This document shows, one piece after another, positions 1 to 52,870 of a DNA stretch of 52,870 bases; position 1 is the first letter of the stretch, and each line of letters begins with the position of its first letter. The notes under the pieces are model-generated. The model was not told the DNA's origin. It did not search any database and saw only the letters and a program-made list of their open reading frames with translations. Made by a program: the position numbers and the translations under genes. This DNA comes from Alphaproteobacteria bacterium (GTDB lineage: Bacteria > Pseudomonadota > Alphaproteobacteria > CAAGCB01 > CAG-977), in assembly GCA_024413465.1 (NCBI GenBank), contig JAKSVU010000011.1, positions 1-52,870 on the forward strand. The letters are read 5' to 3'.

Positions 1-3
1 CAA

Positions 4-32
4 AAAAGGGCTGAATTTCTTCAGCCCTTTTT
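4..32 (-). terminator. Rho-independent terminator downstream of lysK
   Basis: An 8-bp stem (GGGCTGAA/TTCAGCCC) with a four-base loop is flanked by A and T runs. It lies just past the lysK stop codon and could work in both directions. Confidence 0.8.
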
Positions 33-51
33 CTTATTTCATTTTTGAATT

Positions 52-1623
52 TTACAATTGGTTTTTCAAAGCTTTGTCGATCAATTCGATTGAATCATCA
101 ATGCCATACAAAGCAATAAATGATCCCATTCTTGGTCCTGTGGATTGACCTAACAAAGTTTCATACATGACTTTGAACCATGCTTTCAAATCTTCTGGAT
201 AAAACTTTTTACCGATTTCATAAACGTAGGTTTGAATTTCTTCACCAGAAATAGACTTGTCTTGTTGTTTCAACCAATCACGCAATTCTGTCAAAGCTGT
301 AATTTCAACGTCAACAGGAGCACGATATTTTTGATTTGGTTTTACGAAATCATTATAGTATGCCACTGCATAAGGAACCATTGCTGACAACATTGGGCAA
401 GTTTCTGGTGTTGCTTCTGGAGCATATCCTGAAATATATTTCCATAATGCTTTTGGATCTTCCGTATGAGCAACGCTAACTAAGTTCAACAAAATACCGA
501 ATGACAATCCTGATTCAGGTTTTGGAGGATTTGCATTATGGATATGCCATACTGGATTGTTGTATTGATCAACACCTGTCTGTTTAGCAAAAGCCGTAAT
601 GAAATTCAAATATTCATCCGTTGCACGAGGAATAACGTCAAAATACAAACGCTTTGCTGTCTTTGGTTTTTGGAACATAAATAAGGACAAAGATTCAGCA
701 GGAGCATATTTCAACCATTCTTCCATTGACAAACCATTTCCTTTGGATTTTGAAATTTTTTCACCCTTTTCATCCAAAAAGAGTTCGTAAGTCAAATTCA
801 TAGGAGGTTCACCCCCTAAAATGCGACAAATTTTTCCAGATAATTTTACGGAATCTGTCAAATCTTTGCCTGACATTTCATAATCTACGCCCAAAGCGTA
901 CCAACGCATAGCCCAGTCTGCTTTCCATTGTAATTTAACGTGACCACCTGTGACAGGGACTGTTACTTCTGTTCCGTCTTCATCAATAAAGGAAACTGTG
1001 CCATTTTCTTTATCAAGTTTTGTCATAGCAACTTGTAAAACGTTTCCTGTTTTAGGACTGATTGGTAAAAATGGACTATACGTAGAACGGCGTTCTTCAC
1101 CCAAAGTTGGCAACATCACGTCCATAATTTTTTCGTAGTTTTTCAAAACTTGCAACAAAGCTTGATCATACACGCCATTTTTATAATTTTCCGTTGCACT
1201 CTTGAATTCATAAGTAAATCCAAATTTATCCAAAAATGCCTTCAAGCAATCGTTATTATGATGACCAAAACTATCATGACAACCAAATGGATCCGGAATC
1301 TGTGTCAATGGTTTTCCCAAAAATTGACCGACTAATTCCTTGTTTGGAATATTATCTGGAACTTTACGCAATCCATCCATATCATCTGATACGCAAAATA
1401 ATTTAACGGGAATATCCGGATATAATGCCTTGAAAGCATTCATAACCATCGTTGTTCTGGCAACTTCACCGAAAGTTCCGATGTGTGGCAAACCTGATGG
1501 ACCATACCCTGTTTCAAATAAAACGTATCCTTTTTCAGGAACTTTTCCTTTTAATTTTTCATTGTATAAATTTCTGGCTTCTTGAAAAGGCCAAGCTGAT
1601 GATGTCAATGCTATTTCGTTCAT
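52..1623 (-). CDS. lysK: Lysyl-tRNA synthetase, class I
   Basis: This enzyme charges tRNA-Lys with lysine in the cytoplasm. The 523-residue protein has the class I Rossmann signatures: HIGT at residues 47-50, preceded by ETGYGPSGLP, and KISKSKG at about 289-295 (KMSKS loop). Class I LysRS is the archaeal-type enzyme that many alphaproteobacteria use instead of the class II lysS product, so it supports the taxonomic placement. It is a single-gene unit with a terminator directly downstream, and is divergent from hisH. The ATG start is followed by a typical N-terminus, and the length fits bacterial class I LysRS. Confidence 0.95.
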   Translation of the reverse strand: MNEIALTSSAWPFQEARNLYNEKLKGKVPEKGYVLFETGYGPSGLPHIGTFGEVARTTMVMNAFKALYPDIPVKLFCVSDDMDGLRKVPDNIPNKELVGQFLGKPLTQIPDPFGCHDSFGHHNNDCLKAFLDKFGFTYEFKSATENYKNGVYDQALLQVLKNYEKIMDVMLPTLGEERRSTYSPFLPISPKTGNVLQVAMTKLDKENGTVSFIDEDGTEVTVPVTGGHVKLQWKADWAMRWYALGVDYEMSGKDLTDSVKLSGKICRILGGEPPMNLTYELFLDEKGEKISKSKGNGLSMEEWLKYAPAESLSLFMFQKPKTAKRLYFDVIPRATDEYLNFITAFAKQTGVDQYNNPVWHIHNANPPKPESGLSFGILLNLVSVAHTEDPKALWKYISGYAPEATPETCPMLSAMVPYAVAYYNDFVKPNQKYRAPVDVEITALTELRDWLKQQDKSISGEEIQTYVYEIGKKFYPEDLKAWFKVMYETLLGQSTGPRMGSFIALYGIDDSIELIDKALKNQL

Positions 1624-1706
1624 TTTGACTTTCCTCTTTAAAAATAATTTCTTTTCTTTTATATTGAATCTAACGTTTTGTAAAACAAAAATTTAAAGGA
1701 TACGAA

Positions 1707-2294
1707 ATGATTACTGTTTTAAATTATGGTGGTGGAAATTTAAAAAGCGTTGAAAACGTTTTAAACAAAATCAACGCCCCCTTTAAAACGACGGATAAAG
1801 CCTCTGATATCGAACAAGCTGAAGCCATTTTATTCCCAGGGCAAGGCCATTTTGGTCAAGTTATGGCAAATTTAACGGAAAAAAAGTTAGATATTGCTTT
1901 AAAAACTGCTTTAAACAAAGGGATCCCATTTCTAGGTATTTGCGTCGGTTTGCAAGTTTTATTTGACTCCTCTGACGAAGCCCCAGGTATCGCAGGACTT
2001 TCCATTTTTAAAGGAACTTGCCACAAATTTACAACTGGGAAAATTCCTCAAATTGGTTGGAATAAAATCACAACGACAAAATCAAATTCATTTTTAACAG
2101 ATGATTTTTATTACTTCGTCAATTCATTTCACGTTGTCCCTGAACATCCTGAAATTGTATCAGCAACAGCAAATTATCACGTTGATTTTACCGCCTCTGT
2201 TCAACACAAAAATATCTTTGCCACACAATTTCATTTGGAAAAAAGCGGACAAATCGGACAAGACGTTATTTTAAAATGGATGAACCAAAAATGA
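1707..2294 (+). CDS. hisH: Imidazole glycerol phosphate synthase, glutaminase subunit HisH
   Basis: HisH hydrolyses glutamine and channels ammonia to HisF in histidine biosynthesis. The 195-residue class I amidotransferase shows the N-terminal NYGGGNLKSV motif, the nucleophile Cys79 in GICVGLQ, and the His176/Glu178 pair in FHLEKS (most homologues have HPE there). An AAAGGA ribosome-binding site precedes the ATG. It overlaps hisF by four bases (ATGA), which implies translational coupling. No other histidine gene is in the window, so the rest of the pathway must be elsewhere or absent. Confidence 0.95.
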   Translation: MITVLNYGGGNLKSVENVLNKINAPFKTTDKASDIEQAEAILFPGQGHFGQVMANLTEKKLDIALKTALNKGIPFLGICVGLQVLFDSSDEAPGIAGLSIFKGTCHKFTTGKIPQIGWNKITTTKSNSFLTDDFYYFVNSFHVVPEHPEIVSATANYHVDFTASVQHKNIFATQFHLEKSGQIGQDVILKWMNQK

Positions 2295-3046
2295 TTACAA
2301 AACGCATTATTCCTTGTTTAGACATCAAAGACGGACAAACTGTCAAAGGCGTTCACTTTGAAAATTTAGCAAAAGCTGGAGATCCTGTTTCTTTAGCAGA
2401 AAAATACTATAATGACGGAGCAGATGAACTCGTATTTTTAGATATCACCGCAACAAATGACAAACGAAAAACAATTTTAGACGTTGTTGAAGCCGTTGCC
2501 TCAAAAGTCTTTATTCCTTTAACAGTTGGAGGTGGCATTCGCAGTATCGAAGATATCCATAATTTATTATTAGCCGGGGCAGACAAAGTTTCACTCAATA
2601 CTGCGGCAGTCGTTAATCCACAGCTGATTTATGAAGGGGCAAAAACTTTTGGTTCACAATGTATTACAATTGCAGTTGACGTTAAAAAAATTGAAAATAC
2701 GTATTTTGTCGTAACAAACGCCGGAACGAAAAAAACAGATTACACCGTCACTGAATGGGTGAAAAAAATTACTGATTTGGGAGCTGGAGAAATTTTACTG
2801 ACTTCAATGGATACAGACGGCACAAAAGCTGGATATGATTTGGAAGTCACACAACTCGTTTCGGATATGACGAATTTACCAGTCATTGCCTCTGGTGGAG
2901 CAGGAGCAAACGTAAAACATTTTACAGACGTTTTCCAAAAAGGACATGCTGATGCCGCTTTGGCAGCATCCATTTTTCACTTCAATGAACTTCCTATTCC
3001 CGAATTAAAATCACAACTCAAACAAGCTGGGGTAAACATACGATAA
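2291..3046 (+). CDS. hisF: Imidazole glycerol phosphate synthase, cyclase subunit HisF
   Basis: HisF converts PRFAR plus ammonia to imidazole glycerol phosphate and AICAR. The 251-residue TIM barrel begins [15 protein letters not shown], placing the catalytic Asp near residue 11. Other family motifs are the phosphate-binding [28 protein letters not shown] (usually DRDGTKSGFD) and IASGGAG. An upstream in-frame ATG exists at 2276, but the family N-terminus and the ATGA overlap with hisH favour 2291. A second-barrel Asp lies in LLTSMDTDG. pepN follows after 3 bp, suggesting one transcript. Confidence 0.95.
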
Positions 3047-3049
3047 ACT

Positions 3050-5641
3050 ATGACAGCACCAAAAACAATCTATGCCTCTGATTACAAACCTTATCCTTAT
3101 CAAGTTAAACGCGTTGATATTTCGTTTGATTTAGATAGTACAAATACTCTCGTCACCACAAAAATGAATATTCATCAACTTGAACAAAAGCCTTTATTTT
3201 TAAATGGTGATGAAGTTGAACTCGTTTCAATCAAAGTTGATGATACTCCTGTATCTGATTATACACTTGATGAAGAAGGACTGACCTTTACCCCTTCGAA
3301 ATCAGATTTTACACTAGCAATACAAACGAAAATAAATCCAAAGGAAAATACAAAATTACAAGGTTTGTATGAATCAGATGGTATTTTGTGTACAAAATGC
3401 GAAACACATGGGTTCAGAAGAATTACTTTCTTTCCTGATCGCCCCGACGTTATGCCAATTTGGGAAACGACACTGATTGCAGATGGGAAAAAATATCCAA
3501 AACTTGTTTCAAACGGAAATAAAAAATCTTTTGAAAAATTACCTGATGGAAAAATAAAAGCCATTTTTTTTGATCCAATTCCAAAAGCTTGTTATTTATA
3601 TGCCGTTGTTGCAGGTAATCTTGATCAACTCACAGATGAATTTATCACGAAATCCGGTCGTAAAGTTGAACTAAACGTTTTTGTTGAATCTGGTAAGGGG
3701 ACAATGAGTAAATTCGCCGTTGAATCCCTAAAAAAAGCAATGAAATGGGATGAAGAGACTTTTCATCGTGAATACGATCATGACGTTTTTAATATCGTTG
3801 CCGTTTCCAATTTTAATTCTGGCGCTTGCGAAAATACGTCTCTCAACATATTCAATGATAAATATATATTAGCAAATTCACTTTTAGCAACCGATACGGA
3901 TTATCTCAACATTGAAGGCGTCGTGGCTCACGAATATTTTCATAACTGGTCAGGAAATCGTGTTACCTTGCGTGATTGGTTCGATCTAACTTTAAAAGAA
4001 GGTTTTACAGTTTATCGTGATCAAGAATTTTCATCAGATATGCGCACTCGAGCTGTAAAAAGAATTGAAGACGTTATTTCTTTGCGAAACTTTCAATTTA
4101 TTCAAGACGCAGGTCCGTTAGCTCATCCTATCCGTCCAGACTCATATATTTCAGTCCGTTCTCTTTACACGGGAACCGTTTATGACAAAGGGGCTGAAGT
4201 TATTCGAATGATGGAACGGATCGTTGGAACGGATAATTTCAGAAAAGGTGTTGATTTGTATTTTGCTAGACATGATGGACAAGCCGTCACTTGTCATGAT
4301 TTTGTCACAGCAATTTCGGACGCAACAAAAACGGACTTATCTCTTTTCGAACAAACTTGGTATCATCAGGCTGGAACGCCAACTGTTACGGCAACAGGCA
4401 GCTATAATCAACACAAACAAACGTATATGCTTGTCTTAAATCAAACGACACCTGCTACACCAGGACAGGACAAAAAGACACCTTTCGTTATTCCATTGGA
4501 AATTGCCTTACTTGATAAAAATGGAAATGAAATGGCACTCGATGCAAAGGGAACAACTTCAAAAGTTTTAGTCATGAATAAAGCAACTGAAACGTTTGTT
4601 TTTGAAAACGTCCCTTGTGCTCCAATTTTATCAGCAAATCGTCAATTTACTGCCCCCATTTACTTTAAAATGAAACGCTCTGATGATGAATGGGCTTTGT
4701 TGATGGAATGTGATAATGATTTATTCAACAGATGGGACGCAGGACAACAATTTGCCACAGAAATTTTATGTGATTTGGCTGATGATTTCGAAACTGGGAA
4801 AACAGAACCGTCAGTACAAACTCTCTTTAAAATTGACGTTTTTTGTTCTGCTTTAAAAACTTATCTGGAAAATAAAGAATTAGATAAATCTTTTATTTCA
4901 TTGGCCTTTACTTTACCAACTGAAAAAGCCATCGCTGAACACAGAAAAATTGTCAACGTCGATGCTATTCATCAGGCAAGAAAAACGTTAAGAACGTTAA
5001 TCGCAGAAAAATTACATCACGAACTTTTGTTAACTTATCATGAAAACATGACTGATGATTATCAAACGACAACGACAGATATTGGCAAACGAGCAATTAA
5101 AAATATGGCTCTTTCTTATTTATCTTTAAACGATTTAAAACCTGCAAAATATCAATATGAAACTGCCTCTAATATGACTGATAAATTTGCTGCAGTTCGT
5201 CCTTTCGTTTCAGAAGATCAATCCATTTTGGATAATTTTTATGAAACATACAAAGATTATTCTTTAGTCGTAGATAAATGGCTCATGTTACAAGCAACTG
5301 CTGATGAAAATAGTTTATTGACCGTCAAAAAATTACTTTCACACCCAGCATTTAACCTTAAAAATCCTAACAAAGTTCGTGCATTAATCGGGGCTTTTGC
5401 ATCAAATCCAACTGCTTTACATAAAGCCGACGGTTCCGGATATGATTTCATTGTTGAACAAACACTTGTAGTCGATAAAATCAATCCTCAAATTGCAGCA
5501 ACAATCCCTGTTTGTTTAGGAAACTGGAAAAAATTTGACTATACTCATCAACAAATGATGAAAAAAGCTCTTAAAAAAATTATGGATACGCCAAATTTAT
5601 CACCGAATACTTACGAAATTGTCTCTAAATCTTTGGGATAA
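3050..5641 (+). CDS. pepN: Aminopeptidase N, M1 family (first copy, variant GACEN motif)
   Basis: This is a cytoplasmic zinc aminopeptidase of 863 residues, the usual length for bacterial PepN. The zinc site HEYFH is at 294-298, with the third ligand Glu317 in LKEGFT. The exopeptidase motif, normally GAMEN, reads GACEN at 258-262 and is followed by TS instead of the usual KG. The glutamate that binds the substrate N-terminus is kept, so activity is likely but specificity may differ. It starts 3 bp after hisF and ends at a strong terminator. A second paralogue at 40088-42925 has the canonical motif. No signal peptide is visible. Confidence 0.93.
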   Translation: MTAPKTIYASDYKPYPYQVKRVDISFDLDSTNTLVTTKMNIHQLEQKPLFLNGDEVELVSIKVDDTPVSDYTLDEEGLTFTPSKSDFTLAIQTKINPKENTKLQGLYESDGILCTKCETHGFRRITFFPDRPDVMPIWETTLIADGKKYPKLVSNGNKKSFEKLPDGKIKAIFFDPIPKACYLYAVVAGNLDQLTDEFITKSGRKVELNVFVESGKGTMSKFAVESLKKAMKWDEETFHREYDHDVFNIVAVSNFNSGACENTSLNIFNDKYILANSLLATDTDYLNIEGVVAHEYFHNWSGNRVTLRDWFDLTLKEGFTVYRDQEFSSDMRTRAVKRIEDVISLRNFQFIQDAGPLAHPIRPDSYISVRSLYTGTVYDKGAEVIRMMERIVGTDNFRKGVDLYFARHDGQAVTCHDFVTAISDATKTDLSLFEQTWYHQAGTPTVTATGSYNQHKQTYMLVLNQTTPATPGQDKKTPFVIPLEIALLDKNGNEMALDAKGTTSKVLVMNKATETFVFENVPCAPILSANRQFTAPIYFKMKRSDDEWALLMECDNDLFNRWDAGQQFATEILCDLADDFETGKTEPSVQTLFKIDVFCSALKTYLENKELDKSFISLAFTLPTEKAIAEHRKIVNVDAIHQARKTLRTLIAEKLHHELLLTYHENMTDDYQTTTTDIGKRAIKNMALSYLSLNDLKPAKYQYETASNMTDKFAAVRPFVSEDQSILDNFYETYKDYSLVVDKWLMLQATADENSLLTVKKLLSHPAFNLKNPNKVRALIGAFASNPTALHKADGSGYDFIVEQTLVVDKINPQIAATIPVCLGNWKKFDYTHQQMMKKALKKIMDTPNLSPNTYEIVSKSLG

Positions 5642-5642
5642 G

Positions 5643-5675
5643 AAAAAACGGATACCAAAAAGTATCCGTTTTTTT
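5643..5675. terminator. Bidirectional terminator between pepN and an outer-membrane gene
   Basis: A CGGATAC/GTATCCG stem is extended by A and T runs on both sides. It separates two convergent genes and can serve both. Confidence 0.8.
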
Positions 5676-5701
5676 GAATTGAAAAATTATCTTTTCAACA
5701 A

Positions 5702-6307
5702 TTAGAACGAATATTTTACGCCGACTGAAAATTCTTTTAAATCATCAAAACAATCTTCTTTTCCGCTATTTATTTTTACATATCTTCCGGAAACATCAGC
5801 AGACCAATGATCATCAAGTTTATATTCAGCACCTAATCCAAAACGCAATCCTGTATTTTTTTCTGAAACGTCTTCTGAAGCACTTACTCCTGTTACAAGA
5901 TTAGTAGCTTTTTCATCTCCTGAAAAATCATACTTAGCAAGACCAACTGTTCCATAAACATCTAATTTTTCAACAGACGTTGGCAAATATCCTTTAACGT
6001 CTACACCAACGGCTTCAAATTTAACTTTCGTTTTTAATTTAACATCTTCATAATCAGTCATTTTTGACTTTTCTTCTTCGCCTGATTTTTGGTAAAAAAG
6101 CTCAACACCAACGTATCTGTTCAAACGAACACCTGCATTGATTTTAAATGCGTTGAATTGATCTTCAACGTATCCAGTAGCATCATCATCTATACCAAAT
6201 TTATTATAAGTCAAATCTACCCCTAAATAAGGACGAGCTTCAGATGCTTGAACTTGAACACTCGTTAATGCCGTGAGCATGGCAACTGATACAAAAAATT
6301 TATTCAT
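5702..6307 (-). CDS. Outer-membrane beta-barrel protein
   Basis: The 201-residue protein begins with a clear signal peptide (MNKFFVSVAMLTALTSVQVQA). The rest alternates polar and hydrophobic residues in beta-strand fashion (YLGVDLTYNKFG, VGVELFYQKSG, LDVYGTVGLAKYDF, LRFGLGAEYKL, FSVGVKYSF) and ends in phenylalanine, the standard C-terminal BAM recognition residue. It resembles the small eight-stranded OmpA/OmpW-type barrels (Omp_b-brl), which act as adhesins or stability proteins. No ligand can be assigned. It is a single gene with its own SD sequence (AAGGAG) before the ATG. Confidence 0.8.
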   Translation of the reverse strand: MNKFFVSVAMLTALTSVQVQASEARPYLGVDLTYNKFGIDDDATGYVEDQFNAFKINAGVRLNRYVGVELFYQKSGEEEKSKMTDYEDVKLKTKVKFEAVGVDVKGYLPTSVEKLDVYGTVGLAKYDFSGDEKATNLVTGVSASEDVSEKNTGLRFGLGAEYKLDDHWSADVSGRYVKINSGKEDCFDDLKEFSVGVKYSF

Positions 6308-6398
6308 AAAATTAAAACTCCTTATTGTAATCTTTTTTGATGAACAAAAAAAATCATAACAAAGAGTTTTTCATAACAGGTCGCTTACAAAGCGACAT

Positions 6399-6962
6399 TT
6401 ACTTAAAATTACCAATAATTTGTTCATGAAATTGATACAATGCTTCATTGATGATAACGGGATCATAAATTCCTTTTTCAATAAAGAACATTATAATCAA
6501 ATCTGCGCTTGAACTACATGAGAATGAATAACCTGCTTTTTCTAACAAATCGTCTGTTTCATCTAAATTTAATTGCAAAGCAAGAGCAAAAGAAATAACT
6601 GTATCTCTGCTTGGATGATAATGTTTGTTACTCTTTATTTTTGAAAATAATTTACGATCTACTCCTGCTTTTTTATAGCAATCAACCTCATTTAATTTTT
6701 TAATAACGATCCACTCTAATAATTTTTCTGAAAAAGTTTTATCTACGGTTTGAAGAACTTGTTCTAGTTCTTCCTTAAAATCACATTCTAAAGAAAGATC
6801 TTCTTCATCATCACCATATTCTGCACTCTGATAATAAATCAACATGTAATTTTGATTTACGTAATTTTCTATTTCTTTTTTTAAAGAATCAACCGTTTGT
6901 TTTGCATAAATCCTACGCAAAAAAGGATTTTTTCTTTTCCATTTTTCAAAACTAAATATCAT
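6399..6962 (-). CDS. XRE-like helix-turn-helix protein
   Basis: This protein is probably a DNA-binding regulator. The second half (KAGVDRKLFSKIKS... TVISFALALQLNLDETDDLLEKAGYS) matches a common small helix-turn-helix family whose helix pair resembles the XRE fold and which ends in a conserved INEALYQF segment. The first half is charged and has no recognised domain. I chose the start at 6962 because GGAG lies 8 bases upstream; an in-frame ATG at 6974 would add four residues but has no SD. It is divergent from the phospholipase-D-like gene at 7153, so it may regulate that gene. Confidence 0.65.
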   Translation of the reverse strand: MIFSFEKWKRKNPFLRRIYAKQTVDSLKKEIENYVNQNYMLIYYQSAEYGDDEEDLSLECDFKEELEQVLQTVDKTFSEKLLEWIVIKKLNEVDCYKKAGVDRKLFSKIKSNKHYHPSRDTVISFALALQLNLDETDDLLEKAGYSFSCSSSADLIIMFFIEKGIYDPVIINEALYQFHEQIIGNFK

Positions 6963-7152
6963 TAAACTCTCCATATCTTTTTAAGATAATAGAAGAATAT
7001 AATGAAAAAAAATGCTTTACAAGTACGTAAAAAAATACATGACAGTTTTTGTCCATCAAACAAAAACATACACAAAAAAATCATTTTTGTTTTTATAAAA
7101 TTAACTGCTTCTTCAACTTTTTCATGTAGAATTGAAAAAAAAGGACAAAACA

Positions 7153-7674
7153 ATGGAAAATGAATTTTCATACGTTCAAAATGAAGAACATTATCTTCAA
7201 GTCATTGAAAAAATCAAAGACGTTCGTCATCACTTATGGATTGGAACGGCTGATATTAAAGATTTGTATATAAAAGAAGATAATTATACTTATCCTTTAC
7301 TTAAAATCTTATCAGATTTAATTGAACGCGGTGTTGAAATTCGTCTTATTCATGCAAAAGAACCAGGACCTCAATTTCGTGAAGATTTTGATAACTATCC
7401 TCTTTTAGCAGACAATTTGGAACGCGTTTTATGTCCCCGTGTCCATTTCAAAATGATTATTTTTGATTTGGAAGAAGTTTATATCGGCTCTGCCAATTTA
7501 ACAGGAGCTGGTTTGGGAATGAAAGGGGAAAACAAACGCAATTTTGAAGCGGGAATTCTAACAAATAACTCCGATTGTGTTCAATCAGCAATGGCTCAAT
7601 TTGATGAAGTTTGGATGGGAAGCTGGTGTCCTGCTTGTGGCAGAAAAGATTTTTGCAACGATCCTATCGTTTAA
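7153..7674 (+). CDS. Phospholipase D-like single-HKD protein
   Basis: The protein of about 173 residues has one HKD-type motif (HFKMIIFDLEEVYIGSAN), the catalytic signature of the phospholipase D/nuclease superfamily. Single-HKD members usually dimerise to form the active site and can be nucleases or phosphodiesterases, so the substrate is open. The C-terminus has a small cysteine cluster (WCPACGRKDFC) that may bind zinc. The start at 7153 has an AAAGGAC site upstream; the longer frame from 7132 uses TTG. No signal peptide is present, so it is probably cytoplasmic. Confidence 0.75.
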   Translation: MENEFSYVQNEEHYLQVIEKIKDVRHHLWIGTADIKDLYIKEDNYTYPLLKILSDLIERGVEIRLIHAKEPGPQFREDFDNYPLLADNLERVLCPRVHFKMIIFDLEEVYIGSANLTGAGLGMKGENKRNFEAGILTNNSDCVQSAMAQFDEVWMGSWCPACGRKDFCNDPIV

Positions 7675-7682
7675 TTTTCAAA

Positions 7683-8234
7683 TTAAAAACGCCAAGTTAA
7701 CCACGCAAAAAATACGTCCCCGTTATTTTCACCTAAATATGGAATATAGGTCGTATTAATTGTGAAATTACCTATATCTAATCCTGCCATTGGCAAAGCT
7801 GCAGGAATAGGTAGCCAATGGTAATTATCTCTGAATGTAACACCTGTCATCACGCCCAAAGTTGGTCGAACGATACTTCCTTTACAAAATAAATATTGCC
7901 AAGTATACGCAAACGTTGGTTCTAATTTATTAAAAGAATCTTTAAATGCTATCGCTACTAATCCATGACGATATCTATCACGAACTGTATAGGATTTACC
8001 AACACCAAATCCCCATGGCTTTTCATTATATTTATGCGCTTTTTCGTGATCATAAGTCCATCTGTTATGCCAAGTAAAAACAGGCACGTGAATATCTAAA
8101 GTTCCTTTTTCCCAAATTGTATTGATATTATACAGAACACCATCAATTGTTCTGTCAAAATTCGAACGCCCTGCAGCATAAGAAACAGAAACGTTTAAAA
8201 CAAACATTAAAAATACAATCAAAAATTTTTTCAT
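7683..8234 (-). CDS. pagP: Lipid A palmitoyltransferase PagP
   Basis: PagP moves a palmitate from an outer-membrane phospholipid to lipid A, giving resistance to cationic antimicrobial peptides. The 183-residue protein has an N-terminal signal peptide and then the family core: TWHNRWTYD with catalytic His56, AFKDSFNKLEP with Asp99 and Ser100, GVTFRDNYHWLPIP, and a terminal FFAWLTWRF strand ending in Phe. These match the E. coli enzyme closely across its length. It is unusual outside gammaproteobacteria and Bordetella and suits a host-associated life. It has its own terminator arrangement and is convergent with the PLD-like gene. Confidence 0.9.
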   Translation of the reverse strand: MKKFLIVFLMFVLNVSVSYAAGRSNFDRTIDGVLYNINTIWEKGTLDIHVPVFTWHNRWTYDHEKAHKYNEKPWGFGVGKSYTVRDRYRHGLVAIAFKDSFNKLEPTFAYTWQYLFCKGSIVRPTLGVMTGVTFRDNYHWLPIPAALPMAGLDIGNFTINTTYIPYLGENNGDVFFAWLTWRF

Positions 8235-8270
8235 AAGTCTGTTATGGACAATTAAACAATTTAAGTCAAG

Positions 8271-8304
8271 AAAAAAGGAAGGCGTTTCTAAAAACGCCCT
8301 TTCC
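8271..8304 (-). terminator. Terminator after the nucleotidyltransferase gene
   Basis: A GGCGTTT/AAACGCC stem is extended by an imperfect AAGG/CTTT pairing. It lies directly downstream of the gene ending at 8305. Confidence 0.7.
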
Positions 8305-8739
8305 CTATTTATTTGCCCAATCTTTTAAAATCCAAGATGATGAATTTGCTTTATTTTCACCACCAACACCAAACTCTAAGCGGACGTTACATTCTTTTGC
8401 AGTATCTGTTTCTGGAATATTATCCTTTGTTCTATCCCCACCATTCGCAAATACTAAGGTATCATTTGGATATTTCGCTCTTGCTTTGCGAATACCATCA
8501 CAAGCTGAATTATCGCTATCATCAAAACCAAAAGCGTCAATGACGTTTTTAATATTTTCACAAATTGCAAGACGGGTTTTGAACGACATAAAGTTTTTAC
8601 CTTTTTTGCGACATAACCATTCATCAGAATTTAACAATAAAATCACGCCATCACTTTTTGCAGCAGATGCTTTGATCATTTCAATATGACCTTCATGAAT
8701 TGGATCAAATCCACCAGAAACAATATAATATGTTGCCAT
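8305..8739 (-). CDS. Cytidylyltransferase-like nucleotidyltransferase
   Basis: The 144-residue protein is a small HxGH nucleotidyltransferase: GGFDPIHEGHIEMI carries the nucleotide-binding HEGH motif, followed by LLLNSDEWLCRKKG and ANGGDRT. It resembles the glycerol-3-phosphate cytidylyltransferase and HldE C-terminal groups, which activate sugars or alditols with CTP or ATP. The acceptor cannot be told from sequence. It starts 3 bp after the phosphomannomutase-like gene and is surely co-transcribed with it, so the pair may make an activated sugar or polyol for a surface glycan. Confidence 0.75.
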   Translation of the reverse strand: MATYYIVSGGFDPIHEGHIEMIKASAAKSDGVILLLNSDEWLCRKKGKNFMSFKTRLAICENIKNVIDAFGFDDSDNSACDGIRKARAKYPNDTLVFANGGDRTKDNIPETDTAKECNVRLEFGVGGENKANSSSWILKDWANK

Positions 8740-8741
8740 AA

Positions 8742-9458
8742 TTAAACCTCTTTACTTAAAAATTTTAAAACGTCACTTGGCTCATTAACTTGAACTACTT
8801 GTGTATTCGGTAATTTATTCAAAGCATCAGCCAATTCAAAATCATTTCCACCAGCAAAAGTTTTATCTCCGAAAAAGATAATTTTTTCATCCGGATACGT
8901 CTTTCTTAAATGAGCTGCAATTTGCCCTTTTCCACATCCTTTTGGTGTAATATCCATAGAAATAGTTCCCCCAACGGCAATATCGTATTCTGGGAAATTT
9001 TGCTGTAATACAGCTTGAATTTTCAGCCGTTCATGAACAACTGAATCCCACGCTGTATATTTTTCACGTTCAGTATATGGACAATCGCGTCCTAATACAG
9101 AAAAATTAATCATTCCTATTCTTTGTTCAATATAATTTGGGAATAAATCACCAGGATAATTCGTAATTTTTCTGAAATTTTCTAGCATGTCAAACAAACG
9201 AGGATTTGGAGCAAAATCTTTTTGATAAACGATTTTTCCCTTAGACCACAAAACGTTTCCCATAGAACAATAAACACCTGTAAAATCTTCTATAACAGAA
9301 TATTGCAACTGTTCTTCAACCTTTTTAAAATCAGATCCAGTAGCGATAAAAGTTTTGTGATTTTTTTGAAATGCAGAAAATTCTGTCGCAAATTCACTTG
9401 TCATAGGCAATCTGGCTGGAGTTAAAGTTCCATCCATATCGAAAACGTATAATGTCAT
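8742..9458 (-). CDS. HAD-IIB phosphatase / eukaryotic-type phosphomannomutase-like protein
   Basis: The 238-residue HAD-IIB protein opens with FDMDGTLTPAR (nucleophile and acid Asp pair) and ends with FFGDKTFAGGNDFEL, the loop typical of eukaryotic phosphomannomutase (PMM1/2). The middle segment RIGMINFSVLGRDCPYTERE also matches the PMM cap region. In eukaryotes this enzyme interconverts mannose-6-phosphate and mannose-1-phosphate. Bacterial members are rare and could instead be plain phosphatases. It is the first gene of a two-gene operon with a nucleotidyltransferase. Confidence 0.75.
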   Translation of the reverse strand: MTLYVFDMDGTLTPARLPMTSEFATEFSAFQKNHKTFIATGSDFKKVEEQLQYSVIEDFTGVYCSMGNVLWSKGKIVYQKDFAPNPRLFDMLENFRKITNYPGDLFPNYIEQRIGMINFSVLGRDCPYTEREKYTAWDSVVHERLKIQAVLQQNFPEYDIAVGGTISMDITPKGCGKGQIAAHLRKTYPDEKIIFFGDKTFAGGNDFELADALNKLPNTQVVQVNEPSDVLKFLSKEV

Positions 9459-9520
9459 ATTTTGTATTCCCTTTTGAATTTTTGACTATATTATACATAT
9501 TCTTGTAAATTTAAAGTAAA

Positions 9521-9553
9521 AAATATCCCACCTTATTAAAAGTGGGATATTTT
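9521..9553 (-). terminator. Terminator downstream of rmuC
   Basis: An ATATCCCAC/GTGGGATAT stem lies between rmuC and the next gene on the same strand, with A/T runs on both sides. Confidence 0.7.
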
Positions 9554-9580
9554 CAACATCACAAGGAGAAATTGCGTTTT

Positions 9581-10924
9581 TTATTTATCGTCATCAGAAT
9601 GATCTTCAATCGAAATATATTCTTCTGACGTAATATTTAAATTTTTAGAAGGTTTGACACCATATCCTTTGAGTTTTTCCAATCGAGAAACAACGTTGCC
9701 TTTCCCAGATCTTAATTTATTCAAAGCATCTACGTATGATTTTTGCGCACCTGTTATGCTTTTGCCAATTTTTTCCATATCTTCTGAAAAACCAGCAAAT
9801 TTATCATACATCGCTGCACATTCATCCATAATTTTTGCGATATTTTCATTTTGCTTTTGAATAGACCAAATATGATAAACTGTTCGCAAAATAGGAATTA
9901 ATGATGACGGTGTCGTCAGAGCGATATGTCTGTCAGAAGCATAAGTTAATAAAGTCATATCTTCATGAACGGCAGATAAATATGCTCCTTCAACAGGAAT
10001 AAACATACAAGCGTATTCAAAATAATTTCCGTCTTTAATATTATTTTGATAATCCTTTTTTGCCATTTCATCAATGTGGCCTTTAACAGATTTAATATGT
10101 TCTTTTAAGTATTCAGACCGTTTTTGAGGATCTTCTTCATTGATATAGTTCGTATATGCCTTTAATGACATTTTACAATCAACAATCATATTTTTATTAT
10201 CTGGCATTTTTACGATAAAGTCTGGACGAAGGCGTTCATTTTTTAAATCTTCATTTTCATTTTTAAATGAACTTTGGGCTGTGTAATCAATATCCTTTTT
10301 TAATCCAACCACTTCAAATAAGCGTTCTAATTGTTCTTCACCCCAATCCCCTTGGAATTTTGAATCACCACGCAAAGCTTTTGATAATTCTTTTGCTTCC
10401 GTTCCCAATTTTGTATTCATATCCAGCAAATGGTCTAATTGATTTTTCAATTCACCTTCGGAATGTTTTTGTTGTTCAGAAAAATCCTTAACGTTTTTTG
10501 AGAACCCATCCAATTTATCTTTAAATGGATTTAACAAAATGTCCATTGACTCTTTTTGTGTATTTTTAAATTCTTCAGATTGTTTTTTCAAAATATCATT
10601 GGATAGATTTTGCATTTGAATTTTCATTTGTTCTGAAAAATCGACTTTTTGTTTTTCAAAATCTGCAACTCGTTCATTAAAATGTTTTTCAGCTTCATCG
10701 TTTTTCGTGCTTAATTCCTGATTTAATTTAACGAGACTTTCTTTTTCAAGCAATAAACTTTCAATTTTTTGATGAGCTTCTTGACATTGTTTTTCGATCA
10801 AATCTGTTTGCGCATTTTTCGTTTTTAGTTGAATATTTTCATCCACTAACTTTGAATTTTTTTTCATCAAGAAAAAAACACTTCCAAGCATAACGACACT
10901 AACGATACTTAAAACGATTTCCAT
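9581..10924 (-). CDS. rmuC: DNA recombination protein RmuC
   Basis: RmuC limits inversions and rearrangements at short inverted repeats and is thought to be a nuclease. The 447-residue protein has an N-terminal membrane anchor (residues 1-20), a long coiled coil (about 25-190) and the conserved RmuC domain with KFQGDWGEEQLERLFE and a PD-(D/E)xK-like core (RPDFIVKMP..MIVDCKMSLKAY). The length fits the family. It is a single gene with its own downstream terminator. Confidence 0.93.
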   Translation of the reverse strand: MEIVLSIVSVVMLGSVFFLMKKNSKLVDENIQLKTKNAQTDLIEKQCQEAHQKIESLLLEKESLVKLNQELSTKNDEAEKHFNERVADFEKQKVDFSEQMKIQMQNLSNDILKKQSEEFKNTQKESMDILLNPFKDKLDGFSKNVKDFSEQQKHSEGELKNQLDHLLDMNTKLGTEAKELSKALRGDSKFQGDWGEEQLERLFEVVGLKKDIDYTAQSSFKNENEDLKNERLRPDFIVKMPDNKNMIVDCKMSLKAYTNYINEEDPQKRSEYLKEHIKSVKGHIDEMAKKDYQNNIKDGNYFEYACMFIPVEGAYLSAVHEDMTLLTYASDRHIALTTPSSLIPILRTVYHIWSIQKQNENIAKIMDECAAMYDKFAGFSEDMEKIGKSITGAQKSYVDALNKLRSGKGNVVSRLEKLKGYGVKPSKNLNITSEEYISIEDHSDDDK

Positions 10925-11011
10925 AGTACACCTCTAAAAAATTAAACTATGAAGTTGTTATACACAATGAAATAGACAAAATTTGTCACAATATAAAAAA
11001 AATATAAAAAA

Positions 11012-11200
11012 TTATTCACCCTGCATTGTATCTGGTGTTTCATCTGTATGAATAACGTATCCCCCATTAAGCCACCGACTTAAATCAACGTCTGCACATC
11101 TTTTTGAACAAAATGGCTTATACTGTTGAATTGTTTCCTTTCCACAAATGGGACATTTCATATTTGGAACAGGCATTAAATCAATTTCTTTTTCACTCAC
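11012..11200 (-). CDS. yacG: Zinc-binding DNA gyrase inhibitor YacG
   Basis: This is a 62-residue zinc-ribbon protein with CPICGK and CSKRC supplying four cysteines, followed by the family motif DLSRWLNGGYVI. YacG binds GyrB and inhibits gyrase in E. coli. It overlaps the upstream ribonuclease gene by four bases, as is usual in the alphaproteobacterial maf-rng-yacG cluster. Confidence 0.92.
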   Translation of the reverse strand: MSEKEIDLMPVPNMKCPICGKETIQQYKPFCSKRCADVDLSRWLNGGYVIHTDETPDTMQGE

Positions 11201-12258
11201 AATAAACCTCGTATTTCTTTTAAAGATCTGGTTGTCCGTTTTTTAATCAATTCGACTAAACCTAAATTTGAAACACCAACCACGCGAATATCATCTTGTT
11301 TTAACAAATTACATAAATCGAATAATTTCTTTTTATCTTTCGAACCGGCGAAATCAATCACCATTTGACCAGATAACTTTTTAATTTTAATCTGACGTAA
11401 AATTTCATCAACGGCTTTGCGATTAACCTCATCCATTGAACAGCCACCAGCATTCACGTCAATGCAAACCATTGCTGAAGTTTGTTCAACGATAATAGAT
11501 CCACCTCCGATTAAATCTATTTTTTCTTCCAAAGCATCATCAATGACTGTTTCTAAACACTCCTTTTCACGCAAATCTTTTAAACAAAGCTCTGTTTGAG
11601 GGAAAACGTTTTTTAACTGCAAAGCCGTTGTTGCGTGATCTGTCACAACTTCTGAAAAAGTATATTTATTCATCACGGAAAAAATCGTACGTTCCGGTTC
11701 TAATAAAATGGATTTTCCTGCCATCGCTTCAGCAATAATCGTTTCCCAAACATGCCGAAGTTCATCTAATTCTTCGGTAAGATCACCTAATGAAGCTTCC
11801 TCTGCTTTCGTTCTAACCGTCAATGCATCAGAAACGGGAGCCAACATCATTTTTAATTTTGAAATATCCTTGATTTTTTTTGAATAAGTAATTCCTAGTC
11901 TGTTTGGCGTATATACAAAATAAGTTGCAGGCAAACAAATGTCTGTCGTTACTTTCATATCTTTATCTTCAACAGGTAAATGTTCAACCTGAACGATTAA
12001 TCGTTCCCCTTCACTGACAGGCCGTTCTGAAACGTCTCCATTCAATCTGATAAAAGTATCGGATTTTTGCATAAAAGCTGTTTCGGAATTGGCTAATTCC
12101 ACAAACCATCCATTATCAATTTGTTTTAAAGCTTTTGCCGCAACAATTGTTCCACAACGCAATTCATTTGGAAATTCTATGAATAAATCAATTAAGATGT
12201 CGTTTTCAAAAACGGCAATAATTTCATTTTTTTCATTTTGACTATGAACAAGACGCAT
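11197..12258 (-). CDS. rng: Ribonuclease E/G family protein (short form)
   Basis: This is an endoribonuclease for RNA processing or decay. The 353-residue protein is the short alphaproteobacterial form, without the long C-terminal scaffold of RNase E. It contains the metal-binding catalytic region with CIDVNAGG and IVIDFAG-like (MVIDFAGSKDKKK) segments, and the C-terminal GLVELIKKRTTRSL motif typical of RNase E/G. An S1-like N-terminal part precedes these. It lies between maf (12 bp upstream) and yacG (4-bp overlap), so the three are one operon. Confidence 0.88.
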   Translation of the reverse strand: MRLVHSQNEKNEIIAVFENDILIDLFIEFPNELRCGTIVAAKALKQIDNGWFVELANSETAFMQKSDTFIRLNGDVSERPVSEGERLIVQVEHLPVEDKDMKVTTDICLPATYFVYTPNRLGITYSKKIKDISKLKMMLAPVSDALTVRTKAEEASLGDLTEELDELRHVWETIIAEAMAGKSILLEPERTIFSVMNKYTFSEVVTDHATTALQLKNVFPQTELCLKDLREKECLETVIDDALEEKIDLIGGGSIIVEQTSAMVCIDVNAGGCSMDEVNRKAVDEILRQIKIKKLSGQMVIDFAGSKDKKKLFDLCNLLKQDDIRVVGVSNLGLVELIKKRTTRSLKEIRGLL

Positions 12259-12270
12259 CTTTGACAGGAT

Positions 12271-12843
12271 CTATTTTTTAAATCCGTTTCCTATCAACAA
12301 GTTGTTCGTTGCATATAAATCTAAACCAACAACGTTCGTATAGGATCCTATAATTGATTTGATAAAAGAAGCTGCCAATCCTTGAATAGCATATCCACCT
12401 GCTTTACCAATTCCTTCGCCGGATTCAACGTATTTATCAAATTCAATTTTCGATAAAACAGAAAATAAAACTGCAGTTTTAATCACACGACAACATTTTT
12501 TACCAGCAGGTGTAATTAAACAAATTCCCCCATAAACAGCATGTCGACGACCACTTAGAAGTTTTAAAAATTTTGTTTCATCTTCATTATTTTCAGCTTT
12601 ACCTAAAATTCGACGACCACACGCAACAACCGTGTCTGCAGCTAGCACAAAATCATTCGGATAAAGGTCATGTATTTTTTCAGCTTTTGTCACAGCCATA
12701 CGTTCAGCATAAGGTCTTGGCAATTCATTTTTTAAAACAGATTCATCAATATCAGCTGGCTCAATTTTATCTGGAACTATACCAATTTGTTCCAACAAAG
12801 CTAATCGTCTTGGAGAAGCTGATGCTAAAATAAGGGAAGTCAT
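12271..12843 (-). CDS. maf: Maf nucleoside triphosphate pyrophosphatase
   Basis: This is a house-cleaning pyrophosphatase that hydrolyses non-canonical nucleoside triphosphates. The 190-residue protein opens with the Maf signature LILASASPRRLALLEQIG and has the catalytic VLAADTVV and LSGRRHAVYGG segments and GKAGGYAIQG near the C-terminus. It starts 6 bp after dksA and continues into rng, forming the dksA-maf-rng-yacG unit. Confidence 0.93.
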   Translation of the reverse strand: MTSLILASASPRRLALLEQIGIVPDKIEPADIDESVLKNELPRPYAERMAVTKAEKIHDLYPNDFVLAADTVVACGRRILGKAENNEDETKFLKLLSGRRHAVYGGICLITPAGKKCCRVIKTAVLFSVLSKIEFDKYVESGEGIGKAGGYAIQGLAASFIKSIIGSYTNVVGLDLYATNNLLIGNGFKK

Positions 12844-12849
12844 TTTGTT

Positions 12850-13254
12850 TTATTTCTTTTCTTGTTTCTCGTATGCTTCTTGAGCTTCAATAGACATTGT
12901 TGCAATAGGACGAGCCATCAAACGACCAATCCCAATTGGTTCACCCGTTACTTCACAATAACCGAAAGTGCCATCTTTAATTCTATCCAAAGCAGCGTCA
13001 ATTTTTTTAATCAATTTCCGTTCTCTGTCGCGTTTATGTAATTCAAAAGATTTATCTTCCTCATCACTTGCACGATCTACGTCGTCAGCAGCGGTAGAAG
13101 CATCTTCTTGTTTTAACATATCTAATGTTTCTGCAGATTGATTCAATAATGAAGCTTTCCATTCTTCTAATTTCAAACGGAAATACTCCACCTGATTTTC
13201 ATTCATGTATTCTTCATCATCACTTGGTTGGTAATTTTCAGGCAACGTTGTCAT
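12850..13254 (-). CDS. dksA: RNA polymerase-binding protein DksA (cysteine-poor)
   Basis: DksA binds the RNA polymerase secondary channel and works with ppGpp to reset rRNA and amino-acid promoters. The 134-residue protein has the coiled coil with DDVDRASDEEDKSFELHKRDRER and the C-terminal segment GYCEVTGEPIGIGRLMARP. Only one cysteine remains where the classic zinc finger has four, so it probably does not bind zinc. Cysteine-poor DksA proteins are known, including in alphaproteobacteria. It is the first gene of the dksA-maf-rng-yacG unit and has an AAGGAGAAG site upstream. Confidence 0.9.
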   Translation of the reverse strand: MTTLPENYQPSDDEEYMNENQVEYFRLKLEEWKASLLNQSAETLDMLKQEDASTAADDVDRASDEEDKSFELHKRDRERKLIKKIDAALDRIKDGTFGYCEVTGEPIGIGRLMARPIATMSIEAQEAYEKQEKK

Positions 13255-13332
13255 GACACTTCTCCTTTTTGACGAACCTGTTTAAAAGTATGACAAATTT
13301 AACAAAAAAAGTCAATATAAACAACTAGCTAC

Positions 13333-14664
13333 CTATTTACTATTTCTGTATATTCTGTTGACTAAAACAAAGCAGAATAAGATTTGCACTATCGTTGCAC
13401 AAGGTGTTGTTAACCCCAATTTAAACAGCGTCGGATTCGGCAAAGAAACGACTGTAAAAGCTAAAATTGTTCTGATGACGGCCCCTGTTATTCCCTGAAT
13501 CATCATAAAAACAGTTTTTCCCCAACCAATTAAATATCCCATCAAAATAAACAAGAAAGAAGTCAATATACAATCAATTGCATACGCTCTTAAATATTCA
13601 AAAGCAGATAACACGACTTTTTCATCATCCGTAAATAATCTGGTCAGTATATCCCCATGGAAAAAAGCCGTATATGCCATCATCAAACCGACACAAACTG
13701 CAGTTTCTATACTGTAAAACAATCCTTTTTTTATTCTTTCAAATTGCCCAGCTCCAACGTTTTGAGCGGCAAAGGCTGAAAATGATTGTAAAAAAGCCTC
13801 TGAAACTAAAAGCATTAATGCACAAATTCTGTCTGCTACTCCAATACCAGCAGAAGCCTCCAACCCCATTCTGTTCCCTAGAACCTGTAATAACATAAAG
13901 GATATTCCTACCAAAAAATCTTGAATAGCCATCGGAATCCCTAAACTGACTTCTTTACCAATAAATTCTTTTGTAAATTTTATATCCTTAACAGAAAATA
14001 TAATTGGCATATCTAACTTACGAATATAAAACAGGGAAATTAAAACGCTAACAGCTTGAGAAAGAACTGTTGCCAAAGCAGCCCCCTTTGCCCCCATTTC
14101 AAAACAAGCAACAAATATGACATCCGCAATAATATTAATTACACAGGCAATGATAACTGTAATTAAGGGGGTTTTAGAATCTCCTAAACCACGAAAAATG
14201 CACCCTAATAAATTATATCCAATAATAAAAAATATTCCAAAACCACAATAACGAATATAATCTGACGTTTGTTGCAAAGCTTCTTCCGGAGCATTCATTA
14301 AAATTGATAATTTTTCTGCTAAAAAAACAAGCGGGAAAAAGAGAATAATTGAAATAATGATAAACAGATATATCCCCGCTCCAATTGCCCGTCCTGCTTG
14401 AAACGGTCGCCCTCGTCCAAGCCGTTGTCCGACAAGAATAGTAATTCCCATCGCAAAACTGATTAACACAAAGGTTAATGGCATAATAATCGCCCCACCC
14501 GTTGCTACCCCTGAAACGTCATTTGTTGTTCCAAAGCGTCCAACGATTAACAAATCAACAGTGCTATACAGGGCCTGTAAAAACAAAGAAAACATAATTG
14601 GAATTGTAAATTTAACTAATGGAATATAAATTCTTCCACTGGTCAAAGTTTCTTTTTCTGCCAT
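13333..14664 (-). CDS. MATE family efflux transporter
   Basis: This is a multidrug or metabolite exporter of the inner membrane driven by Na+ or H+. It has twelve predicted hydrophobic segments in two homologous halves. The family motifs YSTVDLLIVGRFG near the N-terminus and GIGVADRICALMLL / AAQNVGAGQFERIKKG in the second half mark it as a DinF/NorM-type MATE. I chose the start at 14664, which has AAGGA 7 bases upstream; an in-frame ATG at 14682 lies against the upstream terminator and has no SD. The substrate cannot be predicted. Confidence 0.9.
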   Translation of the reverse strand: MAEKETLTSGRIYIPLVKFTIPIMFSLFLQALYSTVDLLIVGRFGTTNDVSGVATGGAIIMPLTFVLISFAMGITILVGQRLGRGRPFQAGRAIGAGIYLFIIISIILFFPLVFLAEKLSILMNAPEEALQQTSDYIRYCGFGIFFIIGYNLLGCIFRGLGDSKTPLITVIIACVINIIADVIFVACFEMGAKGAALATVLSQAVSVLISLFYIRKLDMPIIFSVKDIKFTKEFIGKEVSLGIPMAIQDFLVGISFMLLQVLGNRMGLEASAGIGVADRICALMLLVSEAFLQSFSAFAAQNVGAGQFERIKKGLFYSIETAVCVGLMMAYTAFFHGDILTRLFTDDEKVVLSAFEYLRAYAIDCILTSFLFILMGYLIGWGKTVFMMIQGITGAVIRTILAFTVVSLPNPTLFKLGLTTPCATIVQILFCFVLVNRIYRNSK

Positions 14665-14683
14665 AGGTTTATCCTTTTTCATA

Positions 14684-14713
14684 AAAAAAGGAGCTTCTTG
14701 ACAGCCCCTTTTT
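14684..14713 (-). terminator. Terminator after the 14.7-15.4 kb gene
   Basis: An imperfect AAAAAGGAGC/GCCCCTTTTT stem (one mismatch) with a nine-base loop separates the unknown membrane-protein gene from the MATE gene. Confidence 0.6.
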
Positions 14714-14732
14714 CTTAATTCATATTAAAAAA

Positions 14733-15356
14733 TTAACGCTGATTTGATTTCAAATTCAAAGCTGTTACAAAGCCACCAGGATTTCCCAACCCAGAAGCCA
14801 TCAAATTTTTGACTTCATCCTTATAAGATGATTTTTCTTTACCAAACAACTTCTCTTTCATTTTGCGTAAAGCAATTTGAGTGTGTTTTAATTCAGCATA
14901 TTCTGCTAAATCACTTTTCGTTTTTACAGGAGCTTCTTGATCCTGACCAACACCAGAAATTCCATAACCAAAACAAGATACGAAACCTGCACCAGCTAAA
15001 ACTGAAACGGAGGCCATAGCATCCATTCCTTGAGAAGCCATAACACCTGTTACAACGGCAGCTGCTCCACATATAATAGCTTTGGACATATCTTTATTTG
15101 TTTCGTACATATATTTCAATTTTGTTTTCAAAGGAGTATCGGCAATTTCCTTATTATTATTTTCTTCCATACGATCCAAAATTTTCTTTGCAGCCGATTT
15201 AGAAGGAGCTTTTAAATCAGTCCCTGCCTTTTGCTTTTTTGCCATGTATTGATCCATCAATTTTTCAGCATCTGAATTTGATTTTGCCGGGCCCATCGCT
15301 TCAACAGCACCACTTAGATAGACACCCAATCTCATAGCTGTATCGAGTTCACCCAT
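14733..15356 (-). CDS. Unknown protein with two membrane segments and a K-S-x-x-R tail
   Basis: I do not recognise this protein. It begins MGELDTAMRLGVYL, has a charged alpha-helical stretch (about 25-95), then two adjacent hydrophobic segments (AIICGAAAVVTGVMASQG and MASVSVLAGAGFVSCFGYG), and a basic C-terminal part ending LNLKSNQR. The tail resembles the ends of the two metallopeptidase-like proteins at 46-48 kb (AAKSAGR, SAKTAGR). The start at 15356 has AAGGA 7 bases upstream; further in-frame ATGs up to 15398 also follow a GGGAG and would add up to 14 residues. A terminator follows directly, so it is a single gene. Confidence 0.6.
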   Translation of the reverse strand: MGELDTAMRLGVYLSGAVEAMGPAKSNSDAEKLMDQYMAKKQKAGTDLKAPSKSAAKKILDRMEENNNKEIADTPLKTKLKYMYETNKDMSKAIICGAAAVVTGVMASQGMDAMASVSVLAGAGFVSCFGYGISGVGQDQEAPVKTKSDLAEYAELKHTQIALRKMKEKLFGKEKSSYKDEVKNLMASGLGNPGGFVTALNLKSNQR

Positions 15357-15523
15357 TGTGATTCCTTTTTCAGATTCAATAAACATAGACATTTTCATAT
15401 ACTCCCATAATTTTATTTTCGGGCATTGTACTATATTTTTGTCAATTTTGTCAAATAATATATCCAGAATCTTTTATTCCACATAAAAAATCATATTTAG
15501 TGAAAATCATTTCTGTGTATTTT

Positions 15524-17083
15524 TCATAAGGAGAACAAATTTTTGAAAAATTTATTTTTCTTTTTGTTTTGAATAATATTATCCAAGAAATCGCGATGAA
15601 CGATAATCACATTAAAAGTTTTGAAATATGGTTTCATCAATCTTGCAATTTTTGAACGTTCTCGCGTTGCTGTTAAATCACCAACAGCAATATCTATTTT
15701 CTTATTTTCCATAGCCTTAAACATTGTATCATAATCATGTGGAACAAACTTTTCAATACCATATCCTAAATCCTGTAATTGATGATACAAAATATCTATC
15801 GCCAATCCAATAGGGTTACCATCGTCATCCAAATAAGAAAAAGGAGCTGCATTAGGAATAAATCCAATAACAAGTTTCTGTTTTCCATCAGGGAATTGTG
15901 GTAATTTTTTTAAACCTTCATCTACACCGAACCAGGTATGATGAGCTTTTTTATATACACCATTATAAATGTACTGTTCTTGTAATTGATTCATTTGATC
16001 ACGCAAATCTTGATGAATTGGAGAAAGAGCAATTGAATACGTATTTTCACCTAGTTTAGCTGGATAAATCACGTATTCTGGATGTTTTCTGATAATTGGC
16101 AACGCAACAGGAAATGCAAAATTTGCTCCGACAATATCTCTTCTTTCAAGAGCGGAAAACAACTCATCATTTCCTGGATATAACACCTCTTTTGCAAGTG
16201 GAACTTCGGCTTCCAAAATAGGTGCATCACCCGGTAAAGTTCCTACAGGCAAATTATGGAATACGGTAACATCATTTTCCTCAATATAGCGATCCTTTTT
16301 GATGACAACTGACAAATTTTCTTCAACAAAATGTTTCGTAAAATTTATATATTCCTTGCGTTCTGGTGTAATCTGCAAATTTGAACCCCATACTTGAACG
16401 TTACCAGACTTTATCTGTTCAGGAATATCATCAAAATAGAAATCTTTTATTTCAGCTTTGATTTTGGCATAAACGGCAAATCGCTTGATAAATTCAACCA
16501 AATACCCCATATTATTATTTGATTTATCTTTATAACTCATTGGGGAATAATCTTTTTCAACGGCAAAAACGACTGTTTCCGTTGGATTTTTAACCTCTGA
16601 TATTTTGGGCATTTTCTCATCACCATTATAAATCCAACGATGATACATATCTTCAAAAATTTCTTTATTTTTATTATCGGCAATAAATGAATTTAATTTT
16701 TCCAACAAATCTTGTCTATTCTTACTTACACCCATCCCTACGTCAGTCAATGAATGAACAATGTACGTCACTTTTAAATCTGGATATTTCTTTTCAATTT
16801 TTTTATGTAAGGAAGAAGCGATTACCGTCGCATCTGCTTCACCTAAATGAACTGCTTCTAAAGTTTCATCAAACGTAGTATATTCTTTGTATGATGCATA
16901 TGGGAATTTTTTAAGAGTAATATCACTTTCAAACGTTCCCTTTTGAACTGCAAAAGTATAATTAACTTCATTCAACATACCATTATTAAAGATATAATCG
17001 AATTGGCCAACCTTTGCTGCATTTACACAATTTATATTAAGGCTAAAAAAACATAACAAAAATAAAATTACTTTTTTTATCAT
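15524..17083 (-). CDS. Periplasmic solute-binding protein, permuted tandem SBP_bac_3
   Basis: The 519-residue exported protein has a signal peptide (1-22). Residues about 41-153 resemble only the second lobe of an amino-acid-binding SBP_bac_3 domain (YTFAVQKGTFE... GEADATVIAS). Residues 169-386 form a complete SBP_bac_3 domain (VFAVEKDYSPMSY, ITPERKEYINF, ending HHTWFG). Residues 402-498 match only the first lobe (KLVIGFIPNAAPFSYLDDDG... VGDLTATRERSK). The order is thus lobe 2, full domain, lobe 1, as if one of two tandem domains were circularly permuted. No permease is adjacent. It may bind amino acids or act as a sensor. Its paralogue is 14 bp upstream. Confidence 0.8.
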   Translation of the reverse strand: MIKKVILFLLCFFSLNINCVNAAKVGQFDYIFNNGMLNEVNYTFAVQKGTFESDITLKKFPYASYKEYTTFDETLEAVHLGEADATVIASSLHKKIEKKYPDLKVTYIVHSLTDVGMGVSKNRQDLLEKLNSFIADNKNKEIFEDMYHRWIYNGDEKMPKISEVKNPTETVVFAVEKDYSPMSYKDKSNNNMGYLVEFIKRFAVYAKIKAEIKDFYFDDIPEQIKSGNVQVWGSNLQITPERKEYINFTKHFVEENLSVVIKKDRYIEENDVTVFHNLPVGTLPGDAPILEAEVPLAKEVLYPGNDELFSALERRDIVGANFAFPVALPIIRKHPEYVIYPAKLGENTYSIALSPIHQDLRDQMNQLQEQYIYNGVYKKAHHTWFGVDEGLKKLPQFPDGKQKLVIGFIPNAAPFSYLDDDGNPIGLAIDILYHQLQDLGYGIEKFVPHDYDTMFKAMENKKIDIAVGDLTATRERSKIARLMKPYFKTFNVIIVHRDFLDNIIQNKKKNKFFKNLFSL

Positions 17084-17097
17084 CTTTTTCTCACAAT

Positions 17098-18678
17098 TTA
17101 GTTCTTAAAAATTTTTTTTAATTTATCCCACCATTTTTCTTCAAAACTTACATCATCCATAAATTCGATAGGAACAACGAAAACGTTAAATGTATTGAAA
17201 AATGAATTGAGCATCTTAAATTTTTTAGCTCGTTCACGAGTTGCACTTAAATCACCAACCGCAATATCTATTTCATTTTTTTCTAATGCTTCAAATATCG
17301 TTTCATAATTATAAGATTTTAAAATTTCAACGCCATATCCTAAATCACTTAAATAGTGATAAAGAAGATCTATAGAAAAGCCAACAACCTCACCATTTCC
17401 ATTATCATATGAAAAAGGATATGCTTTTTCGATATAACCAACTTTAATTTTATTTTTTCCATTTGGAACAGACTTTATCACTTTTAGGTTTTCATCCTTT
17501 CCAAACCAAATTTTTTGTTTACTTTTTAACGTTCCATTTTTTTCAAGTTTCTTTTGTAAATTTTCTATTTGATCGGACAAAATCTTATCTGTTTTACGAA
17601 CAAAAAATGAATATTTATCCATTCCTATCTGTGTAGGAAACAACGTATATTTCGGATTATTTTGAACCAATTCCATAGCTAAAGGATATCCCAATAAAGC
17701 CACGTCAATTTCACCTTTTTGGAAATCCGTAATTATTTGATCATTATCTACGTATCGAACTAATTGTGCCATAGGAACAGAATTTTCCAAAGTCTCGTAC
17801 AAACATGGCAAAGTTCCAATTTTTTTATTATTAAATTTCGTTAAATCTCGATAAGCCGCCATACGCTCTTTGCGAACTATAGTTACAAAATTTTCATCCA
17901 AAAAACCTTCGGTAAAATTCATATAATGTAACCGTTCTTTTGTTTCTTTGATATTCGAGGCAAAAACTTGATATTCACCCGTTTTCATTTTTTCCTGAAT
18001 ACGATCAACACTATCAGTAACAATATTTATGTTAATATTTGCAAACAGAGCAAATCTCTTTAAAAATTCAATGTAATACCCAACTTGTTCTCCTTTTTGA
18101 TTAAGAAAACTCATCGGGAAAAAATCATGTTCTACTGCAACTGTAATTGTTTCTGTTGCCTTTTTAGGTGTTTGAAACTTTTTTGGCAAATCAGTATGAT
18201 TTTTTCTCAACCAATAAGTATACATTTCATCAAAAACGCCACTTGTAGAGATTGTTGCAATAAAATGATTAAACTGTTTTAGTAAATCTGGACGACTTTT
18301 AATAATAGAAATTCCAGTTTTGCTATTCATTTGTAAAATTTCTGGCATAACAACCAAATTAGGATTTCGTCTGACAACATGATATTCTAAAAAAGAGGGC
18401 ATAATAAACGCATCTACTTTTTCATCTGCAACAGCCTGAATCCCCTCATCGTATGAATCGACTTCGTACAAAAGACTACTTGGAAACTTATCCATCGTAA
18501 ACTGATAATCATACGTGCCCCGTTGAACTGCAAAAGTATATTCTGCATCATTCAACATATCATTATTAAAAATCAACTGATCTACAGAAACTTGTTTTGC
18601 AAAAACAATTTCCGCGTTTAAACAAAGCAAGAATGTAAAAAAATAAAATAATGCCCTTTTAACCATGAATAAGCTCAT
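17098..18678 (-). CDS. Periplasmic solute-binding protein, permuted tandem SBP_bac_3 (paralogue)
   Basis: This 526-residue paralogue of the next gene has the same layout: signal peptide, a lone second lobe (YTFAVQRGTYD...), a full SBP_bac_3 domain (VAVEHDFFPMSF to KIWFGKDE) and a lone first lobe (KVGYIEKAYPFSYDNGNG... VGDLSATRERAKK). Clear divergence from its neighbour suggests an old tandem duplication and different ligands. The first lobe keeps the usual PFSY and TRERAK segments. The start could also be the ATG at 18666; neither has a strong SD. The two genes are probably co-transcribed. Confidence 0.8.
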   Translation of the reverse strand: MSLFMVKRALFYFFTFLLCLNAEIVFAKQVSVDQLIFNNDMLNDAEYTFAVQRGTYDYQFTMDKFPSSLLYEVDSYDEGIQAVADEKVDAFIMPSFLEYHVVRRNPNLVVMPEILQMNSKTGISIIKSRPDLLKQFNHFIATISTSGVFDEMYTYWLRKNHTDLPKKFQTPKKATETITVAVEHDFFPMSFLNQKGEQVGYYIEFLKRFALFANININIVTDSVDRIQEKMKTGEYQVFASNIKETKERLHYMNFTEGFLDENFVTIVRKERMAAYRDLTKFNNKKIGTLPCLYETLENSVPMAQLVRYVDNDQIITDFQKGEIDVALLGYPLAMELVQNNPKYTLFPTQIGMDKYSFFVRKTDKILSDQIENLQKKLEKNGTLKSKQKIWFGKDENLKVIKSVPNGKNKIKVGYIEKAYPFSYDNGNGEVVGFSIDLLYHYLSDLGYGVEILKSYNYETIFEALEKNEIDIAVGDLSATRERAKKFKMLNSFFNTFNVFVVPIEFMDDVSFEEKWWDKLKKIFKN

Positions 18679-18750
18679 CTATTGTGACAAAAATATCATA
18701 TATCAATCTTTTATTGCACGCAATTAAATTGTAAAAGGAAACAATTTTCG

Positions 18751-20379
18751 TTATTCAATCCATTCCTTGATAGGAGCACATATGATTCCAACTAACTTTT
18801 CGATTAAACCTGGAACGTCCGGATTGTAATTTTTCTTGGAAAAATCTATAATATCCATTCCCTTATGATCACGATAATCCAATCTTGCGCCACCCCTTAC
18901 AAGACGGCGAACAACGTCTGGATTTGGATTCATTGCTGCTGCAAACATCAAAGGAGTTCTGCCATCGGTAAAGGTTTGATTTACCTCTGCTCCATTTTCT
19001 ATCAAGATATCAATAATTTTAGGATTTGGATTCAAGCTAGCAGCATACATCAAAGCGCAATACCCATTACTACTTTTGAAATTAACTTTAGCACCAGCTT
19101 TCAACAATTCAACAATAACTTGTTCATCTGTATTTCCCATTGCAGCATACATCAATGGAGTTAATCCATTATCATCAACTTTATTCAAATCTTGCTGATC
19201 AAAAACCATTTTTTGAATTTCTTCTTTAGTCGTAAAAGCATATTTGAATTTTAATTTTCTGTTTTCTAAATTTAACAAATCAATAATGGGCTGACTTTGA
19301 CAAAGCCGAACAGCTAAGCGATAAGCTGTTACTCCATGAGATTCTGTTAAATCCTTTCTAGCTCCACAACGAATAAGACGTTTGATAATCTCTGGATTTT
19401 TATTATTAATTGCTGCACACATTAATGCTGTAAAACCATGATTATCTTGAGCATTTACATCTGCTCCTGCATCAACTAAGACTTGGATAATTTCTGGATT
19501 TGGATTTGAAAAAGCTGCTCCCATTAAAGCCGTTGATCCATTTGACAGTTTCTGTGCCGGATTAAATCCTGCTGAAATTAAGGCTTTTATAATGTAGGGA
19601 TTTTTATTTACCTTGCAAGTATACATCAAAGCATCTTCACCTTCAGCATTTTTTACATCCAAATGAATATTTGCATTGATGAGTGTATTTAAGATGTGGG
19701 CATCAATTTCATCGCCACTAATCCTTGTCGTCAAGAAATTATATAATGGTGAATTTTTTTTGTTATCAAGAGATTCTATATTTGCCTTGTTGTTAATAAG
19801 TATTCTAATGATATATGGATTTGTATTATTTAAAACAGCATAATGGAAAGCTGTTCTACCATCCTTATCTTTTTCTTCTAACTTAGCTTTATTCTTGAGT
19901 AGTATTTCAATAACATCTTCATTGACGTTACTCTTAGCCGCACACATCAATGGGGTCATACCATCTTTATCAGTAAAATTAACGTTTGATTTTGATAAAA
20001 TCAGTTCTTCTATCACGTCTGCATGAATGTTTTTTTTGCAAGCGTACATTAACGGTGTCCATCCATAACGATCCGTATGTTTGACGTCAGCTCCTGCTTT
20101 TACTAATGCTTTAATAATATCTGAATTTTTTGTATGATAGGCAGCGTAAGTTAAAGCTGTCCATCCTTCGGAAGTTTCAGCCTTAACACTTGCCCCTGCT
20201 TTTAATAACATTTTTACGACACGCAAATCATTTGATTTTCTAACAGCCAACATCAACGGAGTTATACCAGAAACATCTGAAACGTTTACGTTTGGTTTCA
20301 TATCCAACAAAACAGATAAGGCCGCATAAAGACCTTCAGATGCATAATCTATGATCAATAATGAATTCTTTAAATCCAT
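18751..20379 (-). CDS. Ankyrin-repeat protein
   Basis: The 542-residue protein is almost entirely ankyrin repeats, about 13-14 of them, many with the core G.TALM.AA..N.NPEII..L..AGA. The period is often 34 residues rather than the usual 33, through an added residue in the NPNP loop. One divergent stretch near residues 360-400 splits the array in two. There is no signal peptide or enzyme domain. Ankyrin proteins mediate protein binding and are common in host-associated alphaproteobacteria, where some are secreted effectors; that role is only a possibility here. It lies 11 bp after the FliX-like gene, likely in one transcript. Confidence 0.88.
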   Translation of the reverse strand: MDLKNSLLIIDYASEGLYAALSVLLDMKPNVNVSDVSGITPLMLAVRKSNDLRVVKMLLKAGASVKAETSEGWTALTYAAYHTKNSDIIKALVKAGADVKHTDRYGWTPLMYACKKNIHADVIEELILSKSNVNFTDKDGMTPLMCAAKSNVNEDVIEILLKNKAKLEEKDKDGRTAFHYAVLNNTNPYIIRILINNKANIESLDNKKNSPLYNFLTTRISGDEIDAHILNTLINANIHLDVKNAEGEDALMYTCKVNKNPYIIKALISAGFNPAQKLSNGSTALMGAAFSNPNPEIIQVLVDAGADVNAQDNHGFTALMCAAINNKNPEIIKRLIRCGARKDLTESHGVTAYRLAVRLCQSQPIIDLLNLENRKLKFKYAFTTKEEIQKMVFDQQDLNKVDDNGLTPLMYAAMGNTDEQVIVELLKAGAKVNFKSSNGYCALMYAASLNPNPKIIDILIENGAEVNQTFTDGRTPLMFAAAMNPNPDVVRRLVRGGARLDYRDHKGMDIIDFSKKNYNPDVPGLIEKLVGIICAPIKEWIE

Positions 20380-20390
20380 GTAAAGAACCT

Positions 20391-20834
20391 CTATACCATC
20401 AATTTGGCAAGTTCAACGTCTGCTCTTAATTGAATTTCATCTAAAATGTCTTTTAATTCAGAATCAAGACCTTCTTCTCGAGTTTGTTTTAATAAATTAG
20501 ATAATTCCAACAGTTTTTGTTTTGAAATGCGACCAGACAAAATAGCCAATCTTAAATCCTCTAATTTATCCAAAATATCATTCCCATGTTGGACTGCTCT
20601 TTTTTTACGTTGTTTAGCCAAATCAGCTTCATCAACGAATTGAGCAGCAAGAATAGCATCCACAGAAAGTACACCACTCATTGCTGAAACCCCTGCAGAA
20701 GATGCTGTTTCTGAGACATTACTCAACAATGAAGAAAATTCTGCAGCTTGTGCAGAAGAAACACCACCTGTTTTTCCAACAGACCCCGTACTAGACACTG
20801 ATGAAGATGAACTGACTTTACTTACAGAAGCCAT
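20391..20834 (-). CDS. fliX: FliX-like flagellar assembly regulator
   Basis: The 147-residue protein has a serine-rich, low-complexity N-terminus (residues 1-50) and a C-terminal region (HGNDILDKLEDLRLAILSGRISKQKLLEL... LKDILDEIQLRADVELAKL) that matches alphaproteobacterial FliX. In Caulobacter FliX links flagellar assembly to FlbD-dependent transcription. No other flagellar gene is in the window, so motility or a reused role cannot be decided. It sits between a STAS-domain gene (11 bp) and the ankyrin gene (11 bp). Confidence 0.75.
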   Translation of the reverse strand: MASVSKVSSSSSVSSTGSVGKTGGVSSAQAAEFSSLLSNVSETASSAGVSAMSGVLSVDAILAAQFVDEADLAKQRKKRAVQHGNDILDKLEDLRLAILSGRISKQKLLELSNLLKQTREEGLDSELKDILDEIQLRADVELAKLMV

Positions 20835-20845
20835 TTTTATTTTCC

Positions 20846-21148
20846 TTAATCAATCATTTCAATGAATGCAGAAATGCCAGTCATATCCAAAACGTTTTGA
20901 ACAACGTCATTTGCATGATAGATGGTCAATTTTCCATTACTTGCCACTAATTTATTTTTTGTTGATAACAACACACGAATTCCAGCAGATGCCATATAAT
21001 CTACACCTGCAAAATCCAAAATAACATGTGTTGTTGTTTTTAACAATTCCGTAATTTCATGATCTAAGGATGCTACCTCAGATGAAACAAGATTGCCTGT
21101 TAATTTTAAAGCAGTTTCACCATTTACCTTAATTTTTTTAATTTCCAT
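20846..21148 (-). CDS. STAS-domain protein (anti-sigma factor antagonist-like)
   Basis: The 100-residue protein is a single STAS domain. The segment VILDFAGVDYMASAGIRVLLSTKNKL carries the conserved serine (YMASAG) that is phosphorylated in SpoIIAA-type antagonists. Such proteins act in partner-switching cascades with an anti-sigma kinase, none of which is seen here. It is the first gene of the STAS-FliX-ankyrin set, with close spacing throughout. Confidence 0.8.
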   Translation of the reverse strand: MEIKKIKVNGETALKLTGNLVSSEVASLDHEITELLKTTTHVILDFAGVDYMASAGIRVLLSTKNKLVASNGKLTIYHANDVVQNVLDMTGISAFIEMID

Positions 21149-21308
21149 AGGGGCCTCATAAAAAAGGGAAATACGTTTGGAGCATAATACTAAATCCTTA
21201 ATATATCGTCAACATCGTTTTATTTAAAGCCGAATTTAAAAGAAAAAACTTGCAATATTCGCCCCTTTCATCTAAAAAAATTAGGTAAAATTTTTAGGTA
21301 AATTAGCA

Positions 21309-22586
21309 ATGAATACAACCGATCTCCAACCAAAATTAGCCACCTCCTTTACTATCAATTTTATTGCAATGATCATTGGAATAACGGCTCTTATAATTGC
21401 AAGATTATGCGATTATCATAATTACACAAATCTATTTATTTTGTACGCAATCATTATCACTGTTGCTACAGCCATCATGGAATATTTTTCAAAAAAAATA
21501 TCTACCCCTTTAAAAACTTGGCACATTCAACGAAAATTCAGCTGGATAAGAATACTCTATAAAGAAGTTACTTTACTTTTTACTTTTGGATGTATCGGCT
21601 TAATTTACTTTTTATTTTTTATGTTCAATTCCGGTGATTTTGTTCTCAACTTTTTTCCTTTTTTAAAAATAATCCTCCCTTATATTTGCTTAGGAAGTAT
21701 CCCTTATTTCATTTTAATGGACAAAATCGAAGATGAACCACATGATATTTATTACAAAATAGGATATTCCATTTTACATTTCAAAAAAATGACTACAAAA
21801 TTTGAACTTGGTAATTACGCTAGAAGTTGGCTAGTCAAAGCATTTTGGTTAGGATTAATGGAAAGTGGGATGATTTACAAAATTCAATGGTTAATTACCT
21901 ATGATTGGAATATAATGAAAGGTCAACCCATTGAATGGTTTTGGACAGCAAACGTTATTTGCTTTTTTATTGATTTGACATATGCTTCCCTCGGCTATTT
22001 AATGAATTTTAAACTCATCGGAACTGATACAAAAACAGCAGAACCTACATTTTTAGGATGGACTGTTGCGATTATCTGTTATTGGCCTTTTTGGGGAGTA
22101 TTATTCTATCCATATTTTTTCAATTACAATGCGAACCAAACGTGGTTATCAGTTTTTGAAACAAGTTCATTTGGATGGTGGTTTTGGTTCATCGCAATCA
22201 TTGGCTTAGAATTGATATATTCTCTTGCAACAGTTGCTGCTGGTATTCGTTTTTCAAACTTAACTTATCGTGGCTTGTGGAAGACCGGTCCATATCGTTG
22301 GACAAAACATCCTGCTTACGTGATGAAAAATATCAGTTGGTGGTTAATTTCTATGCCCTTTATGGCTGCTGGGTTAGAAGAAGCAATCCGAACAAGTCTT
22401 TTATTATTCGGCGTAAATATAATCTATTATTTACGTGCAAAAACAGAAGAACGCCATTTATCGCATTATCCTGAATATGTTGCTTATGCCCTTGAAATGA
22501 ATGAAAAAAGTATATTCAGAGGAATTGCAAAATTATTGCCATTTTTGAAATATCGTCCGCTTACAGAAAAAGAAAAACTCTTTTAA
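21309..22586 (+). CDS. Membrane protein with C-terminal ICMT/PEMT-like methyltransferase region
   Basis: The 425-residue integral membrane protein has about nine or ten hydrophobic segments. The C-terminal 100 residues hold the isoprenylcysteine/phospholipid methyltransferase signature: GPYRWTKHPAYVMKN followed by RAKTEERHLSHYPEYVAY. These residues bind S-adenosylmethionine in ICMT relatives, so it is probably a membrane-embedded methyltransferase acting on a lipid or similar substrate. A terminator follows. Its last 632 bp plus the terminator recur without change at 28364-29064. The usual neighbour would be tRNA-Pro, now separated by the island. Confidence 0.75.
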   Translation: MNTTDLQPKLATSFTINFIAMIIGITALIIARLCDYHNYTNLFILYAIIITVATAIMEYFSKKISTPLKTWHIQRKFSWIRILYKEVTLLFTFGCIGLIYFLFFMFNSGDFVLNFFPFLKIILPYICLGSIPYFILMDKIEDEPHDIYYKIGYSILHFKKMTTKFELGNYARSWLVKAFWLGLMESGMIYKIQWLITYDWNIMKGQPIEWFWTANVICFFIDLTYASLGYLMNFKLIGTDTKTAEPTFLGWTVAIICYWPFWGVLFYPYFFNYNANQTWLSVFETSSFGWWFWFIAIIGLELIYSLATVAAGIRFSNLTYRGLWKTGPYRWTKHPAYVMKNISWWLISMPFMAAGLEEAIRTSLLLFGVNIIYYLRAKTEERHLSHYPEYVAYALEMNEKSIFRGIAKLLPFLKYRPLTEKEKLF

Positions 22587-22655
22587 TTAAATCTTCTGTA
22601 AAACAATACCACAAAAAAATACTCACTTTTTACAGTGAGTATTCTTAATTGGTCG
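21955..22655 (+). repeat. 701-bp direct repeat, left copy
   Basis: This segment is identical, as far as I can read, to 28364-29064 (offset 6409). It covers the 3' part of the ICMT-like gene, its terminator and the last six bases of the tRNA-Pro gene (22650-22655). Just outside the left edge both copies share GACAGCAAA, separated from the repeat by CG here and GC in the right copy. Confidence 0.95.
22618..22643 (+). terminator. Terminator after the ICMT-like gene
   Basis: A ten-base stem (AATACTCACT/AGTGAGTATT) with a six-base loop. The same structure is repeated at 29027-29052. Confidence 0.75.
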
Positions 22656-23066
22656 TCCTCACTCGATATAATTAGAACATTTACCGATGACGATATAATA
22701 GCTATTGAAGCCAGTAAAGATGCTTATTACAGGGCTTTGCGCGCTACGCAAAAGACAATATGGAGCGATAAAGTAAATTATGAGCCGTGGCTGACATTTT
22801 TTATTACCTCGCTTGCTAAGCAAAAACGGCATTTAGAAGATAAAATTGCTTTTGCCGTTAAAGCAGACGCAACCCGAATTACTAAGGGCGAGCAAGCCGT
22901 TTTAGACCTATTTGAAGAAAAAACAAATTGGTCGGTGGCAGAAATGGCGGAAACGTTAAGCAAAAACAGTGAGACAGTTAAAAAAACGGTGCAAAATTTA
23001 GTAAAGAAAAATATGCTTGAAAAACAAGGCTCCACCAAAGGTACATATTATATTTTGAAGGGATAA
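22656..23066 (+). pseudogene. C-terminal fragment of a Fic-family protein
   Basis: The reading frame encodes the tail of a Fic (AMP-transferase fold) protein: DAYYRALRATQ and YEPWLTFFITSLAKQKRHLEDKI are typical of the region after the Fic core, followed by a winged-helix segment (WSVAEMAETLSKNSETVKKTVQNLVKKNMLEKQG). The catalytic HPFxxGNGR motif is absent. The gene is cut at the repeat junction at 22656, and the frame opens only through bases of the repeat, so the product is not a working Fic enzyme. A terminator follows. Confidence 0.75.
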
Positions 23067-23086
23067 AGCCTCACAAATTGAATTTT

Positions 23087-23119
23087 GGCTTCATGACCTA
23101 AAGCATGGAGCCTTTTTTT
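23087..23119 (+). terminator. Terminator after the Fic fragment
   Basis: A nine-base stem GGCTTCATG/CATGGAGCC (one G-U pair) is followed by a run of seven T. Confidence 0.85.
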
Positions 23120-23216
23120 ATTTTGAAAAAAACGCTCTTGTCAATAATTAAGGAATCATATTGCCATATAATAGAATTAGAGTAAACTAGTTATAGTAAT
23201 ATCATGGAGAATCAAT

Positions 23217-23930
23217 ATGACACCAGAAGAAAAGCAACATATCTTACAAAAAGCAAAACAATTTTTTAAGGATAAAATTGTTGAAAATCATAAAAAGCAG
23301 ACAGAAAAAGCCAAACATTTAAAAGAATTTAATCCCAATCCGTTTTTACAAAAATACTTAGCTAATTTCGCATTTGGAAATTGCGACAGCAAATGTATTG
23401 CCAAGGCTCTTGTTTATCCTCGTGTTTTAGGAACATCAATAAATACAATTTTTGGCACTCAGATGCAATCATTTTGCAAGGATGTATTAAACGGCTTTGC
23501 TTCGACTACGTCTGGTATTGATATTGAGTTTAAGGATCAAGTTGATGGTCGCCATAAATATTGTCAAATCAAAGCTGGACCAAATACCATAAACAAAGAT
23601 GATATTACAACCATATTAAACCACTTCCAAGCAATCAGAAATTTGGCTCGAACAAATGGTTTAAAAGATTTCAACCCAGATATTGATTGCGTGGTTGGTG
23701 TTTTTTATGGCTGCAATGACGATTTATCGACAATGTATAAAACTATTAACAAGTCCCATCCTGTTTTTGCAGGTAAAGAATTTTGGTATAGACTGACTGG
23801 TGATGAAGATTTTTATGAAGCATTAATTGATAATATCGCAGAAGTTGCAAATGAGATTGACGGTACTGCTATTATTGAAGATGTAGTTAATAGTTTAGCA
23901 AAAGAAATTGAAGAAAAATCAAATAATTAA
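23217..23930 (+). CDS. Type II restriction endonuclease, EcoO109I/PmeII-like
   Basis: The 237-residue protein resembles the EcoO109I-type restriction enzymes, which cut RGGNCCY-like sites. The candidate PD-(D/E)xK centre is GID (Asp102), then YCQIKAGP (Gln117, Lys119); Q replaces the usual E, as in some family members. The segment GTQMQSFCKDVLNG precedes it. A GGAG SD lies 8 bases before the ATG. A terminator follows, then the cognate-looking methyltransferase on the same strand. The recognition site cannot be read from sequence; GGNCC-type is a guess from the family. Confidence 0.7.
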   Translation: MTPEEKQHILQKAKQFFKDKIVENHKKQTEKAKHLKEFNPNPFLQKYLANFAFGNCDSKCIAKALVYPRVLGTSINTIFGTQMQSFCKDVLNGFASTTSGIDIEFKDQVDGRHKYCQIKAGPNTINKDDITTILNHFQAIRNLARTNGLKDFNPDIDCVVGVFYGCNDDLSTMYKTINKSHPVFAGKEFWYRLTGDEDFYEALIDNIAEVANEIDGTAIIEDVVNSLAKEIEEKSNN

Positions 23931-23952
23931 TAAAAATCATCTCAAATATGAA

Positions 23953-23984
23953 AAATAACCCTTGCATATATGCAGGGGTTATTT
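23953..23984 (+). terminator. Terminator between restriction enzyme and methyltransferase genes
   Basis: A long stem (AATAACCC.TGCA/TGCA.GGGTTATT, with one T-G pair) has a four-base loop and a following T-rich stretch. It would separate the two transcripts and allow independent control. Confidence 0.8.
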
Positions 23985-24018
23985 TATATTGTATTCAGTT
24001 AACAAGGGAGATTTGATT

Positions 24019-25251
24019 ATGTGGCTATCTATTCACGAAGTAAGTGAAAAACTAAATTTATCCATTGATACAATAAGACGCTGGGAAAAAAAAGGGTTAA
24101 TCAAAGCTGAGCGTTCTGATAAAAATCATCGTATGTTTAATGATGATGAAGTTTTTGCTTTGTTGGATAAGTTAAATAATAAGTCAGAAGAAGAATTTAA
24201 GGTATTAAAATCAGAAATTAAATCTCCTTATACTGCAATAGAATTATTTGCAGGAGCTGGGGGAACTGCTTTAGGTTTTGAAAATGCAGGTATTCAACAC
24301 ATTTTATTAAATGAAATAGATAAAGATTGTGTTGCAACGTTGCAACATAATTTTCCTAAAGGAACAAATATTATCCATGCAGATGTTCACAATGTAGATT
24401 TTTCTCAATGGAAAGACAAAGTTGATATAGTTCAAGCCGGTTTCCCTTGTCAGGCATTTAGTTATGCTGGAAAAAGTATGGGATTTGAGGATACCAGAGG
24501 AACATTGTTTTTTGAATTTGCTCGCTGTGTTAAAGAAACAATGCCTAAGATTGCGGTTGGTGAAAATGTCAAAGGATTGTTAAAGCACGATAATGGTAGA
24601 ACCTTGAAAACGATGATTAATGCCTTGAAAGAAATTGGCTATAAGGTGCAGTATAAAGTTTTAAGAGCACAATATTTAGATGTGCCACAAAAAAGAGAAA
24701 GGCTCATAATTATTGCGATTCGTAATGATTTGAACATTCCTTTTATCTTTCCTACAGAGAAAAATTATACAGTTTCGCTAAGAGCTGCGTTAAAAGATTG
24801 TCCTAAATCAGAAGGTCAAAGCTATCCTAAACGCAAAGCCGAAATATTGTCATTAGTTCCTGAGGGTGGTTATTGGCGAGATTTACCGATTGATATACAA
24901 AAAGAATATATGAAAGGAAGTTTTCATTTATCTGGTGGTAAAACTGGTATGGCCAGACGTTTATCGTGGGATGAACCAAGTTTGACGCTAACTTGTGCTC
25001 CAGCTCAAAAACAAACAGAGCGTTGTCACCCAAGTGAAACAAGACCATTAACAGTGAGAGAATATGCAAGAATCCAGTCATTTCCCGATAATTGGAAATT
25101 TCAAGGCACTATGTCAGCACAATACAAACAAATTGGTAATGCCGTTCCTGTCAATTTGAGCTATCATATTGGTTGTTGTTTGGTTGAAATGTTGGACTGC
25201 CTAAGTAATGGCTCAACAGAAGAACAATCATTCAAAATGGCAGCAGAATAA
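24019..25251 (+). CDS. MerR-HTH / C5-cytosine DNA methyltransferase fusion
   Basis: The 410-residue protein starts with a MerR-type helix-turn-helix (residues 1-50: LSIHEVSEKLNLSIDTIRRWEKKG), then a full cytosine-5 methyltransferase: motif I AIELFAGAGG (73-82), motif IV with catalytic Cys144 in GFPCQAF, motif VI GENVKG (181-186), motif VIII QKRERL, motif IX RPLTVREYARIQSFP and motif X QIGNAVP. It should protect DNA from the neighbouring nuclease. The HTH suggests it also controls transcription of the system. The start at 24019 follows AAGGGAG; a longer frame from 23962 would read through the terminator. The methyltransferase and nuclease families fit each other (GGNCC-type). Confidence 0.92.
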   Translation: MWLSIHEVSEKLNLSIDTIRRWEKKGLIKAERSDKNHRMFNDDEVFALLDKLNNKSEEEFKVLKSEIKSPYTAIELFAGAGGTALGFENAGIQHILLNEIDKDCVATLQHNFPKGTNIIHADVHNVDFSQWKDKVDIVQAGFPCQAFSYAGKSMGFEDTRGTLFFEFARCVKETMPKIAVGENVKGLLKHDNGRTLKTMINALKEIGYKVQYKVLRAQYLDVPQKRERLIIIAIRNDLNIPFIFPTEKNYTVSLRAALKDCPKSEGQSYPKRKAEILSLVPEGGYWRDLPIDIQKEYMKGSFHLSGGKTGMARRLSWDEPSLTLTCAPAQKQTERCHPSETRPLTVREYARIQSFPDNWKFQGTMSAQYKQIGNAVPVNLSYHIGCCLVEMLDCLSNGSTEEQSFKMAAE

Positions 25252-25348
25252 TTTACTTTTTAAAATATTGTTGATAAAATAAAATATACTTGACTTTTTT
25301 TAAAATTAGCATAATCTAACCTCATCATTAATAATTAAAGAGGTAAAA

Positions 25349-25966
25349 ATGACTGAACAATTTGATTATAGCAAAAAGCCTTGGGAATTAAATCAAGACC
25401 TAACTGAAGGAATATTAAATGCAATAGCGAAAGTAATTGAGCAGAAAACAAAAGAATGTTTAGAGGAGCGTTTTGATACATCTCGTGGAGATTCGCATTA
25501 TTCATATGGGCATACTGCAAGAGCTTGGCGTATATTTGGACTTCGTGAGCTCATAGCGTCACAAATTTTTCCTAATATAAAAATTTTGAAAGATAAAGGT
25601 AACTCTTTTGAGTTTGCAATAGGCAAAACTCTTATGAAAATATATAGTGGTATACCAGAAGAAATGACTGCTAATATGAAAAAACTTTCTCCGTATGAGG
25701 CTGGACAATATAGCCTAAAATTGGAAGGTTCTGATAATGATGAAATATATTGGCGCATAATGATTAACTCCGCTCCTACTACACACGATCTTTTAAATAT
25801 TTCATTTACTGGATTTAATAAATACGAGGAATTAGTATGTGTTTATGCACCATTAGAACAGATTCCTGTAATTTACAGTGTTGACAAAGTTGAAAAGGAA
25901 GCTAAAAAGATTCCTGATGCAACATTCTCTCGTAAGAAAACAACCCAGAATTCAGAGGCTATTTAA
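25349..25966 (+). CDS. Unknown protein paired with XRE-ImmA/IrrE
   Basis: I do not recognise this 205-residue soluble protein. It has no signal peptide or membrane segment and contains RGDSHYSYGHTARAWRIFGLRELI and later IYWRIMINS. Its stop codon overlaps the start of the XRE-ImmA/IrrE gene by one base (TAATG), so the two are translationally coupled and probably act together. Small genes of unknown function are often found upstream of such peptidase regulators in defence loci. Codon use matches the other cassette genes (AT-rich, little ACGT). An AGAGG SD precedes the ATG. Confidence 0.7.
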   Translation: MTEQFDYSKKPWELNQDLTEGILNAIAKVIEQKTKECLEERFDTSRGDSHYSYGHTARAWRIFGLRELIASQIFPNIKILKDKGNSFEFAIGKTLMKIYSGIPEEMTANMKKLSPYEAGQYSLKLEGSDNDEIYWRIMINSAPTTHDLLNISFTGFNKYEELVCVYAPLEQIPVIYSVDKVEKEAKKIPDATFSRKKTTQNSEAI

Positions 25967-27108
25967 TGTCAGAAAGCTTTATAGGGGATAGACTAAGGCA
26001 ACTTCGTTTAATTAACGAAAAGTCTTTGCAAGATGTTGGCGAAGCAATCGCCACAACAAAACAGTATATACAACAAATAGAGGCTGGTTTACAAAAACCG
26101 ACAGAGATGACTCAAAGTGCGTTGGCAGACTATTTTGGGGTTTCTAAAAGTTTTTTTACTCAGCAATATAATCATATATATGAGACAGAGTGTAATTTTA
26201 GAAAAGCCAAATCTACTCCTGTTAATGTAAAAGAAAAAGCTCAACAATATGCCTCTTTGCTGGAAGAATATATTAAGTTTTTAGATGAAGACGAATTCGA
26301 TTTACCAATAATATCCTTTTTGAAAGAAGATATTGATTATAAGAATTTATCTGCTTTGAATATAGAGGAACTTGCTGAGAAGTTGAGAAAAGAATGGGGT
26401 TTAGATGTTGAAACTCCAATTGATGATATGACAAAGGCTCTCGAAAATGCTGGTGCTATCGTAACGTATTTTAAGGATTTATCTGATAAAATTGATGCGT
26501 TTTCCATTAGCAGAAATCGTCCATTGGTCATAAGAAATAATGAGAAATATAATGGTTGTAGATTGCGCTTTGATTTAGCGCACGAATGTGGACATTTAGT
26601 TTTGCATAAATGTAGTGATAATGCTGAAGATATAGAACTTAAAGAAGAACAAGCTAATAGATTTGCAAGTGCTTTTTTATTACCAAGAAAGGGATTTTTT
26701 CAAGAATTTTATGGTGTTTTTGCAGGAATGAGTATCAACTGGCGAAAGATGGCTGAATTGAAAAAAAGATGGAAAGTTTCTTTTGCTTCGATGATACATA
26801 GAGCTTACGATTTAAATATTATAGATGCAGTGAGATATCGTAGCGCATATATTTATTTAAGAAAGAGCGGACAATCTAAAACTGAACAAGGTGATGATTA
26901 CATAAATATTGAAACATCTTCATTGCTAGAAAATATGACAAATCACTTAGTTGCAAATGATATTGAAGACTTAGCATCTTTTATCAGAAATAAAGGCTGG
27001 TCGGCGGATTTATTTGCAAAAGTTATGTCTTTTAACGTTGATAAAGTAAAAGAATATATGGGAAAACAAACAAATATTATAAATTTTCAAGATTTTAAAA
27101 TATCATAG
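25966..27108 (+). CDS. XRE-family HTH / ImmA-IrrE metallopeptidase
   Basis: The 380-residue protein has an XRE helix-turn-helix at 6-62 (GDRLRQLRLINEKSLQDVGEAI... QIEAG), then an ImmA/IrrE (DUF955) zinc peptidase with HECGH at 206-210 and a downstream NRFASAFLLP segment that carries the next ligand region. ImmA-type proteins cleave repressors of mobile elements, and related proteins are antitoxin or toxin partners in defence pairs. It overlaps the upstream 205-residue gene by one base. The role in immunity or element control is inferred from context. Confidence 0.88.
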   Translation: MSESFIGDRLRQLRLINEKSLQDVGEAIATTKQYIQQIEAGLQKPTEMTQSALADYFGVSKSFFTQQYNHIYETECNFRKAKSTPVNVKEKAQQYASLLEEYIKFLDEDEFDLPIISFLKEDIDYKNLSALNIEELAEKLRKEWGLDVETPIDDMTKALENAGAIVTYFKDLSDKIDAFSISRNRPLVIRNNEKYNGCRLRFDLAHECGHLVLHKCSDNAEDIELKEEQANRFASAFLLPRKGFFQEFYGVFAGMSINWRKMAELKKRWKVSFASMIHRAYDLNIIDAVRYRSAYIYLRKSGQSKTEQGDDYINIETSSLLENMTNHLVANDIEDLASFIRNKGWSADLFAKVMSFNVDKVKEYMGKQTNIINFQDFKIS

Positions 27109-27264
27109 TTACAAATATTTTTTTTCTTCGCTTGAGTTCTTGTAGGGGCGATATTATAAAATAATAAAAAGGGCAGAAAATGCGAAGAAAGAAGAAGTTT
27201 AACAAATTTTATGAAAGAGTCGGAAGCAATTCCGGCTCTTTCTGTTTTAAACGAAAGGTTCAAT

Positions 27265-27594
27265 ATGGACGATGAAATAAAGAAAATGCGCGAGCTAAAT
27301 GATAATTTACGGCAAAATTTTACCGGCGGTCGGGTTTTAATAACGCGTGGAGTTGCAGAGTTGCCAATTGATAAGCAGCTTAATATTATCGAAAAAGTCA
27401 GAAATTTCAGCAATTTTAATCAGGACAACGACCCAAACGGCGAGCATGACTTCGGTGCTTTTGACGTTGACGGCATAACTTATTTTTGGAAAATTGACTA
27501 TTACGACGTTGAGTATCAATACCTCAGCCTAGACCCGAGCGACGAAACAATCACTAATCGCGTTTTGACGGTTATGCTCGCTGAGGAGTATTAG
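27265..27594 (+). CDS. DUF3768 family protein
   Basis: The protein of about 109 residues matches the alphaproteobacterial DUF3768 family: MRELNDNLRQNFTGGRVLIT, the conserved NDPNGEHDFGAF and YFWKIDYYD, and VLTVMLAEEY at the end. The function is unknown; members are common on plasmids and islands. The start at 27265 has GAAAGG 8 bases upstream; the longer frame from 27211 lacks this. Both Asp-Val junctions use GACGTT, like host genes and unlike the restriction and peptidase genes, so it may have a different origin. Confidence 0.85.
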   Translation: MDDEIKKMRELNDNLRQNFTGGRVLITRGVAELPIDKQLNIIEKVRNFSNFNQDNDPNGEHDFGAFDVDGITYFWKIDYYDVEYQYLSLDPSDETITNRVLTVMLAEEY

Positions 27595-27974
27595 GGAAAA
27601 ATGTTTAAATAATAAAATTATCAAAAACACATCCAAAATGTGAGCAACAATTTTTCCAAAAAACTTTTTAATAAGCAAATTTCCTCTTTAAAATTGCAAA
27701 TATACAAATTCTACCAATGGTGGCTTTTGAAATATAATTCTATTTTTGCACGTTTATATTTTAAAAAGTGGCAAAAATTGTGCAGTAAAATTTGACGATT
27801 ATCATATTATAATAATTTTCGGGGTTTTTAAACGCTTTTACTCTCCTCAAATCACTAAAAACGATTTTCTCCACCTTTTGAATAATTTTGATTCGGAAGC
27901 AGGCGAGAATTTTAAATAAAATTTTCGTCAGCTCCCAATAAATTTTAATTTAAAAAAAATTTAGGAGAATAAAA
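27595..27974. other. AT-rich stretch without a gene
   Basis: These 380 bases between DUF3768 and the next small gene hold no convincing reading frame. They have long A and T runs and several imperfect inverted segments, none of which I can assign. An AGGAG before 27975 serves the downstream gene. Confidence 0.5.
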
Positions 27975-28304
27975 ATGAAGAAAATTAATGAGAAAGTTTG
28001 GCCAACATTGAAAGAAATGAAAGAATGTTGGAAATATAAAGTGATTAAAGGAAAAAAGGGCGAACTTCATCGCTATAATGAAGCAGAATACGCCCTTTAT
28101 CAAATTTCACTTAACCTTTTATTATTGCATGATTTCATGCAGAATTTAGGTATGTATTATAAAGATGAAACCTTTGTTCACTTAGGAGAAAACTTGGCCG
28201 AACTTTATAAATACATAGGTGAGACAAGATGCGATTGCTTTTATGCAGATAGATTCTTGCGGAGCATGGGCTTAGATGATGACTGGGACACCAGGCATAA
28301 GTAA
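27975..28304 (+). CDS. Small hypothetical protein
   Basis: I do not recognise this 109-residue protein. It is charged and probably helical (MKKINEKVWPTLKEMKECWKYK... YALYQISLNLLLLHDFMQNLGMYY) and has CDCF near the C-terminus. A strong AGGAG lies 10 bases upstream. It ends just before the right repeat; a second frame that starts at 28276 overlaps its last codons. Confidence 0.5.
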   Translation: MKKINEKVWPTLKEMKECWKYKVIKGKKGELHRYNEAEYALYQISLNLLLLHDFMQNLGMYYKDETFVHLGENLAELYKYIGETRCDCFYADRFLRSMGLDDDWDTRHK

Positions 28305-28363
28305 TTCTTCAACGGCTATTTTTCTCAAAAAAAGGGAAAATCACCCCAATGAGACAGCAAAGC

Positions 28364-28995
28364 TTATTTGCTTTTTTATTGATTTGACATATGCTTCCCT
28401 CGGCTATTTAATGAATTTTAAACTCATCGGAACTGATACAAAAACAGCAGAACCTACATTTTTAGGATGGACTGTTGCGATTATCTGTTATTGGCCTTTT
28501 TGGGGAGTATTATTCTATCCATATTTTTTCAATTACAATGCGAACCAAACGTGGTTATCAGTTTTTGAAACAAGTTCATTTGGATGGTGGTTTTGGTTCA
28601 TCGCAATCATTGGCTTAGAATTGATATATTCTCTTGCAACAGTTGCTGCTGGTATTCGTTTTTCAAACTTAACTTATCGTGGCTTGTGGAAGACCGGTCC
28701 ATATCGTTGGACAAAACATCCTGCTTACGTGATGAAAAATATCAGTTGGTGGTTAATTTCTATGCCCTTTATGGCTGCTGGGTTAGAAGAAGCAATCCGA
28801 ACAAGTCTTTTATTATTCGGCGTAAATATAATCTATTATTTACGTGCAAAAACAGAAGAACGCCATTTATCGCATTATCCTGAATATGTTGCTTATGCCC
28901 TTGAAATGAATGAAAAAAGTATATTCAGAGGAATTGCAAAATTATTGCCATTTTTGAAATATCGTCCGCTTACAGAAAAAGAAAAACTCTTTTAA
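28364..28995 (+). pseudogene. Duplicated C-terminal part of the ICMT-like gene
   Basis: This copy carries the last roughly 210 codons of the gene at 21309-22586 without visible change. It keeps the signature GPYRWTKHPAYV and EERHLSHYPEYVAY but lacks the first half and its own start. The frame stays open upstream through island sequence to an ATG at 28276, which would give a 239-residue chimera (about 30 new residues first). The upstream bases offer only a weak SD, so I call it a pseudogene. Confidence 0.85.
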
Positions 28996-29026
28996 TTAAA
29001 TCTTCTGTAAAACAATACCACAAAAA

Positions 29027-29052
29027 AATACTCACTTTTTACAGTGAGTATT
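29027..29052 (+). terminator. Terminator (second copy)
   Basis: The AATACTCACT/AGTGAGTATT stem is repeated here, between the truncated ICMT-like copy and tRNA-Pro. In this position it can also end tRNA-Pro transcription from the other strand. Confidence 0.75.
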
Positions 29053-29058
29053 CTTAAT

Positions 29059-29135
29059 TGGTCGGAGCGAGAGGATTTGAACCTCCGACCCCTTGCACCC
29101 CATACAAGTGCGCTACCAGTCTGCGCCACGCTCCG
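29059..29135 (-). tRNA. tRNA-Pro (anticodon GGG)
   Basis: A complete 77-base cloverleaf is seen on the minus strand: acceptor CGGAGCG/CGCTCCG, D arm with GCGC pairs, anticodon loop ATGGGGT giving GGG, T loop TTCAAAT, and an encoded CCA end. It sits downstream of merR and ihfA, the usual alphaproteobacterial order. The right repeat ends in its 3' tip. Confidence 0.95.
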
Positions 29136-29182
29136 ACAAATTTGAAAATCATATAACCTATTCAAAGATTATTTTCAAGTAA

Positions 29183-29635
29183 TTAAGTCACATTTTTCAG
29201 TAAAGCTGAAATTTCTTCCAATTCTGTAATAACACTATCTAATTCTGCAAAATTAGCTGGTTTTTTGGCCTTTTCCGCTTGTTTTTCAGTTGCATTTTGA
29301 CTGACTCGTTCAAAGGTTGCGTTCAAATTTCCTTCTTTCATTAAATTTTGAACACCTTTGATACTATATCCTTCTTGATGCAACAATGTTTTAATTTTTA
29401 TCAATAAATCAACGTCTTCTTGACGATAATAACGACGATCTCCCGCCCTTTTGACTGGAACTAATTCAGGAAACTTTTTTTCCCAAAAGCGCAAAACATG
29501 CTGTTCTAATTCAAGTTCAGTAGCAACTTCAGCAATCGTACGAAACGCACGAGCTGGTTTTTCTTCGAACAAATCATTTGACTCTACGGAAGAAACAGGC
29601 AATTCCTGATCTTCTTGCGCTAATTCACTGACCAT
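29183..29635 (-). CDS. MerR-family transcriptional regulator
   Basis: The 150-residue protein has a MerR helix-turn-helix at about 31-98 ([29 protein letters not shown]... [17 protein letters not shown]) and a short alpha-helical C-terminus without sensor cysteines. In alphaproteobacteria a gene of this type regularly follows ihfA and precedes tRNA-Pro; its role is not well defined. It overlaps ihfA by one base (TAATG). Confidence 0.88.
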
Positions 29636-29931
29636 TACTTATCTTCGTTTAACTCTGCTTTAAACAACAATGATGGTGCAAATGAAACAATTCGGCGAGC
29701 TGATATTTCAGCTTCAACACCTGTTTTTGGATTACGACCAACACGAGGTCTTTTTGATAACAAGTTCATCGTTCCAAAAGAAGAAATTTTAACTATTTCC
29801 CCTCTTTTCAAAGAACAAGTTATCTCATCCAAAACTTGATCCAATAAACGATAGCAATCGCTGTAAGACAAACCTAATTTTTCATAAATTGCTTCAGCAA
29901 TTTCGACACGAGTAATGTTTTTTTCAGCCAT
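29635..29931 (-). CDS. ihfA: Integration host factor subunit alpha
   Basis: IHF alpha pairs with IHF beta to bend DNA in recombination, replication and transcription. The 98-residue protein has the family features: [17 protein letters not shown] at the start, ILDEI-like helix ([23 protein letters not shown]) and the DNA-binding arm [24 protein letters not shown]. It has AGGAGATAAC upstream and is coupled to merR. Confidence 0.92.
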
Positions 29932-30050
29932 GTTATCTCCTTTGCAAAAAGAAAATGTAAATTCATTTTAATAATTTTTTAACATTTTTTCAATCATTTT
30001 TGAAAAAAATCTTAAAAAAATCAAATATAAAGAAGAAATTAAGCCACAAA

Positions 30051-30075
30051 AAAAGGGATTTTTTCAATCCCTTTT
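30051..30075 (-). terminator. Terminator after the 30.1-30.9 kb gene
   Basis: An AAAAGGGATT/AATCCCTTTT stem with a five-base loop directly follows the stop codon of the gene at 30082. Confidence 0.75.
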
Positions 30076-30081
30076 ATTTTA

Positions 30082-30912
30082 TTATTTCATTGGTAATGGT
30101 GTCACTTTATATTGACCTGGAGTCAATTTTTGGGCATCTGTCTGAATTTTTACACCATAACGTTCTTGGGCTTTGCCATTTAAAACTGGTGTCGTTGGTT
30201 GTGTAATTTCAGGTTTTGGCAACACGTATTTCTTTTCTTCGGATGGCAAGGAAGTCTTTGGGAAACGCATTAACATATATCCAGAACCACCGCCATAAGC
30301 AGGCCCAGAAACACCGATTGCATAATTTAAACCAATTTCACCATAATCTAGATTGATGTAATCAACAGAATATACCGTTGAAATTACAGAAGAACCAACC
30401 GTTGTAAATTGACATCTAAAGCCCGTATCATCAATACGCACATCATCTGCATCACGAACAAACAAAGAAGATTGACTTGTTCTACATGCTGGACGAACTG
30501 AATTATAATGTAAATCATAGTCGAAAACGACTTTAATTACTTGTTCTTGTTTTAACAAACGAACGTCAACAATTTTTGCAGAATCTATCGTTGCTGTTGC
30601 AGGAGTTACACCTGCTTTAATCGGGAAATGAATATAATGATCAAAACAAGCATGCGTATTCGGATCTGCTTCACAAACTGAAACTGTTGATTCTAAATTT
30701 GTATCAAACAAATTCAACAATGCATTGTACATAAATTCGCGTGTCATACTGAGATGAGCAGCCCCACATTGTGCAGAACGGCAAACAATCACACTAGATG
30801 ATTGACGAGGTGTAATTACCGTTTTTTGTGCAAAAGGCAAGTACTGACACGACGCAGAAACCGAAGTAATTGCGGCAATAGATAATATTTTTTTTAACAT
30901 TTTTGAGGACAT
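30082..30912 (-). CDS. Exported hypothetical protein
   Basis: I do not recognise this 276-residue protein. It has an N-terminal signal sequence (MLKKILSIAAITSVSASC) that might be a lipobox ending SASC, though the motif is weak. The mature part has several cysteines (CRSAQCGAAH, CEADPNTHACFDH, CRTSQ, FRCQF), which suggests periplasmic disulphides, and a proline-rich C-terminus. The start at 30912 follows GAGG at good distance. A terminator follows, so it is a single gene. Confidence 0.6.
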   Translation of the reverse strand: MSSKMLKKILSIAAITSVSASCQYLPFAQKTVITPRQSSSVIVCRSAQCGAAHLSMTREFMYNALLNLFDTNLESTVSVCEADPNTHACFDHYIHFPIKAGVTPATATIDSAKIVDVRLLKQEQVIKVVFDYDLHYNSVRPACRTSQSSLFVRDADDVRIDDTGFRCQFTTVGSSVISTVYSVDYINLDYGEIGLNYAIGVSGPAYGGGSGYMLMRFPKTSLPSEEKKYVLPKPEITQPTTPVLNGKAQERYGVKIQTDAQKLTPGQYKVTPLPMK

Positions 30913-31043
30913 AGTCCACCTCTTTATAATGAATTCATTTGCTTCATTTTAACCACAAGATATTTAATAAAATCCTAAAAAATGAACAAAAAATTGATTT
31001 ATTTTATTTTTTAAGCTAATATCTTTGTACGAAAGAAGGTTTT

Positions 31044-31904
31044 ATGTTGGAAGATTTAGATTTTAAAAATGAAAAAGCGGTCAAGGATGCCCTTGAACGT
31101 TGGCAGGCAGACGATTTATTTGAAGCTGCCATTGACGTCCGAGACTTATATTTATTACGCAATGCTGTAAAAGCAGTCGAAAAACAAAAAGCCAGTGAAT
31201 TATTAAAAGCAAAAGATAATCCAGAAAAATGGCTGGAAATTTATCGTGTTGATCAAAAACTTGATCGTAAATTATCTGAAGTCGATGCTGCTTTTCGTGT
31301 AACAGACACAAATGAACAAATTTTGTTTGACGTTTTGACATCTCTTGTCATCGTAACAGTATTACATGAGCAAATTGATATTGACCCAGAATATGATGGA
31401 TTAGACGTTGCTTCAATTCTAGAAAAAGCTACGCCTGTTGATGAAGTTATTGATACAGAAGTAGAAAAAGATGAAGATTATAAACAATCTTTGGAAAAAG
31501 CTACTTTAAAAGACCTACAAAAGGTTCACGCCCGTTTAGCAGGTGTCTTAACGAAATTCAATAATGCATATACGCTAAAACGAGCTGACTATAAAATTGA
31601 AACAGTAAAAATGCCAACTGCAAACTCTATTGGTCGCATGTTGTTTCCATCATTATTTGCAAATGCAACTAAGAAAATTATTTCTAAAACACCTTGTGGC
31701 AAAGGACGTGGAGATTGGGTTGAAACACCAACAAGCTACATACTCGCCAGAACTTGCGATATGCTTCAAGAAATAAAGGGACGCTTATCCATGGAAATTC
31801 AAGATCGTGAAGATCAAGATGCCGCTATAAAGCGTCGTAAAATGATTAAAAAGAAAATAAAAGAAACTATCTTCTTTTGGAAAAATAAAAAAGACGCTTC
31901 ATAG
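31044..31904 (+). CDS. Hypothetical protein, soluble and helical
   Basis: I do not recognise this 286-residue protein. It is acidic and probably all-helical in its first two thirds (ALERWQADDLFEAAIDVRDLYLLRNAVKAVEK...), followed by a region with KTPCGKGRGDW and a very basic C-terminus (KRRKMIKKKIKET). No signal peptide or membrane segment is visible. AAGG precedes the ATG. A terminator overlaps the stop region. Confidence 0.6.
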   Translation: MLEDLDFKNEKAVKDALERWQADDLFEAAIDVRDLYLLRNAVKAVEKQKASELLKAKDNPEKWLEIYRVDQKLDRKLSEVDAAFRVTDTNEQILFDVLTSLVIVTVLHEQIDIDPEYDGLDVASILEKATPVDEVIDTEVEKDEDYKQSLEKATLKDLQKVHARLAGVLTKFNNAYTLKRADYKIETVKMPTANSIGRMLFPSLFANATKKIISKTPCGKGRGDWVETPTSYILARTCDMLQEIKGRLSMEIQDREDQDAAIKRRKMIKKKIKETIFFWKNKKDAS

Positions 31905-31914
31905 CGTCTTTTTC
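31888..31914. terminator. Terminator at 31.9 kb
   Basis: An AAAGACGC/GCGTCTTT stem with a six-base loop and a T run lies between convergent genes and overlaps the last codons of the plus-strand gene. Confidence 0.75.
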
Positions 31915-31921
31915 TTACAAA

Positions 31922-32260
31922 TTAGTATGCTCCATAAGCATCATATCCACGATATGTTTGGTCATGGCGTGGTGTATAACTACGTGATGGATCTTTACAA
32001 TATATTTTGTATGGTCGTGGAGCCCAAATAATCCCCAATATACTTAAATACGAATCTTTTGTTTCTAATGCAGCTATTCCATTTGTTCCACAATGCATTT
32101 CTGGATTTATCCGATCCGTTTGGAACAATCCCCAAAACCAAAAATGACTTATCCCTGAATAAGTTGGGTGTTCTGGAACGTTTGGATCCAAAACAAATCG
32201 TTGCGTAGAACAAGCCGATACAGATAACATCAATGCAAAAGCAAATAATAATTTCTTCAT
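31922..32260 (-). CDS. Bor-like lipoprotein
   Basis: The 112-residue protein has a lipoprotein signal peptide (MKKLLFAFALMLSVSAC, lipobox VSAC) and a mature domain resembling lambda Bor/Iss (FWGLFQTDRINPEMHCG... LGIIWAPRPYKIYC) with its two conserved cysteines. Bor and Iss are outer-membrane lipoproteins linked to serum resistance in E. coli; the role here is unknown. The C-terminal tail is tyrosine-rich. It is a single gene between terminators. Confidence 0.7.
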   Translation of the reverse strand: MKKLLFAFALMLSVSACSTQRFVLDPNVPEHPTYSGISHFWFWGLFQTDRINPEMHCGTNGIAALETKDSYLSILGIIWAPRPYKIYCKDPSRSYTPRHDQTYRGYDAYGAY

Positions 32261-32284
32261 AACTATAATGTCTCCAAAAAAGAC

Positions 32285-32315
32285 AAAAAAAGGGGATTTT
32301 TCAATCCCCTTTTTT
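32285..32315 (-). terminator. Terminator of the hydrogenase operon
   Basis: An AAAGGGGATT/AATCCCCTTT stem lies directly downstream of the hydrogenase catalytic gene, flanked by A and T runs. Confidence 0.8.
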
Positions 32316-32322
32316 CACTAAA

Positions 32323-34074
32323 TTAAACGTTTTTCGGATCTAAGTCTTCTTGCAATTTGCAACGTTTTTCATAGGTTGTATGCAAGTTTTCATGAGCTTC
32401 GTGTGTTGCAGGACCGCCTTCGAAATATTTATTGTAAATATCATAAACGGCAGCATTTTCCTGAGATTTACGCATTGCACATTTTTCATCTGCTTTGTAT
32501 AAACCTTCAGCACGTTGCATCTTCTTAGCCATACCTTCTGAAATTGGTTGACCAGCTCCACCGACGCATCCGCCTGGGCAAGCCATGACTTCAATTAAAT
32601 CGTATTGGCATGTACCAGCTTCAACTTGTTCGCAAACTTTTCCAGCATTCTTCAAGCCGTGAACGATAGCTAATTTTAATTTTTTACCGTTCAATTCAAC
32701 TTCAGCTTCACGAATACCTTCGAAACCACGAACAGCCTTGAATTCGATAGCATCCTTAATACCGCCAACTTTTTCAGCAGCATAACGCAATACAGCTTCC
32801 ATAACACCACCGGTTACACCGAAAATAACGGCAGCACCTGTGTAGTTACCTAATGGACTATCCAATTCTGTATCTGGTAATTCAGCTAAATTGATACCAC
32901 TTGACTTCAACATTGTAGCCAATTCTTGGGTTGTCAAAACATGATCGATTTCATATTTATCACCCTTCTTGAATTGATCACGACGAGCTTCAAATTTCTT
33001 TGCTGTACATGGCATAATAGAAATTGAAACGATATCGTCATTTGACTTACCTGTGATCTCTGGCATAGCTTTACGAACAACAGCACCGAACATACCTTGT
33101 GGTGAACGGCAACTTGAAATATTCTTCAAAACTGTTGGGTGGAATGTTTCAGCATATTTAATCCAAGCTGGGCAGCAAGAAGTAAACATTGGGAACACAC
33201 CATTGTTTGTTAAACGACCAACAAATTCTGTAGCTTCTTCAACAATTGTCATATCAGCTGTGAAGTTTGTGTCGTAAACGTAATCAACACCCAATTTTTT
33301 CAAAGCTGTAACAATTTTCTTTGTTGAATCAACACCAGCTGGTAATCCAAATTCTTCTGCAATAGCAACGCGAACTGCTGGAGCCATTTGAACAACTGTT
33401 ACTTTTGCTGGATTGTTAATATCAGCCATTGTTTCATCAACTTCGCTATGAATTGTCAAAGCACCTGTTGGGCAAGCTGCAGCACATTGACCGCAGTTGA
33501 CACATTCAGATTTATTCATATCGATATTGAATGCTGTAATAACAGTACTGTTTGAACCACGTTTTGCAAAGTTCAAAGCTCCTACACCTTGAATTTCAGA
33601 ACATGTTCTGACGCAGTTTCCGCACAAAATACATTTATCTGGATCGCGGACGATTGAATAAGAGCTAGCATCGACTTTATTGCCTTTTGTTAACATCTTA
33701 TAACGAATGTCTGTTACACCGACTTTGCGTGCGATAGCTTGTAATTTACATTTTGTAGATTTTGCACATTTCAAGCAATCTTGTGGATGGGAAGCCAACA
33801 ACAATTCCATTGTATTGCGACGCAATTTACGGATTTGATCTGTGTTGGTTTTAATTTTCAAACCTGCTTCTGGAGGAACAGAACAAGATGATTGAATACC
33901 ACGTCCTTCGATTTCGACTAAGCACAAACGGCAAGCACCGAAAATACTCAATTCTGGATGATAACAGAATGTCGGGATATCAATTCCAACCTTACGGCAA
34001 AGTTCTAATATATTACGTTCATTTTCGATTTCGACTTCGATACCGTCAATGAATAATGTTTTCTTTTCACTCAT
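32323..34074 (-). CDS. hndD: [FeFe]-hydrogenase catalytic subunit (HydA/HndD type)
   Basis: This subunit makes or uses H2 at the H-cluster. The 583-residue protein has an N-terminal [2Fe-2S] domain (CYHPELSIFGACRLC), a His-Cys [4Fe-4S] motif (HPQDCLKC), two [4Fe-4S] clusters (CILCGNC, CVNCGQC at 191-197) and the three H-cluster signatures TSCCPAW (298-304), MPCTAKKFEA (354-363) and ACPGGCVGGAGQP near 500. The short C-terminal SSU-like region is complete. It is the last gene of an operon with NuoF- and NuoE-like subunits, as in NADH- or bifurcating hydrogenases. The maturases HydE, HydF and HydG are not in the window. Confidence 0.95.
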   Translation of the reverse strand: MSEKKTLFIDGIEVEIENERNILELCRKVGIDIPTFCYHPELSIFGACRLCLVEIEGRGIQSSCSVPPEAGLKIKTNTDQIRKLRRNTMELLLASHPQDCLKCAKSTKCKLQAIARKVGVTDIRYKMLTKGNKVDASSYSIVRDPDKCILCGNCVRTCSEIQGVGALNFAKRGSNSTVITAFNIDMNKSECVNCGQCAAACPTGALTIHSEVDETMADINNPAKVTVVQMAPAVRVAIAEEFGLPAGVDSTKKIVTALKKLGVDYVYDTNFTADMTIVEEATEFVGRLTNNGVFPMFTSCCPAWIKYAETFHPTVLKNISSCRSPQGMFGAVVRKAMPEITGKSNDDIVSISIMPCTAKKFEARRDQFKKGDKYEIDHVLTTQELATMLKSSGINLAELPDTELDSPLGNYTGAAVIFGVTGGVMEAVLRYAAEKVGGIKDAIEFKAVRGFEGIREAEVELNGKKLKLAIVHGLKNAGKVCEQVEAGTCQYDLIEVMACPGGCVGGAGQPISEGMAKKMQRAEGLYKADEKCAMRKSQENAAVYDIYNKYFEGGPATHEAHENLHTTYEKRCKLQEDLDPKNV

Positions 34075-34091
34075 AAACTTAAGCCTTTCTA

Positions 34092-35972
34092 TTATATGCC
34101 TTTGATGGCGCCGAACTTACATGTTGCTTTACATGCACCGCATTTAATACATTTATCTGGATCAATGTGGTGTGGTTGTTTTACTGTACCGGAAATAGCA
34201 CCTGCTGGGCATTTACGAGCACAAGCTGTACAACCTTTGCAAACGTTTGGATCAATTTCAGGTCTTGCTAAAGCTTTGCATTGTCCAGCTGGGCAACGTT
34301 TATCTTTAACGTGAGCTACATATTCATCACGGAAATAACGCAATGTTGATAATACTGGATTTGGAGCTGTTTTACCTAAACCACACAAGCTTGCAGCTTG
34401 AACTGTTTTAGCTGTTTCTTCCAACAAATCCAATGTTTCCATTGTACCGCGACCTTCACAAACGTCATCTAACAAAGCTAACATTTGTTTTGTACCTTCA
34501 CGGCATGGTGTACATTTACCGCAAGATTCATTTTGTGTAAATTGCATGAAGAAACGAGCAACGTTACACATACATGTATCTTTATTCATAACAACCAATC
34601 CACCAGAACCGATCATAGCGCCAACTGAACGCAATGAGTCAAAATCCATTGGGATATCTAAGTGTTCTGCTGTCAAGCAACCACCTGATGGACCACCTGT
34701 TTGAGCTGCTTTAAATGCGGAATTGTCAACTTCGCCTTTAGCATTGATAACGCCACCAGCAACGTTGAAAATGATTTCACGCAATGTTGTTCCGCATGGA
34801 ACTTCAACCAAACCTGTGTTAGCAACACAACCTGTAACAGCGAACGTCTTTGTACCAGGAGATTTTTCTGTACCAACTGATTTATATTCAGCAGCACCTT
34901 TTAAGAAAATAACTGGAACAGAAGCCAACGTTTCAACGTTATTGATTGTTGTTGATTTACCCCACAAACCAGATACAGCTGGGAATGGAGGTTTTGGAGA
35001 TGGCATACCACGAGCACCTTCAATAGAGTGCATCAAAGCTGTTTCTTCACCGCAAACGAAAGCACCAGCACCTTCCATAACGGACAAGGTGAATTTTTTA
35101 CCGGTACCAAATACGTTATCACCCAAGATACCTAATTCAGTAGCTTGTTGAATAGCAAAACGCATACGTTTAACAGCCAAAGGATATTCTGCACGGCAGT
35201 AAATGAAACCTTCATCAGCTCCAATACCAGCAGCAGCAATCATCATACCTTCGATAACGGCATGTGGATTACCTTCCATAACTGAACGATCCATAAATGC
35301 ACCTGGATCGCCTTCATCAGCGTTGCAAACGATATATTTCTTATCGCATGTGACTTTGCGAGCGATATCCCACTTACGACCAGTTGGGAATCCACCACCA
35401 CCACGGCCACGCAAACCAGAATCAATAACTTCCTGACAAATTTGTTCTGCATTCATTGTGGTATATGCTTTTTCAGCACCTTTATAACCATCACGATAGA
35501 TATATTCACGAATATCTAAAGGATCTAAATGACCACATTTTGCTAAAACTGTTCTGCGTTGTCCTTTATAGAAAGGAATATCTTTTGCACCTTTGCACAA
35601 ACATTTATCTGGACCAACGTATAACAAACGTTCAATAACTTCATGGTTCTTTAATGTTTTTTCAACGATCTCTGCTGCATCTTCAGCATGAGCATGGCAA
35701 TACAAAATACCATCTGGTTCAATTGATAATAAAGGACCTTTTTGACAGAATCCTTGGCAACCACTTCCAGACAATAATGTTTTGTCTTTTACTTCGCCTT
35801 TTAATTCAACAATTACGTCGATTCCTGCTTTTTTAGCTTCTTCGATTAAAGCATCATGCAATTTCAAGGAACCGTTTGCGATACACCCTGTACCTGCGCA
35901 AACAATCATACGACGTTGTAATTTTTCATATTCTTGTTTGTAGTCAGCGGCAATTTTAACCAAATCTACCAT
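34092..35972 (-). CDS. hndC: NADH-binding hydrogenase subunit (HydB/HndC, NuoF-like)
   Basis: This flavoprotein exchanges electrons between NAD(H) and the iron-sulphur chain. The 626-residue protein has an N-terminal thioredoxin-like [2Fe-2S] domain (VCAGTGCIANGS, SGCQGFCQKG), the NuoF core with FMN/NAD sites (GRGGGGFPTGRKWD, CNADEGDPGAFMDRS), the N3-type cluster CGKCTPCREG and a C-terminal pair of [4Fe-4S] sites (CKGCTAC, CIKCGAC). It lies between the NuoE-like gene (1-base overlap) and the catalytic subunit gene (17 bp). Confidence 0.95.
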   Translation of the reverse strand: MVDLVKIAADYKQEYEKLQRRMIVCAGTGCIANGSLKLHDALIEEAKKAGIDVIVELKGEVKDKTLLSGSGCQGFCQKGPLLSIEPDGILYCHAHAEDAAEIVEKTLKNHEVIERLLYVGPDKCLCKGAKDIPFYKGQRRTVLAKCGHLDPLDIREYIYRDGYKGAEKAYTTMNAEQICQEVIDSGLRGRGGGGFPTGRKWDIARKVTCDKKYIVCNADEGDPGAFMDRSVMEGNPHAVIEGMMIAAAGIGADEGFIYCRAEYPLAVKRMRFAIQQATELGILGDNVFGTGKKFTLSVMEGAGAFVCGEETALMHSIEGARGMPSPKPPFPAVSGLWGKSTTINNVETLASVPVIFLKGAAEYKSVGTEKSPGTKTFAVTGCVANTGLVEVPCGTTLREIIFNVAGGVINAKGEVDNSAFKAAQTGGPSGGCLTAEHLDIPMDFDSLRSVGAMIGSGGLVVMNKDTCMCNVARFFMQFTQNESCGKCTPCREGTKQMLALLDDVCEGRGTMETLDLLEETAKTVQAASLCGLGKTAPNPVLSTLRYFRDEYVAHVKDKRCPAGQCKALARPEIDPNVCKGCTACARKCPAGAISGTVKQPHHIDPDKCIKCGACKATCKFGAIKGI

Positions 35973-36478
35973 TATGCTTTCTCTCTTTCTAAAATTTTAT
36001 CGATCTCAGCCAAAGCTTTATCAACAGTCATTTGACCATGAACTTCATCATTGATCACCATTACTGGAGCCAAACCACATGCACCCAAGCAAGATACTGT
36101 TTCTAACGTAAACATCATATCGCTAGATGTTGGTTTTTTAGCACTTAAACCTAATTTTTCACGAACGGCAGCCAAAATTGGTTCGGAGCCACGAACGTGA
36201 CAAGCTGTTCCGTCACACAAACGAATCAAATATTTACCTTTTGGTTCTAACGAAAAATGTGCATAGAACGTTGCAACACCGTAAATACGGCCAGCTGGAA
36301 TTTTTAATTCTTCAGCTACAAAATTCATCACTTCTTTCGGCAGATAACGATAAACTTCCTGTACCTGTTGAAGGATAGGAATCAAGCGTGAAGGATTGTT
36401 GCCATTGGCTTTCAAAATTTCACGCACTTTTTCAAGTTTCTCAACGGCAGTTAAGTTCTGCCCTGTTGTTTCTGTCAT
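35972..36478 (-). CDS. hndA: NuoE-like hydrogenase subunit (HydC/HndA)
   Basis: The 168-residue thioredoxin-like [2Fe-2S] subunit carries electrons between the flavin and the catalytic subunit. Four cluster cysteines are visible in LCDGTACHVRG and SCLGACGLAP. The N-terminal helical segment (NNPSRLIPILQQVQEVYRYLP) and GRIYGVATFYAHF are family features. It is the first gene of the hydrogenase operon and its stop overlaps the start of the next gene (TAATG). Confidence 0.93.
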   Translation of the reverse strand: MTETTGQNLTAVEKLEKVREILKANGNNPSRLIPILQQVQEVYRYLPKEVMNFVAEELKIPAGRIYGVATFYAHFSLEPKGKYLIRLCDGTACHVRGSEPILAAVREKLGLSAKKPTSSDMMFTLETVSCLGACGLAPVMVINDEVHGQMTVDKALAEIDKILEREKA

Positions 36479-36506
36479 TGTAAAAGTTCTCCACTATTTT
36501 TTATTT

Positions 36507-36534
36507 GTCAGGAAAGTTGCTTCCTGACGCAACT
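36507..36534. promoter_or_regulatory. Two overlapping hairpins before the hydrogenase operon
   Basis: GTCAGGAA and TTCCTGAC pair around AGTTGC, while AGTTGC can instead pair with GCAACT around TTCCTGAC. The two structures exclude each other. The site lies about 30 bases upstream of the first hydrogenase gene and may be an operator dyad or a 5' leader switch. The role is inferred. Confidence 0.45.
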
Positions 36535-36644
36535 AACCTTAGGCAAATTTTTACCTATTTTTTCGAATAAAGGCAAGTTTTATTTTCACTTTTAAACAGA
36601 AAAAACGATTGATATTTAGTTAAAAAAAAGTTAAAAAAGTTTTT

Positions 36645-37415
36645 ATGAAAAAAATAATACTTTGTTTATCTTTACTTTTATGTCTTACCGGCTGCGCAAC
36701 TGTTCCCACAGATCCGGAAGCTTTAGCTGAATATGAACGGACAAATGATCCCCTTGAACCAATGAACCGAGGAATTTTTAAATTTAATCTCGGAGTAGAA
36801 AGATACGTTCTTCGACCAGTAGTTTTAGGATATCGTGCTGTTACAACTCAAAACATGCGTGAAAACATCAGCACCTTTTTAGACAACCTTCAAATGCCAG
36901 TCACAATATTCAATGATTTAATTCAAGGACGTTTTCAACAATTAGGAAAAGACTCTAGTCGATTTGTCATCAATACACTTCTTGGATTTTTCGGTTTCTT
37001 TGACGTTGCAAACAAAATGGGCATAACACCTCATAAAAATTCTTTCGCAACAACTTTATCGACTTGGGGAATGGATACCGGTCCATATTTAATGCTTCCT
37101 TTACTTGGCCCAATTGATGGCCGTGGAGCTCTCGGATATCTTGTTGACTATGCTTCTAATCCAGAAACCTATCTTGCCTCTATGACAGGATCAAAATCGT
37201 TGGATTATCTTTCTTTATCATCCAGTACGTTTAAACCTATCTCCACTTATGAACAGCTGATGGACGTTTTGGATGACGCTTATAAATCTTCAGCTGATTA
37301 CTATGCATTCATGCGCAGTGCTTACCGTCAAGGAATTGCCAAAAAGATACGAGCAGAAAGTGGAGAAGAAGAAACAATCAATCACTTTAATTTTGAAATG
37401 GAAGACGACGAATGA
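36645..37415 (+). CDS. mlaA: Phospholipid-binding lipoprotein MlaA (VacJ)
   Basis: MlaA removes phospholipids from the outer leaflet of the outer membrane to keep lipid asymmetry. The 256-residue protein has a lipoprotein signal (LLCLTGCA, Cys at about 17) and the family start NDPLEPMNRGIFKFN, with RFVINTLLGFFGFFDVA and TWGMDTGPYLMLPLLGP further on. It overlaps mlaC by four bases (ATGA). The other Mla genes (mlaB, D, E, F) are not in the window. Confidence 0.93.
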   Translation: MKKIILCLSLLLCLTGCATVPTDPEALAEYERTNDPLEPMNRGIFKFNLGVERYVLRPVVLGYRAVTTQNMRENISTFLDNLQMPVTIFNDLIQGRFQQLGKDSSRFVINTLLGFFGFFDVANKMGITPHKNSFATTLSTWGMDTGPYLMLPLLGPIDGRGALGYLVDYASNPETYLASMTGSKSLDYLSLSSSTFKPISTYEQLMDVLDDAYKSSADYYAFMRSAYRQGIAKKIRAESGEEETINHFNFEMEDDE

Positions 37416-37990
37416 AAAAAATAATCGCTTTTTTTGCCTTACTTTTTTTGACAACGAACGTTCAAGCTATGACAGCAACGGAACACGTCCAACAAGTAGC
37501 TGATGAAATTTTACAAAAAGTCATCACTCCAACTGAAACTTTGCAGACCAGACAAAAAGAGTTCAAAAATATCTTTTACAAGTATGCCAATACTCGCAAA
37601 ATGATTAAATACACTTTGGGAACTTACGCAAAACAGATTGATGAGCCTACTTTAAAAAGATTCGAGGATGCTGCATTAGAATCACTCGTCGTAACCTGGA
37701 CTGACAGATTTACAAAATATGCTGGCAAGCAATTCAAATATAAAAAAGAAGTTGCCGAAAAAGACGTTTTTGTTTATTCAGCAATGGGCATTCCAAACTC
37801 AGATAGTGACATCGAAATTATTTGGCGTGTAAATACGAACAAACAAGGTGAAATGAAAATCGTTGATATTATTGCTGAAGGCGTCAGTATGATTCAAAGT
37901 TATCGTGAAGATTACACAAATTTCTTGCGCCAAAATAATGGCGATTTTGAAGCCCTCATTAAAAAATTAAATTCAAATGCACAAAAATAA
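37412..37990 (+). CDS. mlaC: Phospholipid transport protein MlaC
   Basis: MlaC is the periplasmic carrier that shuttles phospholipids between MlaA and the inner-membrane MlaFEDB pump. The 192-residue protein has a signal peptide (MKKIIAFFALLFLTTNVQA) and MlaC features: KNIFYKYANTRKMIKYTLGTYAKQ, then WRVNTNKQGEMKIVDIIAEGVSMIQSYREDY near the C-terminus. It is translationally coupled to mlaA. Confidence 0.9.
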   Translation: MKKIIAFFALLFLTTNVQAMTATEHVQQVADEILQKVITPTETLQTRQKEFKNIFYKYANTRKMIKYTLGTYAKQIDEPTLKRFEDAALESLVVTWTDRFTKYAGKQFKYKKEVAEKDVFVYSAMGIPNSDSDIEIIWRVNTNKQGEMKIVDIIAEGVSMIQSYREDYTNFLRQNNGDFEALIKKLNSNAQK

Positions 37991-37999
37991 CTTGTCAAC

Positions 38000-38031
38000 A
38001 AACGGATAATCTGTTATTTCATTATCCGTTT
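38000..38031 (+). terminator. Hairpin after mlaC
   Basis: An AAACGGATAAT/ATTATCCGTTT stem with a ten-base loop lies between mlaC and tRNA-Leu. The T run after it is short, so termination may be partial. Confidence 0.55.
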
Positions 38032-38035
38032 AGAT

Positions 38036-38122
<87 letters not shown>

Positions 38123-38127
38123 AAAAA

Positions 38128-38153
38128 AGAGGTCATTTTGACCTCTCTTTTTT
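38128..38153. terminator. Terminator after tRNA-Leu
   Basis: An AGAGGTCA/TGACCTCT stem with a three-base loop and T run. On the other strand it also lies downstream of the small peptide gene at 38203. Confidence 0.85.
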
Positions 38154-38202
38154 TATCCAATACTTTAACTTGCCTTTCCAAGTTCAAATATATTCTATTT
38201 AC

Positions 38203-38385
38203 CTAATTACTTTTTGGATCTTGTTTTTTCTGCTGCGCCCCAGCTGCAACTAAAAATTCCATATCATCATCCGTCAATTCGATAACCCTATTATCCTCTT
38301 CGAAAATTGCAGGCATCTCCGGAGCTGGCAAATCAAATGCAGCATTAATCAAAAAATCAACGTCTTTTGCTTTTTCTTTTGTCAT
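38203..38385 (-). CDS. Small peptide with leader-like motif, copy 1
   Basis: The 60-residue peptide shares with its neighbour the pattern VDFL-x-x-AAF-x-LPAP-x-MP-x-IF and then ELTDDDMEFLVAAG. The latter resembles the double-glycine-type leader ends of bacteriocin and RiPP precursors (L[ST]-acidic-acidic-x-[LM]E-x-[LIV]-x-[AG][AG]). The short basic-polar tail AQQKKQDPKSN would be the core if so. It has AGAGGAG 10 bases before the ATG, and its upstream region is homologous to that of copy 2. No processing enzyme is nearby. It could also be a regulatory small protein. Confidence 0.55.
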   Translation of the reverse strand: MTKEKAKDVDFLINAAFDLPAPEMPAIFEEDNRVIELTDDDMEFLVAAGAQQKKQDPKSN

Positions 38386-38389
38386 GGTT

Positions 38390-38450
38390 ATTACTCCTCT
38401 ATTTTTACCTTTATACTCTTAATAACGGATAAAATCAATTTTAGTTACAA
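38390..38450 (-). promoter_or_regulatory. Candidate promoter of peptide gene 1
   Basis: On the minus strand TTGATT and TATAAA are spaced by 17 bases upstream of the AGAGGAG site. The region aligns with 38655-38715 before copy 2 (shared GTAAC-x-AAAAT and TTAAGAGTA), so the duplication included the promoter. Confidence 0.4.
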
Positions 38451-38455
38451 TTTTT

Positions 38456-38650
38456 TTAAGATATTGCAGAACTTTTTGAATTATCCTTTGAGTGATTTGT
38501 CTTCATACCTGTTGCCGCAGCCAAGCATTCCATATCCTCATCCGTCAGTTCAGTAATATTTTCATCAAAAATTTCCGGCATTTTAGGAGCTGGTAAATTA
38601 AAAGCCGCTTTTAATAAAAAATCAACGTTGCTAATCATATGTTTTGTCAT
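38456..38650 (-). CDS. Small peptide with leader-like motif, copy 2
   Basis: This 64-residue paralogue of the peptide at 38203 has VDFLLKAAFNLPAPKMPEIF and ELTDEDMECLAAATG, followed by a longer polar tail (MKTNHSKDNSKSSAIS). The conserved N-terminal part and variable tail fit a precursor peptide family with a constant leader. AGAGGAG precedes the ATG at the same distance as in copy 1. The two genes lie head to tail about 70 bp apart. Confidence 0.55.
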   Translation of the reverse strand: MTKHMISNVDFLLKAAFNLPAPKMPEIFDENITELTDEDMECLAAATGMKTNHSKDNSKSSAIS

Positions 38651-38741
38651 GGGAATTACTCCTCTAAAATTTATTACCTTCTACTCTTAAAACGAATGAA
38701 CTCCATTTTGGTTACAAACTTTTTTTTACACGCAAAAAAAA

Positions 38742-38767
38742 TATTCCCTCAAACACTTAAGGGAATA
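38742..38767 (-). terminator. Terminator after the phospholipase C-like gene
   Basis: A TATTCCCT/AGGGAATA stem with a ten-base loop lies downstream of the gene ending at 38790. Confidence 0.65.
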
Positions 38768-38789
38768 CTTCTTTAATCGCAAAATTTAA

Positions 38790-39887
38790 TTAATCTCTAC
38801 CTCTTTGAATTTTCTTCAGAACTGCCTGCTGACGAGCTTGTTCATTTTTTGCCCCACTATGCAATCTTCTGATAGGTCCACGATTCATAAAGTTATGGAA
38901 TTTTGTTCCCAATAATTCTTTGATACTTCTGGGTTTTGTCACTTTATTATCAGACAATTTTGTATTTTCAACACCCGTATCCAAATTGATATTTTTAATT
39001 TTTTGATTAAATTGCTCACGATCACCATTTTGAATATATTCTTCAGCAACTTTAATATAATCCCGTCCCAAAGAAATAGCATTTTCTTTCATCGTTTCCA
39101 TTGAACTATAAACTGTTGTTCCGGAAACAGGATGTTTAAATTCTTCAACGTCAGTAATTGCTTTTGGAATTTCACACCCTTCACGATAAAATCCAGCAAC
39201 AGCAGGTAATAATTTTCCATTCAACACCTTATCCATACGATGCAAAACACCTGCAATTGTTTGATTTTGTGTTACTTTACCAACTAATAATTGAACACCA
39301 AATCCCGTTCTAAAACCAGCATCTACTCCATGTTGTTCAGGATAAGCCGTTTTAAAACTATCACAGAAAAAATGTGTTAATTCTCTTGAATTTTTAATAT
39401 CATGAACAATTTTACGCATCGGACGGAAATTATCAAAATCGTACCCTTTTTCATTCATAAAATGAACGTCCATCCAAGTTTCAACGGCACGATGTCTTGC
39501 TTTTGCAAACAAAATTCCCAATTCATCGGCATTATTTTCTTTTGATTGAGAACCTGACAAGCTATAAACGAATGGATGAAATTCCTGATCCACAGCCATG
39601 TGTGTCATATATCCCATGGCAAAAGCTTTTTTCATTGCTTTTTTTTCTGGATCATTTTCTTCACGAACGCCATCAAGCATTGATAAGACTATAGAACGAG
39701 TATCATCCCCTAATCCACCATGCATTACCGTTGATAAAACAGGACTTGATCCATATAAAAAGCTGTCTGGGCAAATTGCCCCCATATGCAAAGCATTCGG
39801 ATATTTTTCAATATCAGCCCTACTCTGTTCTGGCAATCCAGCAACAATATCATCAGCAAATATAACGTGCGTTAAATCTCTGGGCAC
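38790..39887 (-). CDS. Zinc-dependent phospholipase C-like protein
   Basis: The 365-residue protein starts MPRDLTHVIFADDI and has HMGAICPDSFLYG, GDDTRS and AFAMGYMTHMAVDQEFHPFVY, the metal-binding histidine and aspartate layout of the zinc-dependent phospholipase C family (Zn_dep_PLPC). The substrate is unknown. There is no signal peptide. The last 45 residues are basic and carry FMNRGPIRRLHSGAKN, which closely resembles a tail segment of the divergent neighbour PepN at 40088 (FLKKGPVKLMTSGANK). The shared tail suggests common sorting or binding. Confidence 0.75.
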   Translation of the reverse strand: MPRDLTHVIFADDIVAGLPEQSRADIEKYPNALHMGAICPDSFLYGSSPVLSTVMHGGLGDDTRSIVLSMLDGVREENDPEKKAMKKAFAMGYMTHMAVDQEFHPFVYSLSGSQSKENNADELGILFAKARHRAVETWMDVHFMNEKGYDFDNFRPMRKIVHDIKNSRELTHFFCDSFKTAYPEQHGVDAGFRTGFGVQLLVGKVTQNQTIAGVLHRMDKVLNGKLLPAVAGFYREGCEIPKAITDVEEFKHPVSGTTVYSSMETMKENAISLGRDYIKVAEEYIQNGDREQFNQKIKNINLDTGVENTKLSDNKVTKPRSIKELLGTKFHNFMNRGPIRRLHSGAKNEQARQQAVLKKIQRGRD

Positions 39888-40087
39888 AGTCTTTCTCCAA
39901 TCATATTTTTCGATAAAAATTAAACTTTTTTGTCAATTTTGTCAATAAAAAAGATTCTCATTGTTAAGATTTTCCTATATATAAATAAAATATACGATAT
40001 TATTCATTTTTTTATTGATTTGGACAAAAAAAGAATATATTGTTGTCGAAAATAAAATCATCAATTAAAGTAACAAGGGATGAAATA

Positions 40088-42925
40088 ATGACAAACGAAA
40101 CACCAAATGTAAAATATTTAAAAGATTACAAAAAACCTGATTACAAAATTGAATCTGTCCACTTAGATTTCGACTTAGATGAAGAAAACACACAAGTTGC
40201 TTCAACAATGAAAATTAAAAGCGACTATGATACAACAACCGGAGAAGTTCGCCCTTTACACCTTGATGGAGACGAATTGACCTTAACGGGTATCAAGATT
40301 AATGGTCGAGCTCTTGATCCAAAAGAATACGTTGTTGATGACAAAGGATTAACTATTTTAAATCCTCCAAAAGAATTTGAATTGGCCATTGGCACAGAAA
40401 TTCATCCAGCTGCCAATACAAAATTAGAAGGTTTATACGTTTCTAACGGAATGTTCTGCACACAATGTGAACCTGAAGGTTTCCGCCGTATTACCTATTA
40501 CCCAGATCATCCGGACGTAATGAGTGTTTTCACCACGACAATTCGTGCTGACAAAGATAAATTGCCATGCTTATTGTCAAATGGAAATATGATTAAAGAA
40601 GAAAAAATGGATGATGGCAGAACTGCAGTCACATGGAATGATCCATTCCCAAAACCATCCTATTTATTTGCTTTGGTTGGTGGCGATTTAGACTACATCA
40701 ACGATAAATTTGTAACAATGTCCGGTCGTGAAGTTACCTTAGGCGTTTACGCAAATAAAGGTCAAAAAGACAAGCTTGATTACACAATGGACTCCATCAA
40801 ACGTTCAATGGCATGGGATGAAAAAGCATTCGGTCGTGAATATGACTTGGATTTATTCAACCTTGTTGCTGTTTCTGACTTTAACCAAGGAGCTATGGAA
40901 AACAAAGGATTAAATATCTTTAACAGTTCTTACGTTATTGCAGACGCAAAAACCGCAACGGATTCAGATTACGCTGGAATCGAAGGCGTTGTTGGACATG
41001 AATACTTCCACAACTGGTCTGGTGACCGTGTAACAGTTCGCGATTGGTTTAACTTATCCCTCAAAGAAGGTTTAACCGTTTACCGCGATCAAGAATTTTC
41101 ACGCGATATGCGTTCTCGCTCAGTTAACAGAATTGAAGACGTATCAACCTTGCGTGCTGGTCAATTTGCAGAAGATGCTGGTCCAACAGCTCACGCAGTT
41201 CGTCCGGAATCATACGTTGAAATCAACAACTTCTATACCTCTACCATTTATAACAAAGGTGCAGAAATTGTTCGTATGTATGAAAAAATGCTTGGCAAAG
41301 AAAAATTCCGTGAAGCAAACGACTTACACTTCTCTCGCAATGATGGAAAATCAGTTACAATTGACGATTATGCAAAATGTATGGAAGACGTTTCCGGCAA
41401 AGACTTAACACAATTCAAACGCTGGTATAGTCAAGCAGGTACACCATCTGTTTTTGCAGAAGGTGAATATGATGAAAAAAATCATACCTATACCTTAAAA
41501 TTACGCCAAGAAACGAAACCAACACCAGGTCAATCTGAAAAATTACCTTTCGTTATTCCTATGGAAATGGGCTTGTTAGACTCTAAAGGTAACGATATGC
41601 CTTTACAACTTGCTGGAGAAGATAAAGCTCAAGGAACTTCACGCGTAATGACGTTAGATGCTGAAAAAGCAACCTTAACTTTCATTAACGTTCCAGAAAA
41701 ACCTGTTTTATCTGCAAACCGTGATTTTACAGCTCCTATTAACTTCCATTTTGATTACACAGATGCAGAACGTGCTCATTTAATGGCGCATGATTCTGAC
41801 CTATTTAATCGTTGGGATGCAGCACAACAATACGGTGTCAAAAAGATGTTAGAAATGGTCTCTGACATTCAAGCTGGAAAAGAACCAAAAGTTGACGAAG
41901 GATATTTGAATGCTCTCGGTTCTTATTTAAAAGATCCATCTTTGGATAAGGCTTTTGTTGCAACAGCTTTAACACTTCCGTCAGAAGCGTATATCGGTGA
42001 TCAAATGGAAGTTGTTGACGTTGATGCTATTCACAAAGCACATTCAATGGTTTCAAAAGCATTCGTTCAAAAATTTGAACCTGAATTGATTGCAACCTAC
42101 GACAGCTTAAACGTTGATCGCCCTTTTGAACCAGTTGCAAAAGATGCCGGTGAACGCGCTTTGAAAAACAAAGCTTTATCTTACTTAACAAAATTAGACA
42201 CACCAGAAGCAACAGCTCGTGTTACAAAACAATATGAAACAGCAAACAATATGACTGATCAATTGGCAGCCCTAAACAATGCAGCTGGAATGAAAGGTGG
42301 CAAAGCTATCGTTCAAGATTTCTATAATCAATACAAAGATGAAGAATTGGTTGTCAACAAATGGTTAGGCGTTGTTGCAAGTGAAAGTTTGGAAGGGGCA
42401 AAAGCAGCAGTTGAACATCCTGCTTTCCAAATCACCAATCCAAACAAAGTTCGTTCTGTTATGCGTTCATTTGCAAGCAACAAATCTGCTTTACATGCAA
42501 AAGATGGCTCTGGCTATCAATTTGTTGCCGAAATGACAATGAAACTTGATGGATTAAATCCTCTTGTTGCTGCTGATACGGTAAAGCCTTTGACTTCATG
42601 GAAACGTTATGATCCAGAACGCCAAGCAATGATGAAATCTGCTTTGGAACAAGTTATGGCAAAACCAGGTTTGTCAAAGAACGTTTACGAAGTTGTTTCT
42701 AAATCTTTGGCTGTCGAAGACGATAAGAAGGCAAAGATTATGGAAAATCGCGCTAAATTACAAAAACGCGCAAAAACTGATGCTTTCTTGAAAAAAGGCC
42801 CTGTCAAATTGATGACAAGTGGTGCAAATAAAGTTGCAGCTAACGTAGCAAGTCATTCTTCTTTGATTTTGGGACAAAAGGTTCAAATTCCTGTTCCTGT
42901 TCGTCAAAAGCAAGCAGAAAGATAA
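40088..42925 (+). CDS. pepN: Aminopeptidase N, M1 family (second copy, with C-terminal tail)
   Basis: This 945-residue zinc aminopeptidase has the canonical GAMEN (268-272) and HEYFH (304-308) motifs and the LKEGLTVYRDQEF ligand segment. It aligns with the copy at 3050 throughout, but where that protein ends (YEIVSKSLG) this one continues for about 71 residues. The tail is basic and contains FLKKGPVKLMTSGANK, shared with the divergent phospholipase C-like protein, and ends RQKQAER. The start at 40088 follows AAGGGA; the longer frame from 40040 uses TTG. Its codons look more optimised than those of the first copy. A strong terminator follows. Confidence 0.93.
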   Translation: MTNETPNVKYLKDYKKPDYKIESVHLDFDLDEENTQVASTMKIKSDYDTTTGEVRPLHLDGDELTLTGIKINGRALDPKEYVVDDKGLTILNPPKEFELAIGTEIHPAANTKLEGLYVSNGMFCTQCEPEGFRRITYYPDHPDVMSVFTTTIRADKDKLPCLLSNGNMIKEEKMDDGRTAVTWNDPFPKPSYLFALVGGDLDYINDKFVTMSGREVTLGVYANKGQKDKLDYTMDSIKRSMAWDEKAFGREYDLDLFNLVAVSDFNQGAMENKGLNIFNSSYVIADAKTATDSDYAGIEGVVGHEYFHNWSGDRVTVRDWFNLSLKEGLTVYRDQEFSRDMRSRSVNRIEDVSTLRAGQFAEDAGPTAHAVRPESYVEINNFYTSTIYNKGAEIVRMYEKMLGKEKFREANDLHFSRNDGKSVTIDDYAKCMEDVSGKDLTQFKRWYSQAGTPSVFAEGEYDEKNHTYTLKLRQETKPTPGQSEKLPFVIPMEMGLLDSKGNDMPLQLAGEDKAQGTSRVMTLDAEKATLTFINVPEKPVLSANRDFTAPINFHFDYTDAERAHLMAHDSDLFNRWDAAQQYGVKKMLEMVSDIQAGKEPKVDEGYLNALGSYLKDPSLDKAFVATALTLPSEAYIGDQMEVVDVDAIHKAHSMVSKAFVQKFEPELIATYDSLNVDRPFEPVAKDAGERALKNKALSYLTKLDTPEATARVTKQYETANNMTDQLAALNNAAGMKGGKAIVQDFYNQYKDEELVVNKWLGVVASESLEGAKAAVEHPAFQITNPNKVRSVMRSFASNKSALHAKDGSGYQFVAEMTMKLDGLNPLVAADTVKPLTSWKRYDPERQAMMKSALEQVMAKPGLSKNVYEVVSKSLAVEDDKKAKIMENRAKLQKRAKTDAFLKKGPVKLMTSGANKVAANVASHSSLILGQKVQIPVPVRQKQAER

Positions 42926-42931
42926 GAATAG

Positions 42932-42963
42932 AAAAAAGCCCCGAAAAAATTCGGGGCTTTTTT
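42932..42963. terminator. Bidirectional terminator between pepN and cspA
   Basis: A GC-rich stem (AGCCCCGAA/TTCGGGGCT) is flanked by A and T runs between two convergent genes. Confidence 0.9.
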
Positions 42964-42985
42964 ATCAGATATTTTCAAGATTAAA

Positions 42986-43198
42986 TTATGCTTCTTCGAC
43001 AGCAGCTAATTTGATTGCACATGGACGGCCATTATTTTCGCCCATTTCAAATGTAACAACTTGATTTTCTTTTAAAAAGCGCATACCTGCTTCTTGAACT
43101 GCTGAAATATGAACGAAAACGTCCTTTTCACCTGATTCTGGAGCAATGAAGCCATAACCTTTGGTTTTGTTAAACCATTTAACTGTTCCTTTTGCCAT
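42986..43198 (-). CDS. cspA: Cold shock protein (CspA family)
   Basis: The 70-residue single-stranded nucleic-acid-binding protein has [21 protein letters not shown] (RNP1 motif KGYGFI) and DVFVHISAV (RNP2). The start at 43198 follows AAGGAA and is the family start; the frame is open upstream to 43291 but without family similarity. The 250 bases between this gene and the divergent ABC importer leave room for a long 5' leader, a common feature of cold-shock genes. Confidence 0.95.
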
Positions 43199-43451
43199 CG
43201 TCTTATTCCTTTCATGACAAAAAATTACATACTCTGATTTAATCGATCTTTTTCCTTTACCCAAAGGAAACTTGAAAAAATCCGTATACAATAAAGTATA
43301 TGATTTTAAATAATCTTTTTCAACACATAATTTTTAAAGAAAAAAAATACCTCTTTTTAATCGGACACATCATGAAAAACAACTAAATATACCTTGATAA
43401 AAAATGCTTTTTCTTTTAACCTAAAAAGCAAATTTCAAAGGATTTCTAACA

Positions 43452-44861
43452 ATGAAAAAGCTATTATTATTTTTCGTTTTTTTGATTTTTCTCATTCACG
43501 CAAACGTAACCCAAGCAAAAACATATCGAATTGGAATGGACGCAACTTTTCCCCCATTTGAATATAAAGAAAATGGAAAAACAGTTGGTTTTGATATTGA
43601 TTTAATCAAAGAAATCGAAAAAAATACAAATTATCAAATTCAACTTGTTGAAATGGGATTAGACGCACTCATTCCCGCTGTTAAAACAAACAATATAGAT
43701 ATGATTATTTCTGGAATATCAATTACATCCGAACGATCAAAATCTGTTTTATTCTCTGATCCTTATTTCAAGACAGGCCTTCAATTACTTGTTCTCAAAG
43801 AAAACGATACCATCAAAAATATCGACGATTTAAATGGGAAAAAATTAGGAGTTGAATTAGGAAGCACAGCTGAAGTATATGCAAGAAAATTAAAAGGGGT
43901 AAAAGTTAAAACCTTTTCAAATATGAGTGAAATGAATTTAGATCTTGTCAACAAAGGAATAGACGCTTCTTTAAATGATACTTTCATTCACGAATATTAT
44001 TTGGCTCACGGTGGTGATAAATATGCAAAAATTGTTGGTGACACTGTTGAAAAAGCAGATGTAGGAATTGCTTTTAACAAAAAAAATATCGAATTAAAAA
44101 AAGAAGTAGATATCATCCTCAATAAATTAAAAAAAGATGGCACCTATGAAAAAATTTACACAAAATGGTTTGGCAAAAACAATACAAAACCGGCAGAACG
44201 CGGTAGCATTTTCAATTTTATAAAAAGTATTTCTCCTCTTTTACTTTCAGGAACACTTCTAACGATCCAAATTTCAGGAATCAGTTTTTTAATTGGATTA
44301 TTGATTGGATGTTCTATGGGAATTATACGGTTGTGTCCGTCAAGAATATTACGAATATTTGCAACTTTCTATATTGATTTTTTACGAGGAACACCACTTC
44401 TTGTTCAAATTTTTATGATTTATTTTGCTCTTCCACAATTACTGGATAGACACGTTGACGCTTATTTTGCAGCAATTACAGCTTGTTCTTTAAACATAGG
44501 AGCTTACATCGCTGAAGTTATCCGTTCTGGCATACAATCAATTGACAAAGGGCAAATGGAAGCGAGTTTTTCTCTAGGTTTATCTTGGTTTAAAACAATG
44601 CGTTTTGTGATTTTACCCCAAACGTTTAAACGAATTGTTCCACAATTAGGAAATGAATTGATTGCCCTTTTAAAAGATTCTTCTCTTGTCTCTGTTATCG
44701 GTTTTGAAGAACTCACAAGACAAGCTCAAATAATTATTTCACAAACGTACGCTTCCCTTGAAGTTTGGATGGCTGTTTCAATTATCTACTTAATGATGAC
44801 AATTATCATTTCTCAAAGTGTTAAATACATTGAAAAAAGGTGGGCAAAGTCATGTCAATGA
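43452..44861 (+). CDS. Amino-acid ABC transporter, binding protein-permease fusion
   Basis: The 469-residue protein joins a signal peptide (1-22), a periplasmic SBP_bac_3 domain (about 23-245: YRIGMDATFPPFEYKENGKTVGFDIDL) and a HisM/GlnP-type permease (about 255-465) with the EAA-like loop EASFSLGLSWFKTMRFVILPQ. It imports polar amino acids, possibly glutamine or arginine. The ATPase gene overlaps its end, so the operon supplies a full importer (fusion plus ATPase). Confidence 0.92.
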   Translation: MKKLLLFFVFLIFLIHANVTQAKTYRIGMDATFPPFEYKENGKTVGFDIDLIKEIEKNTNYQIQLVEMGLDALIPAVKTNNIDMIISGISITSERSKSVLFSDPYFKTGLQLLVLKENDTIKNIDDLNGKKLGVELGSTAEVYARKLKGVKVKTFSNMSEMNLDLVNKGIDASLNDTFIHEYYLAHGGDKYAKIVGDTVEKADVGIAFNKKNIELKKEVDIILNKLKKDGTYEKIYTKWFGKNNTKPAERGSIFNFIKSISPLLLSGTLLTIQISGISFLIGLLIGCSMGIIRLCPSRILRIFATFYIDFLRGTPLLVQIFMIYFALPQLLDRHVDAYFAAITACSLNIGAYIAEVIRSGIQSIDKGQMEASFSLGLSWFKTMRFVILPQTFKRIVPQLGNELIALLKDSSLVSVIGFEELTRQAQIIISQTYASLEVWMAVSIIYLMMTIIISQSVKYIEKRWAKSCQ

Positions 44862-45643
44862 TTAAAATATCTGAACTTAAAAAAAATTTTGGTAATCAAC
44901 AAGTTTTAAAAGGTATTAATTTAGAAATTGAGGCTGGTAAAGTTGTTGTCTTAATTGGACCATCAGGTTGTGGGAAAAGCACCCTCCTAAGATGTATGAA
45001 TTTTCTTGAAGAACCATCGTCAGGAACTATTGAAATAGATGGAACACCTTTAAATCATGAAACGATCAAGGATTTACAAAAACAAATTGGAATGGTTTTC
45101 CAAAAGTTCAATTTGTTTCCTAATCTGACAATTTTGGAAAATTTAACACTTGCCCCCATTCAAGTTTTAAAAATGAATAAAACAGATGCAGAAAACACTG
45201 CAAAAAAATATCTGAAAAAAGTTGGATTGTTATCAAAAATAAATGCTTATCCAGAACAGCTTAGTGGAGGACAACAACAACGGGTCGCAATTGCCCGAAC
45301 TTTATGTATGAACCCTCAAATTTTATTGTTTGATGAACCGACTAGTGCACTTGATCCAGAAATGGTCAATGAAGTTCTTGACGTAATCAAAGAATTAACA
45401 AAATCTGGAAAAACGATGATTCTTGTAACACATGAAATGTCTTTTGCTCGTGAAATTGCTGATATCATTCTTTTTTGCGATAAAGGAATCATTTTGGAAC
45501 AAGGAAGTCCTGAAGAAATTTTTGACCATCCTAAACAACAAAGAACAATGGAATTTTTATCAAAAATTTTATCTACAACTAAAAAGAAAAATACTTTTTG
45601 GGAAAAAACAAAAAAACATTTGAAATTTAAAGGAAAAAAATGA
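44852..45643 (+). CDS. glnQ: Amino-acid ABC transporter ATP-binding protein
   Basis: This protein energises the adjacent permease. It has Walker A GPSGCGKST, Q-loop VFQKFNLFP, signature LSGGQQQR, Walker B ILLFDEPTSALDP and the switch histidine in VTHEMSF. The start at 44852 has GGTGGG 7 bases upstream; 44858 would give an ATGA overlap with the preceding stop and a family-like N-terminus (MIKISELKKNFG). It overlaps the HD-domain gene by four bases. Confidence 0.93.
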   Translation: MSMIKISELKKNFGNQQVLKGINLEIEAGKVVVLIGPSGCGKSTLLRCMNFLEEPSSGTIEIDGTPLNHETIKDLQKQIGMVFQKFNLFPNLTILENLTLAPIQVLKMNKTDAENTAKKYLKKVGLLSKINAYPEQLSGGQQQRVAIARTLCMNPQILLFDEPTSALDPEMVNEVLDVIKELTKSGKTMILVTHEMSFAREIADIILFCDKGIILEQGSPEEIFDHPKQQRTMEFLSKILSTTKKKNTFWEKTKKHLKFKGKK

Positions 45644-46086
45644 TTACAGAATTTCGAAAAAATCATATTTTAGGTGTTGCCAGAAAACTTCAACAACTCA
45701 GCGAACAATTTTTTCCAAATAATGAAGAAAAAGCCCGCGAAATGTTTTTAATTGGTTGGTTACATGATTTTGGTTACGAATTTGTTGATAAAAATACAGT
45801 GGTAGATCATCCTTTTCGAGGGGCTGAAATCTTAAATCGAACAGGTTTTAAATATACACAAGTTATTGCTCAACATGGAGATCCTGAAATAAAAGAAATG
45901 AGTGATGAACTTTTTTTACTTAATTGTGCAGATATGATGACTGGGCCAAATGGCGAACAAATGACGCTTGCTGAACGCGTAGAAAATATGATTACCCGTT
46001 TTGGTGAAAATTCAGAAGCTCATCTAAAAGCGATTAAAATGAAAAACCTTTTGGAACAAGATCCAAGGTATAACAAAATAAAATAA
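45640..46086 (+). CDS. HD-domain phosphohydrolase
   Basis: The 148-residue protein is a small HD-superfamily hydrolase: WLHDFGYEF carries the HD pair, VDHPFRGAEIL a further histidine, and LLNCADMMTG the last Asp. Such proteins cleave nucleotides or related phosphates; the substrate is open. The ATGA overlap with the ATPase gene places it in the importer operon, but a functional link is not obvious. Confidence 0.8.
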   Translation: MITEFRKNHILGVARKLQQLSEQFFPNNEEKAREMFLIGWLHDFGYEFVDKNTVVDHPFRGAEILNRTGFKYTQVIAQHGDPEIKEMSDELFLLNCADMMTGPNGEQMTLAERVENMITRFGENSEAHLKAIKMKNLLEQDPRYNKIK

Positions 46087-46106
46087 ATTTATCGTAATGT
46101 TTTTTT

Positions 46107-46185
46107 CACCTCACCCTGTAGGGAGAGGGCGTCTTTTGTTAGCGAGTTTTTAATAAAACGAACTTTATAAAAAATTGGTGAGGTG
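46107..46185. repeat. Short intergenic element with terminal inverted repeats
   Basis: CACCTCACC (46107-46115) and GGTGAGGTG (46177-46185) are perfect inverted ends of a 79-base segment. Next to the left end is the small palindrome CCCTGTAGGG. A related sequence occurs at 52707-52726, where the left part is kept (CACCTCGCCCTGTAGGGAGA). This looks like a small dispersed repeat of REP or MITE type. Confidence 0.6.
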
Positions 46186-46243
46186 GCTAAACATCACATG
46201 AAATTTCAAAATATCCAGCCCCTCGTCACACTTTTTATCTGAT

Positions 46244-47452
46244 TTATCTACCAGCCGTTTTTGCTGACACGATCGCACTCATTTGAGCTGTTTGTTTTGC
46301 CGTTTGTTCAGCTTTTTTTGTCTGTGGTGTAATCTTTTCATAAGCCTTGATTTGCGAACGAGACAAGGACATCCACTTTGAATAATTAACGTCATCCAAA
46401 GTAACACCCTTTTTATTAACAACGTACATATCCCAAGCTGAATAATCAACACGACCAACTCGGTTATACATTCCCATTGTCAATTGTTCAGTACAATTAT
46501 AAACGTCTTGTTCCAAGTAAAACGTTTCTGGTGTCTTTAATAACTTTCCATCTGTTCCAGCATAAGAAACGCCATCCATATTGCAAACTTTTGTAATGAC
46601 ACTATCAGCGTTTTGTTCTTTTGTTGCCATTTTAAACACCAAATCTGACGGAGCTTTTGAAATAAGATTTGCATAAAAATTAACAACTGTTGCATCATAA
46701 GACTTAACGTAGCCTTTGTCTTTATACCAAGCCAACATCGTGTTTTTCATCACTTTATTTGTGTCGGTTCCACACGTATCAACGTTTGCTTTATAGGCAT
46801 CAGTTACCCAAGGATATCCTGTTTCTAAACATTTCCACGCTGCACTATCACCTTTTTGCATCAATTCGTATGAAAACATCGTTTGTGTCATCATCGCATC
46901 TGCTTCCATTGCTCTGTTTTTCATCGTTGTTGAAGCAAAATTATAGAAAGCATCATCATGAGCATTCAAATTGTGATCTTGAATAGAGTGTTTCCCTTCA
47001 TGAATCAAACAAGATTGTAACTTATCTTTTGAAAATGCTTTATTTAAAGTGATGGTATTTTTATTCGGATTATAAAAACCAACTGAATTAACCCCTGCAT
47101 CACCCATTTGAATAGTTGTTCCATTTTTAGCAACGGTCTTTAAAACAGAAGCACCTGTCTTAGTCTGAACAGAATTTTCAACTAAACTTTCCAGAATAGA
47201 ATCTTGTTGAGCCCCAGCGGAAACAACTTGATAATGTAGCGTATCACCAGGAGCCACAACCACTTCAGCCGTATATGGGAAACCAATTCTATGATAATTT
47301 GTTGCAGCTTGGGCTTCATTTCCAATACCACTTGCAAAAGCAGTAGCCAACACCATCCCTGCAATCATTGCAGAACGAGCAATACTCTTCTTTCCACTTT
47401 GGTATTTTTTAACGTCCCCTTTATCAAAAAATTCTGCAACAGATTGAACCAT
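46244..47452 (-). CDS. Exported metallopeptidase-like protein (HEGKH)
   Basis: The 402-residue protein has a long N-terminal export signal (hydrophobic core at about 28-42, cleavage near AQAA) and a candidate zinc site HEGKH at 151-155, followed by EADA at 183-186, a possible third ligand. The paralogue at 47467 has HELRH and EADA with similar spacing and a matching flank (N..-LN..., H-Q after the site). I think both belong to the DUF6782-like putative metallopeptidases; activity is unproven. The C-terminus ends VSAKTAGR. It lies 14 bp after the paralogue. Confidence 0.6.
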   Translation of the reverse strand: MVQSVAEFFDKGDVKKYQSGKKSIARSAMIAGMVLATAFASGIGNEAQAATNYHRIGFPYTAEVVVAPGDTLHYQVVSAGAQQDSILESLVENSVQTKTGASVLKTVAKNGTTIQMGDAGVNSVGFYNPNKNTITLNKAFSKDKLQSCLIHEGKHSIQDHNLNAHDDAFYNFASTTMKNRAMEADAMMTQTMFSYELMQKGDSAAWKCLETGYPWVTDAYKANVDTCGTDTNKVMKNTMLAWYKDKGYVKSYDATVVNFYANLISKAPSDLVFKMATKEQNADSVITKVCNMDGVSYAGTDGKLLKTPETFYLEQDVYNCTEQLTMGMYNRVGRVDYSAWDMYVVNKKGVTLDDVNYSKWMSLSRSQIKAYEKITPQTKKAEQTAKQTAQMSAIVSAKTAGR

Positions 47453-47466
47453 CGAAGTCTTCCCCT

Positions 47467-48507
47467 TTATCTACCTGCTGATTTTGCTGCCAACAAGGTA
47501 TGTAATTGATTCATCGGCCTGCGGGATTGATTTGCTTTTTCTGAAATTTTAGATTGCAATCCTTTGCTTGAAGCAGGACGAGATACTTCCCAATAATCAG
47601 CACCACGATTACCTAATCCACCGGCTTCTTTTTCCATCACGTCTTTTGCTTGAGCTAAAAATTCAAACTGACGAACGTCTCTTAAATTACGATAAATTGC
47701 CCAATAGGTATTATCTGAAACGTTATTAATATCTGGACGAGCAAAAAATTCTTTTGCTTGTTCTCCTGACATATAAGACTTGCCTTGAACGTTACAAACC
47801 TTTTTAACTTGATCTTCTACTGGAACAGCGCGTGTAAATTGTTCCGCACGTTCTTCTTTGGTCGCATTCCGTTTACGATATTCGAAATTACGAATATAAT
47901 TTGCATCATAGCATCCACGAATACCCGTATCTGTAAACCACCCTTCAAAAGCAGCGCGTTGGGCATCACCTGTTTCCAAACCACCTTGTTCAGCAGACTT
48001 TGTAAATGGTTCCAAAATATGCTTATCATCTTTCATCAAAGCATTATATGGACCTTCTATTCCCATTTGCTTTAATTCCCAAGTTGCAACACAAGCCGAA
48101 ACGTTGGCATCAGCTTCAATTAACCATTGAGAATGTAAATAATCTTCTGGACGATCTTTCAAAGCATTCATTTGAACGCCGTTTTTAAATTGTTGAGCAT
48201 GACGCAATTCATGAGCAAGTGTAGCTAATTGACGATCAAAAGTCCCACCACAATTCAATTTAACAACGTTTGTTTCATCATCAAAAGAACCATGAGCACG
48301 AATATTATCTGTCATAATCTTAACGCCAAATTCTTTTGCATCAGCAATTAATTCTTTTCCTTGTTTTGTCATTCCCAAAACAGCTAATAATTGAGAAACA
48401 CGTTCACGACTGCTTGGTTCAATATGAGGATAGTCAACTTCTTCTGCTTTTTCTTGTCCAATCGTTATGGTTTCTTTTTTTGTAAAGACGTCTGAAAGTT
48501 CACCCAT
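47467..48507 (-). CDS. Metallopeptidase-like protein (HELRH), no signal peptide
   Basis: The 346-residue protein begins MGELSDVFTKKET and has HELRH at 99-103 and EADA at 131-134, a gluzincin-like layout (LATLAHELRHAQQFKNG... WLIEADANVSA). It lacks a signal peptide, unlike its paralogue. Its tail (LLAAKSAGR) matches the paralogue tail and resembles that of the unknown protein at 14733. The two genes form one operon. Substrate and location are unknown. Confidence 0.6.
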   Translation of the reverse strand: MGELSDVFTKKETITIGQEKAEEVDYPHIEPSSRERVSQLLAVLGMTKQGKELIADAKEFGVKIMTDNIRAHGSFDDETNVVKLNCGGTFDRQLATLAHELRHAQQFKNGVQMNALKDRPEDYLHSQWLIEADANVSACVATWELKQMGIEGPYNALMKDDKHILEPFTKSAEQGGLETGDAQRAAFEGWFTDTGIRGCYDANYIRNFEYRKRNATKEERAEQFTRAVPVEDQVKKVCNVQGKSYMSGEQAKEFFARPDINNVSDNTYWAIYRNLRDVRQFEFLAQAKDVMEKEAGGLGNRGADYWEVSRPASSKGLQSKISEKANQSRRPMNQLHTLLAAKSAGR

Positions 48508-48665
48508 AATAATACATTCCCTTCAAATTTTAATTGAGATAATTATACTTAACTTTTTCCTTTTATTCAAATTGTTTTTTCGAAAATTTTAGACAAAATT
48601 TATAAAAATTATCCCTTGATTTAAATATCAACCTCGTCCTATAGGGATTTAAAGGATCAAAAAAA

Positions 48666-48697
48666 AATCCCCTTAAAAAATTTTTAAGGGGATATTT
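48666..48697 (-). terminator. Terminator after the Na/Pi cotransporter gene
   Basis: An ATCCCCTTAAAAA/TTTTTAAGGGGAT stem is followed by a run of T next to the stop codon. Confidence 0.8.
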
Positions 48698-48698
48698 T

Positions 48699-50450
48699 TT
48701 ATTCTGCAGAAACCTTGTAATTTTCCCAATATTCTGCAAAGACTTCTTTAAATTTCTTGTTAGAATGTTTGAAGTTATGCAAATATTTATGGGTATCAAA
48801 CATCCCCTGAGACGTTTCAATTACAGAAACTGCAATATTTGAACAGTGATCTGAAACGCGTTCATAGTTTGAAAGTAAATCTTGCAATACAAACCCACCT
48901 TCGATCGTGCATTTTTGTTGTTGCAAACGCTTGATGTGATTATTTTTAATCGTATCTGTTAAATCATCGATCACTTGTTCCAAAGGTTCAACGTTTGCAG
49001 CTTCAGCTATGTCTGATTTTTCATAAATGTAGCACATCTTATCAATAATATCCGTAATTGCACGCAAAAGAGTCTTAATTTCAAACATAGCTTCGTCTGA
49101 AAATTTCAAATCTTTTTGTTTTATTTCACGAGACAAATCAATCAAGTTCATCGCATGGTCGCCCAAGCGTTCAAAGTCACCGATTGCACGCAATACGCGA
49201 GAAGTGATCTGGCTATCGTGTTCAGAAACTGCTTGAGAACTTAACTGAACTAACGTTGTCCCGATTTTATCTTCGTATTCATCTAACAAATCTTCATTAG
49301 AGCGTATTTTTTCAACGGTTTGTTCATCATAATCAAACAACATTGAATTACATAAAAGGATTGTTTCCTTTGCTATATGAGCCATCTTCACACTTGCAAA
49401 ATCGCATTCTGCAATTGCAATAGAAGGTGTAGCCAACAAACGCTTATCAATGAATTCAACTCGAGATTCTTCATCTTTTTCAGGCAAAAGAGTGTTCGCA
49501 ATTTTTTCTAATAATTTTGTAAATGGTAATAAAATAACAGTCGTTGTGACATTGAAGATTGTGTGAACTAAAGCAATTCCCGTAGCATCAATTGCTTTTG
49601 GTGCAAATGCAAAATGGATTGCTGAATTTAAAGCCATATAAACAGCCAAACAGAAAACAGCACCAATCAAGTTAAAGGCAATATGAACGACAGCCACTTT
49701 CTTTGCATTTCTGCCTACGCCAATACTAGAAATTAAAGCAGTAATACAAGTACCAATATTTTGGCCCATAATAATAGGAACAGCCATATCATAAGTAATA
49801 GCACCGGTCTTAATAGCCAACGTCTGCAAAATACCAACGCTTGCTGCAGAACTTTGAATAATTGCTGTAACAACAGCCCCAACGATCATCCCAAGAATTG
49901 GATTATTAAAAGCTGTCAACAATCTGGTAAATTCTGGTTTATCTGCCAAAGGTTCAACAGCATCACCCATCATTTTCATACCGTACATTAAAACGGCAAA
50001 GCAAACCATAATACTGCCGATATCTTTTTTCTTTTGACTTTTAGCCCCAAGAATAAAGAAAGCCCCAATCAATGCCATAATGAGTGAAAAATATTTTGGG
50101 TTTAATAAGGATATCCAAATATTTCCTTCAATTCCCATCAAGCTGAGCAACCAAGCCGTAAAGGTTGTCCCGATGTTGGATCCCATAATAACACCAATTG
50201 TTTGACCAATTTCCATAATGCCACTGTTCACCAAACCAACCAACATAACAGTCAAAGCTGAAGATGATTGAATAGCTACTGTAATTCCTGCTCCTAAAGC
50301 AAGAGCCTTTAATGGATTTGCCGTCATTTTTTTCAAAGCGCGTTCTAAACGCCCACCAGCCATTTTTTCCAAACCTGTTGACATAACGTGCATGCCATAC
50401 AAGAAGAATGCTAAACCGCCGAAAACGACAATAAAATCTAAAATACCCAA
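48699..50450 (-). CDS. Na/Pi cotransporter family protein with PhoU-like domain
   Basis: This is a sodium-driven phosphate transporter of the inner membrane (NptA/YjbB type). The 583-residue protein has two repeated transport motifs, GAGITVAIQSSSALTVMLVGLV and GAVVTAIIQSSAASVGILQTLA, in about nine hydrophobic segments, then a C-terminal PhoU-like helical domain (about 350-560: SRVLRAIGDFERLGDHAMNLIDLS). Bacterial members can export phosphate. It is a single gene. Confidence 0.92.
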   Translation of the reverse strand: MGILDFIVVFGGLAFFLYGMHVMSTGLEKMAGGRLERALKKMTANPLKALALGAGITVAIQSSSALTVMLVGLVNSGIMEIGQTIGVIMGSNIGTTFTAWLLSLMGIEGNIWISLLNPKYFSLIMALIGAFFILGAKSQKKKDIGSIMVCFAVLMYGMKMMGDAVEPLADKPEFTRLLTAFNNPILGMIVGAVVTAIIQSSAASVGILQTLAIKTGAITYDMAVPIIMGQNIGTCITALISSIGVGRNAKKVAVVHIAFNLIGAVFCLAVYMALNSAIHFAFAPKAIDATGIALVHTIFNVTTTVILLPFTKLLEKIANTLLPEKDEESRVEFIDKRLLATPSIAIAECDFASVKMAHIAKETILLCNSMLFDYDEQTVEKIRSNEDLLDEYEDKIGTTLVQLSSQAVSEHDSQITSRVLRAIGDFERLGDHAMNLIDLSREIKQKDLKFSDEAMFEIKTLLRAITDIIDKMCYIYEKSDIAEAANVEPLEQVIDDLTDTIKNNHIKRLQQQKCTIEGGFVLQDLLSNYERVSDHCSNIAVSVIETSQGMFDTHKYLHNFKHSNKKFKEVFAEYWENYKVSAE

Positions 50451-50522
50451 AATAATTTTCCTTCTTTTATTAAAAAATCGGGCTTACTATATCACTATAT
50501 TTCTAAAAATAAAGAAAAACCG

Positions 50523-50552
50523 AAAAAAAGGGCATCAACTGATGCCCTTTTT
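50523..50552 (-). terminator. Terminator after groEL
   Basis: A GGGCATC/GATGCCC stem with loop AACT is extended by A and T runs. It follows the groEL stop codon. Confidence 0.85.
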
Positions 50553-50576
50553 CTATTTTTCAAGCATTTGCGGGAA

Positions 50577-52262
<1,686 letters not shown>

Positions 52263-52267
52263 TTAAA

Positions 52268-52555
52268 TTATTCTAAAATACCTAATACGTCGGCTTCTTT
52301 CATGATCAAGTAATCTTCACCAGAAATCTTGACTTCTGAACCAGACCATTTACCGAACAAAATCTTGTCCCCAACTTTCAAAGTCATTGGGATTGTTTTT
52401 CCAGCTTCATCACGGCTGCCTGTTCCAACAGCGATAACTTCGCCCTGAGATGGTTTTTCTTTTGCAGTATCTGGAATAATGATTCCACCTGCTGTTTTTG
52501 TATCTTCTGCAGTGCGTTTGACCAATACGCGATCAAATAACGGTTTGAAATTCAT
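52268..52555 (-). CDS. groES: Co-chaperonin GroES
   Basis: GroES caps GroEL. The 95-residue protein has the typical [10 protein letters not shown] start, the mobile loop ([19 protein letters not shown]), and [16 protein letters not shown] with a C-terminal [13 protein letters not shown]. It is the first gene of the groES-groEL operon. Confidence 0.98.
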
Positions 52556-52621
52556 GATGTTTTACCTCTAAATAAACCTTTTAAGTTAATAATGACAACA
52601 GCCCGTTGCCACCTTGTATTA

Positions 52622-52653
52622 ATATAGATAATGTCGATTATTCTAATGTCAAG
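52622..52653 (-). promoter_or_regulatory. Candidate groES promoter
   Basis: On the minus strand CTTGACA is followed by CATTATCTATAT at a distance compatible with a sigma-32 or sigma-70 promoter, about 70 bases before the groES ATG. I saw no CIRCE-type inverted repeat here. A TAATGTC direct repeat (15-base period) overlaps it. Confidence 0.4.
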
Positions 52654-52655
52654 TA

Positions 52656-52870
52656 CCATCAATCATTTTTTTTATAATTTTTGAAAATTATTCAAAAAAA
52701 GCATTTCACCTCGCCCTGTAGGGAGATATAAACTTCTTCTTATTATTCCCACATGTTAGGGGAATGAACAAAGTTCATGACGCCGATAGGCGGTCCCGAA
52801 GGGACGAGCGAAGCGAGCAAACAAATTTCTATTTTTCTAACTAATCATCCCCTTCTCAGTTTTTATAGTC
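52656..52870. repeat. Intergenic region with repeat and short hairpins at the right edge
   Basis: No gene is visible. CACCTCGCCCTGTAGGGAGA at 52707-52726 matches the left part of the element at 46107. It is followed by a chain of short hairpins at about 52765-52812 (GAAC-AAA-GTTC, CGCC-GATA-GGCG, GTCCC-GAA-GGGAC) and then AGCGAAGCGAGC. The sequence looks like REP-type intergenic repeats and is cut off by the window edge. Confidence 0.55.

Follow-up and report, generated by a model that had tools for sequence, protein, structure and literature searches.

Tandem circularly permuted SBP_bac_3 proteins of an alphaproteobacterium: apparent descent from permease fusions and a possible role as ligand sensors for a SpoIIE/STAS switch

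Two neighbouring genes of the window (the whole stretch of 52,870 nucleotides that was analysed) encode proteins A and B, in each of which two SBP_bac_3 (Venus-flytrap) units with circularly permuted lobe order follow one another. On balance, A and B are probably tandem permuted binding proteins that arose from permease fusions and act as periplasmic ligand sensors for a SpoIIE/STAS switch. The anatomy and ancestry of the two proteins are read from their sequences and are supported by the predicted structure; the narrower proposal, that they are periplasmic ligand sensors rather than transporter components, is put forward with more reserve, at slightly less than an even chance. The genes and lobes (D1 and D2) are located as follows.

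15524..17083 (-): protein A, 519 aa; signal peptide, two circularly permuted SBP_bac_3 units and a short C-terminal helix
16625..16963 (-): A unit 1, D2 and C-terminal part of D1 (D1c), residues 41-153; structure-sequence matches and lobe models
16289..16576 (-): A unit 1, N-terminal part of D1 (D1n), residues 170-265, including the TxER arginine; lobe models
15926..16255 (-): A unit 2, D2 and C-terminal part of D1, residues 277-386; lobe models
15590..15880 (-): A unit 2, N-terminal part of D1, residues 402-498; lobe models and lobe distances
15527..15589 (-): A C-terminal helix, residues 499-519, ending ...KFFKNLFSL; like the pre-permease segment of the fusions, by eye
17098..18678 (-): protein B, 526 aa, paralogue of A with identical layout
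18202..18537 (-): B unit 1, D2 and C-terminal part of D1, residues 48-159; lobe models
17866..18150 (-): B unit 1, N-terminal part of D1, residues 177-271; lobe models
17497..17829 (-): B unit 2, D2 and C-terminal part of D1, residues 284-394; lobe models
17170..17451 (-): B unit 2, N-terminal part of D1, residues 410-503; lobe models

The two open reading frames and the permuted lobe order described in the original prediction are present, as Pfam, phmmer and the lobe models agree. The Pfam model SBP_bac_3 (PF00497) matches A with 149.7 bits and B with 138.9 bits as compared to a gathering cut-off of 26.4, and the match is split into three stretches in each protein, the best being the middle one (A 172-386, B 178-394). 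In a phmmer comparison with solved structures, T. maritima ArgBP is matched by A in two parts, its second half (117-227) by residues 40-151 and its first half (11-105) by residues 403-498. The lobe models, which were built here from relatives and in which the D2 model includes the returning C-terminal part of D1, place D2 of A at 44-151 and ~277-385 and D1 at 173-255 and 404-488, with B likewise. The order in both proteins (38% identical) is a signal peptide followed by D2-D1-D2-D1, with D2-D1c-D1n within a unit, which upholds the expectation of two binding modules per chain. NCBIfam holds no model with this layout, its matches to A and B all being to canonical models and below cut-off, and the OpuAC family (PF04069) of Pfam reaches 14.6 bits in B against a cut-off of 21.2, A not being listed. 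Chance, misassembly and frameshift were ruled out as sources of the lobe order, since it is identical in the two paralogues, in a second genome and in 80 loci.

Four lobes in this order can pair either in tandem, (D2-D1)(D2-D1), or nested, D2-(D1-D2)-D1, with a canonical centre and the ends closing on each other. The latter was the original prediction, in which the centre consists of the first unit's D1 and the second unit's D2, and the terminal D2 and D1 form a second domain. It accords with the complete SBP_bac_3 domain that Pfam calls across the middle of A and B, a stretch that is expected under both pairings because the first unit's D1 and the second unit's D2 make it up. It also accords with the D1-to-D2 spacer of A and B, whose 20 aa are so close to the canonical SBP_bac_3 hinge (21-22 aa) that spacing alone cannot decide between the pairings for these two proteins; spacer length was dropped as a stand-alone test for A and B on this ground. 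In most relatives, however, the same spacer is long and its length varies (20-46 aa, n=76, sd 5.2), as compared to 18-23 aa (n=165, sd 1.1) between D2 and D1 within units. The pairwise-distance matrices of D2 and D1 correlate with r of 0.88 in-unit vs 0.56 nested for two-unit arrays, and 0.89 vs 0.44 for all arrays of n>=2, a measure of which lobes were inherited together that does not by itself prove packing. This co-inheritance favours the in-unit pairs (1-2)(3-4) over (2-3)(4-1). By the same lobe distances, unit 1 of A, of B and of the two-unit relative L005 cluster together, and the unit 2 D1 lobes of A and B are nearest each other and then L003. The existence of single-unit D2-D1 proteins and fusions also argues against nesting.

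The predicted structure of A points in the same direction. The model has a mean pLDDT of 87.5 and a pTM of 0.70 with a 52-row alignment, the rows of which are relatives with mostly longer spacers and could favour the tandem arrangement. Residues 41-267 (unit 1) align as one bilobed body, the best match being OpuAC (2b4l; Z 13.5, rmsd 4.2, 205 aligned residues), and none among the 50 structural matches listed is confined to residues 172-386. The lobe contacts of A are deduced from these alignment ranges, according to which residues 41-153 would pack within the body 41-267 and not with residues 402-498. The Pfam stretch across the middle of the chain stands, but a self-contained folded body at that place is not supported, and the closing of the ends into a second domain is disfavoured by both the structural alignments and the co-inheritance of lobes. 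For A, single-unit relatives, fusions and the predicted unit 41-267 suggest that the permuted D2-D1 order lies within one folded unit; the AlphaFold2 model of B, with a two-row alignment, has a pLDDT of 51 and is uninformative. It is very likely that the D2-D1 pairs of A and B are self-contained circularly permuted units, two of which make up each protein in tandem, whereas the nested closed chain is highly improbable.

The layout is not unique to A and B, as the search for other proteins with the same order revealed. The same genome encodes a protein of 276 aa with a single D2-D1 unit (L003), and a second genome of the genus (G002) encodes a two-unit protein (L005/L013) as well as a 1202-aa open frame with four units and then a permease. 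In other genera of the family and in a second family of the class, one or two units are fused to a permease, with an ATPase adjoining. A scan of the genomes of 84,980 species with permuted fusions as query yielded over 500 confirmed relatives; the analysis covered the best 80, whose record labels include Proteobacteria, Desulfobacteraceae, Chlorobium, Bacteroidetes, Bacillota, Acidobacteria, Gemmatimonadetes and others. The architecture in these 80 loci is (D2-D1)n-permease, with n=1 in 26, n=2 in 33, n=3 in 13 and n=4 in 4, numbers that show the appearance of permuted fusions and not their frequency among all SBP proteins, since the query was itself a permuted fusion. Three loci of this set begin with D1, all of them starting at a contig end, and one has unit and permease as separate ORFs. 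As n=1 is so common, one unit has to make a whole domain on its own, unless units are swapped between chains. A contig scan with A alone as query found no relative, and a phylum-wide sample at a strict cut-off gave a lone permease only. A and B belong to this widespread group, usually fused to a permease with an ATPase beside it, and share its repeated D2-D1 units, two each. They are without its C-terminal amino-acid-type permease and without an adjacent ATPase, and end in D1 and a short tail. Since domain databases place a spurious 'complete' domain across two units, the annotation of a large importer group is probably wrong.

The C-terminal ends of A and B suggest how they came to differ from the fusions. 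A, B, L003 and L005 run 15-25 aa beyond the hinge strand, their tails carrying short hydrophobic motifs (KFFKNLF, KKIFKN, GFFDKIKGL, SFLSKLL) and resembling, as judged by eye, the segment SF(F/L)..(I/A).SF that precedes the first membrane helix of the fusions; 11 of 14 standalone D2-D1 ORFs beside fusions end at the hinge strand. From these sequence features, A and B appear to derive from permease fusions by loss of the permease. That they are decaying remnants of a fused transporter, without present function, is very unlikely, even though the permease and the D2 aspartate have been lost and proteins of this type are sporadic in the genus, having been found in G000 and G002 and not in G001 or G003. 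A, B and the G002 relative retain full-length open frames and signal peptides, the core of A is confidently predicted, and the D1 motifs are conserved between A, B, L005 and L003, all of which speaks against decay.

In GlnBP, the TxER arginine holds the alpha-carboxylate of the ligand and the D2 aspartate its alpha-amine. The arginine of D1 is retained in all four units of A and B, and the aspartate is replaced in all four, so that the pair characteristic of amino-acid-binding SBP_bac_3 proteins is incomplete in both. The aspartate is kept in the permease fusions of the family (L007, L062, L017 and L022) and in units of the four-unit protein. With the aspartate lost, and given its role in GlnBP, a standard amino acid becomes less likely, and the ligand of A and B is probably not a standard alpha-amino acid, as far as these residues can indicate.

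The neighbourhood of the two genes suggests a link to partner switching. They close a same-strand run, STAS-FliX-Ank-B-A, with gaps of 11, 11, 72 and 14 nt, whose other members are given below.

20846-21148 (-): STAS anti-sigma factor antagonist with SAG motif, 100 aa; PF01740, 53.4 bits; found with the G002 STAS as query
20391..20834 (-): FliX, class II flagellar assembly regulator; Pfam
18751..20379 (-): ankyrin-repeat protein, 542 aa; Pfam; 72 nt from B, in the same apparent operon

The STAS gene, which was missing from the first ORF list because it falls below the size limit of that list, heads the run and places a STAS antagonist in the apparent operon of A and B. No SpoIIE or RsbW gene occurs in the run, so that within the window the link to a partner switch is made by STAS. 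Elsewhere in the genome, SpoIIE genes are found at C87, C39 and C42, and HATPase genes at C39 and C76. The run supports, without proving, that A and B serve a partner switch. Three STAS genes of the genome (L152, L153 and that of the window) lie just upstream of ankyrin genes, with SpoIIE/HATPase in between in one case and FliX in another, which suggests that the ankyrin proteins are partners of STAS. Directly downstream of A is a gene for a 221-aa protein (14733-15398, -) with no match in Pfam or NCBIfam.

The same association recurs among the relatives. In 925 kb of locus sequence, 17 SpoIIE ORFs were observed as compared to 0.8 expected and 26 STAS ORFs as compared to 1.3 expected, an enrichment of about 20-fold over an expectation taken from ten of the same genomes, the significance of which is overstated by Poisson values because the loci share ancestry. 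The locus contains the sole SpoIIE gene of the genome in Novosphingobium arvoryzae, Nitrosomonas communis and Nitrotoga fabula. A recurrent run is SpoIIE, (D2-D1)n-permease, ATPase with tail and STAS, at times with a HATPase. The ATPases beside the fusions carry a C-terminal tail of about 115 aa, the profile of which matches the RsbW-like HATPase genes of the same loci (hhalign 97%, E 8e-11); the tail is without N and G boxes and is therefore probably not a kinase. Similarity to it is found in up to 61 of the 80 loci, a few of the matches being separate HATPase genes. Examples of amino-acid-type ABC ATPases with the tail are L058 7840-8931, L031 2877-4010, L012 4348-5427 and many of L065-L144; Pfam does not call the degenerate RsbW-like HATPase domain in these ATPases. 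Among proteins devoid of a permease, the G002 member lies in an operon STAS - SpoIIE/HATPase - (D2-D1)x2, and a SpoIIE gene directly precedes L003, the single-unit relative in the genome of A and B.

These observations are consistent with a scheme in which A and B, which bear signal peptides by sequence and would be exported, close on a small ligand with each of their units. The liganded protein would contact the periplasmic part of a membrane-bound SpoIIE-type phosphatase, which would dephosphorylate the STAS antagonist of the operon; the change in STAS would in turn release a target, perhaps touching flagellar control given FliX. FliX and the ankyrin gene stand between STAS and B, which speaks against the sensor role. 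In a broader and more speculative form, permuted arrays, with or without a permease and an RsbW-tailed ATPase, might control SpoIIE/STAS in a ligand-gated partner switching that spans phyla, A and B being its permease-free sensors; this extension is given less than an even chance.

The main alternative is that A and B are ordinary permuted binding proteins for an ABC importer located elsewhere, STAS being an unrelated neighbour. Most relatives are indeed fused to a permease with an ATPase adjoining. The absence of a permease or ATPase next to A and B, claimed earlier, holds for the immediate neighbours, but the genome has a canonical set of binding protein, permease and ATPase 25 kb away (SBP_bac_3-permease fusion and ATPase, 43452-45643, +; unlike the permuted fusions of related genera), and A and B could serve a distant permease such as this fusion. 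That permease, however, already bears a canonical binding domain of its own, A and B have lost the D2 aspartate that the family's permease fusions retain, and the relatives devoid of a permease adjoin SpoIIE. Service to a remote importer is therefore considered unlikely, and the sensor role is the reading retained here.

Other features of the window include an EcoO109I-type restriction endonuclease beside a C5 cytosine methylase with an N-terminal MerR-type DNA-binding domain (23217-25251, +), an FeFe hydrogenase with NADH-dehydrogenase-like subunits (32323-36478, -), which points to a fermentative anaerobe, two tandem DUF6782 putative metallopeptidases (46244-48507, -), and two genes for M1 aminopeptidases that share their domain layout (3050-5641 and 40040-42925, +).

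Naturally permuted binding proteins are already known, as are permeases with tandem binding domains. The earlier view that no described family has this layout holds in part: permuted binding proteins have been published, but no description of the permuted SBP_bac_3 group was found in the literature searched, outside of which subscription papers mostly lay. Within the same bounds, no link of partner-switching modules to an ABC importer or a permuted binding protein was found. Arrays of 1-4 permuted SBP_bac_3 units that occur with SpoIIE/STAS neighbours and an ATPase bearing an RsbW-like tail thus appear to be new to the searchable literature. The repeat number of 1-4 offers a natural series for tracing the origin of circular permutation by duplication. 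That an ABC importer is coupled to an RsbW-like domain, to SpoIIE and to STAS suggests that nutrients feed into partner switching.

OpuAC, the glycine betaine-binding protein of B. subtilis (2b4l), is a circular permutant relative to ProX (PMC2395249). Like A and B, it has a bilobed class II fold with permuted lobe order, and it is the best structural match of A unit 1; unlike them, it belongs to another sequence family, has a single unit and binds betaine. TpMglB-2 of Treponema pallidum ('Type Ic / Cluster Bc') is also a permuted binding protein (PMC4990184), a natural circular permutation that still binds its ligand, whereas its Type I sugar-binding fold, single domain and site of permutation differ from those of A and B. 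In GlnPQ, the tandem SBP_bac_3 domains SBD1 and SBD2 are fused to an amino-acid permease and act independently (PMC8025302). Tandem SBP_bac_3 domains are common to GlnPQ and the permuted group, whereas the lobe order of GlnPQ is canonical, D1-D2-D1c. To our knowledge, GlnPQ has no RsbW-like ATPase tail. The Venus-flytrap sensors BvgS, EvgS and CdgH also have tandem SBP_bac_3-type domains and are among the top Foldseek matches; their single chain also includes a kinase or cyclase, whereas A and B are without a membrane domain. The SpoIIE/RsbU-STAS-RsbW modules, e.g. SiaA, consist of the same kinds of genes, STAS, SpoIIE and HATPase, as those that stand beside the permuted arrays.

Follow-up and report, generated by a model that had tools for sequence, protein, structure and literature searches.

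Between an ICMT-like methyltransferase gene and a tRNA-Pro gene of this alphaproteobacterium, a 5708-bp insert is flanked by two identical 701-bp copies of host DNA; judged by the families of its predicted genes, the insert is a defence island. The structure resembles a recent, natural insertion event of a known type, with no recombinase gene found in the inserted block. We propose that foreign DNA carrying a restriction-modification (R-M) system and a toxin-antitoxin pair was inserted here while the 701-bp target was duplicated, likely by a template switch, and give this reading about an even chance of being correct. The window analyzed, a stretch of 52,870 bases, is a whole contig (C13) of a 130-contig, 2.03-Mb genome.

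Base-by-base extension gave an exact match of 701 bp between positions 21955-22655 and 28364-29064, at an offset of 6409. The first-pass annotation had placed perfect direct repeats at exactly these positions, with an island of about 5.7 kb between them, and its coordinates were right to the base. Under x-drop extension the repeat grew to 712 bp at 99.7% identity, because 11 more bases on the left side match at 9/11 (GACAGCAAA-CG versus GACAGCAAA-GC). Identity over 701 bp is far beyond chance, and zero differences place the divergence between the copies below approximately 0.43% (95%), which supports the earlier proposal of a recent origin or ongoing exchange. When all 130 contigs of the genome were searched, the segment was found at these two sites only. 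It was also the sole exact direct repeat of at least 24 bp found in the window, and no inverted repeats of at least 25 bp were present in positions 20000-31000. The repeat comprises codons 216-425 of the ICMT-like gene, a strong hairpin terminator (z-score -4.9) and the final six bases of tRNA-Pro. The six tRNA bases had been described before, and the tRNA called by ARAGORN at 29059-29135 gives exactly six. Copy 1 (21955-22655) forms the 3' half of the ICMT-like gene with its terminator and the six tRNA bases, while copy 2 (28364-29064) carries a truncated ICMT copy that is fused to island sequence in an ORF at 28276-28995.

Both host genes are intact. The ICMT-like methyltransferase gene (21309-22586, forward strand, 425 aa) matches Pfam ICMT (PF04140, 6.6e-6), and its product is 61% identical to that of G003 over residues 11-425, in an alignment that runs uninterrupted across codon 216, the repeat boundary. 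The tRNA-Pro (GGG; 29059-29135, reverse strand) is complete, with copy 2 covering its last six bases. With the ICMT-like alignment unbroken at the boundary and nothing missing from the tRNA, the host has lost no sequence. The leftward continuation is natural in copy 1 (the alignment to G003) and the rightward one in copy 2 (the tRNA body), and the ancestral order can therefore be read as ICMT-segment-tRNA-Pro. This empty allele was not found among the 11 other genomes of the family, all of which are from other species. ICMT itself is present in one of these 11, there beside tRNA-His, and absent from the other ten; it adjoins tRNA-Pro in none of the family relatives compared. A MerR gene was found in 12/12 family genomes. 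tRNA-Pro lies next to it in nine of the 11 relatives, and in G004 the contig ends there. The gene downstream of tRNA-Pro varies between relatives (FMN reductase, acetyltransferase, metallo-beta-lactamase fold, peptidase C26, phosphofructokinase). We rejected tRNA-Pro as an integrase hotspot, as no integrase occurred among the 10 downstream genes tested in relatives.

The 3' ends of tRNA genes are the usual att sites, and the repeat reaches six bases into tRNA-Pro, as it might if an integrative element of this tRNA had generated att repeats with an integrase that was lost afterwards. We consider this extremely improbable: just six tRNA bases are duplicated, the other 695 bp of the repeat are host DNA beyond the tRNA, and no integrase was found in the island or among the same 10 downstream genes. 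A second copy of the tRNA-Pro 3' end was not found between 20000 and 31000. Moreover, a tRNA-bounded element with the same R-M type, locus L024 of Fictibacillus norfolkensis, looks quite different. It shares with the window the R-M cargo, the direct repeats and a tRNA at the edge, but it is a 10.9-kb stretch between two whole tRNA-Arg genes, which form 86-bp repeats of 92% identity, and a 338-aa ORF beside one of them reads by eye as a tyrosine recombinase. In the island no integrase was found, and of its flanking repeat 695 bp lie outside the tRNA and six bases within it. Therefore, the tRNA boundary of the repeat is probably incidental. A loose, out-of-register likeness of the copy 1 edge to the T-arm of the tRNA, seen by eye and unscored, was given no weight. 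A composite transposon was likewise rejected, as the flanks are ICMT-terminator-tRNA DNA and not IS copies.

The two ends of the island were then compared with the chromosome. At the junction to copy 2, positions 28353-28363 (GACAGCAAAGC) match chromosomal positions 21944-21954 at 9/11 in the left-extension comparison. This corresponds to a 9-bp microhomology (GACAGCAAA) beside the left end of the repeat, with two unmatched bases between the microhomology and the repeat. For a random pair of sites, the chance is 1.8e-5 for a 9-mer and 4.1e-4 for at least 9 of 11 matches. The other junction lies approximately 47 bp ahead of a broken SoFic (Fic family) gene; the intervening stretch (22656-22702) matches the rest of the window in two 11-mers only, and similarity to SoFic begins abruptly at IEASKDAYY. 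The 3' remnant of this gene (22703-23066, forward strand; PADLOC SoFic, 3e-10, profile positions 229-350 of 361) is part of an ORF at 22635-23066 whose GTG start lies inside the repeat. Aligned to the intact SoFic genes of G002 and G000:C76, it consists of the C-terminal third only and lacks the catalytic region with its HPFxDGNGR motif. A gene remnant at the left edge is expected if the insert is a random fragment, but not if it is an element with defined ends. Judging by their sequence, both junctions point to illegitimate joining rather than to an element whose ends are fixed.

Because one junction has this additional microhomology of 9 bp, we favour a join by template switch, and infer the event and its direction as follows. 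During replication or repair, a strand would have copied ICMT as far as the tRNA tip, switched onto a foreign fragment and copied it, then switched back via the microhomology (GACAGCAAA) to a point 701 bp upstream and copied the segment a second time. This single step would produce two identical copies, leave ICMT and tRNA-Pro intact and need no recombinase from the island. It explains both junctions, the perfect identity of the repeats and the undamaged host genes. What it does not explain are the two mismatched bases between the microhomology and the repeat, which go beyond simple annealing.

The first-pass annotation had proposed two other mechanisms, a captured circle and a tandem duplication followed by insertion. 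Both could have occurred, but each presupposes an earlier event that created these odd junctions, and the one-step template switch is therefore the simpler explanation. A non-replicating circle of island plus one segment copy could have entered the cell or formed in it and integrated by one RecA crossover, with the reverse crossover releasing it again. Such an integration yields the same structure with identical repeats, and a ComEC-type competence gene is found in 11 of the 12 family genomes, including the host of the island. PMC3240628 describes for E. coli that linear DNA made circular by ligation integrates through a single crossover. Nevertheless, the circle must already contain both odd junctions, its own origin is left unexplained, and no plasmid or phage record contains the island, which makes us regard this route as possible but doubtful. 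At most 16% of the island is covered in plasmid records and at most 3% in phage records, by short stretches that are mostly methyltransferase genes; on these grounds a plasmid or phage origin of the block was rejected. As to the second mechanism, tandem duplications are common in bacteria, which counts for a segment that was duplicated first and an island that then landed exactly at the joint. However, no joint of this kind remains, and with a landing at precisely that point two events must coincide. We therefore hold this sequence of events to be very unlikely.

An assembly artefact had been named as the main alternative, and we retain it as the chief caveat, as the contig ends suggest a short-read assembly. 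The contig ends in a dispersed repeat of approximately 180 bp. Imperfect copies of it are numerous, and at least five lie within 300 bp of the start of another contig, a pattern that would fit assembly from short reads. In reality, the ICMT-tRNA-Pro site could be empty and accompanied by a free circle, or there could be a tandem array of island and segment or a mixture of strains, and the assembler would have walked the loop once. In the assembly graph the loop looks alike for all three, and because the assembly seems to be short-read, loop, circle and array are indistinguishable in it. Yet every such state still requires both junctions in the reads, and if the structure were purely an artefact, two junctions would have been invented, one of them with microhomology. 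An ambiguity of this kind is thus, in our estimation, unlikely.

The island contains the broken SoFic gene, an EcoO109I-like type II R-M pair, a RosmerTA pair, a DUF3768 protein and one ORF without a family. With the exception of the SoFic remnant, each recognised gene matches its family along most of its length, and all of those described below lie on the forward strand. A predicted type II restriction endonuclease of the EcoO109I family (23217-23930, 237 aa; PF14511, 2.9e-33) adjoins a predicted C5-cytosine DNA methyltransferase (23962-25251, 429 aa; PF00145, 1.9e-86) with a MerR-type N-terminal helix-turn-helix (1.5e-11), the arrangement expected of an EcoO109I-type R-M system. The methyltransferase contains the motifs FAGAGG, GFPCQ, ENV, QKRER and QIGNAVP. 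They are followed by the putative toxin RmrT (25349-25966, 205 aa; PADLOC RmrT, 6.4e-15) and the putative XRE-ImmA/IrrE antitoxin RmrA (25966-27108, 380 aa; PADLOC RmrA, 7.5e-90; Pfam Peptidase_M78, 1.7e-15), the start of which overlaps the end of RmrT. RmrA also matches the NCBIfam spr1629-type antitoxin at 1.5e-52, which is below the cut-off of that family. An RmrT adjoining an RmrA with an ImmA domain is how parts of PMC10440598 define RosmerTA, and these two predicted proteins are arranged accordingly. In the class, a search for relatives of RmrT gave one weak match outside its own genome among 385 genomes. The DUF3768 protein (27211-27594; PF12599, 5.2e-32) and a 109-aa ORF (27975-28304) with no family in Pfam, NCBIfam, PADLOC or PHROGs complete the set.

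No integrase or transposase family was detected in eight island ORFs with Pfam or in seven with NCBIfam and PHROGs, small minus-strand ORFs lying outside the scan; this agrees with the absence of an integrase noted previously. Weak excisionase and transposase matches were traced to the MerR-type helix-turn-helix of the methyltransferase. A prophage origin was rejected as well, as neither the island or ICMT proteins nor the repeat end had a match in viral contigs. The defence cargo, the SoFic remnant at the left edge and the microhomology at the copy 2 junction had all been overlooked by the first-pass annotation.

The same R-M pair is adjacent at two other loci, L022 (MAG RUG10873) and L023, with DNA identities of 86% and 75%, respectively; the endonuclease is 91% identical in RUG10873. 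These belong to other lineages, in which MerR is just 42-48% identical, and the neighbours of the pair differ. At a third locus (L034), a scar fuses the beginning of the endonuclease with the end of the methyltransferase. Similarity starts near the ribosome-binding site and stops near the stop codon. Taken together, the differing neighbours, the scar and these limits indicate that a compact R-M cassette of approximately 2 kb moves within the larger island or apart from it. The source records of related R-M loci are titled Alphaproteobacteria. For the EcoO109I type, the recognition sequence is presumably RGGNCCY; its five sites in the window gave no clear sign of avoidance. A comparison of the endonuclease with solved structures gave no match at 0.001.

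Insertion of R-M systems with long target duplication was reportedly defined by Nobusato et al. in 2000 and Furuta et al. in 2010. This pattern is frequently associated with R-M genes, and the R-M and toxin-antitoxin cargo of the island points to it. Passages of PMC3874152, PMC3031569 and PMC1643837 describe R-M systems that insert with long target duplications of variable length, of the order of 100 bp in the relevant part of PMC3874152. Like these, the island has R-M genes that bring no mobile element with them, a target directly duplicated on both sides and an otherwise conserved gene order; we found an R-M pair, a long duplication on each side and no linked mobile-element genes. Unlike them, the duplication here is longer, at 701 bp, and the island is a composite with RosmerTA and a SoFic remnant. 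The same geometry appears in the R-M complex between direct repeats treated in part of PMC3031569, where deletion or tandem amplification by unequal crossover is expected; there the repeats are IS copies, whereas here they are host gene DNA and amplification is an expectation only. In homology-facilitated illegitimate recombination and transformation-made merodiploids, foreign DNA is likewise joined, the host copy kept and the new DNA bordered by repeats, but the events in PMC3240628 and PMC3784515 are laboratory events of other kinds. The repeat-flanked island is a real sequence feature of a known kind, unusually long and clean.

Across 22 C5-methyltransferase or EcoO109I-like loci (the window, L022-L034 and L113-L120), flanking direct repeats of at least 40 bp occurred in three: the window, L024 with its tRNA-Arg genes, and L032 with dispersed repeats; several of the stretches compared are truncated by contig ends. 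Within the family, none of the eight stretches examined around C5-methyltransferase loci carried a flanking repeat; these stretches span ten matches over the cut-off and leave out two matches below it. Therefore, insertion with repeats is not a habit of this lineage. This result, the missing empty allele, the two mismatched bases and the length of the duplication weigh against the proposed reading.

Recombination between the copies could afterwards delete or amplify the island. Type II R-M systems cause post-segregational killing according to passages of PMC3874152. Loss of the island would expose the cell to leftover restriction enzyme and RmrT toxin, and its retention should therefore be favoured, an addiction effect that we infer. 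A more speculative reading, which we think quite unlikely, combines this double addiction with the repeats into a self-locking defence cassette of variable copy number: it would enter by replication errors, be amplified in tandem under phage attack, and have its deletion punished by R-M and RosmerTA. Defence genes turn over rapidly, and often no vehicle for them is visible. With its unaltered 701-bp footprints, a fresh insertion like this illustrates how they could reach a chromosome without a recombinase of their own, and the intact repeats make deletion, amplification and addiction directly testable.

The borders of the restriction-modification (R-M) cassette in the window (23206-25254) are sharp: one lies close to the ribosome-binding site, the other close to the stop codon. 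They carry similar words, GGAGAATCAAT and GCAGAATAATT. Between the endonuclease and methyltransferase genes, an imperfect palindrome was found (23945-23990). It is matched likewise in L022 and L023, two loci from other lineages with a related R-M pair, and probably serves the two genes as a terminator or control element. In the comparison locus L034, the segment 5536-5840 is a deletion scar, in which the endonuclease start is fused to the methyltransferase end.

In locus L070 (4061-5642), on contig C11 of the family relative G002, a SoFic-like gene is intact, and after it comes the decayed 3' end of a second SoFic gene. This decayed end is the nearer to the SoFic remnant in the window (69%).

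At the right end of the window (52704-52870) lies a strongly folding dispersed repeat, at most about 180 bp long. About 40 further partial matches were detected in the same genome (contigs C109, C76, C42, C50, C87, C43, C46, and others), several of them at contig starts, and the repeat resembles MITE or REP-type elements. In L032 (Weeksellaceae MIP2422; 3946-10700), several copies of a dispersed repeat (up to 237 bp, 97%) lie between an EcoO109I-like R-M pair and genes labeled HipA-like by eye, an arrangement like that of repeat-bounded modules.
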